Assembly (NCBI GenBank): GCA_951802425.1
Contig: OX637796.1
Location: forward strand, 1,488,001-1,552,000
Length of the DNA stretch: 64,000 bases
Reading direction: 5' to 3'
From: Clavaria fumosa
Lineage: Eukaryota; Basidiomycota; Agaricomycetes; Agaricales; Clavariaceae
The notes under the pieces were generated by a model that was not told the DNA's origin, made no database searches, and saw only the letters and a program-made list of their open reading frames with translations. Below are positions 1 to 64,000 of the stretch, piece by piece (the first letter of the stretch is position 1; each line of letters begins with the position of its first letter). Made by a program: the position numbers and the translations under genes.

Positions 1-186
1 CATGTGGGACTGGCGAGGCAGCGCTGCATGGAGATGTGAAAAGGAAGAAGGGGAGAGCATGTGGAAGGGGGCAGGGGTGGTGGTGATGGTGTGGGAGCAA
101 CATGGGAGTGCGGATCACATGGTTAGGGGGGTGCACATGATTTCTTACATGTCCCCCTCCTGTAGTCCAACATCCCGATGGACCAT

Positions 187-741
187 TCAAGCTTCCAGAC
201 TTTCCTTGTGCTCACGCTGGGTTCGTGGTTCAGCTGGTGGCGGTTCGATTTCCATTGGGGGATCAACACTCGTGTCACGCATGTTGGGGATGAGGGGGTG
301 TTCGTAGGCATTGGTGGGGACGATCCACGGAGATATTACGTCAGTGGTGACTGGTATAACCCAGGGGGGGCCTCCTTGTCGGTGGTGCATGGCCCATTCT
401 TCTCAGAGGACTGGCTCGGGCGGTAGGGGAATTTCGAATCGTAGTTGTGAATTTCGACAGTTTAGCCAAAGTTCGACGAGGGCGGGGGAGGCGCATAGGA
501 TATGCCACTGTTGCTCGAACTCGAGTCCTCAAAGTTCACACCACATAGCTCAGCTGAAACTTGAGCTAAGTCGTTCGGCCATGCAGCGCAGCCACACGTC
601 GTCTTCGGGTTCGAGCAGCTCTCGGTTGCATCGGAACTGGGGCATGTGTGCCAGAGGGTTGTCCGACATGAGCGGAGGGGGGTCCAATCCCAGGCTTCGG
701 TGTGCTAGGGGGATCCAGACTGTGTCCAGGATGTGGTGCAT
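187..741 (-). pseudogene. Broken ORF downstream of the chromodomain, unrecognised
   Basis: Two or three minus-strand stretches (550-741, 341-532 and 187-390) look protein-like in composition, with proline-rich segments and phrases such as PPPLMSDNPLAHM and DDVWLRCMAE, but are broken by frameshifts. Their position after the chromodomain and before the expected 3' LTR fits an accessory third ORF of a Ty3 element. I do not recognise the product, and composition alone does not prove coding. Confidence 0.3.
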
Positions 742-1020
742 ACAAGCGGTGGTACTCGGTGATGAGGGTGGACCCTCAAGTGTAGTCAGTGCGGGCTGCA
801 GGCATGTAGTTTCGGTGGGAGGTGGGTGCGGTAGGTTCTGCAGCCATCCGCCAGATCAGCGAGCGAAGTACGGTGGCCCCGGGCTTCTGCAGTGTGGAGT
901 CTGAGGTGTCCGGTCGGGAGGCATTGTGGGGAGGTTAGAGAGGGGTGGCGATTGCTTAAGTGGCGTGATTCGGGGTTATATACTTTTTGCTCTTGCAGGG
1001 TCAAAGGAGTGTGTGAATCT

Positions 1021-1338
1021 TCATGCAAACGTAACAGTGAGGGCCCAGGCTGCTTGCGGGTGTTTGCAGTGGAAGTCTGCGATTGCGTCCGCGGCATCCT
1101 TCAGGTTCGCTTTCAGTTCCCACGTATTGTCCTCATGCAGGTAGTCAGCCCACTTTACTAGGTATTGTATTTTGTGTCCACGCTTCCGGCTCTTCAAGAC
1201 TTCTTCTACATCGTATTGCAGGTGCTCATCGATGAGTTCGGGTGGTGGGCATTTGTCCAGTCCCTGGTTTGGGAACTTTCCTTCTATATATGGCATGAGT
1301 AAGACCTCATTGAACACTGGGTGGATCTTCCACATCAC
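1021..1338 (-). pseudogene. Ty3 integrase C-terminus with chromodomain (fragment)
   Basis: About 105 residues remain. They begin with the conserved integrase tail motif (KIHPVFNEVLL, then PYIEG), pass through a proline-rich linker, and end in a chromodomain of the form YDVEEVLKSRK...YLVKWADY...NTWE. In chromoviruses this domain follows the integrase and is thought to guide integration by binding chromatin marks. The upstream catalytic core is missing, so the piece cannot be functional. The right-hand limit is where similarity stops; the first Met codons are probably not a real start. Confidence 0.8.
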
Positions 1339-2187
1339 AGCCCGGCCTCTGAGCGCAAAAATCGACTATATCTCGAGAACTACTGCTCTGATTGCCTCGC
1401 CGTTTCGACCAACGGATTCTACGCCTTCCATTACCCTGGAATACGGAGTTTTACGTCGTTAGCTGCTCGGACTGGCTCGCAGTGCGCCTGTCTCCATCTG
1501 AGACATTGTTCTCCTATTTCTCCAACATCTCATATCTTGGGATCCTGATTACGGATTCACTCCAAACTCTGTCAGACGCCTTGCGCCTACTGCATCCATC
1601 GTCGTACCAAGTTTCACACCGATCCGACCATCCGTTCCCGAGATCTGGCACTGTGCCCATTTCGCCTCCCAGACCATATCCCAGAGTTGCGAATATCTCA
1701 GTAACCACTGCTAGGATTCCCTTGATTCTTTGTGGACCCGGCCTACCATATTGTTTCTACCAGCACGCGGGGTTTCGCACGATTCGCATCAGTCGTTCGT
1801 CCACAATCGTCGTTTCCCATTTTGCCTCACAGACGCCCTCCTGTGACAAAATTCATCGTATCTCAACAACATCTTATCGTACCCATTTGCCATTTCGGGT
1901 GCCCATACTACACATCGACGCCCATCAGCTCCCCAAGTTCGCAGTAAATCGCATCCGTCGTTCCCTCGCAATCACCAATTTCATCATTGCCATTCAACTC
2001 CACCCATTTCGAATTTTCATCATATCTCACTCAGGACCATAGCTATCACCAAGCCCTTTGGCCGATCGATAGAGGCCCTATAGCCCCACCAGCCTACGGA
2101 GTTCGCGCAAAATCGCACTATCCCTTCCCTTGCCATCGCGATTTTTGTCACCCCTCTATTTCACATTTTTAGTCCTTTGTTGGAGAG
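1339..2187. other. Unassigned interval before the copia gag
   Basis: This 850-bp pyrimidine-rich stretch has no domain I recognise on either strand. A 216-residue plus-strand ORF (1392-2042) has no recognisable motifs and is probably chance. A copia 5' LTR and primer-binding site would be expected here, but nothing resembles the 3' LTR at 11903-12208. The copia 5' end was therefore probably lost or replaced by a rearrangement. Confidence 0.4.
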
Positions 2188-3883
2188 ATGTCTGGTTCTA
2201 TCCCAGATTTTCCTAAGCTGTCTGACAGCAATTATAAGGAGTGGAAGACTATTATGAAGTCTTCCCTCCAGGCTCTTGTGGAGAGTGGTGACTGGAGAGA
2301 GGACTAAGCCTGGTCCAGAGTCTGCAGACCTGGACAAGTTCTTGCAGGACTTTGACAAGGCTGCTGGGTGGTTAAAGATGAGGGTTGAGACAAGCCAGAT
2401 GGCTCATTTTGAGGGGTTTGAAGATGATCCCAAGGAGATTTGGGATAGGTTGGGTGCTGCCCATGTCTCCAAGAAGCCAGCACTTCACTTTAATGCCTAT
2501 GCTGAGCTCTTCTCCATCACAAAGGGGACAGAGGAGACTTCGATTGGGTTGATGGGAAGGATTGAGAGTGCTATGCAGGCAATTTGCTCTTTGAGGCCTG
2601 ACAGCTTTACTGTGGCAGAGTTGGATGATGAATTGCAGGCCATGGCAATGATTTGTGCCCTCCCAGCCGAGTACCAGGCCTTTCGCTCATCTCTCATGCT
2701 CCTGGACAAGATTGATAAGAGGACACTCCAGGAGGCCTTCAAAAACGAGGAGATCCAGCGCCAGCAGGCAGAGAATGCTTCCCCTGCCTCCCCAGCTCAT
2801 GCCCTCGCTGCCTCCACCTCTGGGGCAAAGCAGAATACTCCCAGACCTCGCACCTTGTATAATTGTGACTTCTGTGGAAGAGTTGGACACACCATGGATA
2901 GGTGCAAGCAGTTTGCTGCTGCTCAAAGGGAGGCCAGATGGAAGGCTCAGGGACAGGGGATGAGTGGAAGGACTGGGAATTCTGGACAGCAAGCTGCTCC
3001 AGCCCAGGAGTTTGCAGGGAATGCAAGTCTTTGCTCCCCTGAATCTTTGGGAAAGACTGACATGGAATGGACTGCAGACTCAGGTGCCTCAGCTCACATG
3101 ACTCCAAACAGGCACTATATCCATCAATATTCACCTTATTCTGTTCCTATTCATTTGGCTGATGGAAATGTGGTCTATTCAAAGGGAGTAGGTGTGGTGC
3201 ACTTTATACCTGATGTAGGAGGCAAGGATGCGAAGATTGTGACATTTACTCGTGTCCTGCATGTTCCAGACCTTGACAGCAGCCTCCTGTCCATCCTATA
3301 CCTCACCCGCCACTGCCACTATGTTGTGTCCATTGATTCTTTGTTCCTGTACTTTGGACAGAATGGCCAAGTCAAATTCACTGCCTCTATTCACCCCAAC
3401 AACAATGCTTCCCTCAATGGCAGAACTGAAGTAGTGAGAGAGCAAGCCTGCTTGTCAGCAACACCTCCTATGGATTATGCTCTGTGGCATTGTCGTTTAG
3501 CACATCAGAACATGGATGGAGTAATGAGAATGGCCAGGGATTCTTTGGTCACTGGACTTAGGCTGCAGTCCAAGTCTTTACCAACTGGGTTTTGTGAGCC
3601 ATGTCTAGCTGGAAAGATGCATGCCAATCCATTCCCTTTGTCCCAGCACAGGGCTACTGAGCTGTTGGAACTGGTGCATTCTGATGTTCATGGTCCATTG
3701 AGTGTTAGAACACACTCTGGATATTGCTATTGGGTCACATTTATTGATGATGCCTCAAGGTTCTGGGTGGTTTACTTGCTAAAGGCAAAGAGTGAAGTGT
3801 TTACTGCATACAAGCAATTTCAAGCTTATGCAGAGAGGTATTTGGGATGCAAGGTCAGAACAATTAGAGATGACAAAGGGGGG
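2188..3883 (+). pseudogene. Copia Gag, protease and N-terminal integrase (frameshifted)
   Basis: The first frame opens at ATG 2188 (MSGSIPDFPKLSDSNYKEW) and runs into a TAA near 2305. The rest of Gag continues in the next frame, so a 1-nt shift lies between about 2276 and 2305. Gag carries a CCHC knuckle (CDFCGRVGHTMDRC, near 2866-2907). The protease motif WTADSGASAHMT follows near 3068, then the integrase zinc-binding H-H-C-C region (3485-3620) and the first catalytic Asp in LVHSDVHGPL. The second catalytic block (RDDKGG) is hit by a second frameshift: a run of six G at 3878-3883 where the family reading frame needs seven. Confidence 0.85.
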
Positions 3884-5010
3884 AGTACATGTCCAATGCC
3901 TTTCTACATGACACTTTGGCTGAAGGTGTGCAGAGACAGCACACAACCAGAAATCGTCCTCAGCAGAATGGTGTGGCAGAGCAAGCCAATCGCACTATAC
4001 AGGATGGAATAACCACCCTGCTGCAGGAATCTGGGTTACCTGTGCAATTCTGGGGAGAGGCACTTGCAGCCTTTGTGCATGTGAGGAATAGATGTGCCAC
4101 TTCAACTCTGAATGGTGCAACACCATACACTCTGTGGCACAAGAAGAAACCTGATGTGTCCCATTTGAGAGTCTGGGGTTGCCAGGCATATGTGCATGTG
4201 CAGAAGGACAAGAGGTCACTTCTTGGTTCACACATGGAGAAATGCATCTTCATTGGATATCCAGAGGGCTACAAGGGTTGGAAGTTTTATAACCCTACCA
4301 CCAAGAAAACAGTGATCAGTGAGAGGGCTGAGTTTGATGAACATTACTTCCCTCATAAGAGACATCACCAGCAGGACAGTTTGCCAAGGGTAACCAACAC
4401 TCCAGTCCCTGGGCCAGTCTCTGAGTATATCCAAGTAATGGATGAGCATGATTTGGATGCACATGGTAATCCTATGGCAATCCCTCCAGTGAGAGAGGAG
4501 TCTCCAGTTCCTGAGGTTCACACTCCCAGTCCACCACTTGCTCTGAGACGAGAGCCTCGTCTCAGGAGGCCTCCTGGTGAATGGTGGAAAGTTAGACCTG
4601 AACCTGAACCCATGGTTGAGGGGACTTCTTCACCTTCAGGAGATGAGCTGAACCTAGGAGAGAATGAGGAGGAGGAGGAAGTGGTTGAATTTGCTGGTCT
4701 TGCTTCTGGAGCAGACCCACACAACTATGCACAGGCAATGAAATGTCCTGATGCTCATCTTTGGCAGAAGGCATGTGAGGAAGAGTACCAAATGCATTTG
4801 GAGAATGGTACTTGGGAATTGGTGAAGTTGCCTCCTGGAAGGAAGGCCATTGGATCAGGATGGGTGTTTAAGGTGAAAAGGAAGGCAGATGGGAGCATTG
4901 AGAGATACAAGGCTCATTTTGTGGCCAAGGGATATAGCCAGAGGCCTGGACTGGATTACACTGAAGTGTTTGCTCCTACCAGTCGTGCTCCTGCTATCAG
5001 GCTTATCTTG
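3884..5010 (+). pseudogene. Copia integrase C-terminus and N-terminal reverse transcriptase
   Basis: Continues the polyprotein in the shifted frame: EYMSNAF, then QQNGVAEQANRT with the third integrase catalytic residue (Glu), then the copia integrase tail with CIFIGYPEGYKGWKFY. A long acidic and proline-rich linker follows. The reverse transcriptase begins at GSGWVFKVKRKADGS near 4855. The frame is cut at 5010 inside the phrase RLIL, where the insertion starts; it picks up at 11121 without loss once the duplicated TATCTTG is removed. Confidence 0.85.
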
Positions 5011-5126
5011 TTGGTTGTAATCACTGCAAGACCAAAACCTGGTTAAAATCACCATATGAAACACCCTGAGAAGTGGCGAATAGCAATGGTTTCCTAGGTG
5101 AAAATCACCAGGACTTGTTGATAATC

Positions 5127-5987
5127 TGTCATGGCCCTATCCAGTTACCCAGCCACCTCCGAAACACCTGCAATTACCTCCAATACATCTCTGATGTATC
5201 TCCGCTCCAACTCTGGCACCCCCGCTCCGACTCCGCCTTCTCTGCTCCAATTCTGCTCTGTCTCCACTCCAGGGTCCGAAACTCCAGTCCGGACTTTCAT
5301 CGGACTTCGATATTGGTCCTTCGGACCAAATGGACTTTGTTTCTAGCATGTTCCTTGGTGCTAGTCCATGGTTAGTAACCATTGGGACGATGCCCACTAC
5401 CCATGGGAACTTATTCTTTGCCTTACATGTATATCATCTATGCCTTTCTCACTCCTCAGGTGAAATTATTGTAGATATTTGATATATTCATGTTTCACAG
5501 TCTGCCCTATGCCCTACCCAAGTAGCATATAAGCCCCCATGTATCTCCATGATCCTCAGTTCGAATATTAATGTTATTTCTGGTCCTTGTCACTTGGTCT
5601 GTGCATTAAGGGACTTCGTCCTCACTGTTCTCGACAGTCCCGATGAGTTCCGCAAAACTCCGGCGGACTCCAACGGACTCCAGGTGATTTCCTTTCCCTT
5701 TGGACTTCATCCTTCCTTGTCCTGGAAAGCAAAGTACCAGCAAGGTTAAATTGGGACATGTATACACGTGGTGGCACAACCCATAAGTTGAGGCCATAGT
5801 CCCACCCCCTTTGACCTCCTTCTAGTCCTTCTAGCTTTTGTGTAGAGGAGAACTCCTTACGCAACTCCGATCTGGACTCTGACCGGACTCCACTCTGCTC
5901 CGGCTTTGCCTTTGCCACCCTCCTTTTTGGTCTCCTCTACACTACCACCCCTACTCCTGCTTTGAAGCAAAGAATCAGATCTTAACA
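5127..5987 (+). repeat. 5' LTR of CTCCG element copy 1 (alpha type)
   Basis: An 861-bp LTR, starting TGTCATGGCCC and ending TTAACA. It holds a TATA box (TATAAG at 5528-5533). Thirty nucleotides from the start of that box lies the 11-mer AGTTCGAATAT (5558-5568), which is the exact reverse complement of the primer-binding site. Apart from its CTCCG-rich flanks, the central part is ordinary sequence conserved among all copies. Confidence 0.9.
5528..5568 (+). promoter_or_regulatory. LTR core promoter: TATA box and predicted transcript 5' end
   Basis: TATAAG at 5528 is followed 30 nt later by AGTTCGAATAT. If transcription starts at that A, the first 11 nt of the RNA can pair with the primer-binding site at 5990-6000. 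The spacing is what a TATA-directed start would give. The start site itself is inferred. Confidence 0.6.
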
Positions 5988-5989
5988 GT

Positions 5990-6000
5990 ATATTCGAACT
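5990..6000 (+). promoter_or_regulatory. Primer-binding site, complementary to the element's own LTR
   Basis: ATATTCGAACT lies 2 nt after the 5' LTR and pairs perfectly over 11 nt with AGTTCGAATAT at 5558-5568. I see no fit to a tRNA 3' end (no TGG start). This matches the self-priming arrangement known from Tf1 of fission yeast. Confidence 0.65.
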
Positions 6001-8607
6001 AACAACCTCGTGTATACAACTGGTCCTTTGCTTGCCCTTTGTGCTGCTGCTGCCTTGCTCCTTGCTGCAAAAGCCAAAGGTCCGATCCGAACCTCCGATC
6101 CGAAACTCCACTCCGAAGCTCCGGTCTGTTCGAGCGCACTTCGTGTGCATTTGCTCTGGACCTGGATTTGCCACAAGCCGTCTGTCCACGGCGATACAAC
6201 TAGGACATTTTCCTAACCTCCAATCTGAAACTCTGATCCATAACTCCGATCCGCACCTCCGATCCACACCTCCGATCCGCACCTCCGATCCACACCTCCG
6301 ATCTGCACCTCTGATCCGAAACTCCGCTCCGAAACTCCAGTCCGTTCAAGCACACTTTGTGTGCATTTGCTCCAGACCTGGATTTGCCACAAGCCATCTG
6401 TCCACGGCAATACAACTAGGACATTTTCCAAAGCCCAGCCAACAATTCCCAGTGCTCCTTAGCTCATCTCCTTCATGTTGGGAGAATTGAGGCAGGAAAA
6501 CACCGAATGCTGGACTTCCGAACTCTGGCCCCCTGTTCCTGGGTTCTCCCTGGCTCGCCTCCTTCATATCTCATGTTGCGAGGCTCCGAGACGGGAAACT
6601 CCGAACTCTGGATATCCGGACTCCGTCTCTTGCCACTCCGAGATGGGGAATGCTGGATATCCAGTCTCTGGCTCTTGTCTGTGCTTTCCTTGTGCTCGTT
6701 TCCTTCGTGGATTACCATGTTGCGAAACTCCGAGACGGGAAATGCCAAACTCCAAGCCCCAGACTCCCAAAGCTCTGAACCTCCGAACTCCAGAACTCCG
6801 ATATTGCTCTATTTTGAGCTTTCCTTGCGCTCGTTTCCTGCATGGATTACCATGTTGCGAAACTCCGAGACAGGAAATGCTGAACTCCGAGCTCCAGACC
6901 CCCAAAACTCCGAACCTCTGAACTCCGGAACTCCGATATTGCTCCTTTTTGAGCTGTCCTTGTGCTCGTTTCCTTTGTGGATTACCACATTGCGAAACTC
7001 CGAGACGGGAAATGCCAAATGCCGAGCACCAAAGTTCCAAACTGCAGACCTCTGAACTCCGGACACTTTGTCTTGCTTCGTGGCCCACTGTCTTGTCTCG
7101 ACATGGCCCTCTGAACTCTGATCTTGTCCCCTTGTGTGACTTGGTCCTTTGGACACCTGGCTGTACCATATACAATCCGCTGATTGTCCAGTGTACAAGC
7201 CTAACAATTCAAGGACTCCCGCACTTGCGGATATCTGACTCCGAAACTCCGATCCGACTCCAGCCCGATCCGGGCACGGACTCCGATGGGCGCTTGGCCA
7301 GCGCATACTCCGGACCTACTCCGGAACTCCGACTCCGGGACTCCGATTCTATCCTTGCTGCAGCGAGTCCGAATCTGGACCCAATTCTGGATGCTGCCCA
7401 CTGTGGTTGCATCACCAGTTCTCAGGATTGCTATCTTGTGAACACATCTGTCCAGCGAGGTTGCTCATGCAATCCTTGCTACTCTGAACTACTCTGAACT
7501 CCTCTGACATGGTCTCGGACCTCCACGCCACATCTCCACACAGCTCCGGACCACTCCGCACTCGCATTCTCGGACTCCGCATCTCCGAAACTCCGAAATT
7601 CCGCCCTCCTCTGATACTCTGAAAACTCCGAAATTCCAAAATTATGTTCCTTTGCTACATTGTTATGCTTCCTATGTCCCTATGTTTCCTGTTTACTCCA
7701 ATCCTCACAATCCCAAAACTCCAAAACTCTGCTTTTTTCTGATTCTTTAATACTCTGATACTCTGACTTCCCTTGACTTTACAAAAAACTCCGAAATCTT
7801 GTCCATACAATGTTGCCTTTTGTACAACTCCAACACTCCTTGTTTCCTGTTTTTGTTCTACTCTTCTGTCTACTCTAGCCCACTTCTTCACAATCCCTCA
7901 GTAAAACTTGGGAAATTTTTTCTTAAGATAAAAAATTTTTGTAGGAGGGGGGGGTGAGTGAACTTACAATAGGTCCTCACAGCCTCCCAGCATCTCTGAC
8001 CTTTTCTGCCCCCTCCTCCACACTTTGCTACCTCCGCGCCTCCGCTCTGCACCTCTGCACCTCCACTCTGCACCTCCGCACCTCCGCTCTGCTACTCCGC
8101 TGCTCTGACTCCAACTCTGCTACCTCTGCACCTCTCCTCCGAGACTCTGACTCCATTTCCACACCTCTGCACCTCTGCTCCAAACCTCCAAAACTCCGAT
8201 TCCCTTACCTCTGCTCCAACTCCGATTCCGCACCTCCGCTCCAACTCCGATTCCACACCTCTGCACTCCACTCCAAAACTCCAAAATTCAATTCTGCACC
8301 TCCACTCATCTCTGATTCCTCCCTCCACACTTCTACTCCTCTGTACCTCCACTCTGAATCTCCAAAACTCCAACTCCCTCACCTCCACACCTCTGCTCAA
8401 AAACTCCGAAGCTCCCAAACTCCGATTCTCTCAGCTCCACACCTCTGCTTCACATCTCCGACACCCTCTGACCCATCCGCACCATCTCCGACCTGCTCCA
8501 GACCTCCGACTCCAACTCCAGCCCCAGTTCCACCCACCTCCAACTCCAACTCTCTCCAACCCACACAGTGAAATACTGTCACTTAAGGGTCTTGAGGGCT
8601 CGACCCT

Positions 8608-8620
8608 AAGAGGGGGATAC
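8608..8620 (+). promoter_or_regulatory. Polypurine tract of CTCCG element copy 1
   Basis: AAGAGGGGGATAC directly precedes the TG of the 3' LTR, the expected plus-strand priming site of an LTR element. It is preserved before the other 3' LTRs at 47109, 48511 and, in reverse, at 58057. Confidence 0.8.
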
Positions 8621-9479
8621 TGTCACGGCCCTATCCAGTTACCCAGCCACCTCCGAAACACCTGCAATTACCTCCAATACATCTCCGATGTATCTCCGCT
8701 CCAACTCCGGCACCCCCGCTCCGACTCCGCCTTCTCTGCTCCAATTCTGCTCTGTCTCTGCTCCGGGGTCCGAAACTCCGGTCTGGACTTTCGTCGGACT
8801 TCGATATTGGTCCTTCGGACCAAATGGACTTTGTTTCTAGCATGTTCCTTAGTGCTAGTCCATGGTTAGTAACCATTGGGACGATGCCCACTACCCATGG
8901 GAACTTATTCTTTGCCTTACATGTATCATCTATGCCTTTCTCACTCCTCAGGTGAAATTATTGTAGATATTTGATATATTCATGTTTCACAGTCTGCCCT
9001 ATGCCCTACCCTAGTAGCATATAAGCCCCCATGTATCTCCATGATCCTCAGTTCGAATATTAATGTTATTTCTGGTCCTTGTCACTTGGTCTGTGCGTTA
9101 AGGGACTTCGTCCTCACTGTTCTCGACAGTCCCGACGAGTTCCGCAAAACTCCGGCGGACTCCGACGGACTCCAGGCGATTTCCTTTCCCTTTGGACTTC
9201 ATCCTTCCTTGTCCTGGAAAGCAAAGTACCAGCAAGGTTAAATTGGGACACGTATACACGTGGTGGCACAACCCATAAGTTGAGGCCATAGTCCCACCCC
9301 CTTTGACCTCCTTCTAGTCCTTCTAGCTTTTGTGTAGAGGAGAACTCCTTACGCAACTCCGATCCGGACTCCGACCAGACTCCGCTCCGCTCCGGCTTTG
9401 CCTTTGCCACCCTCCTTTTTGGTCTCCTCTACACTACCACCCCTACTCCTGCTTTGAAGCAAAGAATCAGATCTTAACA
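8621..9479 (+). repeat. 3' LTR of CTCCG element copy 1 (alpha type)
   Basis: An 859-bp LTR with the same ends and the same TATA and 11-mer arrangement as the 5' copy. The following TAATC (9480-9484) is the right-hand target duplication. Confidence 0.9.
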
Positions 9480-9484
9480 TAATC

Positions 9485-10080
9485 ACATCTTTATTGGGTA
9501 CATGAAATGGGTGATTTTCGCCACTTATATGACCGAATTCACCTGCTGTTCTCTGGGTGATTATTCCTACAGTACAGGTGTCTTTTAAGCTGATTTTTAA
9601 TGGTGAATTTCACTATATCATAAGTGCATTTTAAGCTGATCTAATGGGTTAATTTCACAATAGTTTTTGGGTCATCTCAACCATAATCTGAGGTGCTTTT
9701 CACTATCTTTCTCTGCAAGAAATTGCACAAAATTAATTTGTTGATGATATCTTGAAACTGTATTGGTTGATAATCAGGTACATCAAATGGGTTATTTTTC
9801 AGCACATATATGACCAAATTCACCTGCTGCTCTCCAGGTGAATGTCACTGCTATCAAGCACATTTTAACCTGATATTTGAGGTGGCTTCTACATACTTTT
9901 AGTGATTTTAACTATGTCTCCAGGTATTTTTTTAGCCTCTAAATTATGCACTCAATGGGAGTTGAACTCAAGTGCTCATGGAATTGGACTTAACCCATAA
10001 CTGCTATGTTACCCATTACACTACAGTCCCCATCTAGACAATAAAATTTTGTGGCTTAATGTCACTCACATTGAGAGATG
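9485..10080. other. Non-coding part of the 6.1-kb insertion
   Basis: No gene is seen. A segment containing TATATGACC, AATTCACCTGCTG and a preceding GTACAT(G/C)AAATGGGT occurs twice, about 280 bp apart. On the minus strand, 9947-10031 resembles a tRNA-derived sequence: a box-A-like TAGTGTAATGGG and a box-B-like GAGTTCAACTCC, about 45 nt apart. The acceptor ends do not pair, so at best it is a relic. Confidence 0.4.
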
Positions 10081-10460
10081 TATCACTCAATATCCTCCAG
10101 TTTAATATCACTTAGATTGAGGGGTGTATTGTATCACTCAAAGTCCTCCAGTTTAATCACTCAAATTAAAAGGTGTATTATATCACTGAATATCCTTCAG
10201 TTTAATATCACTCAAATTCATGGGGTGTATTGTATCACTCAATATCCTCCAGCTTAATATCACTCAAATTGAAGGTGTTTTGTATCACTCAATATCCTTC
10301 AGTTTAATATCACCCAAATCAAGGGGTGTATTGTATCACTCAATATCCTCCAGCTTAATATCACTCGAATTAAGGGGGCCATTGTATCACTCAATATTCC
10401 CCAGTTTAATATCACTCAAATTGATGGGTGTGTTGTATCACTCAATATCCTCCAGCTCAA
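10081..10460 (+). repeat. Tandem array, about eight units of roughly 51 bp
   Basis: The phrase TATCACTCAATATCCTCCAG recurs, with small changes, at about 10081, 10132, 10179, 10232, 10283, 10334, 10385 and 10436. The spacing is 47-53 bp. It belongs to the 6.1-kb insertion. An ORF across it only reflects the repeat. Confidence 0.85.
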
Positions 10461-10560
10461 TATCCCTTAATTCCAAAATCACCCATCACCTGTTTTTTGG
10501 GTGAAAGTCTTGAATCATCTGTCCAGATGGTGATATCAACCTGCTATTGGGTCCATAGTG

Positions 10561-10755
10561 AATGTAGGCAACCACACAGTCACCTGTTCTGCCCCCTGTT
10601 GAGGTGGGTTAGGTTTACAGTTTGGACCTGGGGTATTTAGCCTATCCCCAGCTCCTATTGGACTGAGACCATATAGCTCAGTGGCTAAGAGCACCTGACA
10701 TGTATCTGGGAGGTCCTGGGTTCAATTCCCTGTGTGGTCACTTTTCTTACTCAAT
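10561..10755 (+). repeat. SINE-like 195-bp unit, copy 1
   Basis: A unit starting AATGTAGGCAACCACACAG and ending TTACTCAATA that contains a tRNA-like segment at 10667-10740. It is repeated directly and almost unchanged at 10925-11120. Confidence 0.7.
10667..10740 (+). ncRNA. tRNA-like sequence, copy 1 (probably SINE head)
   Basis: Exactly 74 nt in cloverleaf order: a 7-bp acceptor stem (GACCATA with TGTGGTC), a D arm (GCTC/GAGC), an anticodon arm, a 5-nt variable loop, a T arm with TTCAATT loop, and a discriminator A. Box A (TAGCTCAGTGGC) and box B (GGTTCAATTCC) fit RNA polymerase III promoters, and TTTT follows at once. Against a working tRNA, the anticodon stem is weak, position 33 is A instead of U, and the T stem has a T-T mismatch. 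It is best read as a tRNA-derived SINE promoter; the parent tRNA is uncertain. Confidence 0.55.
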
Positions 10756-10924
10756 AGATTATGAGACCCGGTGCTTATCCCGGCCATGCTGCTGAAGTAG
10801 GAGGGTCCTGAAGTCACATGACCCTTATCATGTGATCTGGTCATGTGACTAGATCATGTGGTTCGGCAGTCAGCATAATGTCACATGTTGGTGACCCCAG
10901 TCACATGACCCATTTGTTGGTTGT
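10756..10924. other. Spacer between the two SINE-like units
   Basis: No gene. It is crowded with CATGTG and CACATG hexamers: TCACATGA, TCATGTGA and related forms occur several times between about 10815 and 10912, partly as inverted pairs. Confidence 0.5.
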
Positions 10925-11120
10925 AATGTAGGCAACCACACAGTCACCTGTTCTGCCCCCTGTTGAGGTGGGTTAGGTTTACAGTTTGGACTTGGGGTAT
11001 TTAGCCTATCCCCAACTCCTATTGGACTGAGACCATATAGCTCAGTGGCTAAGAGCACCCGACATGTATCTGGGAGGTCCTGGGTTCAATTCCCTGTGTG
11101 GTCACTTTTCTTACTCAATA
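10925..11120 (+). repeat. SINE-like 195-bp unit, copy 2
   Basis: A direct repeat of 10561-10755. Its last base is the last base of the whole 6.1-kb insertion, immediately before the duplicated TATCTTG, so this unit defines one end of the inserted element. Confidence 0.7.
11031..11104 (+). ncRNA. tRNA-like sequence, copy 2 (probably SINE head)
   Basis: The same 74-nt layout as the copy at 10667, with a C for T change in the anticodon stem. Box A, box B and a following TTTT (11106-11109) are intact. It ends 16 bp before the end of the insertion. Confidence 0.55.
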
Positions 11121-11889
11121 TATCTTGGCACTGGCAGCCATTGAGGACATGCATTTGCATACTGTGGACATATCTCATGCTTTTGTGAATGGGAAGTTGG
11201 ATGAAGAGATCTACATGGAGCAACCACAGGGATTTGTGCAACCTGGTTATGTGTGCAGGCTGAATCGCTCCCTCTATGGCTTGAAGCAGGCTTCAAGAGT
11301 TTGGAATAAGACTCTTCATGCTGCATTCTCAAAGATGGGATTGAATCATGTGATGAGATATGTAAAGGGGACTATGGATGTGAAGTTGACCTATGGTCCT
11401 TCATCCTCTGGTGAACTGTTCACATCATTTTCTGATGCTGATTTTGGAGGGTGCAAGCAGTCTGGCAAGTCCACCAGTGGGTACTTAATTAAAGTTGGGA
11501 CTGGTGCTGTAAGCTGGAGAAGCAAATTGCAGCCAATTGTGGCCTTGTCTACCACAGAGGCTGAGTATATTGCTGCAGTTGAGGCTGGAAAGGAGATGAT
11601 ATGGATGCACAACATTCTTAGTGAATTTGGGTACAAACCCAGTTTGCCATCCAAGTTGAGAGTTGACAACCAGTCTGCCATGAATGTGGCAAAGAACCCT
11701 GAGCACCATGGTCGCATGAAGCACCTGGATTTGAGATTGTATTGGCTCAGGGAGAAAGTGGAGGCTGGAGTGATTTCACTCTCATATATACCTACTACAG
11801 AGATGCCTGCAGATATTCTGACTAAAGGGTTGCCTAGGGCACAGGTGGAAGTATGTAGGCATCTCATGGGACTTCAGGAAGAGATGTGA
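11121..11889 (+). pseudogene. Copia reverse transcriptase (core deleted) and RNase H
   Basis: Resumes the copia frame after the insertion: ALAAIEDMHLHTVDISHAF, then GLKQASRVWNK. After KMGLNH the sequence jumps straight to VMRYVKGTMDVKL, so the segment with the catalytic YVDD box is missing while the frame is kept. The RNase H part is complete in outline: FSDADFGG, ALSTTEAEY and RVDNQSA carry the acidic residues, and it ends with the usual ADILTKGLPR. The stop is at 11887-11889. Confidence 0.85.
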
Positions 11890-11902
11890 GATCAAGGGGG
11901 AG

Positions 11903-12208
11903 TGTTGAATGTGATAGCCCATCCTTCCTTCACATTAGTTTCACCTTCCTAAGTTGTATAGTTGCCCAGGGCTCTTTCCTTTCACCCTGAGGCATTATGT
12001 AACTGTTGTTGCTTATGTAAGCATGGATACTTCGCCACAGAGTCCAGTTTCAGTCCCTCAGTGACTTGTACTGGACTCTAGGTGAGTGTCCCCTCATGTA
12101 CTTCATTTACCTATGTACTTTTACTAATTCACTGACTTGTACTGGACTCTAGTCATCCAGTGAGGCTCTAGGAGCCCTGTACACTCATCTACATAGGTCT
12201 CCTTGACA
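11903..12208 (+). repeat. 3' LTR of the copia element
   Basis: Begins TGTTGAATGTG right after the purine tract ATCAAGGGGGAG and ends CCTTGACA. The right-hand limit is set where integrase sequence of the older Ty3 copy begins on the other strand (GTCCA at 12209-12213 is the probable target duplication). It contains a repeated phrase ACTTGTACTGGACTCTAG (near 12065 and 12137). No matching 5' LTR is present. Confidence 0.65.
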
Positions 12209-13790
12209 GTCCAATCATATCCCAGGTGATAGTGTGCCAGGGTTGCAGCAGGATTGTGTGGGGATGTAAGGGGGCATGTCATTTTGTGTGGTCAGGTTTA
12301 GATCGCTGGCACTTTTCACATCCCCTCACATAGTCCTCTACATCTTGCTTTATGCCTGGCCATGTGAATTGGTGGGAGACGCTCTCCAGGGTCTTCTCAG
12401 GTCCGGGGTGTCCTCCTAAAGGGGAATCATGTAATTCAACAAGCACCTTGTGCACCAAATCTTGGGGCACCCATATTTTTTCTTGGTGCTTGTATAGTCT
12501 GTCCAAGTCCTTCTCATAGGGTACATGCGTAGGGGGCACCCAGGTGTTGTTTGCTTCCACCAGTAGTTGATCAATAGTGGGTTCAGGGATGAGTAGTGTG
12601 GCAAGCTGTTGGGCAGGAAAGACCTGTACTATGGGCTTCTCATATTTATCAGTACCTTCCCAATGGTCTGGTCATCGAGATAAGGCATCTGCCTTCATGT
12701 TGGTCTTTCCTGGTTTGTACTTCACTTCGAAGTTGAAGCATTGCAGTTTGGAGTGCCAGCAGGTCTGGCATGGGTTTAGCTTCTGGCTTTTTTGGAAGTA
12801 CTGCAGGTTTGTGTGGTCGGTATGTATTTCGAAAGGCTCCTTAGCACCAAGCAAGTAGTGTCACCACTCTTCCAGACCTTGGATTATCACCAGAAATTCT
12901 TTATCATACGTGGCATAGTTCATTTCAGCCGGGGAAAAGGACTTGGAGATGAAGTCAACAGGGCGCCAGGTACTGTCTGTTTGTTGTTGTGACAGTACTC
13001 CTCCGGTCGCATAGTTGCTTGCGTTGACTTCCATTTTCCACTTCCCTTTATCCTGGGGGATGGCTAGTACCACATCACTCTGCAGTATCTTGATCAAGTG
13101 CTTCCAAGCATTTTGTTGTCAGTTTGTCCAGATATAGGGAGCACCATCGCATAGTAGTTCATAGAGAGGTTTGGCAATGGAGGCAAACCCTTGTATGAAC
13201 CTCTGGAAGTAATTCAACAGTCCAATGCCTCGTTGTAGAGCATGTTTGTCCTTTGGCACGGGCCAGTCTGCTATCCCCTTACACTTCTTTGGCGAGTGTC
13301 GGATGCTTCCTTTGGAGATTAACAATCCCAAGAATGTAACTCCTGTTTGCTCCAGTTTGCATTTAGACTCCCTGACACAGAGGTCATTCTCTCAGAGTAT
13401 TTTGAATACTTCATGTAGCAAGCGTTGATGCTCTTCAAGTGTCTTCGTGGTGATGAGGATGTCATCAATGTAAACAAATACTTTTCCCGTGGCTAATAGC
13501 ATGCATAGGATGTAGTTCATCCTTCGTTGGAACACCGATGGCACATTCATTAGGCCAAATTGCATGACAGTGGGCCACACTGTCCCATATTTGGTGATGA
13601 TCGCCGCGTATTTTCGTGCCCATTTGGCCATTGCGACATTCCAATATCCCCATTCCACATTGAGACTCGTGAACACTTCAGCCTCTTTTAAGCTTCCTAC
13701 GGTTTCGTTGATTCTGGGCAAAGGTGAGAAGGCCAGATAGGCCAAAACCTCGAGATGGTGCCCAGGGAGGGTCACCAGAAGCTAACAAAG
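12209..13790 (-). pseudogene. Decayed Ty3 pol (RT, RNase H, integrase zinc domain)
   Basis: Minus-strand fragments in the correct order: reverse transcriptase with FVYIDDILITT (13392-13775), the RT thumb and connection (13119-13331), RNase H with EVNASNYATGGVL (12861-13097) and HTDHTNLQYF to KADALSR (12672-12854), and the integrase zinc domain with CEKCQRSKPDH (12279-12560). After a frame change it reaches the core start ITWDMIG near 12216, where the copia LTR cuts it. Each piece is in a different frame. It is distinct in sequence from the intact Ty3 family at 28940. Confidence 0.8.
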
Positions 13791-14008
13791 TGTTAGCTGG
13801 GCCAGAGGCACTCAGTAAGAGATGTATTCAAGGCATAGGAATGTACAAAACATGACATACCTGGGCCAGAGGCACTCAGTAAGAGATAACTCTACTGATT
13901 GCCTCTGACACAGGTCTTCAGCCGATTTTTGGCCAAATAGAGGTAAACAATGTCCAGAATAGGTATCTATTATGTAAACAGAGTTCCTCATCATCACAGA
14001 ACTCAACA
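13791..14008 (-). repeat. LTR of a second copia element
   Basis: Read on the minus strand, it starts TGTTGAGTTCTG after the purine tract ATCAAGGGGGTG and ends CAGCTAACA, about 218 bp. An internal duplication (TGGGCCAGAGGCACTCAGTA, at about 13798 and 13862) lengthens it. Next to its outer end is the small palindrome GCTAACAAAGTGTTAGC. Confidence 0.65.
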
Positions 14009-14032
14009 CACCCCCTTGATGAGGCAACTCTC

Positions 14033-14744
14033 TCATCTTTTCAATCCAAGCATCTCCAGCATCTCCATGACCTTGACTCTGCCAAGAGCCTTGGTCAAGA
14101 TGTCTGCTGCCATAGCTGCAGTCCCAACATGTTTCAGAGATATGGCTCCCTTATCAACCTCATCTCTGAGCCAATAAAAGTGCAAATCCAGGTGCTTCAT
14201 CCTGCCATGATGTTCAGGATTCTTAGCAACAGCAAGGGCAGATGCACTATCAAGCAACAGGGTGGATGAGCCTGAGACAGGGTATCCCATCTCCTGGAAC
14301 AGGTTGCGCAACCAGAGGATCTCTTGACCAGCAGATGTGGCAGCAACATATTCTGCCTCTGTGGTAGAGAGTGCAACAATCCCCTGTAGTCTGCTGGACC
14401 AGCTAATAGCTCCAGTGCCCATCTTCACCACATAGCCCCCAGTAGACCTGCCATTGTCAGGATTGCCTGCATGGTCTGCATCACTGAATGTAGTGAACAG
14501 CTCAGGTGAACTAGGATCTGGTGCATAGGTAAGCTTCAGATCCATAGTCCCTTTCAGGTAGCGAAACAGGTGCTTCACTGCCTTCCAATGAGCCAGACCA
14601 GGGTTCTTACTAAACCTTGCAAGAACACCCACTGCATAGGCAATATCTGGACGAGTGGCAACAGCCAGGTACATGAGGGAGCCCACAGCCTGCAGGTATG
14701 GCACAGAGCACATCTCCTCAGTCTCCTCAGGTGTGGTGGGTGAC
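14033..14744 (-). pseudogene. Copia RT C-terminus and RNase H (fragment)
   Basis: About 230 residues in one open frame: YLQAVGSLMYLAVATRPDIA, the RNase H acidic boxes FSDADHAG, ALSTTEAEY and LLLDSASAL, and the end motif ADILTKALGR. A stop follows, then the polypurine tract and LTR. The upstream part is cut at 14744 by the LTR of a plus-strand Ty3 element. The copia gag-pol at 19241-22075 has the same strand and ends in the RT, so both may be halves of one copia element, with the RT core deleted. Confidence 0.8.
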
Positions 14745-15032
14745 TGTTAGGATTGCTTACCTAAGCCATCCCAAAAGGAGGAGTTGTGGAGAAATTAGAG
14801 AAGATTGTTGGAAGGTCACATGACCTGTGGTGGAGGATTACATAATCAGGAGATCACATGACTTGGGCCTGGGCGCATCACGTGATCCGAGAGGTCCGAG
14901 CGTGGGAACGCTGGCAAATGCCGAAGCGTTCGCTATATATACTATGTCTTTTCCATTCTTGTACCCTTTTCCCCTTATCTTAGTATTGTCGTCATGACCT
15001 TACGCTTAAGTTGTGTGAGACCCAGTCTGATA
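14745..15032 (+). repeat. 5' LTR of the plus-strand Ty3 copy
   Basis: 288 bp, starting TGTTAGGATTGC and ending CAGTCTGATA (the consensus CA end is mutated). TATATATA lies near 14934. The segment ATCTTAGTATT (14977-14987) is the reverse complement of the primer-binding site. It has a CACGTG box, also seen in the intact LTRs. Confidence 0.8.
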
Positions 15033-15033
15033 T

Positions 15034-15044
15034 AATACTAAGAT
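15034..15044 (+). promoter_or_regulatory. Primer-binding site complementary to the element's own LTR
   Basis: AATACTAAGAT, 1 nt after the LTR, pairs over all 11 nt with ATCTTAGTATT at 14977-14987. In the intact element the equivalent bases are C instead of G here and G instead of C in the LTR, so the pair covaries. Confidence 0.65.
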
Positions 15045-15603
15045 CCGCCTGTCTGCCCTAGCCCCGTGTCCTAACCCGGCTAGCCTGGACCCTTAATTTC
15101 AAACTGTGACACGTTGTCACAGCTCAGCCCCTATCATCCTCTTCTCCTTTACCCTGCCCACGGTGTGTAACAGAACCGCGCAAAATTTTTACTGTGTGTA
15201 GATACACATGACCAGACCCAGAGGAAGTCTACTGTGACCCTCCCCAAGTGATACTGAGTGCCCAAGGCCTGGAACTTTGTTTTGCAGCTACGTACCAGTG
15301 AATCGTGTAGTGTACAGGGCAAGGAAAGGCCCCTACATAGTCTTTCTGTAGTTTCCTGGTCCAGTGGACAGGGCCCTTGCTCTGTGACCATTGTCAGAAG
15401 GGCGCACAGGCAACTCATTAGGAGTTGTGGAGCGACCACCTGGGACACCATTCGGGCCCCACGTTAACAAAAGTTTTATAGAATAAGAGTTCTATAGGTA
15501 CATAAGTACACAGAAGAGCAGCCTAAGAGAACAGGACTGTTAAGAGATCGAAGAAATCCTGAGTGCCCAAGGCCTGGAACTTTATTTACAGCATCCAGGG
15601 CCT
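15045..15603 (+). other. Leader of the plus-strand Ty3 copy
   Basis: Untranslated leader matching 33881-34515 of the intact element. A phrase GAGTGCCCAAGGCCTGGAAC occurs twice (near 15260 and 15561), once before a TTTGCAG and once before a TTTACAG. No ORF of note. Confidence 0.6.
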
Positions 15604-15606
15604 GTG

Positions 15607-16413
15607 ATGGCAGACCATGTTGCCCTGCCTGTAGCCCAACCTATGAGGCTTGACCTATCTGTTGCCCCCTTTGATGGGCAGAAAAGGAACTTCCGTACGT
15701 TCCTCCGATCACTTCGCCTCTTGTTTATGGCGAACCTGACCACCTATGCTATGGACCTGGTGAAGGTCCTCTTTGCTTTGAGCAAAATTACTGGAGATGG
15801 ATTCGCTGCTGAATGGGCAAATATGAAAGTGGAAGAGATCCTGGGTAGTGGTGAGGCCGGAACCTGGGTGGAGTTTGTGGAGGAGATGAAGCGGGCGTTT
15901 GATGACCCGAACAACCGTGCGACTGCCCTTGCCGATATTGCAGGGTTGAAACAGGGTGCCATGATGGCACCAGAGTTCTTCGCAAGATTCGAGACGCTGT
16001 TCCGACCGGCGGAGTTGAGTGCAGAAAAGGACTCAGGAATCCTGGTCCATTGGCTGGAGTTGAACTTGAGTAGGAGGTTGGTGGAGAGGATCTATGGTGT
16101 CTCCCCGATGCCAGAGACTTATGGAGAATGGAAAGTGCTGGCAGAAAGACTGGATGCCCAGCAAAGGCGATTTGATGCTATAGTCATGGAACGGACACCG
16201 CGACCTGTGCAACCCACCGCGACCTTTTCACGACCTGCCGCAGCCCTCTCGCACCCTCTGAATGTGGCCATGGGCCATGGATGTGCCCCTGCTGATGAGA
16301 GACGTTGTTTCCGATGCCACCAGATTGGGCATGCCATCCGTTTCTGCCCCCTGCCCAACATGCGTCTGCAGGTCCCAAGAGCCCGAACCTGTGGAGTGCC
16401 AGGTACCCCCTGA
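15607..16413 (+). pseudogene. Ty3 Gag (plus-strand copy)
   Basis: Opens at ATG 15607 and encodes about 268 residues. The capsid-like region (LDLSVAPFDGQKRNF, LFMANLTTYA, EFFARFETLF) is well kept, and a CCHC knuckle CFRCHQIGHAIRFC is present near the end. The intact family Gag is about 333 residues and goes on to an acidic tail; here a frameshift after the knuckle ends the frame early, so it is a broken copy. Confidence 0.8.
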
Positions 16414-16683
16414 ACAACGGAGGATTACCAGAGAGAGATTGCATTGCTCCAAGCAAAACTGGAGCCACTTGAGAGAGAAAGGAGGACTCTGGCTGGAGAG
16501 AAGAGTCATTCCAGCCCCCATTCCGTCCCTGTGCCCGCAGCAAGTATACCGAAGTATACTATCTTGCAGCGGAGACATACCTGAATTGGGGCTGAGGTGA
16601 AAGAGGAAGTGAGACTGGCAGAGCACCCAACCAAGGTGCAGCCAGAGGTGGAGAAACGTGTGCCATGAGAGCTAGCCATCCAG

Positions 16684-17058
16684 GTGCACTTGGAGGCCCT
16701 CAGCACTGGCAAGTGGGCTATGACGAAGGCCCTTGTCGACTCAGGATGCACCAACTGTTTCATGGATTTGGAGTGGGCGAAAAGAGTGGGCCTGGAACCA
16801 TCTCCCTTGCTGAACCTGATCACGATGTACAATGTGGATGGGTCACAGAACAGAGAGGGTAAAATCTGCTTTGGAATTGAGCTGCTGGTGAAGGTGGGCG
16901 ACCATCGTGAACGGGTCCATTTCCTGCTGGGAAAGATCCAATCCCACAAGGTCATCCTTGGGCATGACTGGCTCAAGCGACACAACCCTGACATCGACTG
17001 GAAGAAGGCAGAGCTGAGCCTTACCCGCTGCCCCCCACAGTGTTCCCCATCCCCTTGA
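16684..17058 (+). pseudogene. Ty3 protease (plus-strand copy)
   Basis: Contains the aspartic protease motif ALVDSGCTNCF followed by the conserved VILGHDWLKRHNP. It matches residues 93-207 of the intact Pol. It is separated from Gag and from the RT by frame changes and ends in a stop at 17058. Confidence 0.8.
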
Positions 17059-17160
17059 GCCCCTGCACCCCCAAAAACGAGTACCCTCGCATCTGCGAGT
17101 ATTCCGGACACCTGTTTTCCCAACTCTGGCCCTACCCCCGATTGGCCCAGCTGCTACCCT

Positions 17161-18519
17161 TTGGTTTTTAGTGAAGTGAAGTGGGATGAGCTTCCCCGCT
17201 CCCGACCGGACTTCGATATTAAAATCGAGTTCAAAAAGGACCCTGAGCACCTCTCCTCCAAGCTATACTCACTGACACGGCAGGAGATGGTGGAGATGAA
17301 CTGTTGGGTGGATGAGCAGCTTGCTTCTGGAGCATTGATCTACTCTAAGATTGATGCAAAGGGAGGTTTCCCATCCATGCAGGTCTGGCCAGAGCACCAG
17401 CACCGCTGTGCCTTCTTGATACCTCGTGGACTCTTCGAACCTGCAGTTATGTGGTTTGGACTACAGAATGCCCCTGCTACCTTCCAACACTTCATGAATC
17501 ATGTGTTGAGGGAGGAGATTGCAGGAGGACATGTGAGAGCCTATGTGGATGATGTCATTGTGTTTGCAGAGGACTTGGCTACACACCGGTACTGGATGGA
17601 TTGAGTCTTGAGGAAGTTTGGAGAGAATGGGTTGTGTCTCAAACTCAGTAAGTGCGAGTTTGAGAAGAGTGAGATCATCTTCCTGGGGATGAAGATCTCT
17701 CACAACTGGCTAGAGCACGACCCAGCCAAGGGTGCAGCAGTCCGAGATTGGCCATGTCCTAGGAATGTGAAGGATGTCCAGAGGTTCAATGGGATGTTGA
17801 ACTACCTCCGCCAGCACATCCCAAATCTTTCTGCTTGGGCAAAGCCACTCTTCCGGCTGACTGGGAATGTTCCATGGAAATGGGAGGAGGAGGAGGAAGC
17901 AGCCTTCTGAGATCTCCGTCAGGCACTTGTATCGGCCCCGGTCTTGGCTCTGCCTCAGGACAAAGGGAGATGGAAGGTAGAGACAGATGCGAGTAACCTG
18001 GCGACTGGTGGAGTGCTCTCGCAGCAGCAGATGGATGGAACCTGGAGAGTTGTTGACTATATCTCCAAGGCCCTCACTGCAGCTGAGAAGAACTACGATG
18101 TGTACGACAAGGAGTTCTTGGCTGTGATTCGGGCACTTCGTGAGTGGCGGGCGTACCTCATTGGAGCGGATGAGATGATTGAGATCTGGATGGACCATGC
18201 GAACCTCCAGTACTTCCGGAAGCCTCAGAAGTTGAAACCGAGGCAGGTCCGTTGGGTTGGAGAGCTCCAGTGCTTTGACTTTGAGATAAAGTATCGCACT
18301 GGCAAGTCGAATACGAAGGCAGATGCACTCTCCCGGAGACCAGACTATGGAGAGATGGTGGAGGAGGATGCACTGGTGCAGGTTTTCCCAGAAACGGAAG
18401 TCTGTGTGTCATTCACATCAGAAATGGAGACACTACTCCAGAAAAATAGTGCGGTACACATACAGAAGCCGGAGGAGCTTGATGACGAGTGGACACGAGA
18501 TCGTGCTGGACTCTGGTGA
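17161..18519 (+). pseudogene. Ty3 reverse transcriptase and RNase H with deletion and stops
   Basis: Starts like the intact Pol, but DEQLASG joins directly to IYSKIDAKGGF, removing about 60 codons of the fingers and palm. AYVDDVIVFAEDL is kept (near 17540). In-frame TGA codons stand at 17602-17604 and 17908-17910. RNase H follows from about 17911 with KVETDASN, YDKEFLAV and WMDHANLQYF, and ends at a TGA at 18517-18519. Confidence 0.85.
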
Positions 18520-18553
18520 AAGGGGATAGTCACTTGGGTCCCCCTAGGAGCCC

Positions 18554-19240
18554 GTGAGTGAGGCTGTCCTCGAGTTTGAGCATGACCTCCCTGCTGCTGG
18601 ACACCCTGGACCTCGGAAGTTGAGAGTGGCACTGGTGAAGGGTTATTGGTGGCCAGACATGGTGAAGGATGCGGATCGGTATGCCCAGGGGTGTGAGACA
18701 TGCCAGAGGACAAAGCCTGACCGTACCAAGCGTGCTGCCCCCCTGCACCCCCATCCAGTTCCCGATGGTCCCTGGTCAGTGATCTCATGGGACATAGTTG
18801 GTCCCCTCCCCCTCTCCCGTGGACATAATGCCATCCTTGTCATCGTCGACAAGTTCACAAAACGGACACTGCTCGAAGCGATCGGGCTTGACCTCACGGG
18901 ACTTGGAGCAGCACGTCTCCTCCGAGATCGAGTGTTTCGGGACCATGGAGTCCCTCATAAGGTCGTGAGTGACCGAGGCTCCCAGTTTGTGTCTCGGCTC
19001 ATGAAGGAGTTCTACTCTATGATCCGAGGTAAAGGCAAACCCGAGTACGGCCTTCCACCCACAGACTGATGGGCAGACAGAGCGGGCGAATCAGGAGATG
19101 GAGATCTATCTCCGGGCCTATGTGGACCACCTCCAGGACGATTGGGCTGAGTGGTTGTTGACTGCTGAGTTTGCTCTTAACAATCGTGAGCACTCTGCAA
19201 CAGGACAGACACCTTTCTTCCTTGATTATGGACGACCGCT
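18554..19240 (+). pseudogene. Ty3 integrase (truncated)
   Basis: Holds the zinc domain (H, H, GCETCQRTKPD), SWDIVGP with the first catalytic Asp, and VSDRGSQF with the second. The frame is lost just before the third catalytic residue; the next frame gives [20 protein letters not shown]. Ends at FFLDYGR (19240), fused to inverted copia sequence. Confidence 0.8.
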
Positions 19241-22075
19241 CCACAGACCCATCTGCATTTCTCTTGACCTTGAACACCCATCGGCTGCCTATAGCCTTTT
19301 GCCCTGGGGGCAGCTTAACAAGCTCAAAGGTCCCATTGTCCACCAAGGCCTGGATTTCATCTACAGCAGCCTTGTGCCACAGATTTCTCTCCTCTGCAGT
19401 TCTCTGCATAGCCTCATGGTAAGAACTAGGCTCTCCATCATGTGAAGCAGTTTTGAATGCATGCTCAACAGACTGGAGTGCAAAATCCCAAGCCTGATCC
19501 ATGGTAAGGAAATCATGTGTCTGATCATGCATAAGATACTGGAGACCAGTCATGACCAGATCAGCATGCTCCTGTTCAGAGACCATGGGAGCAGTGAGCA
19601 GAAGCTCATCATCACTGCTAGCAGGAGAAGGAGAAGGTAGCTGAGGAGGAGGAGTGGGAGACTTCTGATGACCATGGAGGACATTCTTATTGAGGGAGCC
19701 CTTTGGACGAGCCATTCTGGGTGGATTCAAGCGTCTTGAGGGTGCAGGAACTAGGGCAGGAGGTGGTTCAATAGGCACAGTAGCAGAATCATCATTCTGA
19801 GCAGCCATGGGCACTGGTGGAGGTGGTACATCATAGTCCTGCTCATCCTCATCACCCCCTTGATGGAGCACCACCACAGACTTAGGAGAGGGTGGGCCAA
19901 CCACAGGAGGGAGGGAATCAGTGTTGGAATTGGCTATCTCAGCCATCGATCAGATAAGCGCTTATTCATTTCACTTTAGTCATCAGACTGGGCCCCTTAG
20001 TAAGAACGTCATGTGATTATGTAGAGGTACTAACGCCATTGGTAGTTATTAATAGCTATCACATGACTGCAGTAGTATATAAGTAGCTCACCAGATGTAG
20101 TAGATACCCATCTGGTTATCCAGTTTTGTGCCCCGGTTTACCACTGCCGCTACCGACTCGACTTCGCTCATTGTCACCGTCGTCGTCCTTCGATAGGATC
20201 CTCACCGATCAGCACACCGACAACCAGATTCTATTAACAATCAGAGGCAAGCTGAATAGGACCAGAGTAAGTGCCAGGGAAACATCGTTCATCAAAGGCT
20301 GCATGGCTACTGATGATAATCTGCTTGCTGACAGGATCCCAGAACTTCCATGCTTTGACACCTTCAGGGTAGCCAACAAAGATGCATTTCTTGGAGTGAG
20401 GTTGCAAAGCTTTCCTCTTTTCTTTGTGCACCAGCACATAGGCCAGGCAACCAAAGATTCTGAAATGCGATATGTCTGGCTTCTTCCCTGTCCAAATATG
20501 GTAAGGGGTGTCCCCCTGAAGGGCAGCAGATGGAGTCCTGTTCCTGGTGTGCACATAGGCTGCAACAGCAAGGGGCCAGAAGGAGGGAGGGGGTTTGGCC
20601 TGAACCAGGAGTGCAGTGGTGGAGGCAGCAATGTCTCTATTTGACCGCTCTGCAACTCCATTCTGGTGAGGCTCATTAGGCTCAGTGTGCTGACACATAA
20701 TACCATGGTCTGCACAAAACTCATTGAACTCCTTGGAGATATACTCCCCTCCTTTGTCATCCCTGGACATCTTGATGTGGCAATCAAGCTGGTTCTCCAC
20801 CAATGCCTTGTACTGCTTGAAGGCATTGAGAGCCTCACTTTTGCACCTCAGGAAAGCAACAATCAGGTATCTGGACTTGTCATCAATGAAGGTCTGCCAA
20901 TAGCGATACCCCTCCCTGCTAGCTACAGGAAGAGGGCCCTTCACATCAGAGTGAACAAGTCCAAGAAGCCTGGACTGCCTGGATGTGGCAGTCTTGGGAA
21001 TGTCATGACGATGTTGCTTCCCAAGGATGCAAGGCTCACAGATTGGGTCAGGGGCACTCTGAGAGTGGATAGTCATCCCTGAGACAATCTTGTGGAGGTG
21101 CATAAGCTTGAGGTCAGCAATGTTAAGATGAGAACATCGCTGATGCCACAGAGAGAGGTCCATGGGACAGGTGCTGGCAGCCTTGGCACTTTCTGCTTGG
21201 TTGGGCACTATGGCATGACCATCAAGGTACCCAACATTATGCATGTTGACTGTGGCTGTAAAAGCCATCTGACCACCATGAAAGAAAGAGACTAGATTTT
21301 TCTCTATGGACACAGAGTATCCCTTTGATCTAGTAAGGTGGAACAGAGACAGCAAATTGCTGCCCAAGTCTGGTACATGCAAACAATCATGGAACACAAC
21401 AGGGCACATCTTTATCCCATTCACAACAGGCTGGAATTCAACTGATCCCAAGCCTGCAGAGTAGACAATAGAGTGGTCAGCAAGTTGAATTGCAACCACA
21501 TGTGGGATGTATGAACGAAACCAATGATGATGGGGGGTCATGTGTGATGTGGCACATGTGTCAGTATTCCATTGATTGCAAGCAGGAGATTTCAGCCAAA
21601 GAGCATGATTAGAGGAAGTGAGAGCACTTGCATGGCCAGCAAACTCAACACAGGCAGAATTGCCTTGTTGTACAGGAGTGTCCTGAGTTGCTTCTCTGGC
21701 AATTTGCTGCCTGGGTCTGTCCTTCTTGCCCTTTTTCCTCCTCTCTGCAACCTCCTGTTTGGCCTGCACAGAAGCAGATTGCTTTCTGAAGCAGTTGTCC
21801 TCAGCATGGCCAGGAATGCCACAGAAGAGACAGGACAGGTGGGAAGCTGGTTTCTGCAAAGCAGAGGCAGGCATGGCAAGGGCAGGATTGGCAAGGCCAC
21901 GGGCAAGACATTGGCTCTCTTCATTTTGAAAGGCAGACTGGAGCTTGGCAAGGTCCAGGGAGTCAATAAGAAGCAAGGATGATGCAAAGTTGTTGTACTC
22001 TGCAGGCAAAGCTCTGATGAGAGTCATACAGAGCAGCTCCTGGTCCAAGTCTGCAAGGGTGAATGTGGAAGGTCT
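19241..22075 (-). pseudogene. Copia gag-pol (Gag to N-terminal RT), split by a solo LTR
   Basis: Minus-strand copia polyprotein. 20240-22075 reads as one open frame of about 600 residues: Gag tail, zinc knuckle CLFCGIPGHAEDNC, protease, then a complete integrase (LWHQRCSHLN...CEPCILGK; LVHSDVKGPL; SRDDKGGEY; HQNGVAERSN). The protease motif reads NTDTCATSHMT, where family members have DTG or DSG, so the catalytic loop glycine is replaced by cysteine. After the solo LTR the frame continues at 19241-19921 through an acidic linker to the RT start [15 protein letters not shown]. The start of Gag is cut by the LTR at 22076. Confidence 0.85.
19922..20239 (+). repeat. Solo LTR (TGTTGGAAT family) with ATCAG duplication
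   Basis: 318 bp, TGTTGGAATTGG...TTCTATTAACA, flanked on both sides by ATCAG (19917-19921 and 20240-20244). It interrupts the minus-strand copia polyprotein, which is continuous on removal. It carries a TATA box and CATGTG boxes like its relatives. Confidence 0.92.
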
Positions 22076-22317
22076 TGTTGGAATTGGGTTATCTCACCCA
22101 TCGATCAGATAAGCGTTTAGTCAATTCTCTTTAGTCATCAGTCCAGGCCCCTTAGTAATACAGTCATGTGATTACTTTGAGGTACTAACGCCATTGGTAG
22201 TTATTATTAGCTATCACATGACCACAGTAGTATATAAGTAGCTCACCAGATGTAGTAGATACCCATCTGGTTATCCAGTTTTGTGCCCCGGACTACCACT
22301 ACCGCTACCGACTCAAC
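22076..22317 (+). repeat. Truncated LTR (TGTTGGAAT family), first 242 bp
   Basis: Begins normally at TGTTGGAATTGGG inside the copia gag and breaks off at CTACCGACTCAAC, where an inverted full copy starts. The two make a near-perfect palindrome with arms of about 242 bp and a 77-bp loop. Confidence 0.85.
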
Positions 22318-22636
22318 TGTTAATAGAATCTGGTTGTCGGTGTGCTGATCGGTGAGGATCCTATCGAAGGACGACGACGGTGACGATGAGCGAAGTCGAG
22401 TTGGTAGCGGTAGTGGTAGTCCGGGGCACAAAACTGGATAACCAGATGGGTATCTACTACATCTGGTGAGCTACTTATATACTACTGTGGTCATGTGATA
22501 GCTAATAATAACTACCAATGGCGTTAGTACCTCAAAGTAATCACATGACTGTATTACTAAAGGGCCCGGACTGATGACTAAAGAGAATTGACTAAACGCT
22601 TATCTGATCGATGGGTGAGATAACCCAATTCCAACA
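22318..22636 (-). repeat. LTR (TGTTGGAAT family), inverted, fused to Ty3 pol
   Basis: A full-length 319-bp LTR on the minus strand. Its flanks (TCAAC on the left, CCATG on the right) are not duplicated, so it sits at a rearrangement junction rather than a clean insertion. On its right, Ty3 sequence begins inside the integrase leader. Confidence 0.85.
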
Positions 22637-24300
22637 CCATGTGATTTCCGCCTTCCACCAGAGTCCCATCCAATCTCTCATCCACTCATCGTCAAGCTCC
22701 TCCGGCTTCTGCACATGTACTGTGCTGTTTTTCTGGAGTAGTGTCTCCATTTCCAATGTGAATGACACACAGACTTCTGTTTCCAGGAAAACCCACACCG
22801 GTGCATCCTCCTCTACCATCTTTCCACAGTCCAGTCTCCGGGAGAGTGTGTCCGCCTTCGTGTTTGACTTGCCAGTGCGATATTTTATCTCAAAGTCAAA
22901 GCACTGGAGCTCCCCAACCCAACGGACTTGTCTCAGTTTCAAGTTCTGGGGCTTCCAGAAGTACTGGAGGTTTGCATGGTCTGTCCAGATCTCAATTGTC
23001 TCATCTGCTCCAATGAGGTATGCCTGCCACTCGTGAAGTGCCTGAATCACAGCTAAGAACTCCTTGTCATACACGTCGTAGTTCTTCTCAGCTGCAGTGA
23101 GGGCCTTGGAGATGTAGTCCATGACTCTCCAGGTCCCATCCATCTGCTGCAGCAAAAGGACTCCACCAGTCACCAAGTTACTCGCATCTGTCTCTACCTT
23201 CCATCTCCCTTTATCTTGTGGCAGAGCCAAGACCAGGGCTGATATGAGTGCCAGGCAAAGATCTTGGAAGGCTGCTTCCTCCTCCTCCTCCCATTTCCAT
23301 GGGACCTTCCCAGTCAGCCAGAACATTGGTTTAGCATGAGCAGAGAGGTTCAGGATGTGTCAACAAAGGTAGTTTAGCATCCCGTTAAACCTCTGGACCT
23401 CCTTCACATTCCTCGGTCGTGGCCAGTTACGGACCACTGCACCTTTAGCTGGGTCATGCTCCAAATGGTTGTGGGAGATTTTCATCCCAAGGAAGAGGAC
23501 CTCATCCCTCTCAAACTCACACTTGCTGAGTCTGAGGCACAGCCCATTCTCCCTGAACTTCCACAAGACCCGATCCATCCAGTACCGATGTGTTGCCAAA
23601 TCCTCTGCAAACACAATCACATCATCCACATAAGCCCGGACATGTCCCCCTGCAATCTCCTCCCTCAACACATGATTCATGAAGCACTGGAAGGTGGCTG
23701 GTGCATTCTGCAGTCCAAACCACATGACAGCTGGTTCAAAGAGTCCACGAGGCGTCAAGAAGGCACAGTGGTGCTGGTGCTCTGGCCAGACCTGCATGGA
23801 TGGGAAACCTCCCTTTGCAATCAATCTTGGAATAGATAGTTGCCCCCTTCAACACATCCACAGTGTCTTGGATGAGGGGGAGGGGGTACTTGTCTTTAAT
23901 CAGATGTGCATTAAGCCTCAAGTAGTTGATAATCAGTCACAGTTTGTCCTTCTTGCATTTGAAGAAGAAGGGGCTCGCATATGGGGATTTCGAAGGTCAG
24001 ATACATCCAGATGCCAACTGCTCATCCACCCATCAGTTCATCTCCACCATCTCTTCTTGCATTAGTGAGTATAGCTTAGTGGAGAGGTGCCCAGGATCAG
24101 TCTTGAACTTGATCTTAATATCAAAGTCAGGGCGGGAGCAGAGGAGCTCATCCCACTTTGCTTCGCTAAAGACCAAGGGGTAGAGGTTGGGCCAATCAGG
24201 AGTGGGGCCAGTGTTGGGAAAACAGGTGTCTGGAATACTGGCAGAGGCCAGGGTACTTGTTTTCGGGGGTGCAGGGGCTCATGCTGAGGTCAGGCGGGAG
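22637..24300 (-). pseudogene. Ty3 RT and RNase H (inverted copy)
   Basis: RNase H lies at 22637-23326 (KVETDASN, YDKEFLAV, WTDHANLQYF, KADTLSRR) and RT at 23360-24300 with AYVDDVIVFAEDL. A stop between them (near 23343-23358) and frame changes near 23736-23921 and beyond break the frame. 24087-24300 covers the linker between protease and RT. Confidence 0.85.
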
Positions 24301-24619
24301 TGTTAATAGAATCTGGTTGTCGGTGTGCTGATCGGTGAGGATCCTATCGAAGGACGACGACGGTGACGATGAGCGAAGTCGAGTCAGTAGCGGTAGTGGT
24401 AGTCCGGGGCACAAAACTGGATAACCAGATGGGTATCTACTACATCTGGTGAGCTACTTATATACTACTGTGGTCATGTGATAGCTAATAATAACTACCA
24501 ATGGCATTAGTACCTCAAAGTAATCACATGACTGTATTACTAAGGGGCCCGGACTGATGACTAAAGAGAATTGACTAAACGCTTATCTGATCGATGGGTG
24601 AGATAACCCAATTCCAACA
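24301..24619 (-). repeat. Solo LTR with GGGAG duplication
   Basis: 319 bp, inverted, TGTTAATAGAATC...CCAATTCCAACA on the plus text. GGGAG flanks both sides (24296-24300 and 24620-24624). It lies in the protease-RT linker of the Ty3 copy. Confidence 0.93.
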
Positions 24620-24651
24620 GGGAGTGAGGGGAAGAGGTGCAGGTGCTGGGG

Positions 24652-24970
24652 TGTTGGAATTGGGTTATCTCACCCATTGATCAGATAAGCGTTTAGTCAA
24701 TTCTCTTTAGTCATCAGTCCGGGCCCCTTAGTAATACAGTCATGTGATTACTTTGAGGTACTAACGCCATTGGTAGTTATTATTAGCTATCACATGACCA
24801 CAGTAGTATATAAGTAGCTCACCAGATGTAGTAGATACCCATCTGGTTATCCAGTTTTGTGCCCCGGACTACCACTACCGCTACCGACTCGACTTCGCTC
24901 ATCGTCACCGTCGTCATCCTTCGATAGGATCCTCACCGATCAGCACACCGACAACCAGATTCTATTAACA
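24652..24970 (+). repeat. Solo LTR with TGGGG duplication
   Basis: 319 bp in plus orientation, flanked by TGGGG (24647-24651 and 24971-24975). It lies only 32 bp from the previous solo LTR and in opposite orientation, so together they form another large inverted repeat. Confidence 0.93.
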
Positions 24971-25433
24971 TGGGGCAGTGAGTAAGCTTCACTTCAGCTT
25001 TCACCCAGTCAATGTCTGGGTTATGTCACTTTAACCAGTCATGCCCAAGGATCACCATATGGGACTGGGTCTTCCCTAGCAGGAAGTGGATCTGCTCCTT
25101 GTGGTCACCAACTATGACAAGCAAGTCCATCCCATACTGGATTTTACCATTCCTGTTCTGTGTTCCATCCATGTTATACATGGTGATTGGGTTCAGCAAG
25201 AGAGATGGTTCCAGTCCCACTTTCTTTGCCCACTCCAAATCCATAAAGCAGTTGGTGCAGCCTGAGTCAACAAGGGCTTTCGTAGTTGCCCATTTGCCAG
25301 TGCTGAGAGCTTCCAGGTGCACCTGGATGGAGAGCTCTCGGGGCATACGCGATAGGGTGTCCTTCAGCACCTCTGCAAGGTGCTTTGTTGGCTCCCCTTT
25401 CCTGCTGGTCCCCATTTCACTTTTCAGTATTTC
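24971..25433 (-). pseudogene. Ty3 protease (inverted copy)
   Basis: Encodes HLEALSTGKWATTKALVDSGC and continues to VILGHDWLK, matching residues 91-187 of the intact Pol, then loses the frame near 25025. Upstream it is cut by the next solo LTR at 25434. Confidence 0.85.
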
Positions 25434-25752
25434 TGTTAAGAGAATCTGGTTGTCGGTGTGCTGATCGGTGAGGATCCTATCGAAGGACGACAACGGTGAT
25501 GATGAGCAAAGTCGAGTCGGTAGCGGTAGTGGTAGTCCGGGGCACAAAACTGGATAACCAGATGGGTATCTACTACATCTGGTGAGCTACTTATATACTA
25601 CTGTGGTCATGTGATAGCTAATAATAACTACCAATGGTGTTAGTACCTCAAAGTAATCACGTGACTGTATTACTAAAGGGCCCGGAGTAATGACTAAAGA
25701 GAAATGACTAGGCGCTTATCTGATCGATGGGCGAGATAACCCAATTCCAACA
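25434..25752 (-). repeat. Solo LTR with ATTTC duplication
   Basis: 319 bp, inverted, flanked by ATTTC (25429-25433 and 25753-25757). Its end reads TGTTAAGAGAATC, a small variant of the family end. Confidence 0.93.
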
Positions 25753-25874
25753 ATTTCACTCTTAGCAGTTTCCGTTTCCACATCTCAGCCCCAATCCAGG
25801 TGTGTCTCCACTGCAAGATAGTGTATTTTGGAATACTAGCTGCAGATACAGGGATGGGAGGGGGGCTGGGATAT

Positions 25875-26145
25875 TGTCATGAAAGTGTCGTCCATACTAT
25901 CAAGCCAGCAAATTTCAATCCTTTAACTTAAGAAACACCATGCGAATCAGGCAAACAAGGGGCTAAACCCCAGCTATATATTTTATCACAAGATAAGTGC
26001 CATACTTATCTACACAAAGGAAAGCCAAGACCCCTCTTCCTCAAGAGAAGAGCCCAAGGTGCTGTACTCAGACCCCCAAGACTCCTCTTCCCATGACTCA
26101 TCAGAAGAGTCTGAGAAGTCAGACTCACCCACGAACCCAAGGGCA
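25875..26145. other. Left part of the GATAT insertion, no gene seen
   Basis: Contains TATATATTTTATC near 25975 and serine-rich reading frames from repeated TCCTCTTC and AGAAGAG. No recognisable domain. Confidence 0.4.
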
Positions 26146-26468
26146 TGGTAATAGAATCTGGTTGTTGGTGTGCTGATCAGTGAGGATCCTATCGAGGGAC
26201 GACGATGGTGATGATGAGCGAAGTTGAGTCGGTAGCGGTAGTGGTGAACCGGGGCACAAAACTGGATAACCAGATGGGTATCTACTACATCTGGTGAGCT
26301 ACTTATATACTACTGCGGTCATGTGATAGCTAATAATAACTACCAATGGCATTAGTGCCTCTACATAATAATCACATGATGTTCTTACTAAGGGGCCCAG
26401 TCCGATGACTAAAGAGAAATTAATAATGCACTTATCTGATCAATGGGTGAGATAACCCAATTCCAACA
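26146..26468 (-). repeat. 3' LTR of the miniature element
   Basis: 323 bp. On the plus text it starts TGGTAATAGAATC (a mutated TGTTAATAG end) and ends CCAATTCCAACA. An ATA insertion (CATAATAATCACATG) lengthens it slightly. Confidence 0.9.
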
Positions 26469-26713
26469 CTCCCCCATAATTGAATCCATCAATCAGTCTT
26501 CAGGCAGGAGTGGTGGTGGTCTTGATTGGATTGTGCAATCTGGCGGCGCAATTCAGTGGCCTCGGCAGTGATGGTCATGAAGGTGGCATAGAGTGGCAGC
26601 AGTGGATAGTAGTAGGGTGCTGGTCCAAGCGGCGGTGGGAAGTAAGGGGCGGCAAGGGAAGGCGCCTCGAAGGGGCGCTGAGCTTGTCGCTTCTTGTTCT
26701 GCGCAATGCAGTG

Positions 26714-27037
26714 TCAGACGGTGGAGGGGTCAGTGGTGCGGCAATCGGATGCTGTGTGACTGCGAGCATGGCACTTCTCGCACTTGGCATAGTGGTCAGG
26801 TGCGGGGGTGCCTCGGGTGGCTCGACATGTGGAGGGAGCCGCGACGCTGGCACGGGCGGCAGTGACAGTAGTTTCGGCATCGACGAGGCGGGTGCGGGTG
26901 TCGGACATGTTTGTGTCAAGTTCGTCGAGTAGGGAGTTTGTATCATCCATACGCCGCTCTAGAGTGGAGAGGCGCTCGAGTATCAATGCGAAGAGGGAGT
27001 TGACTGATGCGTGCCAGGTAGTGATCAGTGACACCAC
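26714..27037 (-). CDS. Gag-like ORF with coiled coil and zinc knuckle (miniature element)
   Basis: About 107 residues. A heptad-rich helix (ERLSTLERRMDDTNSLLDEL, residues about 20-40) is followed by an alanine-rich linker and a CCHC knuckle (CEKCHARSHTASDC, residues 86-99), the nucleic-acid-binding motif of retrotransposon nucleocapsids. The listed start is a GTG; the true start may be the ATG nearer the 5' LTR (about 27133), which is in another frame and meets a stop, so a frameshift is likely. It is the only protein trace in this element. Function as an RNA-binding Gag is inferred from the knuckle and position. Confidence 0.55.
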   Translation of the reverse strand: MVSLITTWHASVNSLFALILERLSTLERRMDDTNSLLDELDTNMSDTRTRLVDAETTVTAARASVAAPSTCRATRGTPAPDHYAKCEKCHARSHTASDCRTTDPSTV

Positions 27038-27157
27038 CCAGACGATAACAGCGGAGGGGGTGCTGGTTGGGCACGTAGAAAGTAGGTTGTCCAGTTCTTG
27101 TGGCTGGCTTCAGGTCGTGTCAGTCGAAGACATTATCGAGGAGGCACACAGGTTGGT

Positions 27158-27166
27158 ATCTGGTTA
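27158..27166 (-). promoter_or_regulatory. Primer-binding site of the miniature element, complementary to its LTR
   Basis: On the minus strand TAACCAGAT directly abuts the 5' LTR and is the reverse complement of ATCTGGTTA within that LTR (plus text 27288-27296), which lies 32 nt from the start of TATAAG (plus text 27323-27328). Nine pairs only, so weaker than in the other two families. Confidence 0.45.
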
Positions 27167-27486
27167 TGTTAATAGAATCTGGTTGTTGGTGTGCTGATCA
27201 GTGAGGATCCTATTGAAGGACAACGACAGTGATGATGAGTGAAGTTGAGTCAGTAGTGGTAGTGGTGAACCGGGGCACAAAACTGGATAACCAGATGGGT
27301 ATCTACTACATCTGGTGAGCTACTTATATACTACTGCGGTCATGTGATAGCTAATAATAACTACCAATGGCGTTAGTGCCTCTACATAATCACATGATGT
27401 TCTTACTAAGGGGCCCAGTCCGATGACTAAAGAGAAATTAATAATGCGCTTATCTGATCGATGGGTGAGATAACCCAATTCCAACA
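27167..27486 (-). repeat. 5' LTR of the miniature element
   Basis: 320 bp, TGTTAATAGAATC...CCAATTCCAACA on the plus text, followed by the duplicated GGGCA. Contains TATAAG and a CATGTG box. Confidence 0.9.
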
Positions 27487-27910
27487 GGGCAACCCTCAAG
27501 GGATGGGAGGTGAACTGACCACCCCAGATTCCAGCCTCTAAGGCAGCCTCTTGCAAATCTCGCAGTGCCAAGAGAACCTTCGTCATCCAGAGTAGGAGAT
27601 GGGGGGAGGGAGGTCAATGGTAGGAAGGGAGGGCGACAGAGGAGGCGCCACCAACAGGGTATCCAGAGGTTGGAGATCTGGGCCTGAGGACGGTAAGCCA
27701 GATGTACAGGACCAGAACTGATCTCAGCCCAATCCTGCCCACCTTGATACCAAGTGCCCTGATCACCCCAAGGGGTGGTGGCCCAGATGGTTGGCGAGGG
27801 AGGATGGGGAGGAGCCCAGTCCCAATCTATAAAGAATCAGACTTACTGGAGACAGAGAGAAGCAACTCAGCTGGCTCACCATGAGGATCCTCGAGAAGGT
27901 CACAGATACA

Positions 27911-28231
27911 TCAATAAGGACCTTGAGTCAAGGAACAATCCTTGACAAGGTGGGAGGGATCCCCACAGGCAAAGCATCGGTCAAGGACCCAGTAAAGGTC
28001 CGCATCAGCAGGGATGAGTTGAACCCACCAATGGAAGGTATCGCAGGAGAGTTTAACCCCAGTGCGGGAAGCAAAGAGGGAGGAACTGTGGAAGAACTCG
28101 ATGAGGTGGTGGCCTTGCAAGCACATAACAGGCAGACTCTGAAGAGATGGCGAAGGGAGGGAGTCCCTCCTTTTATCCAGTAACCACCACAGACTGATCT
28201 CAACCTCGGTTGGGCAGGGACCCCTATCCAT
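27911..28231 (-). CDS. Unrecognised ORF with a CCHC zinc knuckle
   Basis: From ATG 28231, about 106 residues ending in a knuckle CFACGDPSHLVKDC (about 27935-27976) close to the C-terminus. Such a knuckle points to a Gag-like or other nucleic-acid-binding protein of the GATAT insertion. No other domain is recognisable. The rest of this stretch to 27492 is open only in pieces, so the ORF may be a fragment. Confidence 0.45.
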   Translation of the reverse strand: MDRGPCPTEVEISLWWLLDKRRDSLPSPSLQSLPVMCLQGHHLIEFFHSSSLFASRTGVKLSCDTFHWWVQLIPADADLYWVLDRCFACGDPSHLVKDCSLTQGPY

Positions 28232-28234
28232 CAA

Positions 28235-28649
28235 TCACGATCACCCCTAAGAAGATCTCTGGTCAGAGATCAGTTTCACTTGATCACTACATCACACTGA
28301 TCAATCAAATGATCATGACTCAGAACAGCTCGATCACAGATCATCTGATCCTCCAATCTTATCCCCAACAAGATCAGATGTAGCCAACCATGATGTAATG
28401 CATCGAAGCGGGGACCCTACTCGATCACTGATGACATCATCATCACAAGGATCCCAACAAGAATCGACACTGCTCATACTCAGCATTCCAGTGCAAGCGC
28501 ACAGCTTTCCTGATCATCTATCAGTTCTGATATTTAATCAATGACTCATCCATCACGCACAGCCCATAGCTAGAGTATATAAGACTTGGGACCAGCCCAC
28601 TTGTACCCTAGCTTCGATCTTTTCATCTATACACTTACTTGAGAGACCT
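28235..28649 (+). promoter_or_regulatory. GATCA-rich promoter-like region with TATA box
   Basis: TATATAAG at 28576-28583 stands about 70 nt before an open plus-strand frame. Upstream, 28240-28560 is unusually rich in TGATCA, GATCA and ATGATC (for example TTGATCACTACATCACACTG), giving many short palindromes. The region lies between divergently oriented ORFs of the GATAT insertion. Confidence 0.4.
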
Positions 28650-28939
28650 CAACTAAGTCTGACAGCAAACGTCGCTGCTGAGAACTTTGCACTGGAAGGA
28701 TTCATCTTCCCACCTTTAAGGTCACAAGTCATCCCTCCTGAGAGTTTCACCAGCCACCCATTGATTGAGCAGAACCTCTATCGTTTCGAGTATTACCAGA
28801 GGTATACAAGGACTTGGATAAAGGACCGACTACTCAGAGCCAATCCACAGACCTATTACCAGACACTTCGACTATTACAGGAGTATTCCCTGCATATTGA
28901 GAGACAAGTCTGCCAGGACTATCAACTAGCATTAGAAAC
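28650..28939 (+). pseudogene. Unrecognised open frame, interrupted by the intact Ty3 element
   Basis: The frame is open from about 28650 with no ATG in phase. It could be an exon (CTGACAG at 28659-28665 looks like an acceptor) or lack its start. It reads like a real protein: PPESFTSHPLIEQNLYRFEY, then YQRYTRTWIKDRLLR, then many Gln and Tyr. The Ty3 insertion at 28940 cuts it; with one GAAAC removed, the same frame resumes at 34841-34901 (EQTLRSTLAHQRGF) and runs out of the element. No domain recognised. Confidence 0.4.
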
Positions 28940-29244
28940 TGTCAGACTTAGTCTCACGGTTCACACAACTTAACGTAAGGTCGATGATGACGATACTAAC
29001 ATAAGGGGAAAAGGGTACAAGTAAGAAAGCGACGCAGTATATATAGCGAGAGGTTCGGGAGTTGCCGGTGTTCCCACGCTCGGACCCCGTGCGTCACGTG
29101 ATGCGTCCAGGCCCGGGTCACGTGATTTTCCCATTATGTAAGCCACCACCCATTCGGGTCACGTGACTCGTCCGCAAACTTCCCGCAACTCTTTTGCGAT
29201 CCTTTCTTGGCCTTTCCAACCTGCTTATGTAAGCGATCCTGACA
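28940..29244 (-). repeat. 3' LTR of the intact Ty3 element
   Basis: 305 bp; on the minus strand TGTCAGGATCGC...AAGTCTGACA. Differs from the 5' LTR near 29070 and 29153. Contains TATATATA and three CACGTG boxes. Confidence 0.97.
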
Positions 29245-29258
29245 TCACCCCCCTCTTA
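29245..29258 (-). promoter_or_regulatory. Polypurine tract of the intact Ty3 element
   Basis: On the minus strand TTAAGAGGGGGGTGA lies between the Pol stop and the TG of the 3' LTR. The tract overlaps the end of the Pol reading frame within a few bases. Confidence 0.8.
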
Positions 29259-32200
29259 AGGCTGGGCGTCTCGACCTGCCAACTTCGCCTTGTCAGGGTA
29301 TTGCTGGAAGAAGTCCCGGAGCAACAGTGCAACGTTAGTGAGGTTGCGACGAGGTTCCCAGGTGTTCTCCTCTGCAGGGTATCCTAACCACTTCACCAAA
29401 TACTTCACTCCCCGTCCAACCTTCTTGACATCAAGAATTTCCTCCACCTCATACTCCAAGTGGTCATCGTCAATCGTGGGGGGTGGGGGTGGAGGCAAGT
29501 TCTGGGAAGGGAAAGAGGGAGCAATATACGGGGTGAGTAGCAACTCATTGAAAACCCGGTGAATGCACCATGCTCGGGGGAGCTTGAGTCGGTATGCTGC
29601 TGGTCCAACCTTCTCTTCGATGGTGAAGGGTCCAGCCCGCTTGTTGTCAAGCTTCTTGGATGGTCGATCCATTTTCAGGTTCCGGGTATCCAGCCAGACT
29701 AAGTCCCCCTTTGAGTATTCACGACTTGGGCGCTTTCCTTTATCATAGCTAGCCTTCATCGCATCTGCCGCCTTCCCCATTGCATCCCTGGCTGCTCTTC
29801 GGGATTCCGTGAGCTTGGCCATCCACTCGTCTGCTGCAGGGTTCACTTCAGAGGGCGGCCGGATACCACCATTCCAAGGGTGCCGGCCATACTCCAGATA
29901 GAAAGGTGTGAATCCAGTGGCTGAGTGCTCACGGTTATTGAGCGCGAATTCAGCTGTGGATAGCCACTCTGCCCAATCATCCTGCAGATGGTCAACATAG
30001 GCCCGGAGATACACTTCAACCTCCTGATTGACCCGCTCTGTCTGTCCATCTGTTTGTGGGTGGAAGGCAGTGCTCGGGTTCGCCTTAACTCCAATCATCC
30101 CATAAAACTCCCTCATGAATCTGGACACAAATTGGGTTCCCCGGTCACTCACAACTTTCTGCGGGACTCCATGGTCGCGGAAGACCCGGTCTCGAAGGAT
30201 CCGAGCAGCACCAAGTCCCGTGAGGTCAAGGCCAATAGCTTCGATGAGAGTTCGTTTTGTAAACTTGTCGACAATGACAAGGATCGCATTGTGACCACGT
30301 GAGAGGGGGAAAGGTCCAACAATGTCCCAAGAGATGACTGCCCAGGGGCTCTCAGGGACAGGGTGCGGATGGAGTGGAGCGGCGCGCCTGGTACGATCAG
30401 GCTTGATTCGTTGGCATGTCTCACATCCACCTGCATACCGATTGGAATCCTTCACCATGCTCACCCACCAATAGGACCTCAGCAGAGCCGCCCTCAGTTT
30501 CCGTGGACCAGGGTGTCCTGCGATGGGGAGGTCATGCTCAAAGGTGAGCACTGCCTCACGTGCTTCTGGGGGCACCCAAGTGATTTCTGCCTTCCGCCAG
30601 AGTCCCATCCGATCTCTCATCCACTCATCATCAAGCTCCTCCGGCTTCTGCACATATACCGCACTGTTTTTCTGGAGTAGCATCTCCATCTCCGATGTGA
30701 ACGATGTGCGGGTCTCAGCCTCTGGGAAGACCTGTACTGGTGCATCCTCCTCCACCATCTCTCCATAGTCTGGCCTCCGTGAGAGTGCATCCGCTTTCGT
30801 GTTTGACTTCCCAGTACGGTACTTGATCTCGAAGTCAAAGCACTGGAGCTCTCCAACCCAACGGACCTGCCTCAGTTTCAACTTCTGGGGCTTCCGGAAG
30901 TACTGGAGGTTAGCATGGTCCATCCAGATTTCGATAGTTTCTTCCACCCCAATCAGGTAAGCCCGCCACTCGCGTAGTGCCCGGATTACAGCCAGGAACT
31001 CCTTGTCGTACACATCGTAATTCTTCTCAGCTGCAGTGAGGGCTTTGGAGATGTAGTCTACAACTCTCCAAGTCCCATCCACCTGCTGCTGTGAGAGAAC
31101 TCCTCCAGTCGCCAAGTTGCTCGCATCTGTTTCTACCTTCCATCTCCCTTTGTCTTGTGGTAGAGCCAAGACCGGGGCTGATACTAGTGCCAGGCGGAGA
31201 TCTTGGAAGGCTGCTTCCTCCTCCTCCTCCCATCTCCACGGGACTTTCCCTGTCAGCCGGAAGAGTGGTTTTGCCCGGGCAGAGAGATTTGGGATGTGCC
31301 GGCAGAGGTAGTTCAGCATCCCGTTGAATCTTTGTACCTCTTTTACATTTTTCGGTCTGGGCCAGTTACGGATCGCCGCGCCTTTAGCTGGGTCATGCTC
31401 TAGACGGTTGTGGGAGATCTTCATCCCCAGGAAGAAAACCTCACTCTTCTCGAACTCGCACTTGCTGAGTCTGAGACACAGGCCATTCTCCCCAAACTTC
31501 TTCAAGACCTGATCCATCCAATACCAATGTGTAGCCAAATCCTCTGCAAACACTATAACATCATCGACATAGGCTCGGACATGCCCCCCTGCAATCTCTT
31601 CTCTCAACACATGGTTCATGAAGCGCTGGAAGGTTGCAGGCGCATTCTGCAGCCCAAACCACATAACTGCTGGTTCGAAGAGTCCACGGGGCGTTAGGAA
31701 AGCACAGCGGTGCTGATGTTCTGGCCAGACCTGCATCGATGGGAAACCTCCCTTCGCATCAATCTTGGAATAGATGGTCGCCCCCTTTAACACATCCACA
31801 GTGTCTCGTATGAGGGGGAGGGGGTACTTGTCTTTGATTAGATACGAGTTCAGCCTAGAGTAATCGATAATCGGCCGCAGCTTGTCCTTCTCACGTTTGA
31901 AGAAGAAGGGGCTCGCGTACGGGGACTTCGAAGGTCGGATTCGTCCAGAAGCTAGCTGCTCATCCACCCAGCGATTCATTTCCACCATCTCTTCTCGCGT
32001 CAGAGAGTATAGCTTAGAGGAGAGGTGTCCAGGGTCTGTTTTAAACTCGATTTTGATATCAAAGTCAGGGCGGGAGCGGGGGAGCTCATCCCACTTTGCT
32101 TCACTAAAAACCAAAGGGTAGCGGCTGGGCCAATCAGGGGTAGGGCCAGTGTTGGGAAAACGGGTGTCCGGGATACTGGCCGAGGCCAGGGTACTCGCTT

Positions 32201-32906
32201 TTGGTGGACCTGAGGGTCGAACAGGGGACCGGTGGCTGTGTGGGGAGGAGGCACAGGAGTTGGGGCAGCGGGTGAGCCTTACTTCAGCTTTCACCCAGTC
32301 AATCTCTGGATTATGACGCTTTAGCCAATCATGCCCAAGGATCGCCGTGTGGGACTGAGTCTTCCCTAGCAGGAAGTGGATCCGCTCCTGGTGGTCGCCA
32401 ACCGTCACAAGCAGCTCCATCCCATACCGGATCTTACCATCTCTGTTCTGTGTTCCATCCACATTATACATGGTGATTGGATTCAGCAAGGGAGATGGTT
32501 CCAATCCCACTTTTTTCGCCCACTCCAAGTCCATAAAGCAGTTGGTGCAGCCTGAGTCGACAAGGGCTTTCGTAGTTGCCCCTTTGCCAGTGCTGAGAGC
32601 CTCCAGGTGCACCTGGATGGAGAGCTCTCGGGGCATACGCAATAGGGTGTCCTTCCGCACCTCTGCAAGGTGCTTTGTTGGCTCCACTTGGCTGCTAGTC
32701 CCCTTTTCTCTTTTCGGTATTTCACTTTTAGCGGTTTCCGTTTCCGCTTTGTCCTTCACCTCAGCCCCAATCCGGGTGTGTCTCCGCTGCAAGATAGTGT
32801 ATTTTGGGATACTAGCTGCGGGTACAGGGACGGGAGGGGGGCTGGGATATCTACTCCTGAGACTCCAGTTCGGACTCACTGGGCCTCGTCTCCAAAATCC
32901 GGCTCT
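29256..32906 (-). CDS. pol: Ty3 Pol polyprotein: protease, RT, RNase H, integrase, chromodomain
   Basis: About 1,210 residues; numbering from the GTG at 32879. Protease has DSG at 108-110. RT spans about 285-470 with YVDD at 437-440. RNase H has D585 (ETDAS), the YDKEF glutamate and the WMDH aspartate. Integrase has the zinc residues H782, H789, C819 and C822, and the catalytic triad D852, D912 and E948 with the 35-residue D-E spacing. The chromodomain (about 1138-1190, LEYEVEEIL...YLVKWLGYPAEENTWE) places it among chromoviruses. No ATG opens the frame: it is open from about 32906, overlaps the Gag end in the -1 frame, and so is probably made by frameshifting; GATTTTGG in the overlap offers a T-run for slippage. 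All motifs are intact. Confidence 0.95.
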   Translation of the reverse strand, partial: RAGFWRRGPVSPNWSLRSRYPSPPPVPVPAASIPKYTILQRRHTRIGAEVKDKAETETAKSEIPKREKGTSSQVEPTKHLAEVRKDTLLRMPRELSIQVHLEALSTGKGATTKALVDSGCTNCFMDLEWAKKVGLEPSPLLNPITMYNVDGTQNRDGKIRYGMELLVTVGDHQERIHFLLGKTQSHTAILGHDWLKRHNPEIDWVKAEVRLTRCPNSCASSPHSHRSPVRPSGPPKASTLASASIPDTRFPNTGPTPDWPSRYPLVFSEAKWDELPRSRPDFDIKIEFKTDPGHLSSKLYSLTREEMVEMNRWVDEQLASGRIRPSKSPYASPFFFKREKDKLRPIIDYSRLNSYLIKDKYPLPLIRDTVDVLKGATIYSKIDAKGGFPSMQVWPEHQHRCAFLTPRGLFEPAVMWFGLQNAPATFQRFMNHVLREEIAGGHVRAYVDDVIVFAEDLATHWYWMDQVLKKFGENGLCLRLSKCEFEKSEVFFLGMKISHNRLEHDPAKGAAIRNWPRPKNVKEVQRFNGMLNYLCRHIPNLSARAKPLFRLTGKVPWRWEEEEEAAFQDLRLALVSAPVLALPQDKGRWKVETDASNLATGGVLSQQQVDGTWRVVDYISKALTAAEKNYDVYDKEFLAVIRALREWRAYLIGVEETIEIWMDHANLQYFRKPQKLKLRQVRWVGELQCFDFEIKYRTGKSNTKADALSRRPDYGEMVEEDAPVQVFPEAETRTSFTSEMEMLLQKNSAVYVQKPEELDDEWMRDRMGLWRKAEITWVPPEAREAVLTFEHDLPIAGHPGPRKLRAALLRSYWWVSMVKDSNRYAGGCETCQRIKPDRTRRAAPLHPHPVPESPWAVISWDIVGPFPLSRGHNAILVIVDKFTKRTLIEAIGLDLTGLGAARILRDRVFRDHGVPQKVVSDRGTQFVSRFMREFYGMIGVKANPSTAFHPQTDGQTERVNQEVEVYLRAYVDHLQDDWAEWLSTAEFALNNREHSATGFTPFYLEYGRHPWNGGIRPPSEVNPAADEWMAKLTESRRAARDAMGKAADAMKASYDKGKRPSREYSKGDLVWLDTRNLKMDRPSKKLDNKRAGPFTIEEKVGPAAYRLKLPRAWCIHRVFNELLLTPYIAPSFPSQNLPPPPPPTIDDDHLEYEVEEILDVKKVGRGVKYLVKWLGYPAEENTWEPRRNLTNVALLLRDFFQQYPDKAKLAGRDAQP

Positions 32907-33877
32907 TCAACAGGAGCCCTCTTCTCTCTCTCGAGCAAATCCAGGTGGTCTCGGAGCAGTGCGATCTCGTTCTCATAGTCCTCTGCACTACGTGCCTGGC
33001 TTTCCACGGCGCGGATCTGCGGCCTCGGGATCTGCGGACGTGTGTCCTGGAGCTGGCAATCTCTCACCATGTGACCAGCTTGGCCACATCGGAAGCAGGT
33101 GCGCAACACTCCAGGGGCACGGGCACGATCCACCACCATGGCATCACCGGCATTGGTGGGACGCGGCATGGTGGGAGGGGCAGGGGTGCGGGCCAGAGGC
33201 TGGGCCAGGAAGGGACGGGGGGCTGGGGCGAAGCGGGTTTGTTGAGGGAGGGGGCGGCTGGTTGCGGGCAGAGCAGGACGCACAGAGTTCTGTTGTGCGA
33301 TGACTCCATCGAGGCGATGCTGCTGAGCGTCTAGCTTTTCGGCAAGTGCCTTCCACTGCACGTAGGTCTCTGGCATTGGCGAAACACCATAGACCTTTCC
33401 CACTAGCCTCCTGCTCAGATTCGACTCCAGCCAATGGACCAGGATGTCCGAATTGGCCACTTCTGTCATCCCCGCTCTTCGGAACATTGTTTCGAACTTT
33501 GCAAAGAACTCAGGTGCCGTCATGACACCCTGTTTCAACTTCGCAATATCTGCGAGGGCAGTCGCACGGTCGTTCGGGTCATCGAACGCTCGCTTCATCT
33601 CTTCCACAAATTCTGCCCAGGTTCCAACCTCGTTGTTACCCAGGATTTCCTCTCCCTTCACATTTGCCCATTCTGCGGCAAACCCCTTGCCAGTAATTTT
33701 GCTGAGGGTGTAGAGGACCTTTGCCAGGTCCGTGGCATAGATTATCGGATTCGCCATAAACAGGAGGCGGAGCGACCGGAGGAATGTACAGAAATTTCTT
33801 TTTTGCCCATCGAATGGGGCGACGACTAAATCCAGCCTCGTGGCATGGACTTCAGGCGGGGCGACGTGGTCAGCCAT
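32876..33877 (-). CDS. gag: Ty3 Gag
   Basis: 333 residues from ATG 33877. The N-terminal two-thirds is a helical capsid-type region (LDLVVAPFDGQKRNF, LFMANPIIYATDL, EFFAKFETMFRR). A proline-rich linker (about 200-240) leads to a CCHC knuckle CFRCGQAGHMVRDC (about 261-274), which binds the element RNA. The C-terminus is a charged helix with NEIALLRDHLDLLEREKRAP. The TGA at 32876-32878 overlaps Pol. Two other copies in the window (15607-16413 and 34908-35934) are broken, so this is the reference copy. Confidence 0.93.
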   Translation of the reverse strand: MADHVAPPEVHATRLDLVVAPFDGQKRNFCTFLRSLRLLFMANPIIYATDLAKVLYTLSKITGKGFAAEWANVKGEEILGNNEVGTWAEFVEEMKRAFDDPNDRATALADIAKLKQGVMTAPEFFAKFETMFRRAGMTEVANSDILVHWLESNLSRRLVGKVYGVSPMPETYVQWKALAEKLDAQQHRLDGVIAQQNSVRPALPATSRPLPQQTRFAPAPRPFLAQPLARTPAPPTMPRPTNAGDAMVVDRARAPGVLRTCFRCGQAGHMVRDCQLQDTRPQIPRPQIRAVESQARSAEDYENEIALLRDHLDLLEREKRAPVEEPDFGDEAQ

Positions 33878-34515
33878 CACAGACCCTGGTGGTGGTGATG
33901 GGGTTTCGGGGACGTCGGTAACAGGGGAATCGGGGGGGAGCTGGGCTCGACCCGGTCTCGGACGCAGACGCTGTAAATAGAATTCTGGGCCTTGGGCACT
34001 CAGGATTTCTTCGATCTCTTAGCAGTCCTGTCCTCTCAGGCTGCTCTCTATGTATCTAGGTACTTATAGAACTCTTATTCTATAAAACTTGTTGCTAGCG
34101 TGGGGCCCAAATGGTGTCCCAGGTGGTCACTCCACAACTCCTAGTGAGTTGCCCGTGTGCCCTTCTGACAATGGTCACAGAGCAAGGGCCCTGTCCACTG
34201 GACCAGGAAACTACAGAAAAACTATGTATAGGGCCTTTCTGTGCCCTGTACACTACACGATTCACTGGTACGTAGCTGTAAAGCAAAGTTCCGGGCCTTT
34301 GGCACTCGGTGTCTCTTGGGGAGGGTCACAGTAGACTTCCTCTGGGTCTGGTCACGTGTATCTACACACAGTAAAAATTTCACACGGTTCTGTTGCACAC
34401 CGTGGGCAGGGTAAAGAGAAAGAGGATGAGGGGGATAAGCTGTCACAGAGTGTGACAGTTTGAGATAGGGGTCCAGGCTAGCCGGGTTAGGACACGGGGC
34501 TAGGGCAGACAGGGG
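33878..34515 (-). other. Leader of the intact Ty3 element
   Basis: Untranslated leader of about 640 nt between the primer-binding site and Gag, conserved with the copies at 15045-15603 and 35935-36520. It contains a repeated phrase of the type GAGTGCC(C/A)AAGGCC(C/T)GGAA, ahead of TTTACAGC each time, which could be a splice acceptor or part of a packaging structure. No ORF of note. Confidence 0.6.
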
Positions 34516-34518
34516 TTG

Positions 34519-34528
34519 ATGTTAGTAT
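34519..34528 (-). promoter_or_regulatory. Primer-binding site complementary to the element's own LTR
   Basis: On the minus strand ATACTAACAT starts 2 nt from the LTR edge and is the reverse complement of ATGTTAGTAT in the 5' LTR (plus text 34584-34593), which lies about 43 nt downstream of TATATATA. Ten pairs, then one mismatch and one more pair. Confidence 0.65.
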
Positions 34529-34530
34529 TG

Positions 34531-34835
34531 TGTCAGACTTAGTCTCACGGTTCACACAACTTAACGTAAGGTCGATGATGACGATACTAACATAAGGGGA
34601 AAAGGGTACAAGTAAGAAAGCGACGCAGTATATATAGCGAGAGGTTCGGGAGTTGCCGGCGTTCCCACGCTCGGACCCCGTGCGTCACGTGATGCGTCCA
34701 GGCCCGGGTCACGTGATTTTCCCATTATGTAAGCCACCACCCGTTCGGGTCACGTGACTCGTCCGCAAACTTCCCGCAACTCTTTTGCGATCCTTTCTTG
34801 GCCTTTCCAACCTGCTTATGTAAGCGATCCTGACA
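34531..34835 (-). repeat. 5' LTR of the intact Ty3 element
   Basis: 305 bp. On the minus strand it starts TGTCAGGATCGC and ends AAGTCTGACA. TATATATA lies at 34629-34636 and three CACGTG boxes at 34686-34691, 34710-34715 and 34751-34756, each within a TCACGTGA-like context. Confidence 0.97.
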
Positions 34836-34840
34836 GAAAC

Positions 34841-34901
34841 TGAACAGACTCTTCGCTCTACCCTTGCACACCAAAGGGGTTTTGCTGTCACAAGCCCAAC
34901 A
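34841..34901 (+). pseudogene. Continuation of the interrupted open frame and end of the GATAT insertion
   Basis: After one GAAAC the plus-strand frame broken at 28939 goes on for about 20 codons to the CA end of the insertion at 34901. No stop falls before the boundary; the first stop comes a few codons later in Ty3 sequence. Confidence 0.4.
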
Positions 34902-34907
34902 GATATC

Positions 34908-35934
34908 TACTCCTGAGGCGCCAGTTCGGACTCACTGGACCTTGTCTCCAAAATCCGGCTCCTCAACAGGAGCCCTCTTCTCTCTCTCAAGCAACTCCAT
35001 ATGGTCTTGGAGCAACGCAATCTCGTTCTCATAGTCCTCAGCATTTCGTGTCTGGCTTTCCATGGCACAGACCTGCGGTCTCAGGATCTGTGGGCATGTG
35101 TCTGGGAGGAGGCAGTCTCTCACCATGTGGCTGGCTTGGCCACATCGGAAACAGGTGTGTCCTTACTCCAGGAGCACAGGCATGATCAACCAACATGGCA
35201 TCGCCAGCACTGGCAGGACGCAGCATGATGGGAGGGGCAGGGGTGCAGGCCTGTGGCTGGGCCAAGAAGGGGCGAGGGGCTGGGGTGAAGTGGGTTTGTT
35301 GGGGGAGGGGTTGGTTGGCAGTGGGTGGGGTAGGGCATGCAGAGTTTTGCTGGGCAATAATGCCGTCAAACCATTGCTGCTGGGCATCCAGCCTCTCAGC
35401 AAGTGCCTTCCACCCTCTGTAGTCTTCTGGCATTGGAGAGACACCATAGATCCTTGCCACCAATCTCCTGCTGAGGTTCAGCTCCATCCAGTTGACCAAG
35501 ATGTCTGAATCCCTCACTTCATCCAACTCCACTCTCCAGAACAGTGTCTTGAATTTCGTGAAGAATTCAGGTGCAGTCATAAGGCCCTGTTTCAGCTTAG
35601 CAATGTTGGTGAGCACAGTCGTGCAGTCATTCAGGTCATCAAAGGCCTGCTTCATCTCCTCCACAAATTCTGGCCAGGTTCCAACCTCGTCATTACCCAG
35701 GATTTCCTCTCCCTTCATATTTGCCCACTCAGCAGCAAACCCATCTCCAGCAATTTTGCTGAGGGTGTAGAGGACCTTTGCCAGGTCCGTGGCATAGATA
35801 GTCAGATTTGCCATAAACTGGAGGCGAAGCAAATGGAGGAACGTGCAGAAGTCCTTTTTCTGCCCATCGAAGGGGGCAACAGATAAGTCAAGCCTCATTG
35901 GTGGGGCTGCAGGCAGGGCGACATGGTCTGCCAT
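34908..35934 (-). pseudogene. Ty3 Gag of the broken minus-strand copy
   Basis: Starts MADHVALPAAPPMRLDLSV at 35934 and matches the intact Gag through the proline-rich linker. It then shifts frame within the zinc knuckle (near 35155): the second frame carries MVRDC and the charged tail. A single indel therefore inactivates it. It belongs to the same Ty3 copy as the pol pieces at 22637-25869. Confidence 0.85.
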
Positions 35935-36521
35935 CTCAGGCCCTGGTGGCAGTGATGGGGTCTGGGGTATGTCAGTTACTGGTAAATCGGGGGGGAGCTG
36001 GGCTCGACCTGGTCTCAGTCTTAGATGCTGTAAATAAAGTTCTGGGCCTTGGGCACTCAGGATTTCTTCAATCTCTTAGTAGTCCTGTCCTCTCAGGCTG
36101 CTCTTCTATGTACTTAGGTACCTATAGAACTCTTATTCTATGAAGCTATTGCTAGCACGGGGCCCAAATGGTGTCCCAGGTGGTTGCTCCACAACTCTTA
36201 ATGAGTTGCCCGTGTGCCCTTCTGACAATGGTCACAGAGCAAGGGTCCTGTCCACTGGACCAGGAAACTACTAGAAGACTATGTAGAGGGCCTTTCTTGC
36301 CCTGTACACTAAACAATTCACTGGGAGGAGTACAGTGGCTGTGCTCCGGGTTGGGTCACATGTATCTATACACAGTAAAAATTTCACATGGTTCTGTTGC
36401 ACACTGCAGGCAGGGTAAAGAGATAGAGGATGAGGGGGATAAGCTGTGACAGAGTGTGACAGTTTGAGATAGGGGTCCAGGCTAGCCAGGTTAGGACACG
36501 GGGCTAGGGTGGACAGGTGTG

Positions 36522-36534
36522 ATGTTAGTATTGT
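36522..36534 (-). promoter_or_regulatory. Primer-binding site complementary to its LTR (broken Ty3 copy)
   Basis: On the minus strand ACAATACTAACAT at the LTR edge pairs over 13 nt with ATGTTAGTATTGT in the LTR (plus text 36584-36596). This is the longest pairing of the three family members. Confidence 0.65.
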
Positions 36535-36836
36535 GTCAGACTTAGTCTCATGCTTCACACAGCTTAACGTAAGGTTGATGATGACAATACTAACATAAGG
36601 GGAAAAGGGTACAAGTAGGAAAAAGATGTAGTATATATAGCAGGAACCCCAGGAGTTGTTGGTGTTCCCACACTCGGACCCATGAGTCACGTGATGCGCC
36701 CAGGCCTGGGTCATGTGACTTTCACATTACATAATCCGCCACCCATCCAGGTCATGTGACTTTCCCATGATCTTCCCGCATCTCTTTCGCAACCCTCCCT
36801 CTTGCTTCTCTGGTGCTTATGTAAGCAGTCCTGACA
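36534..36836 (-). repeat. 5' LTR of the broken minus-strand Ty3 copy
   Basis: 303 bp; on the minus strand TGTCAGGACTGC...AAGTCTGACA. Contains TATATA and CACGTG or CATGTG boxes. Its outer neighbour is a Gag fragment of a different Ty3 family. Confidence 0.88.
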
Positions 36837-37004
36837 CTCATCGTGGTCTATGAATTCATGGATGTGTCTGTAGTCACCCTTGAACTTCTTGGGGGCTTGC
36901 TTGGTTCCAGGAAGGGGCATGTCAAGGATGGAGAGTGTAATGGGCATGTTGGTGTTGGACATACATGCACACCAGCAACAGCTTGCCCAATGCATACAGT
37001 ACAA
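36837..37004 (-). pseudogene. N-terminal Gag fragment of another Ty3 family
   Basis: Minus-strand frame reading MSNTNMPITLSILDMPLPGT, then APKKFKGDYRHIHEFIDH. The PGT...APKKFKGDY...F..H pattern is typical of Gag N-termini in basidiomycete Ty3 elements (family knowledge, recalled). It is cut at 36836 by the LTR of the broken Ty3 copy, so only about 45 codons are left. Confidence 0.55.
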
Positions 37005-37440
37005 TTACTGGACTCAGGCTGAGATGATGGTGGTTAAGGGTTAAGATGGATTATCTGTGTTGGGTTAATACTGCACTGAGTATCCAACTCAACAGACTTG
37101 GGTAGTTGTATTAATACTGCTCCTGAGTATCCTATACAACCAATTGATGACTGGGTAGTTGTATTAGCACTGCACTTTGAGTACCCTATACAACTACTGG
37201 ACTTAGGCAGGGATGATGGTGGTTGAGGATTATATTGCAAATGACCAGCTGGCCTTATATACTAGTGATCACATGACTTTCACATGACTTTCACATGACT
37301 GACTTAGTCAGCACATGGGAAAAGTATACTAAATAAAGTAACTAGCTGAGTCATCAGACCATTAGTAATGAGAAGATTACTAATCAACAAAAGAGTCTTA
37401 GTAAGCAGAATAAATGAGCTGAGTAATCACAATATAAATG
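37005..37440. repeat. Short tandem repeats and LTR-like sequence upstream of the Gag fragment
   Basis: The phrase GGGTAGTTGTATTA with CTGAGTATCC(T/A) around it recurs about every 67 bp (about 37050-37200), and GATGATGGTGGTT occurs at both ends (37023 and 37211). TATA-like TTATATACTAG (37255) and three TCACATGACT boxes (37270-37300) suggest the remnant of an LTR promoter. Confidence 0.5.
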
Positions 37441-37489
37441 CTGAATAAGCTATAGTTGAGATGAATAATCAAATGACAAATCATCCTGC

Positions 37490-38040
37490 TGAGTAATGTC
37501 CATTACATTCCAGTAATGTTCCATAACATGTCCATGTGACTTCCTTGACATTCTATAAGGTTTACATAAGCTTCCAGTAGCCTTCCTTGACCTTCTAGAA
37601 CCTTCTATAAACTTCCATGACTTTCCTTGAGTTTCCATGGCATTCCATGACATTCCATGAGCTTCCATCAAATTCTGGGACATTCTACAATGTTCTACTG
37701 TTCTTCTAGAACCTTCCATAAACTTCCATAACTTTCTTTGAGTTTCCATAGCTTTCCATAGCTTTCCATGACATTCCATGAGCTTCCTTCAAATTCTAGA
37801 ATGTTCCATAATGTTCCAAGACTTTCCATAACTTTCCATAACCTTCCATGACTGTTTTTGAATGATGTTCTATAGGGTTCCATAACATTTTTTAGCCTTC
37901 CATAGGCTTCCATAACATTCTTTTAGCCTTCCATAGGCTTCCATAACATTCTTTAGCCTTCCATAGGCTTATGTAACATGATCTTTGCCTTCCATAGGCT
38001 TATGTAATATGATAGACCTTCCATAGGCCTGTAGAGGTAC
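37490..38040. repeat. Degenerate TTCCAT repeat field
   Basis: A 550-bp stretch made mostly of TTCCATAAC, TTCCATGAC, TTCCATAGG and CTTCTAGAACC variants; the right part has a clearer unit of about 37 bp (AGCCTTCCATAGGCTTCCATA). The minus-strand ORF across it (Met, Glu, Lys and Trp rich) is a by-product. TTC and GAA triplets in alternation resemble heat-shock elements, but they follow from the repeat. Confidence 0.75.
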
Positions 38041-39223
38041 TCCATTTCCCTCATTTGACTTGTAACTGAATCAGAACATCATTATTGCCATAGAACAAAA
38101 AAATCAATGAGGTGAAGGAAATGTTAGGGCCTGTCCCGTCTCGATAATAGTGCCAGAGATCGACTTGTTGGTGACCTATGCTGGAAACTCGCTAAGACCA
38201 ATCAACTGTTGAGCACAGTCAAGAATGCTCGGTCCCGGAAGGTCGCGAAGATGTCTGAGAAGATGTAAGAGCGAAGAAAGACAAGTATAGAGGAGGAAGA
38301 TGTTGTTGGGAAGGTCGCGAAGTTGGTAGACGAAGCGTAAAGGAGGAAATTGACAAGGAGGGGGGAAATGGGTGAAGCTGAGAGGGTCGTGAAGTCGACT
38401 GATGAAGCGTGAAGAAAGGAATAGACGAGGTGGGAGAAAGTGATAATGCTGAGAAGGTCGTGAGGTTGACCGACGAATTGTAGAGAAGGAAAAAGACAAG
38501 GTGAAAGAAATAGATGATGGGGAGAGGTCACGTGAAGTTGCGACAATGTTGAGAAGTAGATCAGTTGAAGGCAATGACTTTGCCGACTGATAAGGGAACC
38601 TATTGGGTTCCAAGGATCAGTACCAAGACGAAGTGAGGAAAATACTTAGGTGATGCAAGTTGCACGAGTGCCGAGAATGAGGTAGAAGAAAAGCAGAGTG
38701 GGTCTTGGTGTGATCTGGTCACCAAGTGAGACAAGCACTATCAATCGCGCTTGGTTCGAAGCTCAGAAGGCGTCGGGCCTAAAGCTTAAACCAATAATGC
38801 ATCAATATCAAGTCTGTCTTACAGTAAGTACATGCGAGACTTATATATACGTACGTACAGGGAGTATGACGAGAAAGGGAAAGTACAGAGAGCGCCAGGC
38901 GACAAGACTATAGTAGTACGGGGTATAACTAGTCATAGAGTGACTGTGCGCATGTTCTACTAAGGTCGCGAGGGGTAAACTAAGCATAGGGAAGGTTGCG
39001 GACATGACCGGTCATGGGTCGCGACCTAACTGAATAAGCATATGTGTAACTACGACTGAGCAGAGGGGCTTGGTCCAGGGCTAACGCAGTTATAGACGAC
39101 TGAGAAGAAGAAGGGAGAACATAATTTGAAAGGATACACAGCTTGACCGCCGGTGGCGCGTTTCATTGTTAAGGTCGCGCGGTCAGGCGAGCGGTCACGT
39201 GGACAGCGCTGGTGAGGCAGGTG
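38041..39223. other. Unassigned interval with GGTCGCG motifs and a 72-bp tandem repeat
   Basis: Four units of about 72 bp (near 38239, 38312, 38383 and 38454) each contain AAGGTCG(C/T)GAAGTTG-like sequence and an AAGGAAA...GACAAGG tract. GGTCGCG recurs later (38965, 39025, 39172). TATATATACGTACGTAC near 38838 may be a promoter. The minus-strand ORF 38176-38613 mirrors the repeat. It could be part of another LTR element (TGTTAGGGCCTG at 38124), but no partner is visible. Confidence 0.4.
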
Positions 39224-39366
39224 CAGTAGTACTGAATGAAATAATTAACTAGACACAGCAGTTAGGTATAATTCATAGTGTACTCTTTGCAGCTACAGCT
39301 GGACAAGGAATCCTTATGGTCAGTCAACTTGTCAAGTTAACTTGTCAAAGGTAGTACATGGGGGAC

Positions 39367-40540
39367 TAGTAGACTAGACACAGCTGACAGCTGTGGATCT
39401 AGTGGACTAGTTACAGCTACTAGGTGTGGACCTGGTGGACTAGTTGCAGGTGCTAGCTATGGGTCTAGTGAACTAGTTACAGCTACCAGTTGTGGATCTA
39501 GTGGACTAGGTGCAGCAAGTAGGTGTAGGTCTAGTGGACTAGTTGCAGCTGTAGATGTAGTGAACTAGTTACAGCTATTAGTTGTAGATGTAGTGGACTA
39601 GTTGCAGCTACTAGCTGTGGGCCTAGTGGACTAGTTGCAGCTACTAGCTGTAGATGTAGTGAACTAGTTACAGCTATTAGTTGTAGATGTAGTGAACTAG
39701 TTGCAGCTAGTAGGTGTAGGTCTAGTAGACTAGTTGCAGCTATTAGCTGTAGATGTAGTGAATTAGTTACAGCTAGTAGCTGTGGACCTAGTGGACTAGT
39801 TGCAGCTACTAGCTGTAGATCTAGTGAACTAGTTACAGCTATTAGTTGTAGATGTAGTGAACTAGTTGCAGCTATTAGCTGTAGATGTAGTGAACTAGTT
39901 ACAGCTAGTAGCTGTGGGCCTAGTGGACTAGTTGCAGCTACTAGCTGTGGGCCTAGTAGACTAGTTGCAGCTACTAGCTGTAGATGTAGTGAACTAGTTA
40001 CAGCTATTAGTTGTAGATGTAGTGAACTAGTTGCAGCTAGTAGGTGTAGGTCTAGTGGACTAGTTGCAGCTATTAGCTGTAGATGTAGTGAACTAGTTAC
40101 AGCTAGTAGCTGTGGGCCTAGTGGGCTAGTTGCAGCTACTAGCTGTGGGCCTAGTGGACTAGTTGCAGCTACTAGCTGTAGATGTAGTGAACTAGTTACA
40201 GCTAGTAGGTGTAGGTCTAGTAGACTAGTTGCAGCTAGTAGTTGTGGACCTAGTGGACTAGTTGCAGCTACCAGCTGTGGGTCTAGTGGACTAGTTACAG
40301 CCATTAGCTGTGGATCTAGTGAACTAGTTGCAGCTAGTTGCTGTAGATCTAGTGAACTAGTTACAGCTATTAGTTGTAGATCTAGTGAACTAGTTGCAGC
40401 TAGTAGCTGTGGACCTAGTGGACTAGTTGCAGCTACTAGCTGTGGGTCTAGTCAATTACTAGCTGTAGATCTGGTGAATTAGTTACAGCTACTAGCTGTG
40501 GATCTAGTGCACTAGTTGCAGCTAGTTGCTGTGGGTCTGG
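39367..40540 (+). repeat. 33-bp minisatellite, copy 1 left arm
   Basis: Units of the type CTGTGGGCCTAGTGGACTAG plus TTGCAGCTACTAG, 33 bp each, with four or five sequence variants in alternation. CTAG occurs two or three times per unit and many units contain AGCTACTAGCTG-type mini-palindromes. Confidence 0.92.
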
Positions 40541-42171
40541 TATTCCTTGCAATAAACTATTGTAATTACAATAGGTGGCCATTGCGAGAATGACTGAACA
40601 AACAATGGCAAACAAAATATGCCAAAATAAAAACAAAACTCGAAATTGAGCAGCCCTGTGCCTGGTCCCTCAGGTACAGGTTACCAATCAAGCATAGCTG
40701 CTTCTGGTAAGCTGCTATGACTGTGGGAAAAATTTTGCATGGCTTGCAAAATATGACTTTTTATACACCAAAAATTCGGCAAAAATCAGGAGATTCCAGA
40801 TCCAGACACCCCACATTTGTATCTGCCTTGGTTCAGTGTCAATTTGCAAAATACACACAAAATATTCATTTTTCTACAGTTCTGCAGTACTCTGGCTTAA
40901 AAATGGATAGGAGAGGATACACACACCTACACACACTACCTGTGGACATATGGGGAGGGTGTGGATTAGTTTAACAACTCACCCACCATCTCTGTCACCT
41001 CCCTGGAATCCATTACTGGGAATTAGGGTGTTATTGGCCTGGGAGCATGGCTATTTGTTATATTGCAAATTCAAGCCATCAGACTACACCTTATGACATC
41101 TAATACAATCATACAAAAGCCCATAATATTTGGTGCAGAATTACAGATTCCCCATGTCTATTTTCCCAAAATTCTCAAAATCTCTCCCCAGACAGTCCCC
41201 TTTGTCAAATCACATATTCCTGTGGTCTGATAGCTGAAAAGGTATGCATGAATACATGTTCAAAGTTTGGTGAAGTTAGGCCAAGTTCTCAGGAAGATAG
41301 CCCAGAATGTGTCTTTTAGAGCACAGTCTAAAGTGAGAGCAAAGATGAAGGCAAGGATAAGGAAGACCTTGACTGTCCTCCAAAAGACTCATTCTGAGCT
41401 ATCTTCTTGAGAACTTGGCCTAACTTCACCAAACTTTGAACATGTATTCATGCATACCTTTTCAGCTATCAGACCACAGGAATATGTGATTTGACAAAGG
41501 GGACTGTCTGGGGAGAGATTTTGAGAATTTTGGGAAAATAGACATGGGGAATCTGTAATTCTGCACCAAATATTATGGGCTTTTGTATGATTGTATTAGA
41601 TGTCATAAGGTGTAGTCTGATGGCTTGAATTTGCAATATAACAAATAGCCATGCTCCCAGGCCAATAACACCCTAATTCCCAGTAATGGATTCCAGGGAG
41701 GTGACAGAGATGGTGGGTGAGTTGTTAAACTAATCCACACCCTCCCCATATGTCCACAGGTAGTGTGTGTAGGTGTGTGTATCCTCTCCTATCCATTTTT
41801 AAGCCAGAGTACTGCAGAACTGTAGAAAAATGAATATTTTGTGTGTATTTTGCAAATTGACACTGAACCAAGGCAGATACAAATGTGGGGTGTCTGGATC
41901 TGGAATCTCCTGATTTTTGCCGAATTTTTGGTGTATAAAAAGTCATATTTTGCAAGCCATGCAAAATTTTTCCCACAGTCATAGCAGCTTACCAGAAGCA
42001 GCTATGCTTGATTGGTAACCTGTACCTGAGGGACCAGGCACAGGGCTGCTCAATTTCGAGTTTTATTTTTATTTTTGGCATATTTTGTTTGCCATTGTTT
42101 GTTCAGTCATTCTCACAATGGCCACCTATTGTAATTACAATAGTTTATTGCAAGGAATCTACATCATTGAC
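40541..42171. repeat. Inner inverted repeat of copy 1
   Basis: Arms of roughly 785 bp facing each other around a 42-bp spacer, nearly identical by eye. Each includes AAACTATTGTAATTACAATA near its outer end and a TTGCATGGCTTGCAAAATATG stretch. Confidence 0.92.
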
Positions 42172-42676
42172 TGACTAGATCCACAGCTAATAGCTGTAAC
42201 TAGTCTACCAGACCCACAGCAACTAGCTGCAACTAGTCCACTAGATCCACAGCTAGTAGCTGTAACTAATTCACCAGATCTACAGCTAGTAATTGACTAG
42301 ACCCACAGCTAGTAGCTGCAACTAGTCCACTAGGTCCACAGCTACTAGCTGCAACTAGTTCACTAGATCTACAACTAATAGCTGTAACTAGTTCACTAGA
42401 TCTACAGCAACTAGCTGCAACTAGTTCACTAGATCCACAGCTAATGGCTGTAACTAGTCCACCAGACCCACAGCTGGTAGCTGCCACTAGTCTACTAGGT
42501 CCACAACTACTAGCTGCAACTAGTCTACTAGACCTACACCTACTAGCTGTAACTAGTTCACTACATCTACAACGAATAGCTGTAACTAGTTCACTACATC
42601 TACAGCTAGTAGCTGCAACTAGTCCACTAGGCCCACAGCTACTAGCTGTAACTAGTTCACTACATCTACAGCTAAT
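42172..42676 (-). repeat. 33-bp minisatellite, copy 1 right arm (truncated)
   Basis: Inverted version of the left array, about 500 bp, broken off at GCTAAT (42676) where LTR sequence TGTTACGTGCG begins. Confidence 0.9.
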
Positions 42677-43174
42677 TGTTACGTGCGTGCTCGGAGGGTC
42701 AGGGTGAAGTCCGGTCGGAGTTCGGATTTCGGGTCCGGGAGGTCCGGAGGTCCGGAGTTGGACTTCGGGGTTCGGGTGGGACTTTGGCGAACGTATTGAA
42801 ACAACGCCCTTACTGAGTCCTGGGTGTCCCATATTTCGGAGTTACGGGATTCGGGACTTCGGGTCCGGTGCTCAGGCAAGATGTCCAGGATGGACTTCGT
42901 CATATTCGAGGTGAGGGATGGATGGGAGGGTGGAGACGGAGTTCAGATGGAGTTCGGGTTTAACAAGTGACTAAGTAGAGGAGACAGAGGCCAGGAAGGA
43001 GGAGGGATACGGAGTTCCGGAGTTCGCAGATGATTTCCGGAGGTCGGACGGATGGTGTGGGCTGTCAGGACAGATTCCAGGTGTTGGGTGGAAGTCAGGA
43101 GTTGGTCAGGAGTTGGTCGGGACTTAGCACAACTGGTATAGGAGGCAGAGGGCAGGGGTCAGATTAGACATGAT
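42677..43174 (-). repeat. 3' part of a large LTR (delta), inverted
   Basis: Read on the minus strand it ends GCACGCACGTAACA, a normal LTR end, against the truncated palindrome. It is rich in CCGGA and CTCCG motifs. It is the missing end of the LTR whose start is at 50117 and whose middle is at 56236-56830; the parts were separated by the palindromic insertion and by the inversion described in the findings. Confidence 0.6.
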
Positions 43175-43650
43175 TGTTAAGATCTGATTCTTTGCTTCAA
43201 AGCAGGAGTGGGAGGGGTAGTGTAGAGGAGACCAAAAAGGAGGGTGGCAAAGGCGAAGCCAGAACGGAGCGGAGTCCGGTCGGAGTCCGGATCGGAGTTG
43301 CGTGAGGACTTCTCCTCTACACAAAAGCTAGAAGGACTAGAAGGAGGTCAAAGGGTTGGGACTATGGCCTCAACTTATGGGTTGTGCCACCACGTGTATA
43401 CGTGTCCCAATTTAACCTTGCTGGTACTTTGCTTTCCAGGACAAGGAAGGATGAAGTCCGAAGGGAAATCGCCTGGAGTCCGTCGGAGTCCGCCGGAGTT
43501 TTGCGGAACTCATCAGGACTGTTGAGAACAGTGAGGACAAAGTCCCTTAATGCACAGACCAAGTGACAAGGACCAGAAATAACGTTAATATTCGAACTGA
43601 GGATCATGGAGATACATGGGGGTTTATATGCTACTAGGGTAGGGCATAGG
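43175..43650 (-). repeat. 3' half of a solo LTR (gamma), inverted
   Basis: Starts TGTTAAGATCTG on the plus text, preceded by ATGAT, and ends AGGGCATAGG at 43650, exactly where a beta-type element begins. Its reverse complement (CCTATGCCCTACC...) continues the half-LTR that ends CCCTAT at 57212. Confidence 0.85.
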
Positions 43651-44495
43651 TGTCACGGTCCTATCCAGTCACCTAATCACCTCCGAAACACCTCCGAAGC
43701 ACCTCTGAAGCACCTCCGAAGCATCTCCGGCATCTCCGACACAGTTCCGCCCGAACTCCGCTCCGCTCCATCTCCGCTCCGGCTCCAACTCCGAAGCTCC
43801 GGTCCGGACTTTCGTCAGACTTCGATATCGGTCCTTCGGACCATATGGACTTTGTTTCTAGCATGTTCCCTGACGCTATTCCATGGTTGGTAACCATTGG
43901 GACAATGCCCACTACCCATGGGAACTTATTCTTTGCCTTACATGTATCATCTATGCCTTCCCACTCCTCAGGTGAAATTACTATGCATATTTGATATATT
44001 CATGTTTCACAGTCTGCCCTATGCCCTACCCTAGTAGCATATAAGCCCCCATGTATCTCCATGATCCTCAGTTCGAATATTAACGTTATTTCTGGTCCTT
44101 GTCACTTGGTCTGTGCATTAAGGGACTTCGTCCTCACTGTTCTCAACAGTCCCGACGAGTTCCGCAAAACTCCGGCGGACTCCGACGGACTCCGGGCAAT
44201 TTCCCTTCGGACTTCATCCTTCCTTGTCCTGGAAAGCAAAGTACCAGCAAGGTTAAATTGGGACACGTATACACGTGGTGGCACAACCCATAAGTTGAGG
44301 CCATAGTCCCACCCCCTTTGACCCCCTTCTAGTCCTTCTAGCTTTTGTGTAGAGGAGAAGTCCTCACGCAACTCCGATCCGGACTCCGACCGGACTCCGC
44401 TCCGCTCCGGCTTCGCCTTTGCCACCCTCCTTTTTGGTCTCCTCTACACTACCCCTCCCTACTCCTGCTTTGAAGCAAAGAATCAGATCTTAACA
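43651..44495 (+). repeat. 5' LTR of copy 2 (beta type)
   Basis: 845 bp. Beta LTRs differ from alpha in the first 150 bp (CAGTCACCTAATCACC, GAAGCACC repeats). The TATA box is near 44040, and AGTTCGAATAT at 44070-44080 pairs with the primer-binding site at 44498-44508. Confidence 0.9.
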
Positions 44496-44497
44496 GT

Positions 44498-44508
44498 ATA
44501 TTCGAACT
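44498..44508 (+). promoter_or_regulatory. Primer-binding site of copy 2
   Basis: ATATTCGAACT, 2 nt after the LTR, perfectly complementary to 44070-44080. Same geometry as in copy 1. Confidence 0.6.
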
Positions 44509-47108
44509 AACAACCTCGTGTATACAACTGGTCCTTTGCTTGCCCTTTGTGCTGCTGCTTGCCTTGATCCTTGCTGCAAAAGCCAAAGGTCCGATCCGAA
44601 CCTCTGATCTGAAACTCCGCTCCGAAACTCCGGTCCGTTCGAGTGCACTTCGTGTGCATTTGCTCCAGACCTGGATTTGCCACAAGCCGTCTGTCCACGG
44701 CGATACAACTAGGACATTTTCCTAACCTCTGATCCCTAACTCCGATCCGCACCTCCGATCCACACCTCCGATCTGCACCTCCGATCCGAAACTCCGCTCC
44801 AAAACTCCGGTCCGTTTGAGCACACTTTGTGTGCATTTGCTCCGGACCTGGATTTGCCACAAGCTGTCTGTCCACGGTGATACAACTAGGACATTTCTCA
44901 AAGCCCAGCCAACAATTCCCAGTGCTCCTTAGCTCATCTCCTTCATGTTGGGAGAATTGAGGCAGGAAAACACCAAATGCTGGACTTCTGAACTCTGGCC
45001 CCCTGTTCCTGGGTTCTCCCTGGCTCGCCTCCTTCATATCCCATGTTGCGAGGCTCCGAGACGGGAAACTCCGAACTCCGGATATCCGGACTCTGTCTCT
45101 TGCCACTCCGAGATGGGGAATGCTGGATATCCAGTCTCTGGCTCTTGTTTGTGCTTTCCTTGTGCTCGTTTCCTTCATGGATTACCATGTTGCAAAACTC
45201 TGAGACGGGAAATGCTGAACTCCGAGCTCCAGACCCCCAAAACTCCGAACCTCCGAACTCCGGAACTCCGATATTGCTCCTTTTTGAGCTGTCCTTGTGC
45301 TCGTTTCCTTTGTGGATTACCACATTGTGAACTCCGAGACGGGAAATGCCAAATGCCGAGCACCAAAGTTCCAAACTGCAGACCTCCGAACTCCGGACTG
45401 TCAAACTCCGGACCTCCGAAATCCGGAACTCCGAACTCCAGACACTTTGTCTTGCTTCGTGGCCCACTGTCTTGTCTCGACATGGCCCTCTGAACTCTGA
45501 TCTTGTCCCCTTGTGTGACTTGGTCCTTTGGACACCTGGCTGTACCATATACAATCCGCTGATTGTCCAGTGTACAAGCCTAACAATTTGAGGACTCCCG
45601 CACTTGCGGAAATCCAACTCCGAAACTCCGATCCGACTCCGGCCCGATCTGGGCACGGACTCCGATGGGCGCTTGGCCAGCGCATACTCCAGACCTACTC
45701 CGGAACTCTGACTCCGGGACTCCGATTCTATCCTTGCTGCAGCGAGTCCGAATCTGGACCCGATTCTGGGTGCTGCCCACTGTGGTTGCATCACCAGTTC
45801 TCAGGATTGCTATCTTGTGAACACATCTGTCCAGCGAGGTTGCTCATGCAATCCTTGCTACTCTGAACTACTCCGAACTCCTCTGACATGGTCTCGGACC
45901 TCCACGCCACATCTCCGCACAACTCCGGACCACTCCGCACTCACATTCTCGGACTCCGCATCGCCGAAACTCCGAGATTCCGCCCTCCTCCGATGCTCCA
46001 AAAACTCCGAAATTCCAAAATTATGTTCCTTTGCTACATTGTTATGCTTCCTATGTCCCTATGTTTCCTGTTACTCCAATCCCCATGAATTCTGAATCTC
46101 CAAAACTCTGTTTTTTCAATTTTTGATACTTTGATTCCCTCACTTTTCTTGACTTTACAAAACTCCGAAATCTTGTTCCATACATTGTTGCCTTTTGTAC
46201 AACTCCAACACTCCTTGTTTCCTCCTTTTGTTTGACTCTTCTGTCCACTCTAGCCCACTTCTTGACAAATTCCTTAGTAAAACATAGAAATTTTTTCTTA
46301 AGATAAAAAATTTTGTAGGAGGGGGGGGTGAGTGAACTTACAATAGGTCCTCAGAGCCTCCCAGCATCTCCGACCTTTTGTGGTCCCCCCCTCCACACTC
46401 TGCTACCTCCGCACCTCCGCTCCACACCTCCGCACCTCCGCACCTCCGCTCTGCACCTCCGCACCTCCGCTCCGCACCTCCATACCTCTGCACCTCCGCT
46501 CCACTGCTCCGACTCCGCTACCTCCACTCCTCCACTCTGCACCTCCGCACCTCCGCTCCGCTACTCCGCTCCGCTACTCCGCTGCTCTGACTCCAACTCT
46601 ACTACCTCTGCACCTCTCCTCCGAGACTCTGACTCCATTTCCACACCTCTGCACCTCTGCTCCAAACCTCCAAAACTCCGATTCCCTTACCTCTGCTCCA
46701 ACTCCGATTCTGCACCTCCGCACCTCCACTCCAACTCCGATTCCACACCTCTGCACTCCACTCCAAAACTCCAAAATTCAATTCTGCACCTCCACTCATC
46801 TCTGATTCCTCCCTCCACACTTCTGCTCCTCTGTACCTCCACTCTGAATCTGGAAAACTCCAACTCCCTCACCTCCACACCTCTGCTCAAACTCTGAAGC
46901 TCCCAAACTCCGATTCTCTCAGCTCCACACCTCTGCTTCACATCTCCGACACCCTCTGACCCATCCGCACCATCTCCGACCTGCTCCAGACCTCCGACTC
47001 CAACTCCAGCCCCAGTTCCACCCACCTCCAACTCCAACTCTCTCCAACCCACACAGTGAAATACTGTCACTTAAGGGTCTTGAGGGCTCGACCCTAAGAG
47101 GGGGATAC

Positions 47109-47953
47109 TGTCACGGTCCTATCCAGTCACCTAATCACCTCCGAAACACCTCCAAAGCACCTCCGAAGCACCTCCGAAGCATCTCCGGCATCTCCGACAC
47201 AGTTCCGCCCGAACTCCGCTCCGCTCCATCTCCGCTCCGGCTCCAACTCCGAAGCTCCGGTCCGGACTTTCGTCAGACTTCGATATCGGTCCTTCGGACC
47301 ATATGGACTTTGTTTCTAGCATGTTCCCTGACGCTATTCCATGGTTGGTAACCATTGGGACAATGCCCACTACCCATGGGAACTTATTCTTTGCCTTACA
47401 TGTATCATCTATGCCTTCCCACTCCTCAGGTGAAATTACTATGCATATTTGATATATTCATGTTTCACAGTCTGCCCTATGCCCTACCCTAGTAGCATAT
47501 AAGCCCCCATGTATCTCCATGATCCTCAGTTCGAATATTAACATTATTTCTGGTCCTTGTCACTTGGTCTGTGCGTTAAGGGACTTCGTCCTCACTGTTC
47601 TCAACAGTCCCGACGAGTTCCGCAAAACTCCGGCAGACTCCGACGGACTCCGGGCAATTTCCCTTCGGACTTCATCCTTCCTTGTCCTGGAAAGCAAAGT
47701 ACCAGCAAGGTTAAATTGGGACACGTATACACGTGGTGGCACAACCCATAAGTTGAGGCCATAGTCCCACCCCCTTTGACCCCCTTCTAGTCCTTCTAGC
47801 TTTTGTGTAGAGGAGAAGTCCTCACGCAACTCCGATCCGGACTCCGACCGGACTCTGCTCCGCTCCGGCTTCGCCTTTGCCACCCTCCTTTTTGGTCTCC
47901 TCTACACTACCTCTCCCTACTCCTGCTTTGAAGCAAAGAATCAGATCTTAACA
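47109..47953 (+). repeat. 3' LTR of copy 2 (beta type)
   Basis: 845 bp, preceded by AAGAGGGGGATAC. It is followed directly by interior sequence of another CTCCG element (ACCTCCGCACC), so copy 2's right half was inserted in, or recombined with, that element. Confidence 0.88.
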
Positions 47954-48510
47954 ACCTCCGCACCTCCGCTCCGCTACTCCGCTGCTCTGACTCCAACTCT
48001 GCTACCTCTGCACCTCTCCTCCGAGACTCTGACTCCATTTCCACACCTCTGCACCTCTGCTCCAAACCTCCAAAACTCCGATTCCCTTACCTCTGCTCCA
48101 ACTCCGATTCCGCACCTCCGCACCTCCGCTCCAACTCCGATTCCACACCTCTGCACTCCACTCCAAAACTCCAAAATTCAATTCTGCACCTCCACTCATC
48201 TCTGATTCCTCCCTCCACACTTCTACTCCTCTGTACCTCCACTCTGAATCTCCAAAACTCCAACTCCCTCACCTCCACACCTCTGCTCAAAAACTCCGAA
48301 GCTCCCAAACTCTGATTCTCTCAGCTCCACACCTCTGCTTCACATCTCCGACACCCTCTGACCCATCCGCACCATCTCCAACCTGCTCCAGACCTCCGAC
48401 TCCAACTCCAGCCCCAGTTCCACCCACCTCCAACTCCAACTCTCTCCAACCCACACAGTGAAATACTGTCACTTAAGGGTCTCGAGGGCTCAACCCTAAG
48501 AGGGGGATAC
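47954..48510 (+). repeat. 3' interior remnant of an alpha-type CTCCG element
   Basis: Matches the last 560 bp of the copy 1 interior (CTCCGC array, then CCACACAGTGAAATACTG and the polypurine tract). Its 5' part is missing at this place. Confidence 0.85.
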
Positions 48511-49369
48511 TGTCACGGCCCTATCCAGTTACCCAGCCACCTCCGAAACACCTGCAATTACCTCCAATACATCTCCGATGTATCTCCGCTCCAACTCCAG
48601 CACCCCCGCTCCGACTCCGCCTTCTCTGCTCCAATTCTGCTCTGTCTCCGCTCCGGGGTCCGAAACTCCGGTCCGGACTTTCGTCGGACTTCGATATTGG
48701 TCCTTCGGACCAAATGGACTTTGTTTCTAGCATGTTCCTTGGTGCTAGTCCATGGTTAGTAACCATTGGGACGATGCCCACTACCCATGGGAACTTATTC
48801 TTTGCCTTACATGTATCATCTATGCCTTTCTCACTCCTCAGGTGAAATTATTGTAGATATTTGATATATTCATGTTTCACAGTCTGCCCTATGCCCTACC
48901 CTAGTAGCATATAAGCCCCCATGTATCTCCATGATCCTCAGTTCGAATATTAACATTATTTCTGGTCCTTGTCACTTGGTCTGTGCGTTAAGGGACTTCG
49001 TCCTCACTGTTCTCAACAGTCCCGACGAGTTCCACAAAACTCCGGCGGACTCCGACGGACTCCAGGCGATTTCCTTTCCCTTTGGACTTCATCCTTCCTT
49101 GTCCTGGAAAGCAAAGTACCAGCAAGGTTAAATTGGGACACGTATACACGTGGTGGCACAACCCATAAGTTGAGGCCATAGTCCCACCCCCTTTGACCTC
49201 CTTCTAGTCCTTCTAGCTTTTGTGTAGAGGAGAACTCCTTACGCAACTCCAATCCAGACTCCGACCGGACTCCGCTCCGCTCCAGCTTCGCCTTTGCCAC
49301 CCTCCTTTTTGGTCTCCTCTACACTACCACCCCTACTCCTGCTTTGAAGCAAAGAATCAGATCTTAACA
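48511..49369 (+). repeat. 3' LTR (alpha type)
   Basis: 859 bp, closely similar to the LTRs of copy 1. It ends AACA at 49369, inside the minus-strand ORF at 49370-49906; TGCTG (49370-49374) would be the right target duplication, with the left copy not visible. Confidence 0.88.
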
Positions 49370-49906
49370 TGCTGGCACAGCTGCCGGAAATTCGTTAGCC
49401 CGGTCCCCAAAATCCCGCACTCCGAATTCCCGAAACCCCGCAATCCGACTCACCAAGCCCTTTTTAGCGCACCGCAGGCACGCCTCGTCTGTGGCCCGCT
49501 GGGCTGCCTCGACCTTTTCCACCCATTTCCGGGCCTCCCGCTCCATCACTGTCCGCGACATCTCCGCCTCCTGCTGCAAGGCCACTGCCTCCGCAGCAGT
49601 TCCTCCGACCCTCTTGACCGATGGCCTCGCAGCCACAATTTCCTCCCGTCGGGCCCGAGCCCGCTCCCCCGATTCCGCCTCCTTCCGCTCCCGCTCCTCC
49701 GCTTTCCGCCTCGCTCGTTCCGCCTCCTCCGCCTCCTTCCGCACTCGCTCCTCCGCCTCTCTCCGAATCCGCTCCGCTTCCTCCGCCTCCCGCCTTTTCC
49801 GCTCTTCCGCCTCCTTCGCCTTCCACATCCGCTCCGCCTCCAACGCCGCCATCTCTGCCCGCAACTTCTCAATTTTTATTTCATAATTGTCTCCGTTGTC
49901 TGCCAT
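49370..49906 (-). pseudogene. Coiled-coil protein gene, truncated by an LTR
   Basis: From ATG 49906: MADNGDNYEIKIEKLRAEMA, then a continuous charged helix to about residue 110 (repeats of EAEERxRREAEE), then a short Cys motif ACLRCAKKGLV, cut by the LTR at 49369. Long charged coiled coils followed by Cys pairs occur in many uncharacterised basidiomycete proteins (recalled, not verified). TATATAAG lies upstream on the same strand near 49970. The 3' LTR and polypurine tract at 50101-50117 are on the opposite strand, so the gene lies antisense within an LTR element. DNA- or RNA-binding is only a guess. Confidence 0.6.
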
Positions 49907-50100
49907 GCCTGATGGTGGTGGTTCAGGTCTAAGGAGAAAAACCGGACTTAGGGCAAGAGCCTGGACTTATATATCTGGGCTCGGAGATTCAAACTCCGCC
50001 CGAAATTCCTGATCCGACACTCCGTGGAATACTCTGATCCCATCACAACCCGATCTTCTCCAATCTCCCGGCTCCGATCTAAAGGTCTCAAGGGTTCGAC

Positions 50101-50116
50101 CTTAAAGGGGAGGCAC
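50101..50116 (+). promoter_or_regulatory. Polypurine tract of the delta LTR element
   Basis: CTTAAAGGGGAGGCAC precedes TGTCACG. The 40 bp before it (AAGGTCTCAAGGGTTCGACC) is related to that before the CTCCG-element tract (AGGGTCTTGAGGGCTCGACC at 8586), which ties the two families together. Confidence 0.65.
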
Positions 50117-50234
50117 TGTCACGTCCGTGCCGCTCCCTTCCGGTCCGGACCGGAAACACGATCCCCAGTCCCGGACTTTCCATCTCCGGCCCCGACTGCC
50201 AACCTCCGATCCCCGGATCCGACCTCCGACCTCC
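50117..50234 (+). repeat. 5' part of the delta LTR
   Basis: Starts TGTCACGTCCGTGCC and is interrupted at 50234 by palindromic copy 2, which is flanked by GACCTCC; the LTR continues at 56236. Confidence 0.65.
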
Positions 50235-50375
50235 CAGTAGTACTGAATGAAATAATTAACTAGACACAGCAGTTAGGTATAATTCATAGTGTACTCTTTG
50301 CAGCTACAGCTGGACAAGGAATCCTTATGGTCAGTCAACTTGTCAAGTTAACTTGTCAAAGGTAGTACATGGGGG

Positions 50376-52065
50376 ACTAGTAGACTAGATACAGCTGACA
50401 GCTGTGGATCTAGTGGACTAGTTACAGCTACTAGGTGTGGACCTGGTGGACTAGTTGCAGGTGCTAGCTATGGGTCTAGTGAACTAGTTACAGCTGCTAG
50501 CTGTGGGTCCAGTGGACTAGTTACAGCTAGTAGCTGTGGACCTAGTGGACTAGTTGCAGCTACTAGCTGTAGATCTAGTGAACTAGTTACAGCTATTAGT
50601 TGTAGATGTAGTGAACTAGTTGCAGCTGGTAGGTGTAGGTCTAGTGGACTAGTTGCAGCTATTAGCTGTAGATCTAGTGAACTAGTTACAGCTAGTAGCT
50701 GTGGGCCTAGTGGACTAGTTGCAGCTACTAGCTGTGGGCCTAGTGGACTAGTTGCAGCTATTAGTTGTAGATGTAGTGAACTAGTTGCAGCTAGTAGGTG
50801 TAGGTCTAGTAGACTAGTTGTGGCTAGTAGCTGTGGACCTAGTGGACTAGTTGCAGCTACTAGCTGTAGATCTAGTGAACTAGTTACAGCTATTAGTTGT
50901 AGATGTAGTGAACTAGTTGCAGCTAGTAGGTGTAGGTCTAGTGGACTAGTTGCAGCTATTAGTTGTAGATGTAGTGAACTAGTTGCAGCTGGTAGGTGTA
51001 GGTCTAGTGGACTAGTTGCAGCTATTAGCTGTAGATGTAGTGAACTAGTTACAGCTAGTAGCTGTGGGCCTAGTGGACTAGTTGCAGCTATTAGCTGTAG
51101 ATGTAGTGAACTAGTTACAGCTAGTAGCTGTGGGCCTAGTGGACTAGTTGCAGCTACTAGCTGTAGATCTAGTGAGCTAGTTACAGCTATTAGTTGTAGA
51201 TGTAGTGAACTAGTTGCAGCTAGTAGGTGTAGGTCTAGTGGACTAGTTGCAGCTATTAGTTGTAGATGTAGTGAACTAGTTGCAGCTGGTAGGTATAGGT
51301 CTAGTGGACTAGTTGCAGCTATTAGCTGTAGATCTAGTGAACTAGTTACAGCTAGTAGCTGTGGGCCTAGTGGATTAGTTGCAGCTACTAGCTGTGGGCC
51401 TAGTGGACTAGTTGCAGCTAGTAGGTGTAGGTCTAGTAGACTAGTTGCAGCTATTAGCTGTGGGCCTAGTGGACTAGTTGCAGCTACTAGCTGTGGGCCT
51501 AGTGGACTAGTTGCAGCTATTAGCTGTAGATGTAGTGAACTAGTTACAGCTAGTAGCTGTGGGCCTAGTGGACTAGTTGCAGCTACTAGCTGTGGGCCTA
51601 GTGGACTAGTTGCAGCTAGTAGCTGTGGGCCGAGTGGACTAGATACAGCTACTAGCTGTGGGCCTAGTGGACTAGTTGCAGCTACTAGCTGTAGATGTAG
51701 TGAACTAGTTACAGCTATTAGTTGTAGATGTAGTGAACTAGTTGCAGCTAGTAGCTGTGGGCCTAGTGGACTAGTTGCAGCTACTAGCTGTAGATCTAGT
51801 GAACTAGTTACAGCTATTAGTTGTAGATGTAGTGAACTAGTTGCAGCTAGTAGCTGTGGGCCTAGTGGACTAGTTGCAGCTACTAGCTGTGGGCCTAGTG
51901 GACTAGTTGCAGCTATTAGCTGTAGATGTAGTGAACTAGTTACAGCTAGTAGCTGTGGGCCTAGTGGACTAGTTGCAGCTACTAGCTGTGGATCTAGTGG
52001 ACTAGTTGCAGCTAGTTGCCGTGGGTTGGTAGACTGGTTACAGCTATTAGCTGTGGATCTAGTCA
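50376..52065 (+). repeat. 33-bp minisatellite, copy 2 left arm, with higher-order structure
   Basis: About 50 units. Units fall into classes (GGGCCTAGTGGAC, AGATCTAGTGAAC, AGATGTAGTGAAC, AGGTCTAGTGGAC), and blocks of several units in fixed order recur, for example twice between about 50830 and 51330. The long plus-strand ORF here (50820-52073) exists because the period is a multiple of three. Confidence 0.92.
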
Positions 52066-53710
52066 GTCAATGATGTAGATTCCTTGCAATAAACTATTGT
52101 AATTACAATAGGTGGCCATTGTGAGAATGACTGAACAAACAATGGCAAACAAAATATGCCAAAAATAAACACAAAACTCGAAATTGAGCAGCCCTGTGCC
52201 TGGTCCCTCAGGTACAGGTTACCAATCAAGCATAGCTGCTTTTGATAAGCTGCTATGACTGTGGAAAAAATTTTGCATGGCTTGCAAAATATGACTTTTT
52301 ATACACCAAAAAATCGGCAAAAATCAGGAGATTCCAGATCCGGACACCCCACATTTGTATCTGCCTTGGCTCAGTGTCAATTTGCAAAATACACAGAAAA
52401 TATTCATTTTTCTACAGTTCTGCAGTACTCTGGCTTAAAAATGGATAGGAGAGGATACACACACCTACACACACTACCTGTGGACATATGGGGAGGGTGT
52501 GGATTAGTTTAACAACTCACCCACCATCTCTGTCACCTCCCTGGAATCCATTACTAGGAATTAGGGTGTTATTGGCCTGGGAGCATGGCTATTTGTTATA
52601 TTGCAAATTCCAGCCATCAGACTACACCTTATGACATCTAATACAATCACACAAAAGCCCATAATATTTGGTGCAGAATTACAGATTCCCCATGTCTATT
52701 TTCTCAAAATTCTCAAAATCTCTCCCCAGACAGTCCCCTTTGTCAAATCACATATTCCTGTGGTCTGATAGCTGACAAGGTATGTGTGAATACATGTTCA
52801 AAGTTTGGTGAAGTTAGGCCAAGTTCTCAAGAAGATAGCTCAGATTGAGTCTTTTGGAGGACAGTCAAGGTCTTCCTTATCCTTGCCTTCATCTTTGCTC
52901 TCACTTTAGACTGTCCTCTAAAAGACACATTCTGGGCTATCTTCCTGAGAACTTGGCCTAACTTCACCAAACTTTGAACATGTATTCACACATACCTTGT
53001 CAGCTATCAGACCACAGGAATATGTGATTTGACAAAGGGGACTGTCTGGGGAGAGATTTTGAGAATTTTGAGAAAATAGACATGGGGAATCTGTAATTCT
53101 GCACCAAATATTATGGGCTTTTGTGTGATTGTATTAGATGTCATAAGGTGTAGTCTGATGGCTGGAATTTGCAATATAACAAATAGCCATGCTCCCAGGC
53201 CAATAACACCCTAATTCCTAGTAATGGATTCCAGGGAGGTGACAGAGATGGTGGGTGAGTTGTTAAACTAATCCACACCCTCCCCATATGTCCACAGGTA
53301 GTGTGTGTAGGTGTGTGTATCCTCTCCTATCCATTTTTAAGCCAGAGTACTGCAGAACTGTAGAAAAATGAATATTTTCTGTGTATTTTGCAAATTGACA
53401 CTGAGCCAAGGCAGATACAAATGTGGGGTGTCCGGATCTGGAATCTCCTGATTTTTGCCGATTTTTTGGTGTATAAAAAGTCATATTTTGCAAGCCATGC
53501 AAAATTTTTTCCACAGTCATAGCAGCTTACCAAAAGCAGCTATGCTTGATTGGTAACCTGTACCTGAGGGACCAGGCACAGGGCTGCTCAATTTCGAGTT
53601 TTGTGTTTATTTTTGGCATATTTTGTTTGCCATTGTTTGTTCAGTCATTCTCACAATGGCCACCTATTGTAATTACAATAGTTTATTGCAAGGAATCTAC
53701 ATCATTGACT
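52066..53710. repeat. Inner inverted repeat of copy 2
   Basis: Two nearly identical arms of about 800 bp around a 42-bp spacer whose orientation is opposite to that of copy 1, so copies 1 and 2 are inverted relative to each other. Confidence 0.92.
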
Positions 53711-56090
53711 GACTAGATCCACAGCTAATAGCTGTAACCAGTCTACCAACCCACAGCAACTAGCTGCAACTAGTCCACTAGATCCACAGCTAGTAGCTGT
53801 AACTAATTCACCAGATCTACAGCTAGTAACTGACTAGACCCACAGCTAGTAGGTGCAACTAGTCCACTAGGTCCACAGCTACTAGCTGCAACTAGTTCAC
53901 TACATCTACAACTAATAGCTGTAACTAGTTCACTAGATCCACAGCTAATGGCTGTAACTAGTCTGCTAGACCAACAGCTGGTAGCTGCCACTAGTCCACT
54001 AGGTCCACAACTACTAGCTGCAACTAGTCTACTAGACCTACACCTACTAGCTGCAACTAGTTTGCTACATCTACAACTAATAGCTGTAACTAGTTCACTA
54101 CATCTATAGCTAGTAGCTGCAACTAGTCCACTAGGCCCACAGCTACTAGCTGTAACTAGTCCACTAGGCCCACAGCTACTAGCTGTAACTAGTTCACTAC
54201 ATCTACAGCTAATAGCTGCAACTAGTCTACTAGACCTACACCTACTAGCTGCAACTAGTCCACTAGGCCCACTGCTAGTAGCTGCAACTGCAACTAGTCC
54301 ACTAGGCCCACAGCTACTAGCTGTAACTAGTTCACTACATCTACAGCTAATAGCTGCAACTAGTCCACTAGACCTACACCTACTAGCTGCAACTAGTTCA
54401 CTACATCTACAACTAATAGCTGTAACTAGTTCACTAGATCTACAGCTAGTAGCTGCAACTAGTCCACTAGCCCTACACCTACTAGCTGCAACTAGTTCAC
54501 TACATCTACAACTAATAGCTGTAACTAGTTCACTAGATCTACAGCTAGTAGCTGCAACTAGTCCACTAGGTCCACAGCTACTAGCTGCAACTAGTTCACT
54601 ACGTCTACAGCTAATAGCTGCAACTAGTCCACTAGCCCTACACCTACTAGCTGCAACTAGTTCACTACATCTACAACTAATAGCTGTAACTAGTTCACTA
54701 GATCTACAGCTAGTAGCTGCAACTAGTCCACTAGGTCCACAGCTACTAGCTGTAACTAGTTCACTACAACTACAGCTAATAGCTGCAACTAGTTCACTAC
54801 ATCTACAGCTAGTAGCTGCAACTAGTCCACTAGGTCCACAGCTACTAGCTGTAACTAGTTCACTACATCTACAGCTAATAGCTGCAACTAGTTCACTACA
54901 TCTACAGCTAATAGCTGTAACTAGTTCACTACATCTACAGCTAGTAGCTGCAACTAGTCCACTAGGCCCACAGCTACTAGCTGCAACTAGTCCACTAGAC
55001 CTACACCTACCAGCTGCAACTAGTTCACTACATCTACAACTAATAGCTGTAACTAGTTCACTAGATCTACAGCTAGTAGCTGCAACTAGTCCACTAGGCC
55101 CACAGCTAGTAGCTGTAACTAGTCCACTAGGCCCACAGCTACTAGCTGCAACTAGTCCACTAGGCCCACAGCTAGTAGCTGCAACTAGTCCACTAGGCCC
55201 ACAGCTACTAGCTGTAACTAGTTCACTACATCTACAGCTAATAGCTGCAACTAGTCTACTAGACCTACACCTACTAGCTGCAACTAGTCCACTAGGCCCA
55301 CTGCTAGTAGCTGCAACTGCAACTAGTCCACTAGGCCCACAGCTACTAGCTGTAACTAGTTTACTACATCTACAGCTAATAGCTGCAACTAGTCCACTAG
55401 ACCTACACCTACTAGCTGCAACTAGTTCACTACATCTACAGCTACTAGCTGCAACTAGTTCACTAGATCTACAGCTAGTAGCTGCAACTAGTCCACTAGG
55501 TCCACAGCTACTAGCTGTAACTAGTTCACTACATCTACAGCTAATAGCAGCAACTAGTCTACTAGACCTACACCTACTAGCTGCAACTAGTTCACTACAT
55601 CTACAACTAATAGCTGCAACTAGTCCACTAGGCCCACGGCTAGTAGCTGCAACTAGTCCACTAGGCCCACAGCTACTAGCTGTAACTAGTTCACTACATC
55701 TACAGCTAATAGCTGCAACTAGTCCACTAGACCTACACCTACTAGCTGCAACTAGTTCACTACATCTACAACTAATAGCTGTAACTAGTTCACTAGATCT
55801 ACAGCTAGTAGCTGCAACTAGTCCACTAGGTCCACAGCTACTAGCTGTAACTAGTTCACTACATCTACAGCTAATAGCTGCAACTAGTCCACTAGACCTA
55901 CACCTACTTGCTGCACCTAGTCCACTAGATCCACAACTGGTAGCTGTAACTAGTCCACTGGACCCACAGCTAGCAGCTGTAACTAGTTCACTAGACCCAT
56001 AGCTAGCACCTGCAACTAGTCCACCAGGTCCACACCTAGTAGCTGTAACTAGTCCACTAGATCCACAGCTGTCAGCTGTATCTAGTCTAC
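53711..56090 (-). repeat. 33-bp minisatellite, copy 2 right arm
   Basis: About 70 units in inverted orientation, with the same unit classes. Two places carry a 6-bp extra repeat (GCAACTGCAACTAG near 54284 and 55313) inside otherwise identical blocks, marking a segmental duplication about 1 kb apart. Confidence 0.92.
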
Positions 56091-56235
56091 TAGTCCCCCA
56101 TGTACTACCTTTGACAAGTTAACTTGACAAGTTGACTGACCATAAGGATTCCTTGTCCAGCTGTAGCTGCAAAGAGTACACTATGAATTATACCTAACTG
56201 CTGTGTCTAGTTAATTATTTCATTCAGTACTACTG

Positions 56236-56830
56236 GACCTCCGAACTCCCGCTCTGGTGCCTCAGCATCTGAGGTTACCTGCCCCACATGTGGGGCAGGC
56301 ACCAAACCCACTCCCGGGGATAGTTCCCCAAGAGGCTGTCCTGATCCCGATCCCGATTCCCGATTCCTGATCCCGATCTCCAATTCCCGAATCCGACTTC
56401 CCGACAGTCGTGAACCAACGTCCGTGGTTACTCCACCAGCAACGAACTCCGAGCGTGGAAACCAGACAATCCACGCAGTTGCTAGGCTGCATAGTTACCA
56501 TCCTGACGGTAGCAGTATCTGACTCCGGGATCAGGAAACTGATCCCCGTTGCTATCCCGTTGTTCCGTAGTAAGTCCCGTGATGTATCTCCGGGCCATTC
56601 TCCGTAACTACCGTCAAAACTCCGGGTTGCTGGAAACGCCCCGGACTCATAGTATATATACCTACCTACTTCGTAGAGTATTCTGCAGTCCGGATACCGC
56701 CCTTGTACACCCTCGTATACCCACGTACACCCCTCCCGTATACCCCCGAACTCCCCCGCACCTCCTCCTGTCCCTCCGTCTATCTCCGCACCTCCGTCCT
56801 TTCTGCCCCCCACCTTGTAATTTGTATCAT
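56236..56830 (+). repeat. Middle part of the delta LTR
   Basis: Continues 50234 after removal of palindromic copy 2. Contains the palindrome CCCCACATGTGGGG, GATCCCGATCCCGATTCC tandem hexamers, and a TATA box TATATATACC near 56653. It ends at the ATCAT duplication of the gamma LTR. Confidence 0.6.
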
Positions 56831-57212
56831 TGTCACGGTCCTATCCAGTCACCCAGAACACCCTTAATCACTTTGAAATACCTCCGATACACTTCCTAGT
56901 GCCTCCGAAATACCTCTGATGCATCTCCGATGCATCTCCGCTCCAACTCCGGCACCTCCGCTCCGACTCCGCTCTGGGGTCCGAAACTCCGGTCCGGACT
57001 TTTGTCGGACTTCGATATCGGTCCTTCGGACCGAATGGACTTTGTTTCTAGCATGTTCCTTGGTGCTAGTCCATGGTTAGTAACCATTGGGACGATGCCC
57101 ACTACCCATGGGAACTTATTCTTTGTCTTACATGTATCACCTATGCCTTCCCACTCCTCAGGTGAAATTACTATGTACATTTGATATATTCATGTTTCAC
57201 AGTCTGCCCTAT
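56831..57212 (+). repeat. 5' half of a solo LTR (gamma)
   Basis: Starts TGTCACGGTCC, preceded by ATCAT (56826-56830), and stops at CCCTAT where an inverted beta-type element begins. Its missing half is at 43175-43650 on the other strand. Confidence 0.85.
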
Positions 57213-58057
57213 TGTTAAGATCTGATTCTTTGCTTCAAAGCAGGAGTAGGGAGGGGTAGTGTAGAGGAGACCAAAAAGGAGGGTGGCAAAGGCGAAGCCG
57301 GAGCGGAGCGGAGTCCGGTCGGAGTCCGGATCGGAGTTGCGTGAGGACTTCTCCTCTACACAAAAGCTAGAAGGACTAGAAGGGGGTCAAAGGGGGTGGG
57401 ACTATGGCCTCAACTTATGGGTTGTGCCACCACGTGTATACGTGTCCCAATTTAACCTTGCTGGTACTTTGCTTTCCAGGACAAGGAAGGATGAAGTCCG
57501 AAGGGAAATTGCCCGGAGTCCGTCGGAGTCCACCGGAGTTTTGCGGAACTCGTCGGGACTGTTGAGAACAGTGAGGACGAAGTCCCTTAACGCACAGACC
57601 AAGTGACAAGGACCAGAAATAATGTTAATATTTGAACTGAGGATCATGGAGATACATGGGGGCTTATATGCTACTAGGGTAGGGCATAGGGCAGACTGTG
57701 AAACATGAATATATCAAATATGCATAGTAATTTCACCTGAGGAGTGGGAAGGCATAGATGATACATGTAAGGCAAAGAATAAGTTCCCATGGGTAGTGGG
57801 CATTGTCCCAATGGTTACCAACCATGGAATAGCGTCAGGGAACATGCTAGAAACAAAGTCCATATGGTCCGAAGGACCGATATCGAAGTCTGACGAAAGT
57901 CCGGACCGGAGCTTCGGAGTTGGAGCCGGAGCGGAGATGGAGCGGAGCGGAGTTCGGGCGGAACTGTGTCGGAGATGCCGGAGATGCTTCGGAGGTGCTT
58001 CGGAGGTGCTTCGGAGGTGTTTCGGAGGTGATTAGGTGACTGGATAGGACCGTGACA
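57213..58057 (-). repeat. 3' LTR of copy 3 (beta type)
   Basis: 845 bp, the same length as both copy 2 LTRs. Flanked on its outer side by CCTAT (57208-57212), the complement of ATAGG at 43646-43650. The 11-mer is mutated (ATTTGAACT near 57630). Confidence 0.9.
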
Positions 58058-60853
58058 GTATCCCCCTCTTAGGGTCGAGCCCTCGAGACCCTTAAGTGAC
58101 AGTATTTCACTGTGTGGGTTGGAGAGAGTTGGAGTTGGAGGTGGGTGGAACTGGGGCTGGAGTTGGAGTCGGAGGTCTGGAGCAGGTCGGAGATGGTGCG
58201 GATGGGTCAGAGGGTGTCGGAGATGTGAAGCAGAGGTGTGGAGCTGAGAGAATCGGAGTTTGGGAGCTTCAGAGTTTGAGCAGAGGTGTGGAGGTGAGGG
58301 AGTTGGAGTTTTCCAGATTCAGAGTGGAGGTACAGAGGAGCAGAAGTGTGGAGGGAGGAATCAGAGATGAGTGGAGGTGCAGAATTGAATTTTGGAGTTT
58401 TGGAGTGGAGTGCAGAGGTGTGGAATCGGAGTTGGAGTGGAGGTGCGGAGGTGCAGAATCGGAGTTGGAGCAGAGGTAAGGGAATCGGAGTTTTGGAGGT
58501 TTGGAGCAGAGGTGCAGAGGTGTGGAAATGGAGTCAGAGTCTCGGAGGAGAGGTGCAGAGGTAGCAGAGTTGGAGTCAGAGCAGCGGAGTAGTGGAGCGG
58601 AGTAGCGGAGCGGAGGTGCGGAGGTGCAGAGTGGAGGAGCGGAGGTAGCGGAGTCGGAGCAGTGGAGCGGAGGTGCAGAGGTATGGAGGTGCGGAGCGGA
58701 GGTGCGGAGGTGCAGAGCGGAGGTGCGGAGGTGTGGAGCGGAGGTGTGGAGGTGCAGAGGTGTGGAGCGGAGGTGCGGAGGTAGCAGAGTGTGGAGGGGG
58801 GGACCACAAAAGGTCGGAGATGCTGGGAGGCTCTGAGGACCTATTGTAAGTTCACTCACCCCCCCCCTCCTACAAAATTTTTTATCTTAAGAAAAAATTT
58901 CTATGTTTTACTAAGGAATTTGTCAAGAAGTGGGCTAGAGTGGACAGAAGAGTCAAACAAAAGGAGGAAACAAGGAGTGTTGGAGTTGTACAAAAGGCAA
59001 CAATGTATGGAACAAGATTTCGGAGTTTTGTAAAGTCAAGAAAAGTGAGGGAATCAAAGTATCAAAAATTGAAAAAACAGAGTTTTGGAGATTCAGAATT
59101 CATGGGGATTGGAGTAACAGGAAACATAGGGACATAGGAAGCATAACAATGTAGCAAAGGAACATAATTTTGGAATTTCGGAGTTTTTGGAGCATCGGAG
59201 GAGGGCGGAATCTCGGAGTTTCGGCGATGCGGAGTCCGAGAATGTGAGTGCGGAGTGGTCCGGAGTTGTGCGGAGATGTGGTGTGGAGGTCCGAGACCAT
59301 GTCAGAGGAGTTCGGAGTAGTTCAGAGTAGCAAGGATTGCGTGAGCAACCTCGCTGGACAGATGTGTTCACAAGATAGCAATCCTGAGAACTGGTGATGC
59401 AACCACAGTGGGCAGCATCCAGAATCGGGTCCAGATTCGGACTCGCTGCAGCAAGGATAGAATCGGAGTCCCGGAGTCGGAGTTCCAGAGTAGGTCCGGA
59501 GTATGCGCTGGCCAAGCGCCCATCGGAGTGCGTGCCCGGATCGGGCCGGAGTCGGATCGGAGTTTCGGAGTCAGATATCCGCAAGTGCGGGAGTCCTCGA
59601 ATTGTTAGGCTTGTACACTGGACAATCAGCAGATTGTATATGGTACAGCCAGGTGTCCAAAGGACCAAGTCACACAAGGGGACAAGATCAGAGTTCAGAG
59701 GGCCATGTCGAGACAAGACAGTGGGCCACGAAGCAAGACAAAGTGTCCGGAGTTCGGAGTTCCGGATTTCGGAGGTCCGGAGTTTGACAGTCCGGAGTTC
59801 GGAGGTCTGCAGTTTGGAACTTTGGTGCTCGGCATTTGGCATTTCCCGTCTCGGAGTTTCGCAATGTGGTAATCCACAAAGGAAACGAGCACAAGGACAG
59901 CTCAAAAAGGAGCAATATCGGAGTTCCGGAGCTCGGAGGTTCGGAGTTTTGGGGGTCTGGAGCTCGGAGTTCAGCATTTCCCGTCTCGGAGTTTCGCAAC
60001 ATGGTAATCCATGCAGGAAACGAGTGCAAGGAAAGCTCAAAATAGAGCAATATCGGAGTTCTGGAGTTTGGAGGTTCAGAGCTTTGGGAGTCTGGGGCTT
60101 GGAGTTTGGCATTTCCCGTCTCGGAGTTTCGCAACATGGTAATCCACGAAGGAAACAAGCACAAGGAAAGCACAGACAAGAGCCAGAGACTGGATATCCA
60201 GCATTCCCCATCTCGGAGTGGCAAGAGACAGAGTCCGGATATCCAGAGTTCGGAGTTTCCCGTCTCGGAGCCTCGCAACATGGGATATGAAGGAGGCGAG
60301 CCAGGGAGAACCCAGGAACAGGGGGCCAGAGTTCGGAAGTCCAGCATTCGGTGTTTTCCTGCCTCAATTCTCCCAACATGAAGGAGATGAGCTAAGGAGC
60401 ACTGGGAATTGTTGGCTGGGCTTTGGAAAATGTCCTAGTTGTATCGCCATGGACAGACGGCTTGTGGCAAATCCAGGTCCGGAGCAAATGCACACAAAGT
60501 GTGCTCGAACGGACCGGAGTTTCGGAGCGGAGTTTCGGATCGGAGGTGCAGATCGGAGGTGTGGATCGGAGGTGCGGATCGGAGGTGTGGATCGGAGGTG
60601 CGGATCGGAGTTATGGATCAGAGTTTCGGATCGGAGGTTAGGAAAATGTCCTAGTTGTATCGCCGTGGACAGATGGCTTGTGGCAAATCCAGGTCCAGAG
60701 CAAATGCACACGAAGTGCGCTCGAACAGACCGGAGCTTCGGAGCGGAGTTTCAGATCGGAGGTTCGGATCGGACCTTTGGCTTTTGCAGCAAGGAGCAAG
60801 GCAGCAGCAGCACAAAGGGCAAGCAAAGGACCAGTTGTATACACAAGGTTGTT

Positions 60854-60864
60854 AGTTCGAATAT
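60854..60864 (-). promoter_or_regulatory. Primer-binding site of copy 3
   Basis: ATATTCGAACT on the minus strand, 2 nt from the LTR, complementary to AGTTCGAATAT in its LTR (plus text 61286-61296). Confidence 0.6.
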
Positions 60865-60866
60865 AC

Positions 60867-61699
60867 TGTTAAGATCTGATTCTTTGCTTCAAAGCAGGAG
60901 TAGGGGTGGTAGTGTAGAGGAGACCAAAAAGGAGGGTGGCAAAGGCGAAGCCGGAGTGGAGCGGAGTCCGGTTGGAGTCCGGATCGGAGTTGCGTAAGGA
61001 GTTCTCCTCTACACAAAAGCTAGAAGGACTAGAAGGAGGTCAAAGGGGGTGGGACTATGGCCTCAACTTATGGGTTGTGCCACCACGTGTATACGTGTCC
61101 CAATTTAACCTTGCTGGTACTTTGCTTTCCAGGACAAGGAAGGATGAAGTCCAAAGGGAAAGGAAATCGCCTGGAGTCCGTCGGAGTCCGCCGGAGTTTT
61201 GCGGAACTCGTCAGGACTGTCAAGAACAGTGAGGACGAAGTCCCTTAATGCACAGACCAAGTGACAAAAACCAGAAATAACATTAATATTCGAACTGAGG
61301 ATCATGGAGATACATGGGGGCTTATATGCTACTAGGGTAGGGCATAGGGCAGACTGTGAAACATGAATATATCAAATATCTACAATAATTTCACCTGAGG
61401 AGTGAGAAAGGCATAGATGATACATGTAAGGCAAAGAATAAGTTCCCATGGGTAGTGGGCATCGTCCCAATGGTTACTAACCATGGACTAGCACCAAGGA
61501 ACATGCTAGAAACAAAGTCCATTTGGTCCGAAGGACCAATATCGAAGTCCGACGAAAGTCCGGACCGGAGTTTCGGACCCCGGAGCGGAGACAGAGCAGA
61601 ATTGGAGCAGAGAAGGCGGAGTCGGAGCGGGGGTGCCGGAGTTGGAGCGGAGATACATTGGAGATGTATTGGAGGTAATTGCAGGTGTTTCGGAGGTGG
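60867..61699 (-). repeat. 5' LTR of copy 3 (alpha type), interrupted
   Basis: Matches alpha LTRs until GGAGGTGG at 61699, where palindromic copy 3 is inserted; the last 25 or so bases of the LTR should reappear beyond the window. Confidence 0.88.
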
Positions 61700-64000
61700 C
61701 AGTAGTACTGAATGAAATAATTAACTAGACACAGCAGTTAGGTATAATTCATAGTGTACTCTTTGCAGCTACAGCTGGACAAGGAATCCTTATGGTCAGT
61801 CAACTTGTCAAGTTAACTTGTCAAAGGTAGTACATGGGGGACTAGTAGACTAGATACAGCTGACAGCTGTGGATCTAGTGGACTAGTTACAGCTACTAGG
61901 TGTGGACCTGGTGGACTAGTTGCAGGTGCTAGCTATGGGTCTAGTGAACTAGTTACAGCTGCTAGCTGTGGGTCCAGTGGACTAGTTACAGCTACCAGTT
62001 GTGGATCTAGTGGACTAGGTGCAGCAAGTAGGTGTAGGTCTAGTGGACTAGTTGCAGCTATTAGCTGTAGATGTAGTGAACTAGTTACAGCTAGTAGCTG
62101 TGGGCCTAGTGGACTAGTTGCAGTTGCAGCTACTAGCAGTGGGCCTAGTGGACTAGTTGCAGCTAGTAGGTGTAGGTCTAGTAGACTAGTTGCAGCTATT
62201 AGCTGTAGATGTAGTGAACTAGTTACAGCTAGTAGCTGTGGGCCTAGTGGACTAGTTGCAGCTACTAGCCGTGGGCCTAGTGGACTAGTTGCAGCTATTA
62301 GTTGTAGATGTAGTGAACTAGTTGCAGCTAGTAGGTGTAGGTCTAGTAGACTAGTTGCTGCTATTAGCTGTAGATGTAGTGAACTAGTTACAGCTAGTAG
62401 CTGTGGACCTAGTGGACTAGTTGCAGCTACTAGCTGTAGATCTAGTGAACTAGTTGCAGCTAGTAGCTGTAGATGTAGTGAACTAGTTGCAGCTAGTAGG
62501 TGTAGGTCTAGTGGACTAGTTGCAGCTATTAGCTGTAGATGTAGTAAACTAGTTACAGCTAGTAGCTGTGGGCCTAGTGGACTAGTTGCAGTTGCAGCTA
62601 CTAGCAGTGGGCCTAGTGGACTAGTTGCAGCTAGTAGGTGTAGGTCTAGTAGACTAGTTGCAGCTATTAGCTGTAGATGTAGTGAACTAGTTACAGCTAG
62701 TAGCTGTGGGCCTAGTGGACTAGTTGCAGCTACTAGCTGTGGGCCTAGTGGACTAGTTGCAGCTAGTAGCTGTGGGCCTAGTGGACTAGTTACAGCTACT
62801 AGCTGTGGGCCTAGTGGACTAGTTGCAGCTACTAGCTGTAGATCTAGTGAACTAGTTACAGCTATTAGTTGTAGATGTAGTGAACTAGTTGCAGCTGGTA
62901 GGTGTAGGTCTAGTGGACTAGTTGCAGCTAGTAGCTGTGGGCCTAGTGGACTAGTTGCAGCTACTAGCTGTAGATGTAGTGAACTAGTTACAGCTATTAG
63001 CTGTAGATGTAGTGAACTAGTTGCAGCTATTAGCTGTAGATGTAGTGAACTAGTTACAGCTAGTAGCTGTGGACCTAGTGGACTAGTTGCAGCTACTAGC
63101 TGTAGATGTAGTGAACTAGTTGCAGCTATTAGCTGTAGTTGTAGTGAACTAGTTACAGCTAGTAGCTGTGGACCTAGTGGACTAGTTGCAGCTACTAGCT
63201 GTAGATCTAGTGAACTAGTTACAGCTATTAGTTGTAGATGTAGTGAACTAGTTGCAGCTAGTAGGTGTAGGGCTAGTGGACTAGTTGCAGCTATTAGCTG
63301 TAGACGTAGTGAACTAGTTGCAGCTAGTAGCTGTGGACCTAGTGGACTAGTTGCAGCTACTAGCTGTAGATCTAGTGAACTAGTTACAGCTATTAGTTGT
63401 AGATGTAGTGAACTAGTTGCAGCTAGTAGGTGTAGGGCTAGTGGACTAGTTGCAGCTACTAGCTGTAGATCTAGTGAACTAGTTACAGCTATTAGTTGTA
63501 GATGTAGTGAACTAGTTGCAGCTAGTAGGTGTAGGTCTAGTGGACTAGTTGCAGCTATTAGCTGTAGATGTAGTGAACTAGTTACAGCTAGTAGCTGTGG
63601 GCCTAGTGGACTAGTTGCAGTTGCAGCTACTAGCAGTGGGCCTAGTGGACTAGTTGCAGCTAGTAGGTGTAGGTCTAGTAGACTAGTTGCAGCTATTAGC
63701 TGTAGATGTAGTGAACTAGTTACAGCTAGTAGCTGTGGGCCTAGTGGACTAGTTACAGCTAGTAGCTGTGGGCCTAGTGGACTAGTTGCAGCTACTAGCT
63801 ATAGATGTAGTGAACTAGTTACAGCTATTAGTTGTAGATGTAGCAAACTAGTTGCAGCTAGTAGGTGTAGGTCTAGTAGACTAGTTGCAGCTAGTAGTTG
63901 TGGACCTAGTGGACTAGTGGCAGCTACCAGCTGTTGGTCTAGCAGACTAGTTACAGCCATTAGCTGTGGATCTAGTGAACTAGTTACAGCTATTAGTTGT
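61700..64000 (+). mobile_element. Giant palindromic Foldback-like element, copy 3 (left part; runs off the window)
   Basis: The same terminal sequence CAGTAGTACTGAATGAAATA and the same first 145 bp, then minisatellite from about 61840 to the window end. It includes the GTTGCAGTTGCAGC 6-bp variant units seen in copy 2 (near 62120, 62590 and 63620). The inner arms are not reached. Inserted in an alpha LTR. Confidence 0.9.

Follow-up and report, generated by a model that had tools for sequence, protein, structure and literature searches.

Probable Tf1-type self-priming in a Ty3-type, chromodomain-bearing LTR retrotransposon of Clavaria fumosa

The complete element and the paired sites of the window copies

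The window (the 64-kb stretch of DNA analysed, which is contained in the 48.8 Mb and 17 contigs of the genome searched) carries on its reverse strand a complete Ty3/chromovirus element of 5.9 kb, here called type A, between 28940 and 34835. It was delimited by its LTR pair and its target duplication. The two LTRs are 305 bp each, differ from one another at 2 positions, and were placed by their mutual alignment at 34531-34835 (5' LTR, TGTCAG...CTGACA) and 28940-29244 (3' LTR). The 5-bp target-site duplication GTTTC follows at 34836-34840 (upstream copy) and 28935-28939. Between the LTRs lie a gag ORF (32876-34018, first Met at 33877) with Ty3_capsid and zf-CCHC matches, a pol ORF (29256-32906) with protease, RT, RNase H, integrase, SH3_Tf2-1 and chromodomain, and a polypurine tract, AAGAGGGGGG, read off the sequence before the 3' LTR (29248-29257), all on the reverse strand. 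The gag and pol frames overlap by 31 nt (32876-32906, reverse strand), and the frame would require a -1 shift. Named hosts among the pol relatives were Armillaria, Sanghuangporus, Trametes and Ganoderma (best 120 of 1412, the first 20 being without a host name), all of which we take to be Agaricomycetes. No match to the pol gene was found in the viral contigs searched. Elsewhere in the window there are long arrays of a 33-bp repeat (39244-40592 and 50255-55318), and inverted copies of 0.9-1.9 kb with 98-99% identity between 40 and 64 kb.

In the type-A element, the 10 nt beginning 2 nt past the 5' LTR are the exact complement of 10 nt within the same LTR. The putative primer-binding site (PBS), ATACTAACAT, occupies 34519-34528 and is separated from the LTR end by the spacer CA (34529-34530). 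Its partner, ATGTTAGTAT, lies at 34584-34593 and would form the first 10 nt of the RNA, with a TATA box (34629-34636) 43 nt before the predicted start, all on the reverse strand. A preliminary description of this DNA had proposed that the PBS is complementary to part of its own LTR in three copies, as in Tf1, and had placed the site next to the 5' LTR. The site is indeed near the LTR, but the pairing starts 2 nt after its end. The 10-nt complement at 34519-34528 and 34584-34593 was found as described. So was that of 13 nt in the third copy (LTR 36534-36836, reverse strand), between 36522-36534 and 36584-36596, with the self-primer itself at 36587-36596 and the PBS at 36522-36531. The three further pairs up to 36534 come from the spacer and the LTR terminus, and they are missing in many type-A copies because LTR positions 11-12 are then CG or CA rather than TG. 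For the type-B copy at 14.9 kb (forward strand, LTR about 14745-15032 with its start read by eye), complementarity was correctly described, but the coordinates were displaced by one: 14977-14987 pairs with 15035-15045, not with 15034-15044. Here the self-primer ATCTTAGTAT is at 14977-14986 and the PBS ATACTAAGAT at 15036-15045, with one further pair at 15035. The coupled change between the two copies, from ATGTTAG/CTAACAT to ATCTTAG/CTAAGAT, is real.

The chance of a match this long in the 24 nt after the LTR was estimated with Markov-shuffled LTRs, and came to 0.35% for the 34.5-kb copy, 0.05% for the 36.5-kb copy and 0 of 2000 shuffles for the 14.9-kb copy. Since 4 of 436 internal 24-mers of the 34.5-kb copy match its LTR over an equal length, a single copy is only suggestive.

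Copies of the window family and coupled changes

The window family is large, the first genome searches giving 1240 and 1502 candidates. An anchored pattern found 97 copies, and its reversed control none. The copy set was begun with 60 near-identical loci and diverged ones were sought afterwards. The counts below are weighted to copies near the queries. Scanning of 131 matches gave 11 without an LTR end and 120 with one, of which 111 had a recognisable PBS in register. The nine outside the 111 comprise six that consist of an LTR only, two (L010 and L092) in which a deletion affects the LTR end or the PBS, and L125, in which all pairs are present when it is read in register. The window copies at 34.5 and 14.9 kb recur as L009 and L039, so that at least these are counted twice. 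All ten positions pair in 104 of the 111 readings, which fall into three LTR/site pairs, ATGTTAGTAT (type A, 58 readings), ATCTTAGTAT (type B, 43) and ATGCTAGTAT (type C, 3), each with its complement; for type C the PBS is ATACTAGCAT. The seven mispaired readings are L069, L072, L073, L115, L123, L124 and L128.

The three types also bear on a quite different explanation of the site. Type A (34519-34528) reads TACTAAC followed by ATCAACCCCTGTCTGCCCTAG, which is like a branch point and 3' splice site; the motif could then be an intron branch point with its pyrimidine tract and TAG, and the match to the LTR incidental. That fails on comparison, as type B has TACTAAG, type C has TACTAGC and the other four families described below lack the motif, yet the pairing is kept. 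We regard a branch point as extremely improbable.

For the analysis of covariation, 111 leaders were taken by a separate filter that excluded copies of insufficient length and those whose PBS was broken, and 65 of them were distinct. Among these 65, standard pairs fill 99.2% of the 650 cells; when the partner is displaced by 1-3 columns they fill 23.7-60.8%. Both sides have changed in two of the ten pairs. The number of cells paired, the number of double-change cells and the covariation score were each reached by none of 500 shuffles. Two measures were unfavourable: 133 of the 500 shuffles had at least as many pairs with a double change, and all 500 had at least as many pair types. On a tree built without the primer and PBS columns, and whose bootstrap had not settled, the step between A and B is one change in each partner, and that between A and C is two LTR changes and one PBS change, so that the three pair types of the family represent only two coupled changes. 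On the same tree the B copies have at their base L072, whose LTR is of type A and whose PBS is of type B; at the base of the other copies is L123, which combines a type-C LTR with a type-A PBS. Co-variation was thus found in further copies; its absence from them was to have counted against the proposal.

Other Ty3-type families and the tRNA comparison

Five further loci (L149 to L153) were picked for their long open frames among the 150 RT matches listed. The chromodomain PF00385 scored above cut-off in the pol of the window element and in L149, L150, L151 and L152; in L153 its score was 23.0 bits, below the cut-off of 25.1. LTR pairs were obtained for L151, L152 and L153, and in each of these a stretch of 11 nt, the first of them exactly 2 nt past the LTR end, is complementary to the element's own LTR. 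The longest LTR matches in the three were 11-12 nt, a length reached in 0 to 0.15% of shuffled LTRs. The control 24-mers attaining the observed length were 0 of 493 in L151, 0 of 396 in L152 and 0 of 518 in L153, and the host flanks past the 3' LTR gave matches of 5-7 nt only.

L150 showed no visible LTR pair, and its primer AGTCTGATAAT and PBS ATTATCAGACT were proposed by a scan that gave two candidates. The one with a TATA box and ACA + 2 nt end was chosen, and the 12-nt match trimmed by one nucleotide so as to begin at A. The LTR end predicted in this way was confirmed by genome matches, 15 of 41 of which stop exactly there, 2 nt before the PBS, while 4 of 41 end 3-8 nt later and 22 of 41 are full length. 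L149 could not be kept as a family of its own: it showed no LTR end and the scan gave only a nested type-B LTR. Its RT (L004) and the RT of L001 have 98% identity, and L001 is adjoined by an L153-type LTR match.

The window also holds a second LTR element, at 5127-9479 on the forward strand, 4.35 kb long, with LTRs (5127-5987 and 8621-9479) that are 97% identical. This 5.1-kb element, so called after its position, has its own self-primer pair, AGTTCGAATAT at 5558-5568 and the PBS ATATTCGAACT at 5990-6000 (both forward strand), and 1 of its 215 control 24-mers reached the observed length. It may be non-autonomous, because the one ORF scanned (8000-8869) had no Pfam match.

All five families with a readable LTR end (the window family and L150, L151, L152 and L153) share one design, ie 10-11 nt of pairing that begins exactly 2 nt past the LTR, with a primer that begins with A and a TATA box 30-43 nt upstream of it. 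The primers of the four further families, AGTTTGAATAT, AGCGTTGTTCA, AGCTTCGATCT and AGTCTGATAAT, are all different. We consider this agreement across families to be the decisive evidence for primer/PBS pairing.

Coupled changes were found beyond the window family as well. In F150, 14 of 15 copies pair at all 11 positions, with either AGTCTGATAAT or AGTCTGATTAT and in each case a fitting PBS (a coupled A/T change); its tree has three LTR changes and two PBS changes, and the sole mispaired copy is L173. Eight of 13 F153 copies pair fully, and the other five lose one pair by a C-to-T or G-to-A change at CpG. Between L153 and the 5.1-kb element there is a coupled T/C and A/G change, although both are CpG transitions and decay could also give these. 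In F152 five of six copies pair fully and the site shows no co-variation. In total there is one coupled change between A and B, one between A and C, about two in F150 and one between F153 and the 5.1-kb element; the number of independent events had thus been overstated, being few per family, and an independent-pairs test of them was without power.

The site is located where that for a tRNA primer would be, and either the 3' end of a tRNA or, as in half-tRNA priming, its interior might bind there. The tRNA-like genes listed number 61, which is a lower bound; 40 were compared and each of the other 21 shares its bit score with a compared one. In this comparison the longest match anchored at the tRNA 3' end was 1-2 nt for all eight types of site, in agreement with the earlier expectation that no tRNA would fit. 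When matches to any part of a tRNA were allowed, the 11-nt site matched over at most 6 nt in types A, B and C, F150 and F152, and over at most 8 nt in F151 and F153. The site does not have the form of the tRNA-primed class, ie a start with TGG and a fit to a tRNA 3' end. Neither the window nor three family loci gave a tRNA-type site of 12 nt; of 9 nt there were seven near CA in the window, as by chance, and none at the LTR ends found (positions 1-38500 covered). No tRNA-primed element that might serve as positive control was identified. In favour of a tRNA primer, AGTTCGAATAT of the 5.1-kb element has 9 nt in common with the tRNA gene L147, but the sites of the five families are unrelated to one another and each matches its own LTR. 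With 40 tRNA genes compared, priming by a tRNA seems to us very unlikely. The primer that has these 9 nt in common with L147 (AGTTCGAAT; 5558-5568 of the window, L177-L187) resembles the T-arm of a tRNA. Two tRNA-Thr(TGT) genes lie close to each other in the window at 10667-10741 and 11031-11105 (forward strand).

Predicted RNA start, leader folding and the priming model

In the eight copies examined, a set without type C, a TATA box is present at -30 to -43 and a pyrimidine precedes the A of the primer. Leaders were taken as far as gag, the start of which was set at the first Met of the first long ORF, and several are poor in ATG. That of type A (33878-34593, reverse strand, 716 nt) has a single ATG, at +1 itself and so perhaps too near the cap for use, against a mean of 8.3 in shuffles. 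Those of L151 (875 nt) and L152 (785 nt) have none, against shuffle means of 6.0 and 5.8, although ATGs are present just before the predicted start, at -9 and -14, respectively. The type-B copy has two (8.1 in shuffles), the third copy four (9.5), L153 two (4.5) and L150 two (2.1), and in the 5.1-kb element they occur at +14, +86 and +201. The depletion is not general, F150, F153 and the 5.1-kb element showing little or none of it. The TATA spacing, the pyrimidine|A context and the ATG-poor leaders of several copies agree with the RNA start predicted from the pairing.

In three window copies the leader fold of minimum energy includes the primer/PBS helix, with z between -3.9 and -6.0. The leader is predicted to fold strongly and with more hairpins, as it might if the pairing served as a structural hairpin for packaging, dimerisation or translation and not as a primer. 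Such a hairpin, however, has no need to start exactly 2 nt past the LTR in every family, nor for its other arm to consist of the 10-11 nt that follow immediately on a pyrimidine at TATA distance. Among copies, the primer starts anywhere from 56 to 513 nt away from the LTR end. A purely structural role is thus also most improbable. One other leader hairpin, at about +134 to +152 of type-A and type-B leaders, has its arms exchanged from one type to the other, reading CTGTCACA/TGTGACAG in A (6 copies) and CTGTGACA/TGTCACAG in B (24 copies). The exceptions are six A- or C-type copies with one mismatch, one A-type copy with the B form and one decayed B copy.

Side duplexes of the Tf1 type reached P < 0.05 in one of 20 tests (F150, behind the PBS, 0.033); behind the PBS the values were 0.19 for F153 and 0.10 for the 5.1-kb element. 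The third duplex of the 'pretzel' was not found in types A and B, where P behind the PBS was 0.96 and 0.93, respectively, and P before the PBS 0.51 and 0.41. Relatives of F153 have a 7-bp duplex behind the PBS with coupled changes, all seven pairs being present in 11 of 13, with one wobble and one mismatch in the others. In relatives of F150 a 7-bp duplex shows no coupled changes, and all seven pairs are present in 9 of 15, with wobbles in three and mismatches in three. Support for this duplex is partial in two other families and lacking in the window family.

The paired sites, their recurrence in five families, the coupled changes and the lack of a fit to tRNA together support the initial reading of Tf1-like self-priming, to which we give a probability of about 0.93 from the sequence comparisons made. 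The RNA would start at the A of ATGTTAGTAT, and its first 10 nt could therefore fold onto the site 2 nt past the 5' LTR. The RNase H of the element would cut the RNA behind nucleotide 10 (nucleotide 11 in the other families), and the freed 10-11-mer would then be extended into U5. Because of the 2-nt spacer the cDNA would exceed the integrated LTR by 2 nt, which is expected if integrase trims 2 nt. A more tentative extension, to which we give somewhat less than even odds, is that the PBS is a heritable copy of the primer, rewritten to the parent LTR in each cycle when plus-strand DNA copies the attached primer. One LTR mutation would then yield a coupled pair, within a cycle or two and without selection; the mispaired L123 and L124, L173 and L072 would be intermediates caught in the process, and all Ty3-type families of this fungus would do without a tRNA primer.

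In Tf1 and Tf2 of Schizosaccharomyces pombe, the founding self-primed elements, the 5' end of the RNA complements a PBS behind the 5' LTR, as predicted here, and they too belong to the Ty3 group with a chromodomain. The pairing is of 11 nt in Tf1 (PMC7175516, PMC10085805), compared to 10-11 nt here and 10 nt in the window family. Tf1 has a single ORF (PMC10085805), whereas gag and pol here are in two overlapping frames. For self-priming Tf1 is reported to require three duplexes, of which two join sequence beside the PBS to LTR sequence (PMC10085805); the third was not found in the window family. For Tj1, Tosmo1-3 and Tcry1 of other fission yeasts the self-primer was likewise read from sequence, and the LTR ends in CA (PMC4600332, PMC10085805), though their hosts are ascomycetes. 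Self-priming is described as inferred for Tj1 (PMC4600332), as a common feature of Tf1/sushi elements (PMC10085805) and as noted in some chromoviruses (PMC3601003). It was predicted for the majority of Tcn1-clade elements of mosses and club-mosses (PMC6317226), whose hosts, unlike here, are plants; for a Selaginella element an earlier paper (PMC2864245) reported neither tRNA nor self-priming. Tcn1 of Cryptococcus neoformans and marY1 of Tricholoma matsutake are also basidiomycete chromoviruses, here likened by description only. Self-priming was proposed for Tcn1 and possibly novel priming for Tcn2-5 (PMC7175516), and marY1 is tabulated with the Tf1/Sushi-related clades in PMC6317226 and appears in the tree of PMC10085805. 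The rarity first attributed to the mechanism was therefore overstated, given its frequency in Tf1/sushi elements and the proposal for Tcn1. The terms PBS, self-prim and tRNA are absent from a survey of fungal LTR elements (PMC3248453), and among the titles listed by a literature search, outside which most subscription journals fell, none was a survey of priming in Agaricomycete families. Self-priming as such is thus known already; what may be new is its breadth in this host and the case made for it there by comparison.

What is added is support for self-priming in a mushroom-type fungus by comparison alone. It consists of five families with unrelated primers, coupled changes that occur in nature, an LTR end that was first predicted and then confirmed and, in several families, leaders free of ATG by which the RNA start is bracketed. 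Leaders nearly free of ATG, though not found in all families, are a possible means of placing the transcript starts of such elements. The design amounts to a rule, in which the LTR end is followed by 2 nt and then by the complement of a pyrimidine|A and the 10-11 nt that begin there at TATA distance. This rule can annotate chromoviruses missed by PBS finders based on tRNA, and can be extended to those basidiomycete elements, Tcn2-5 among them, for which the mode of priming was left open.
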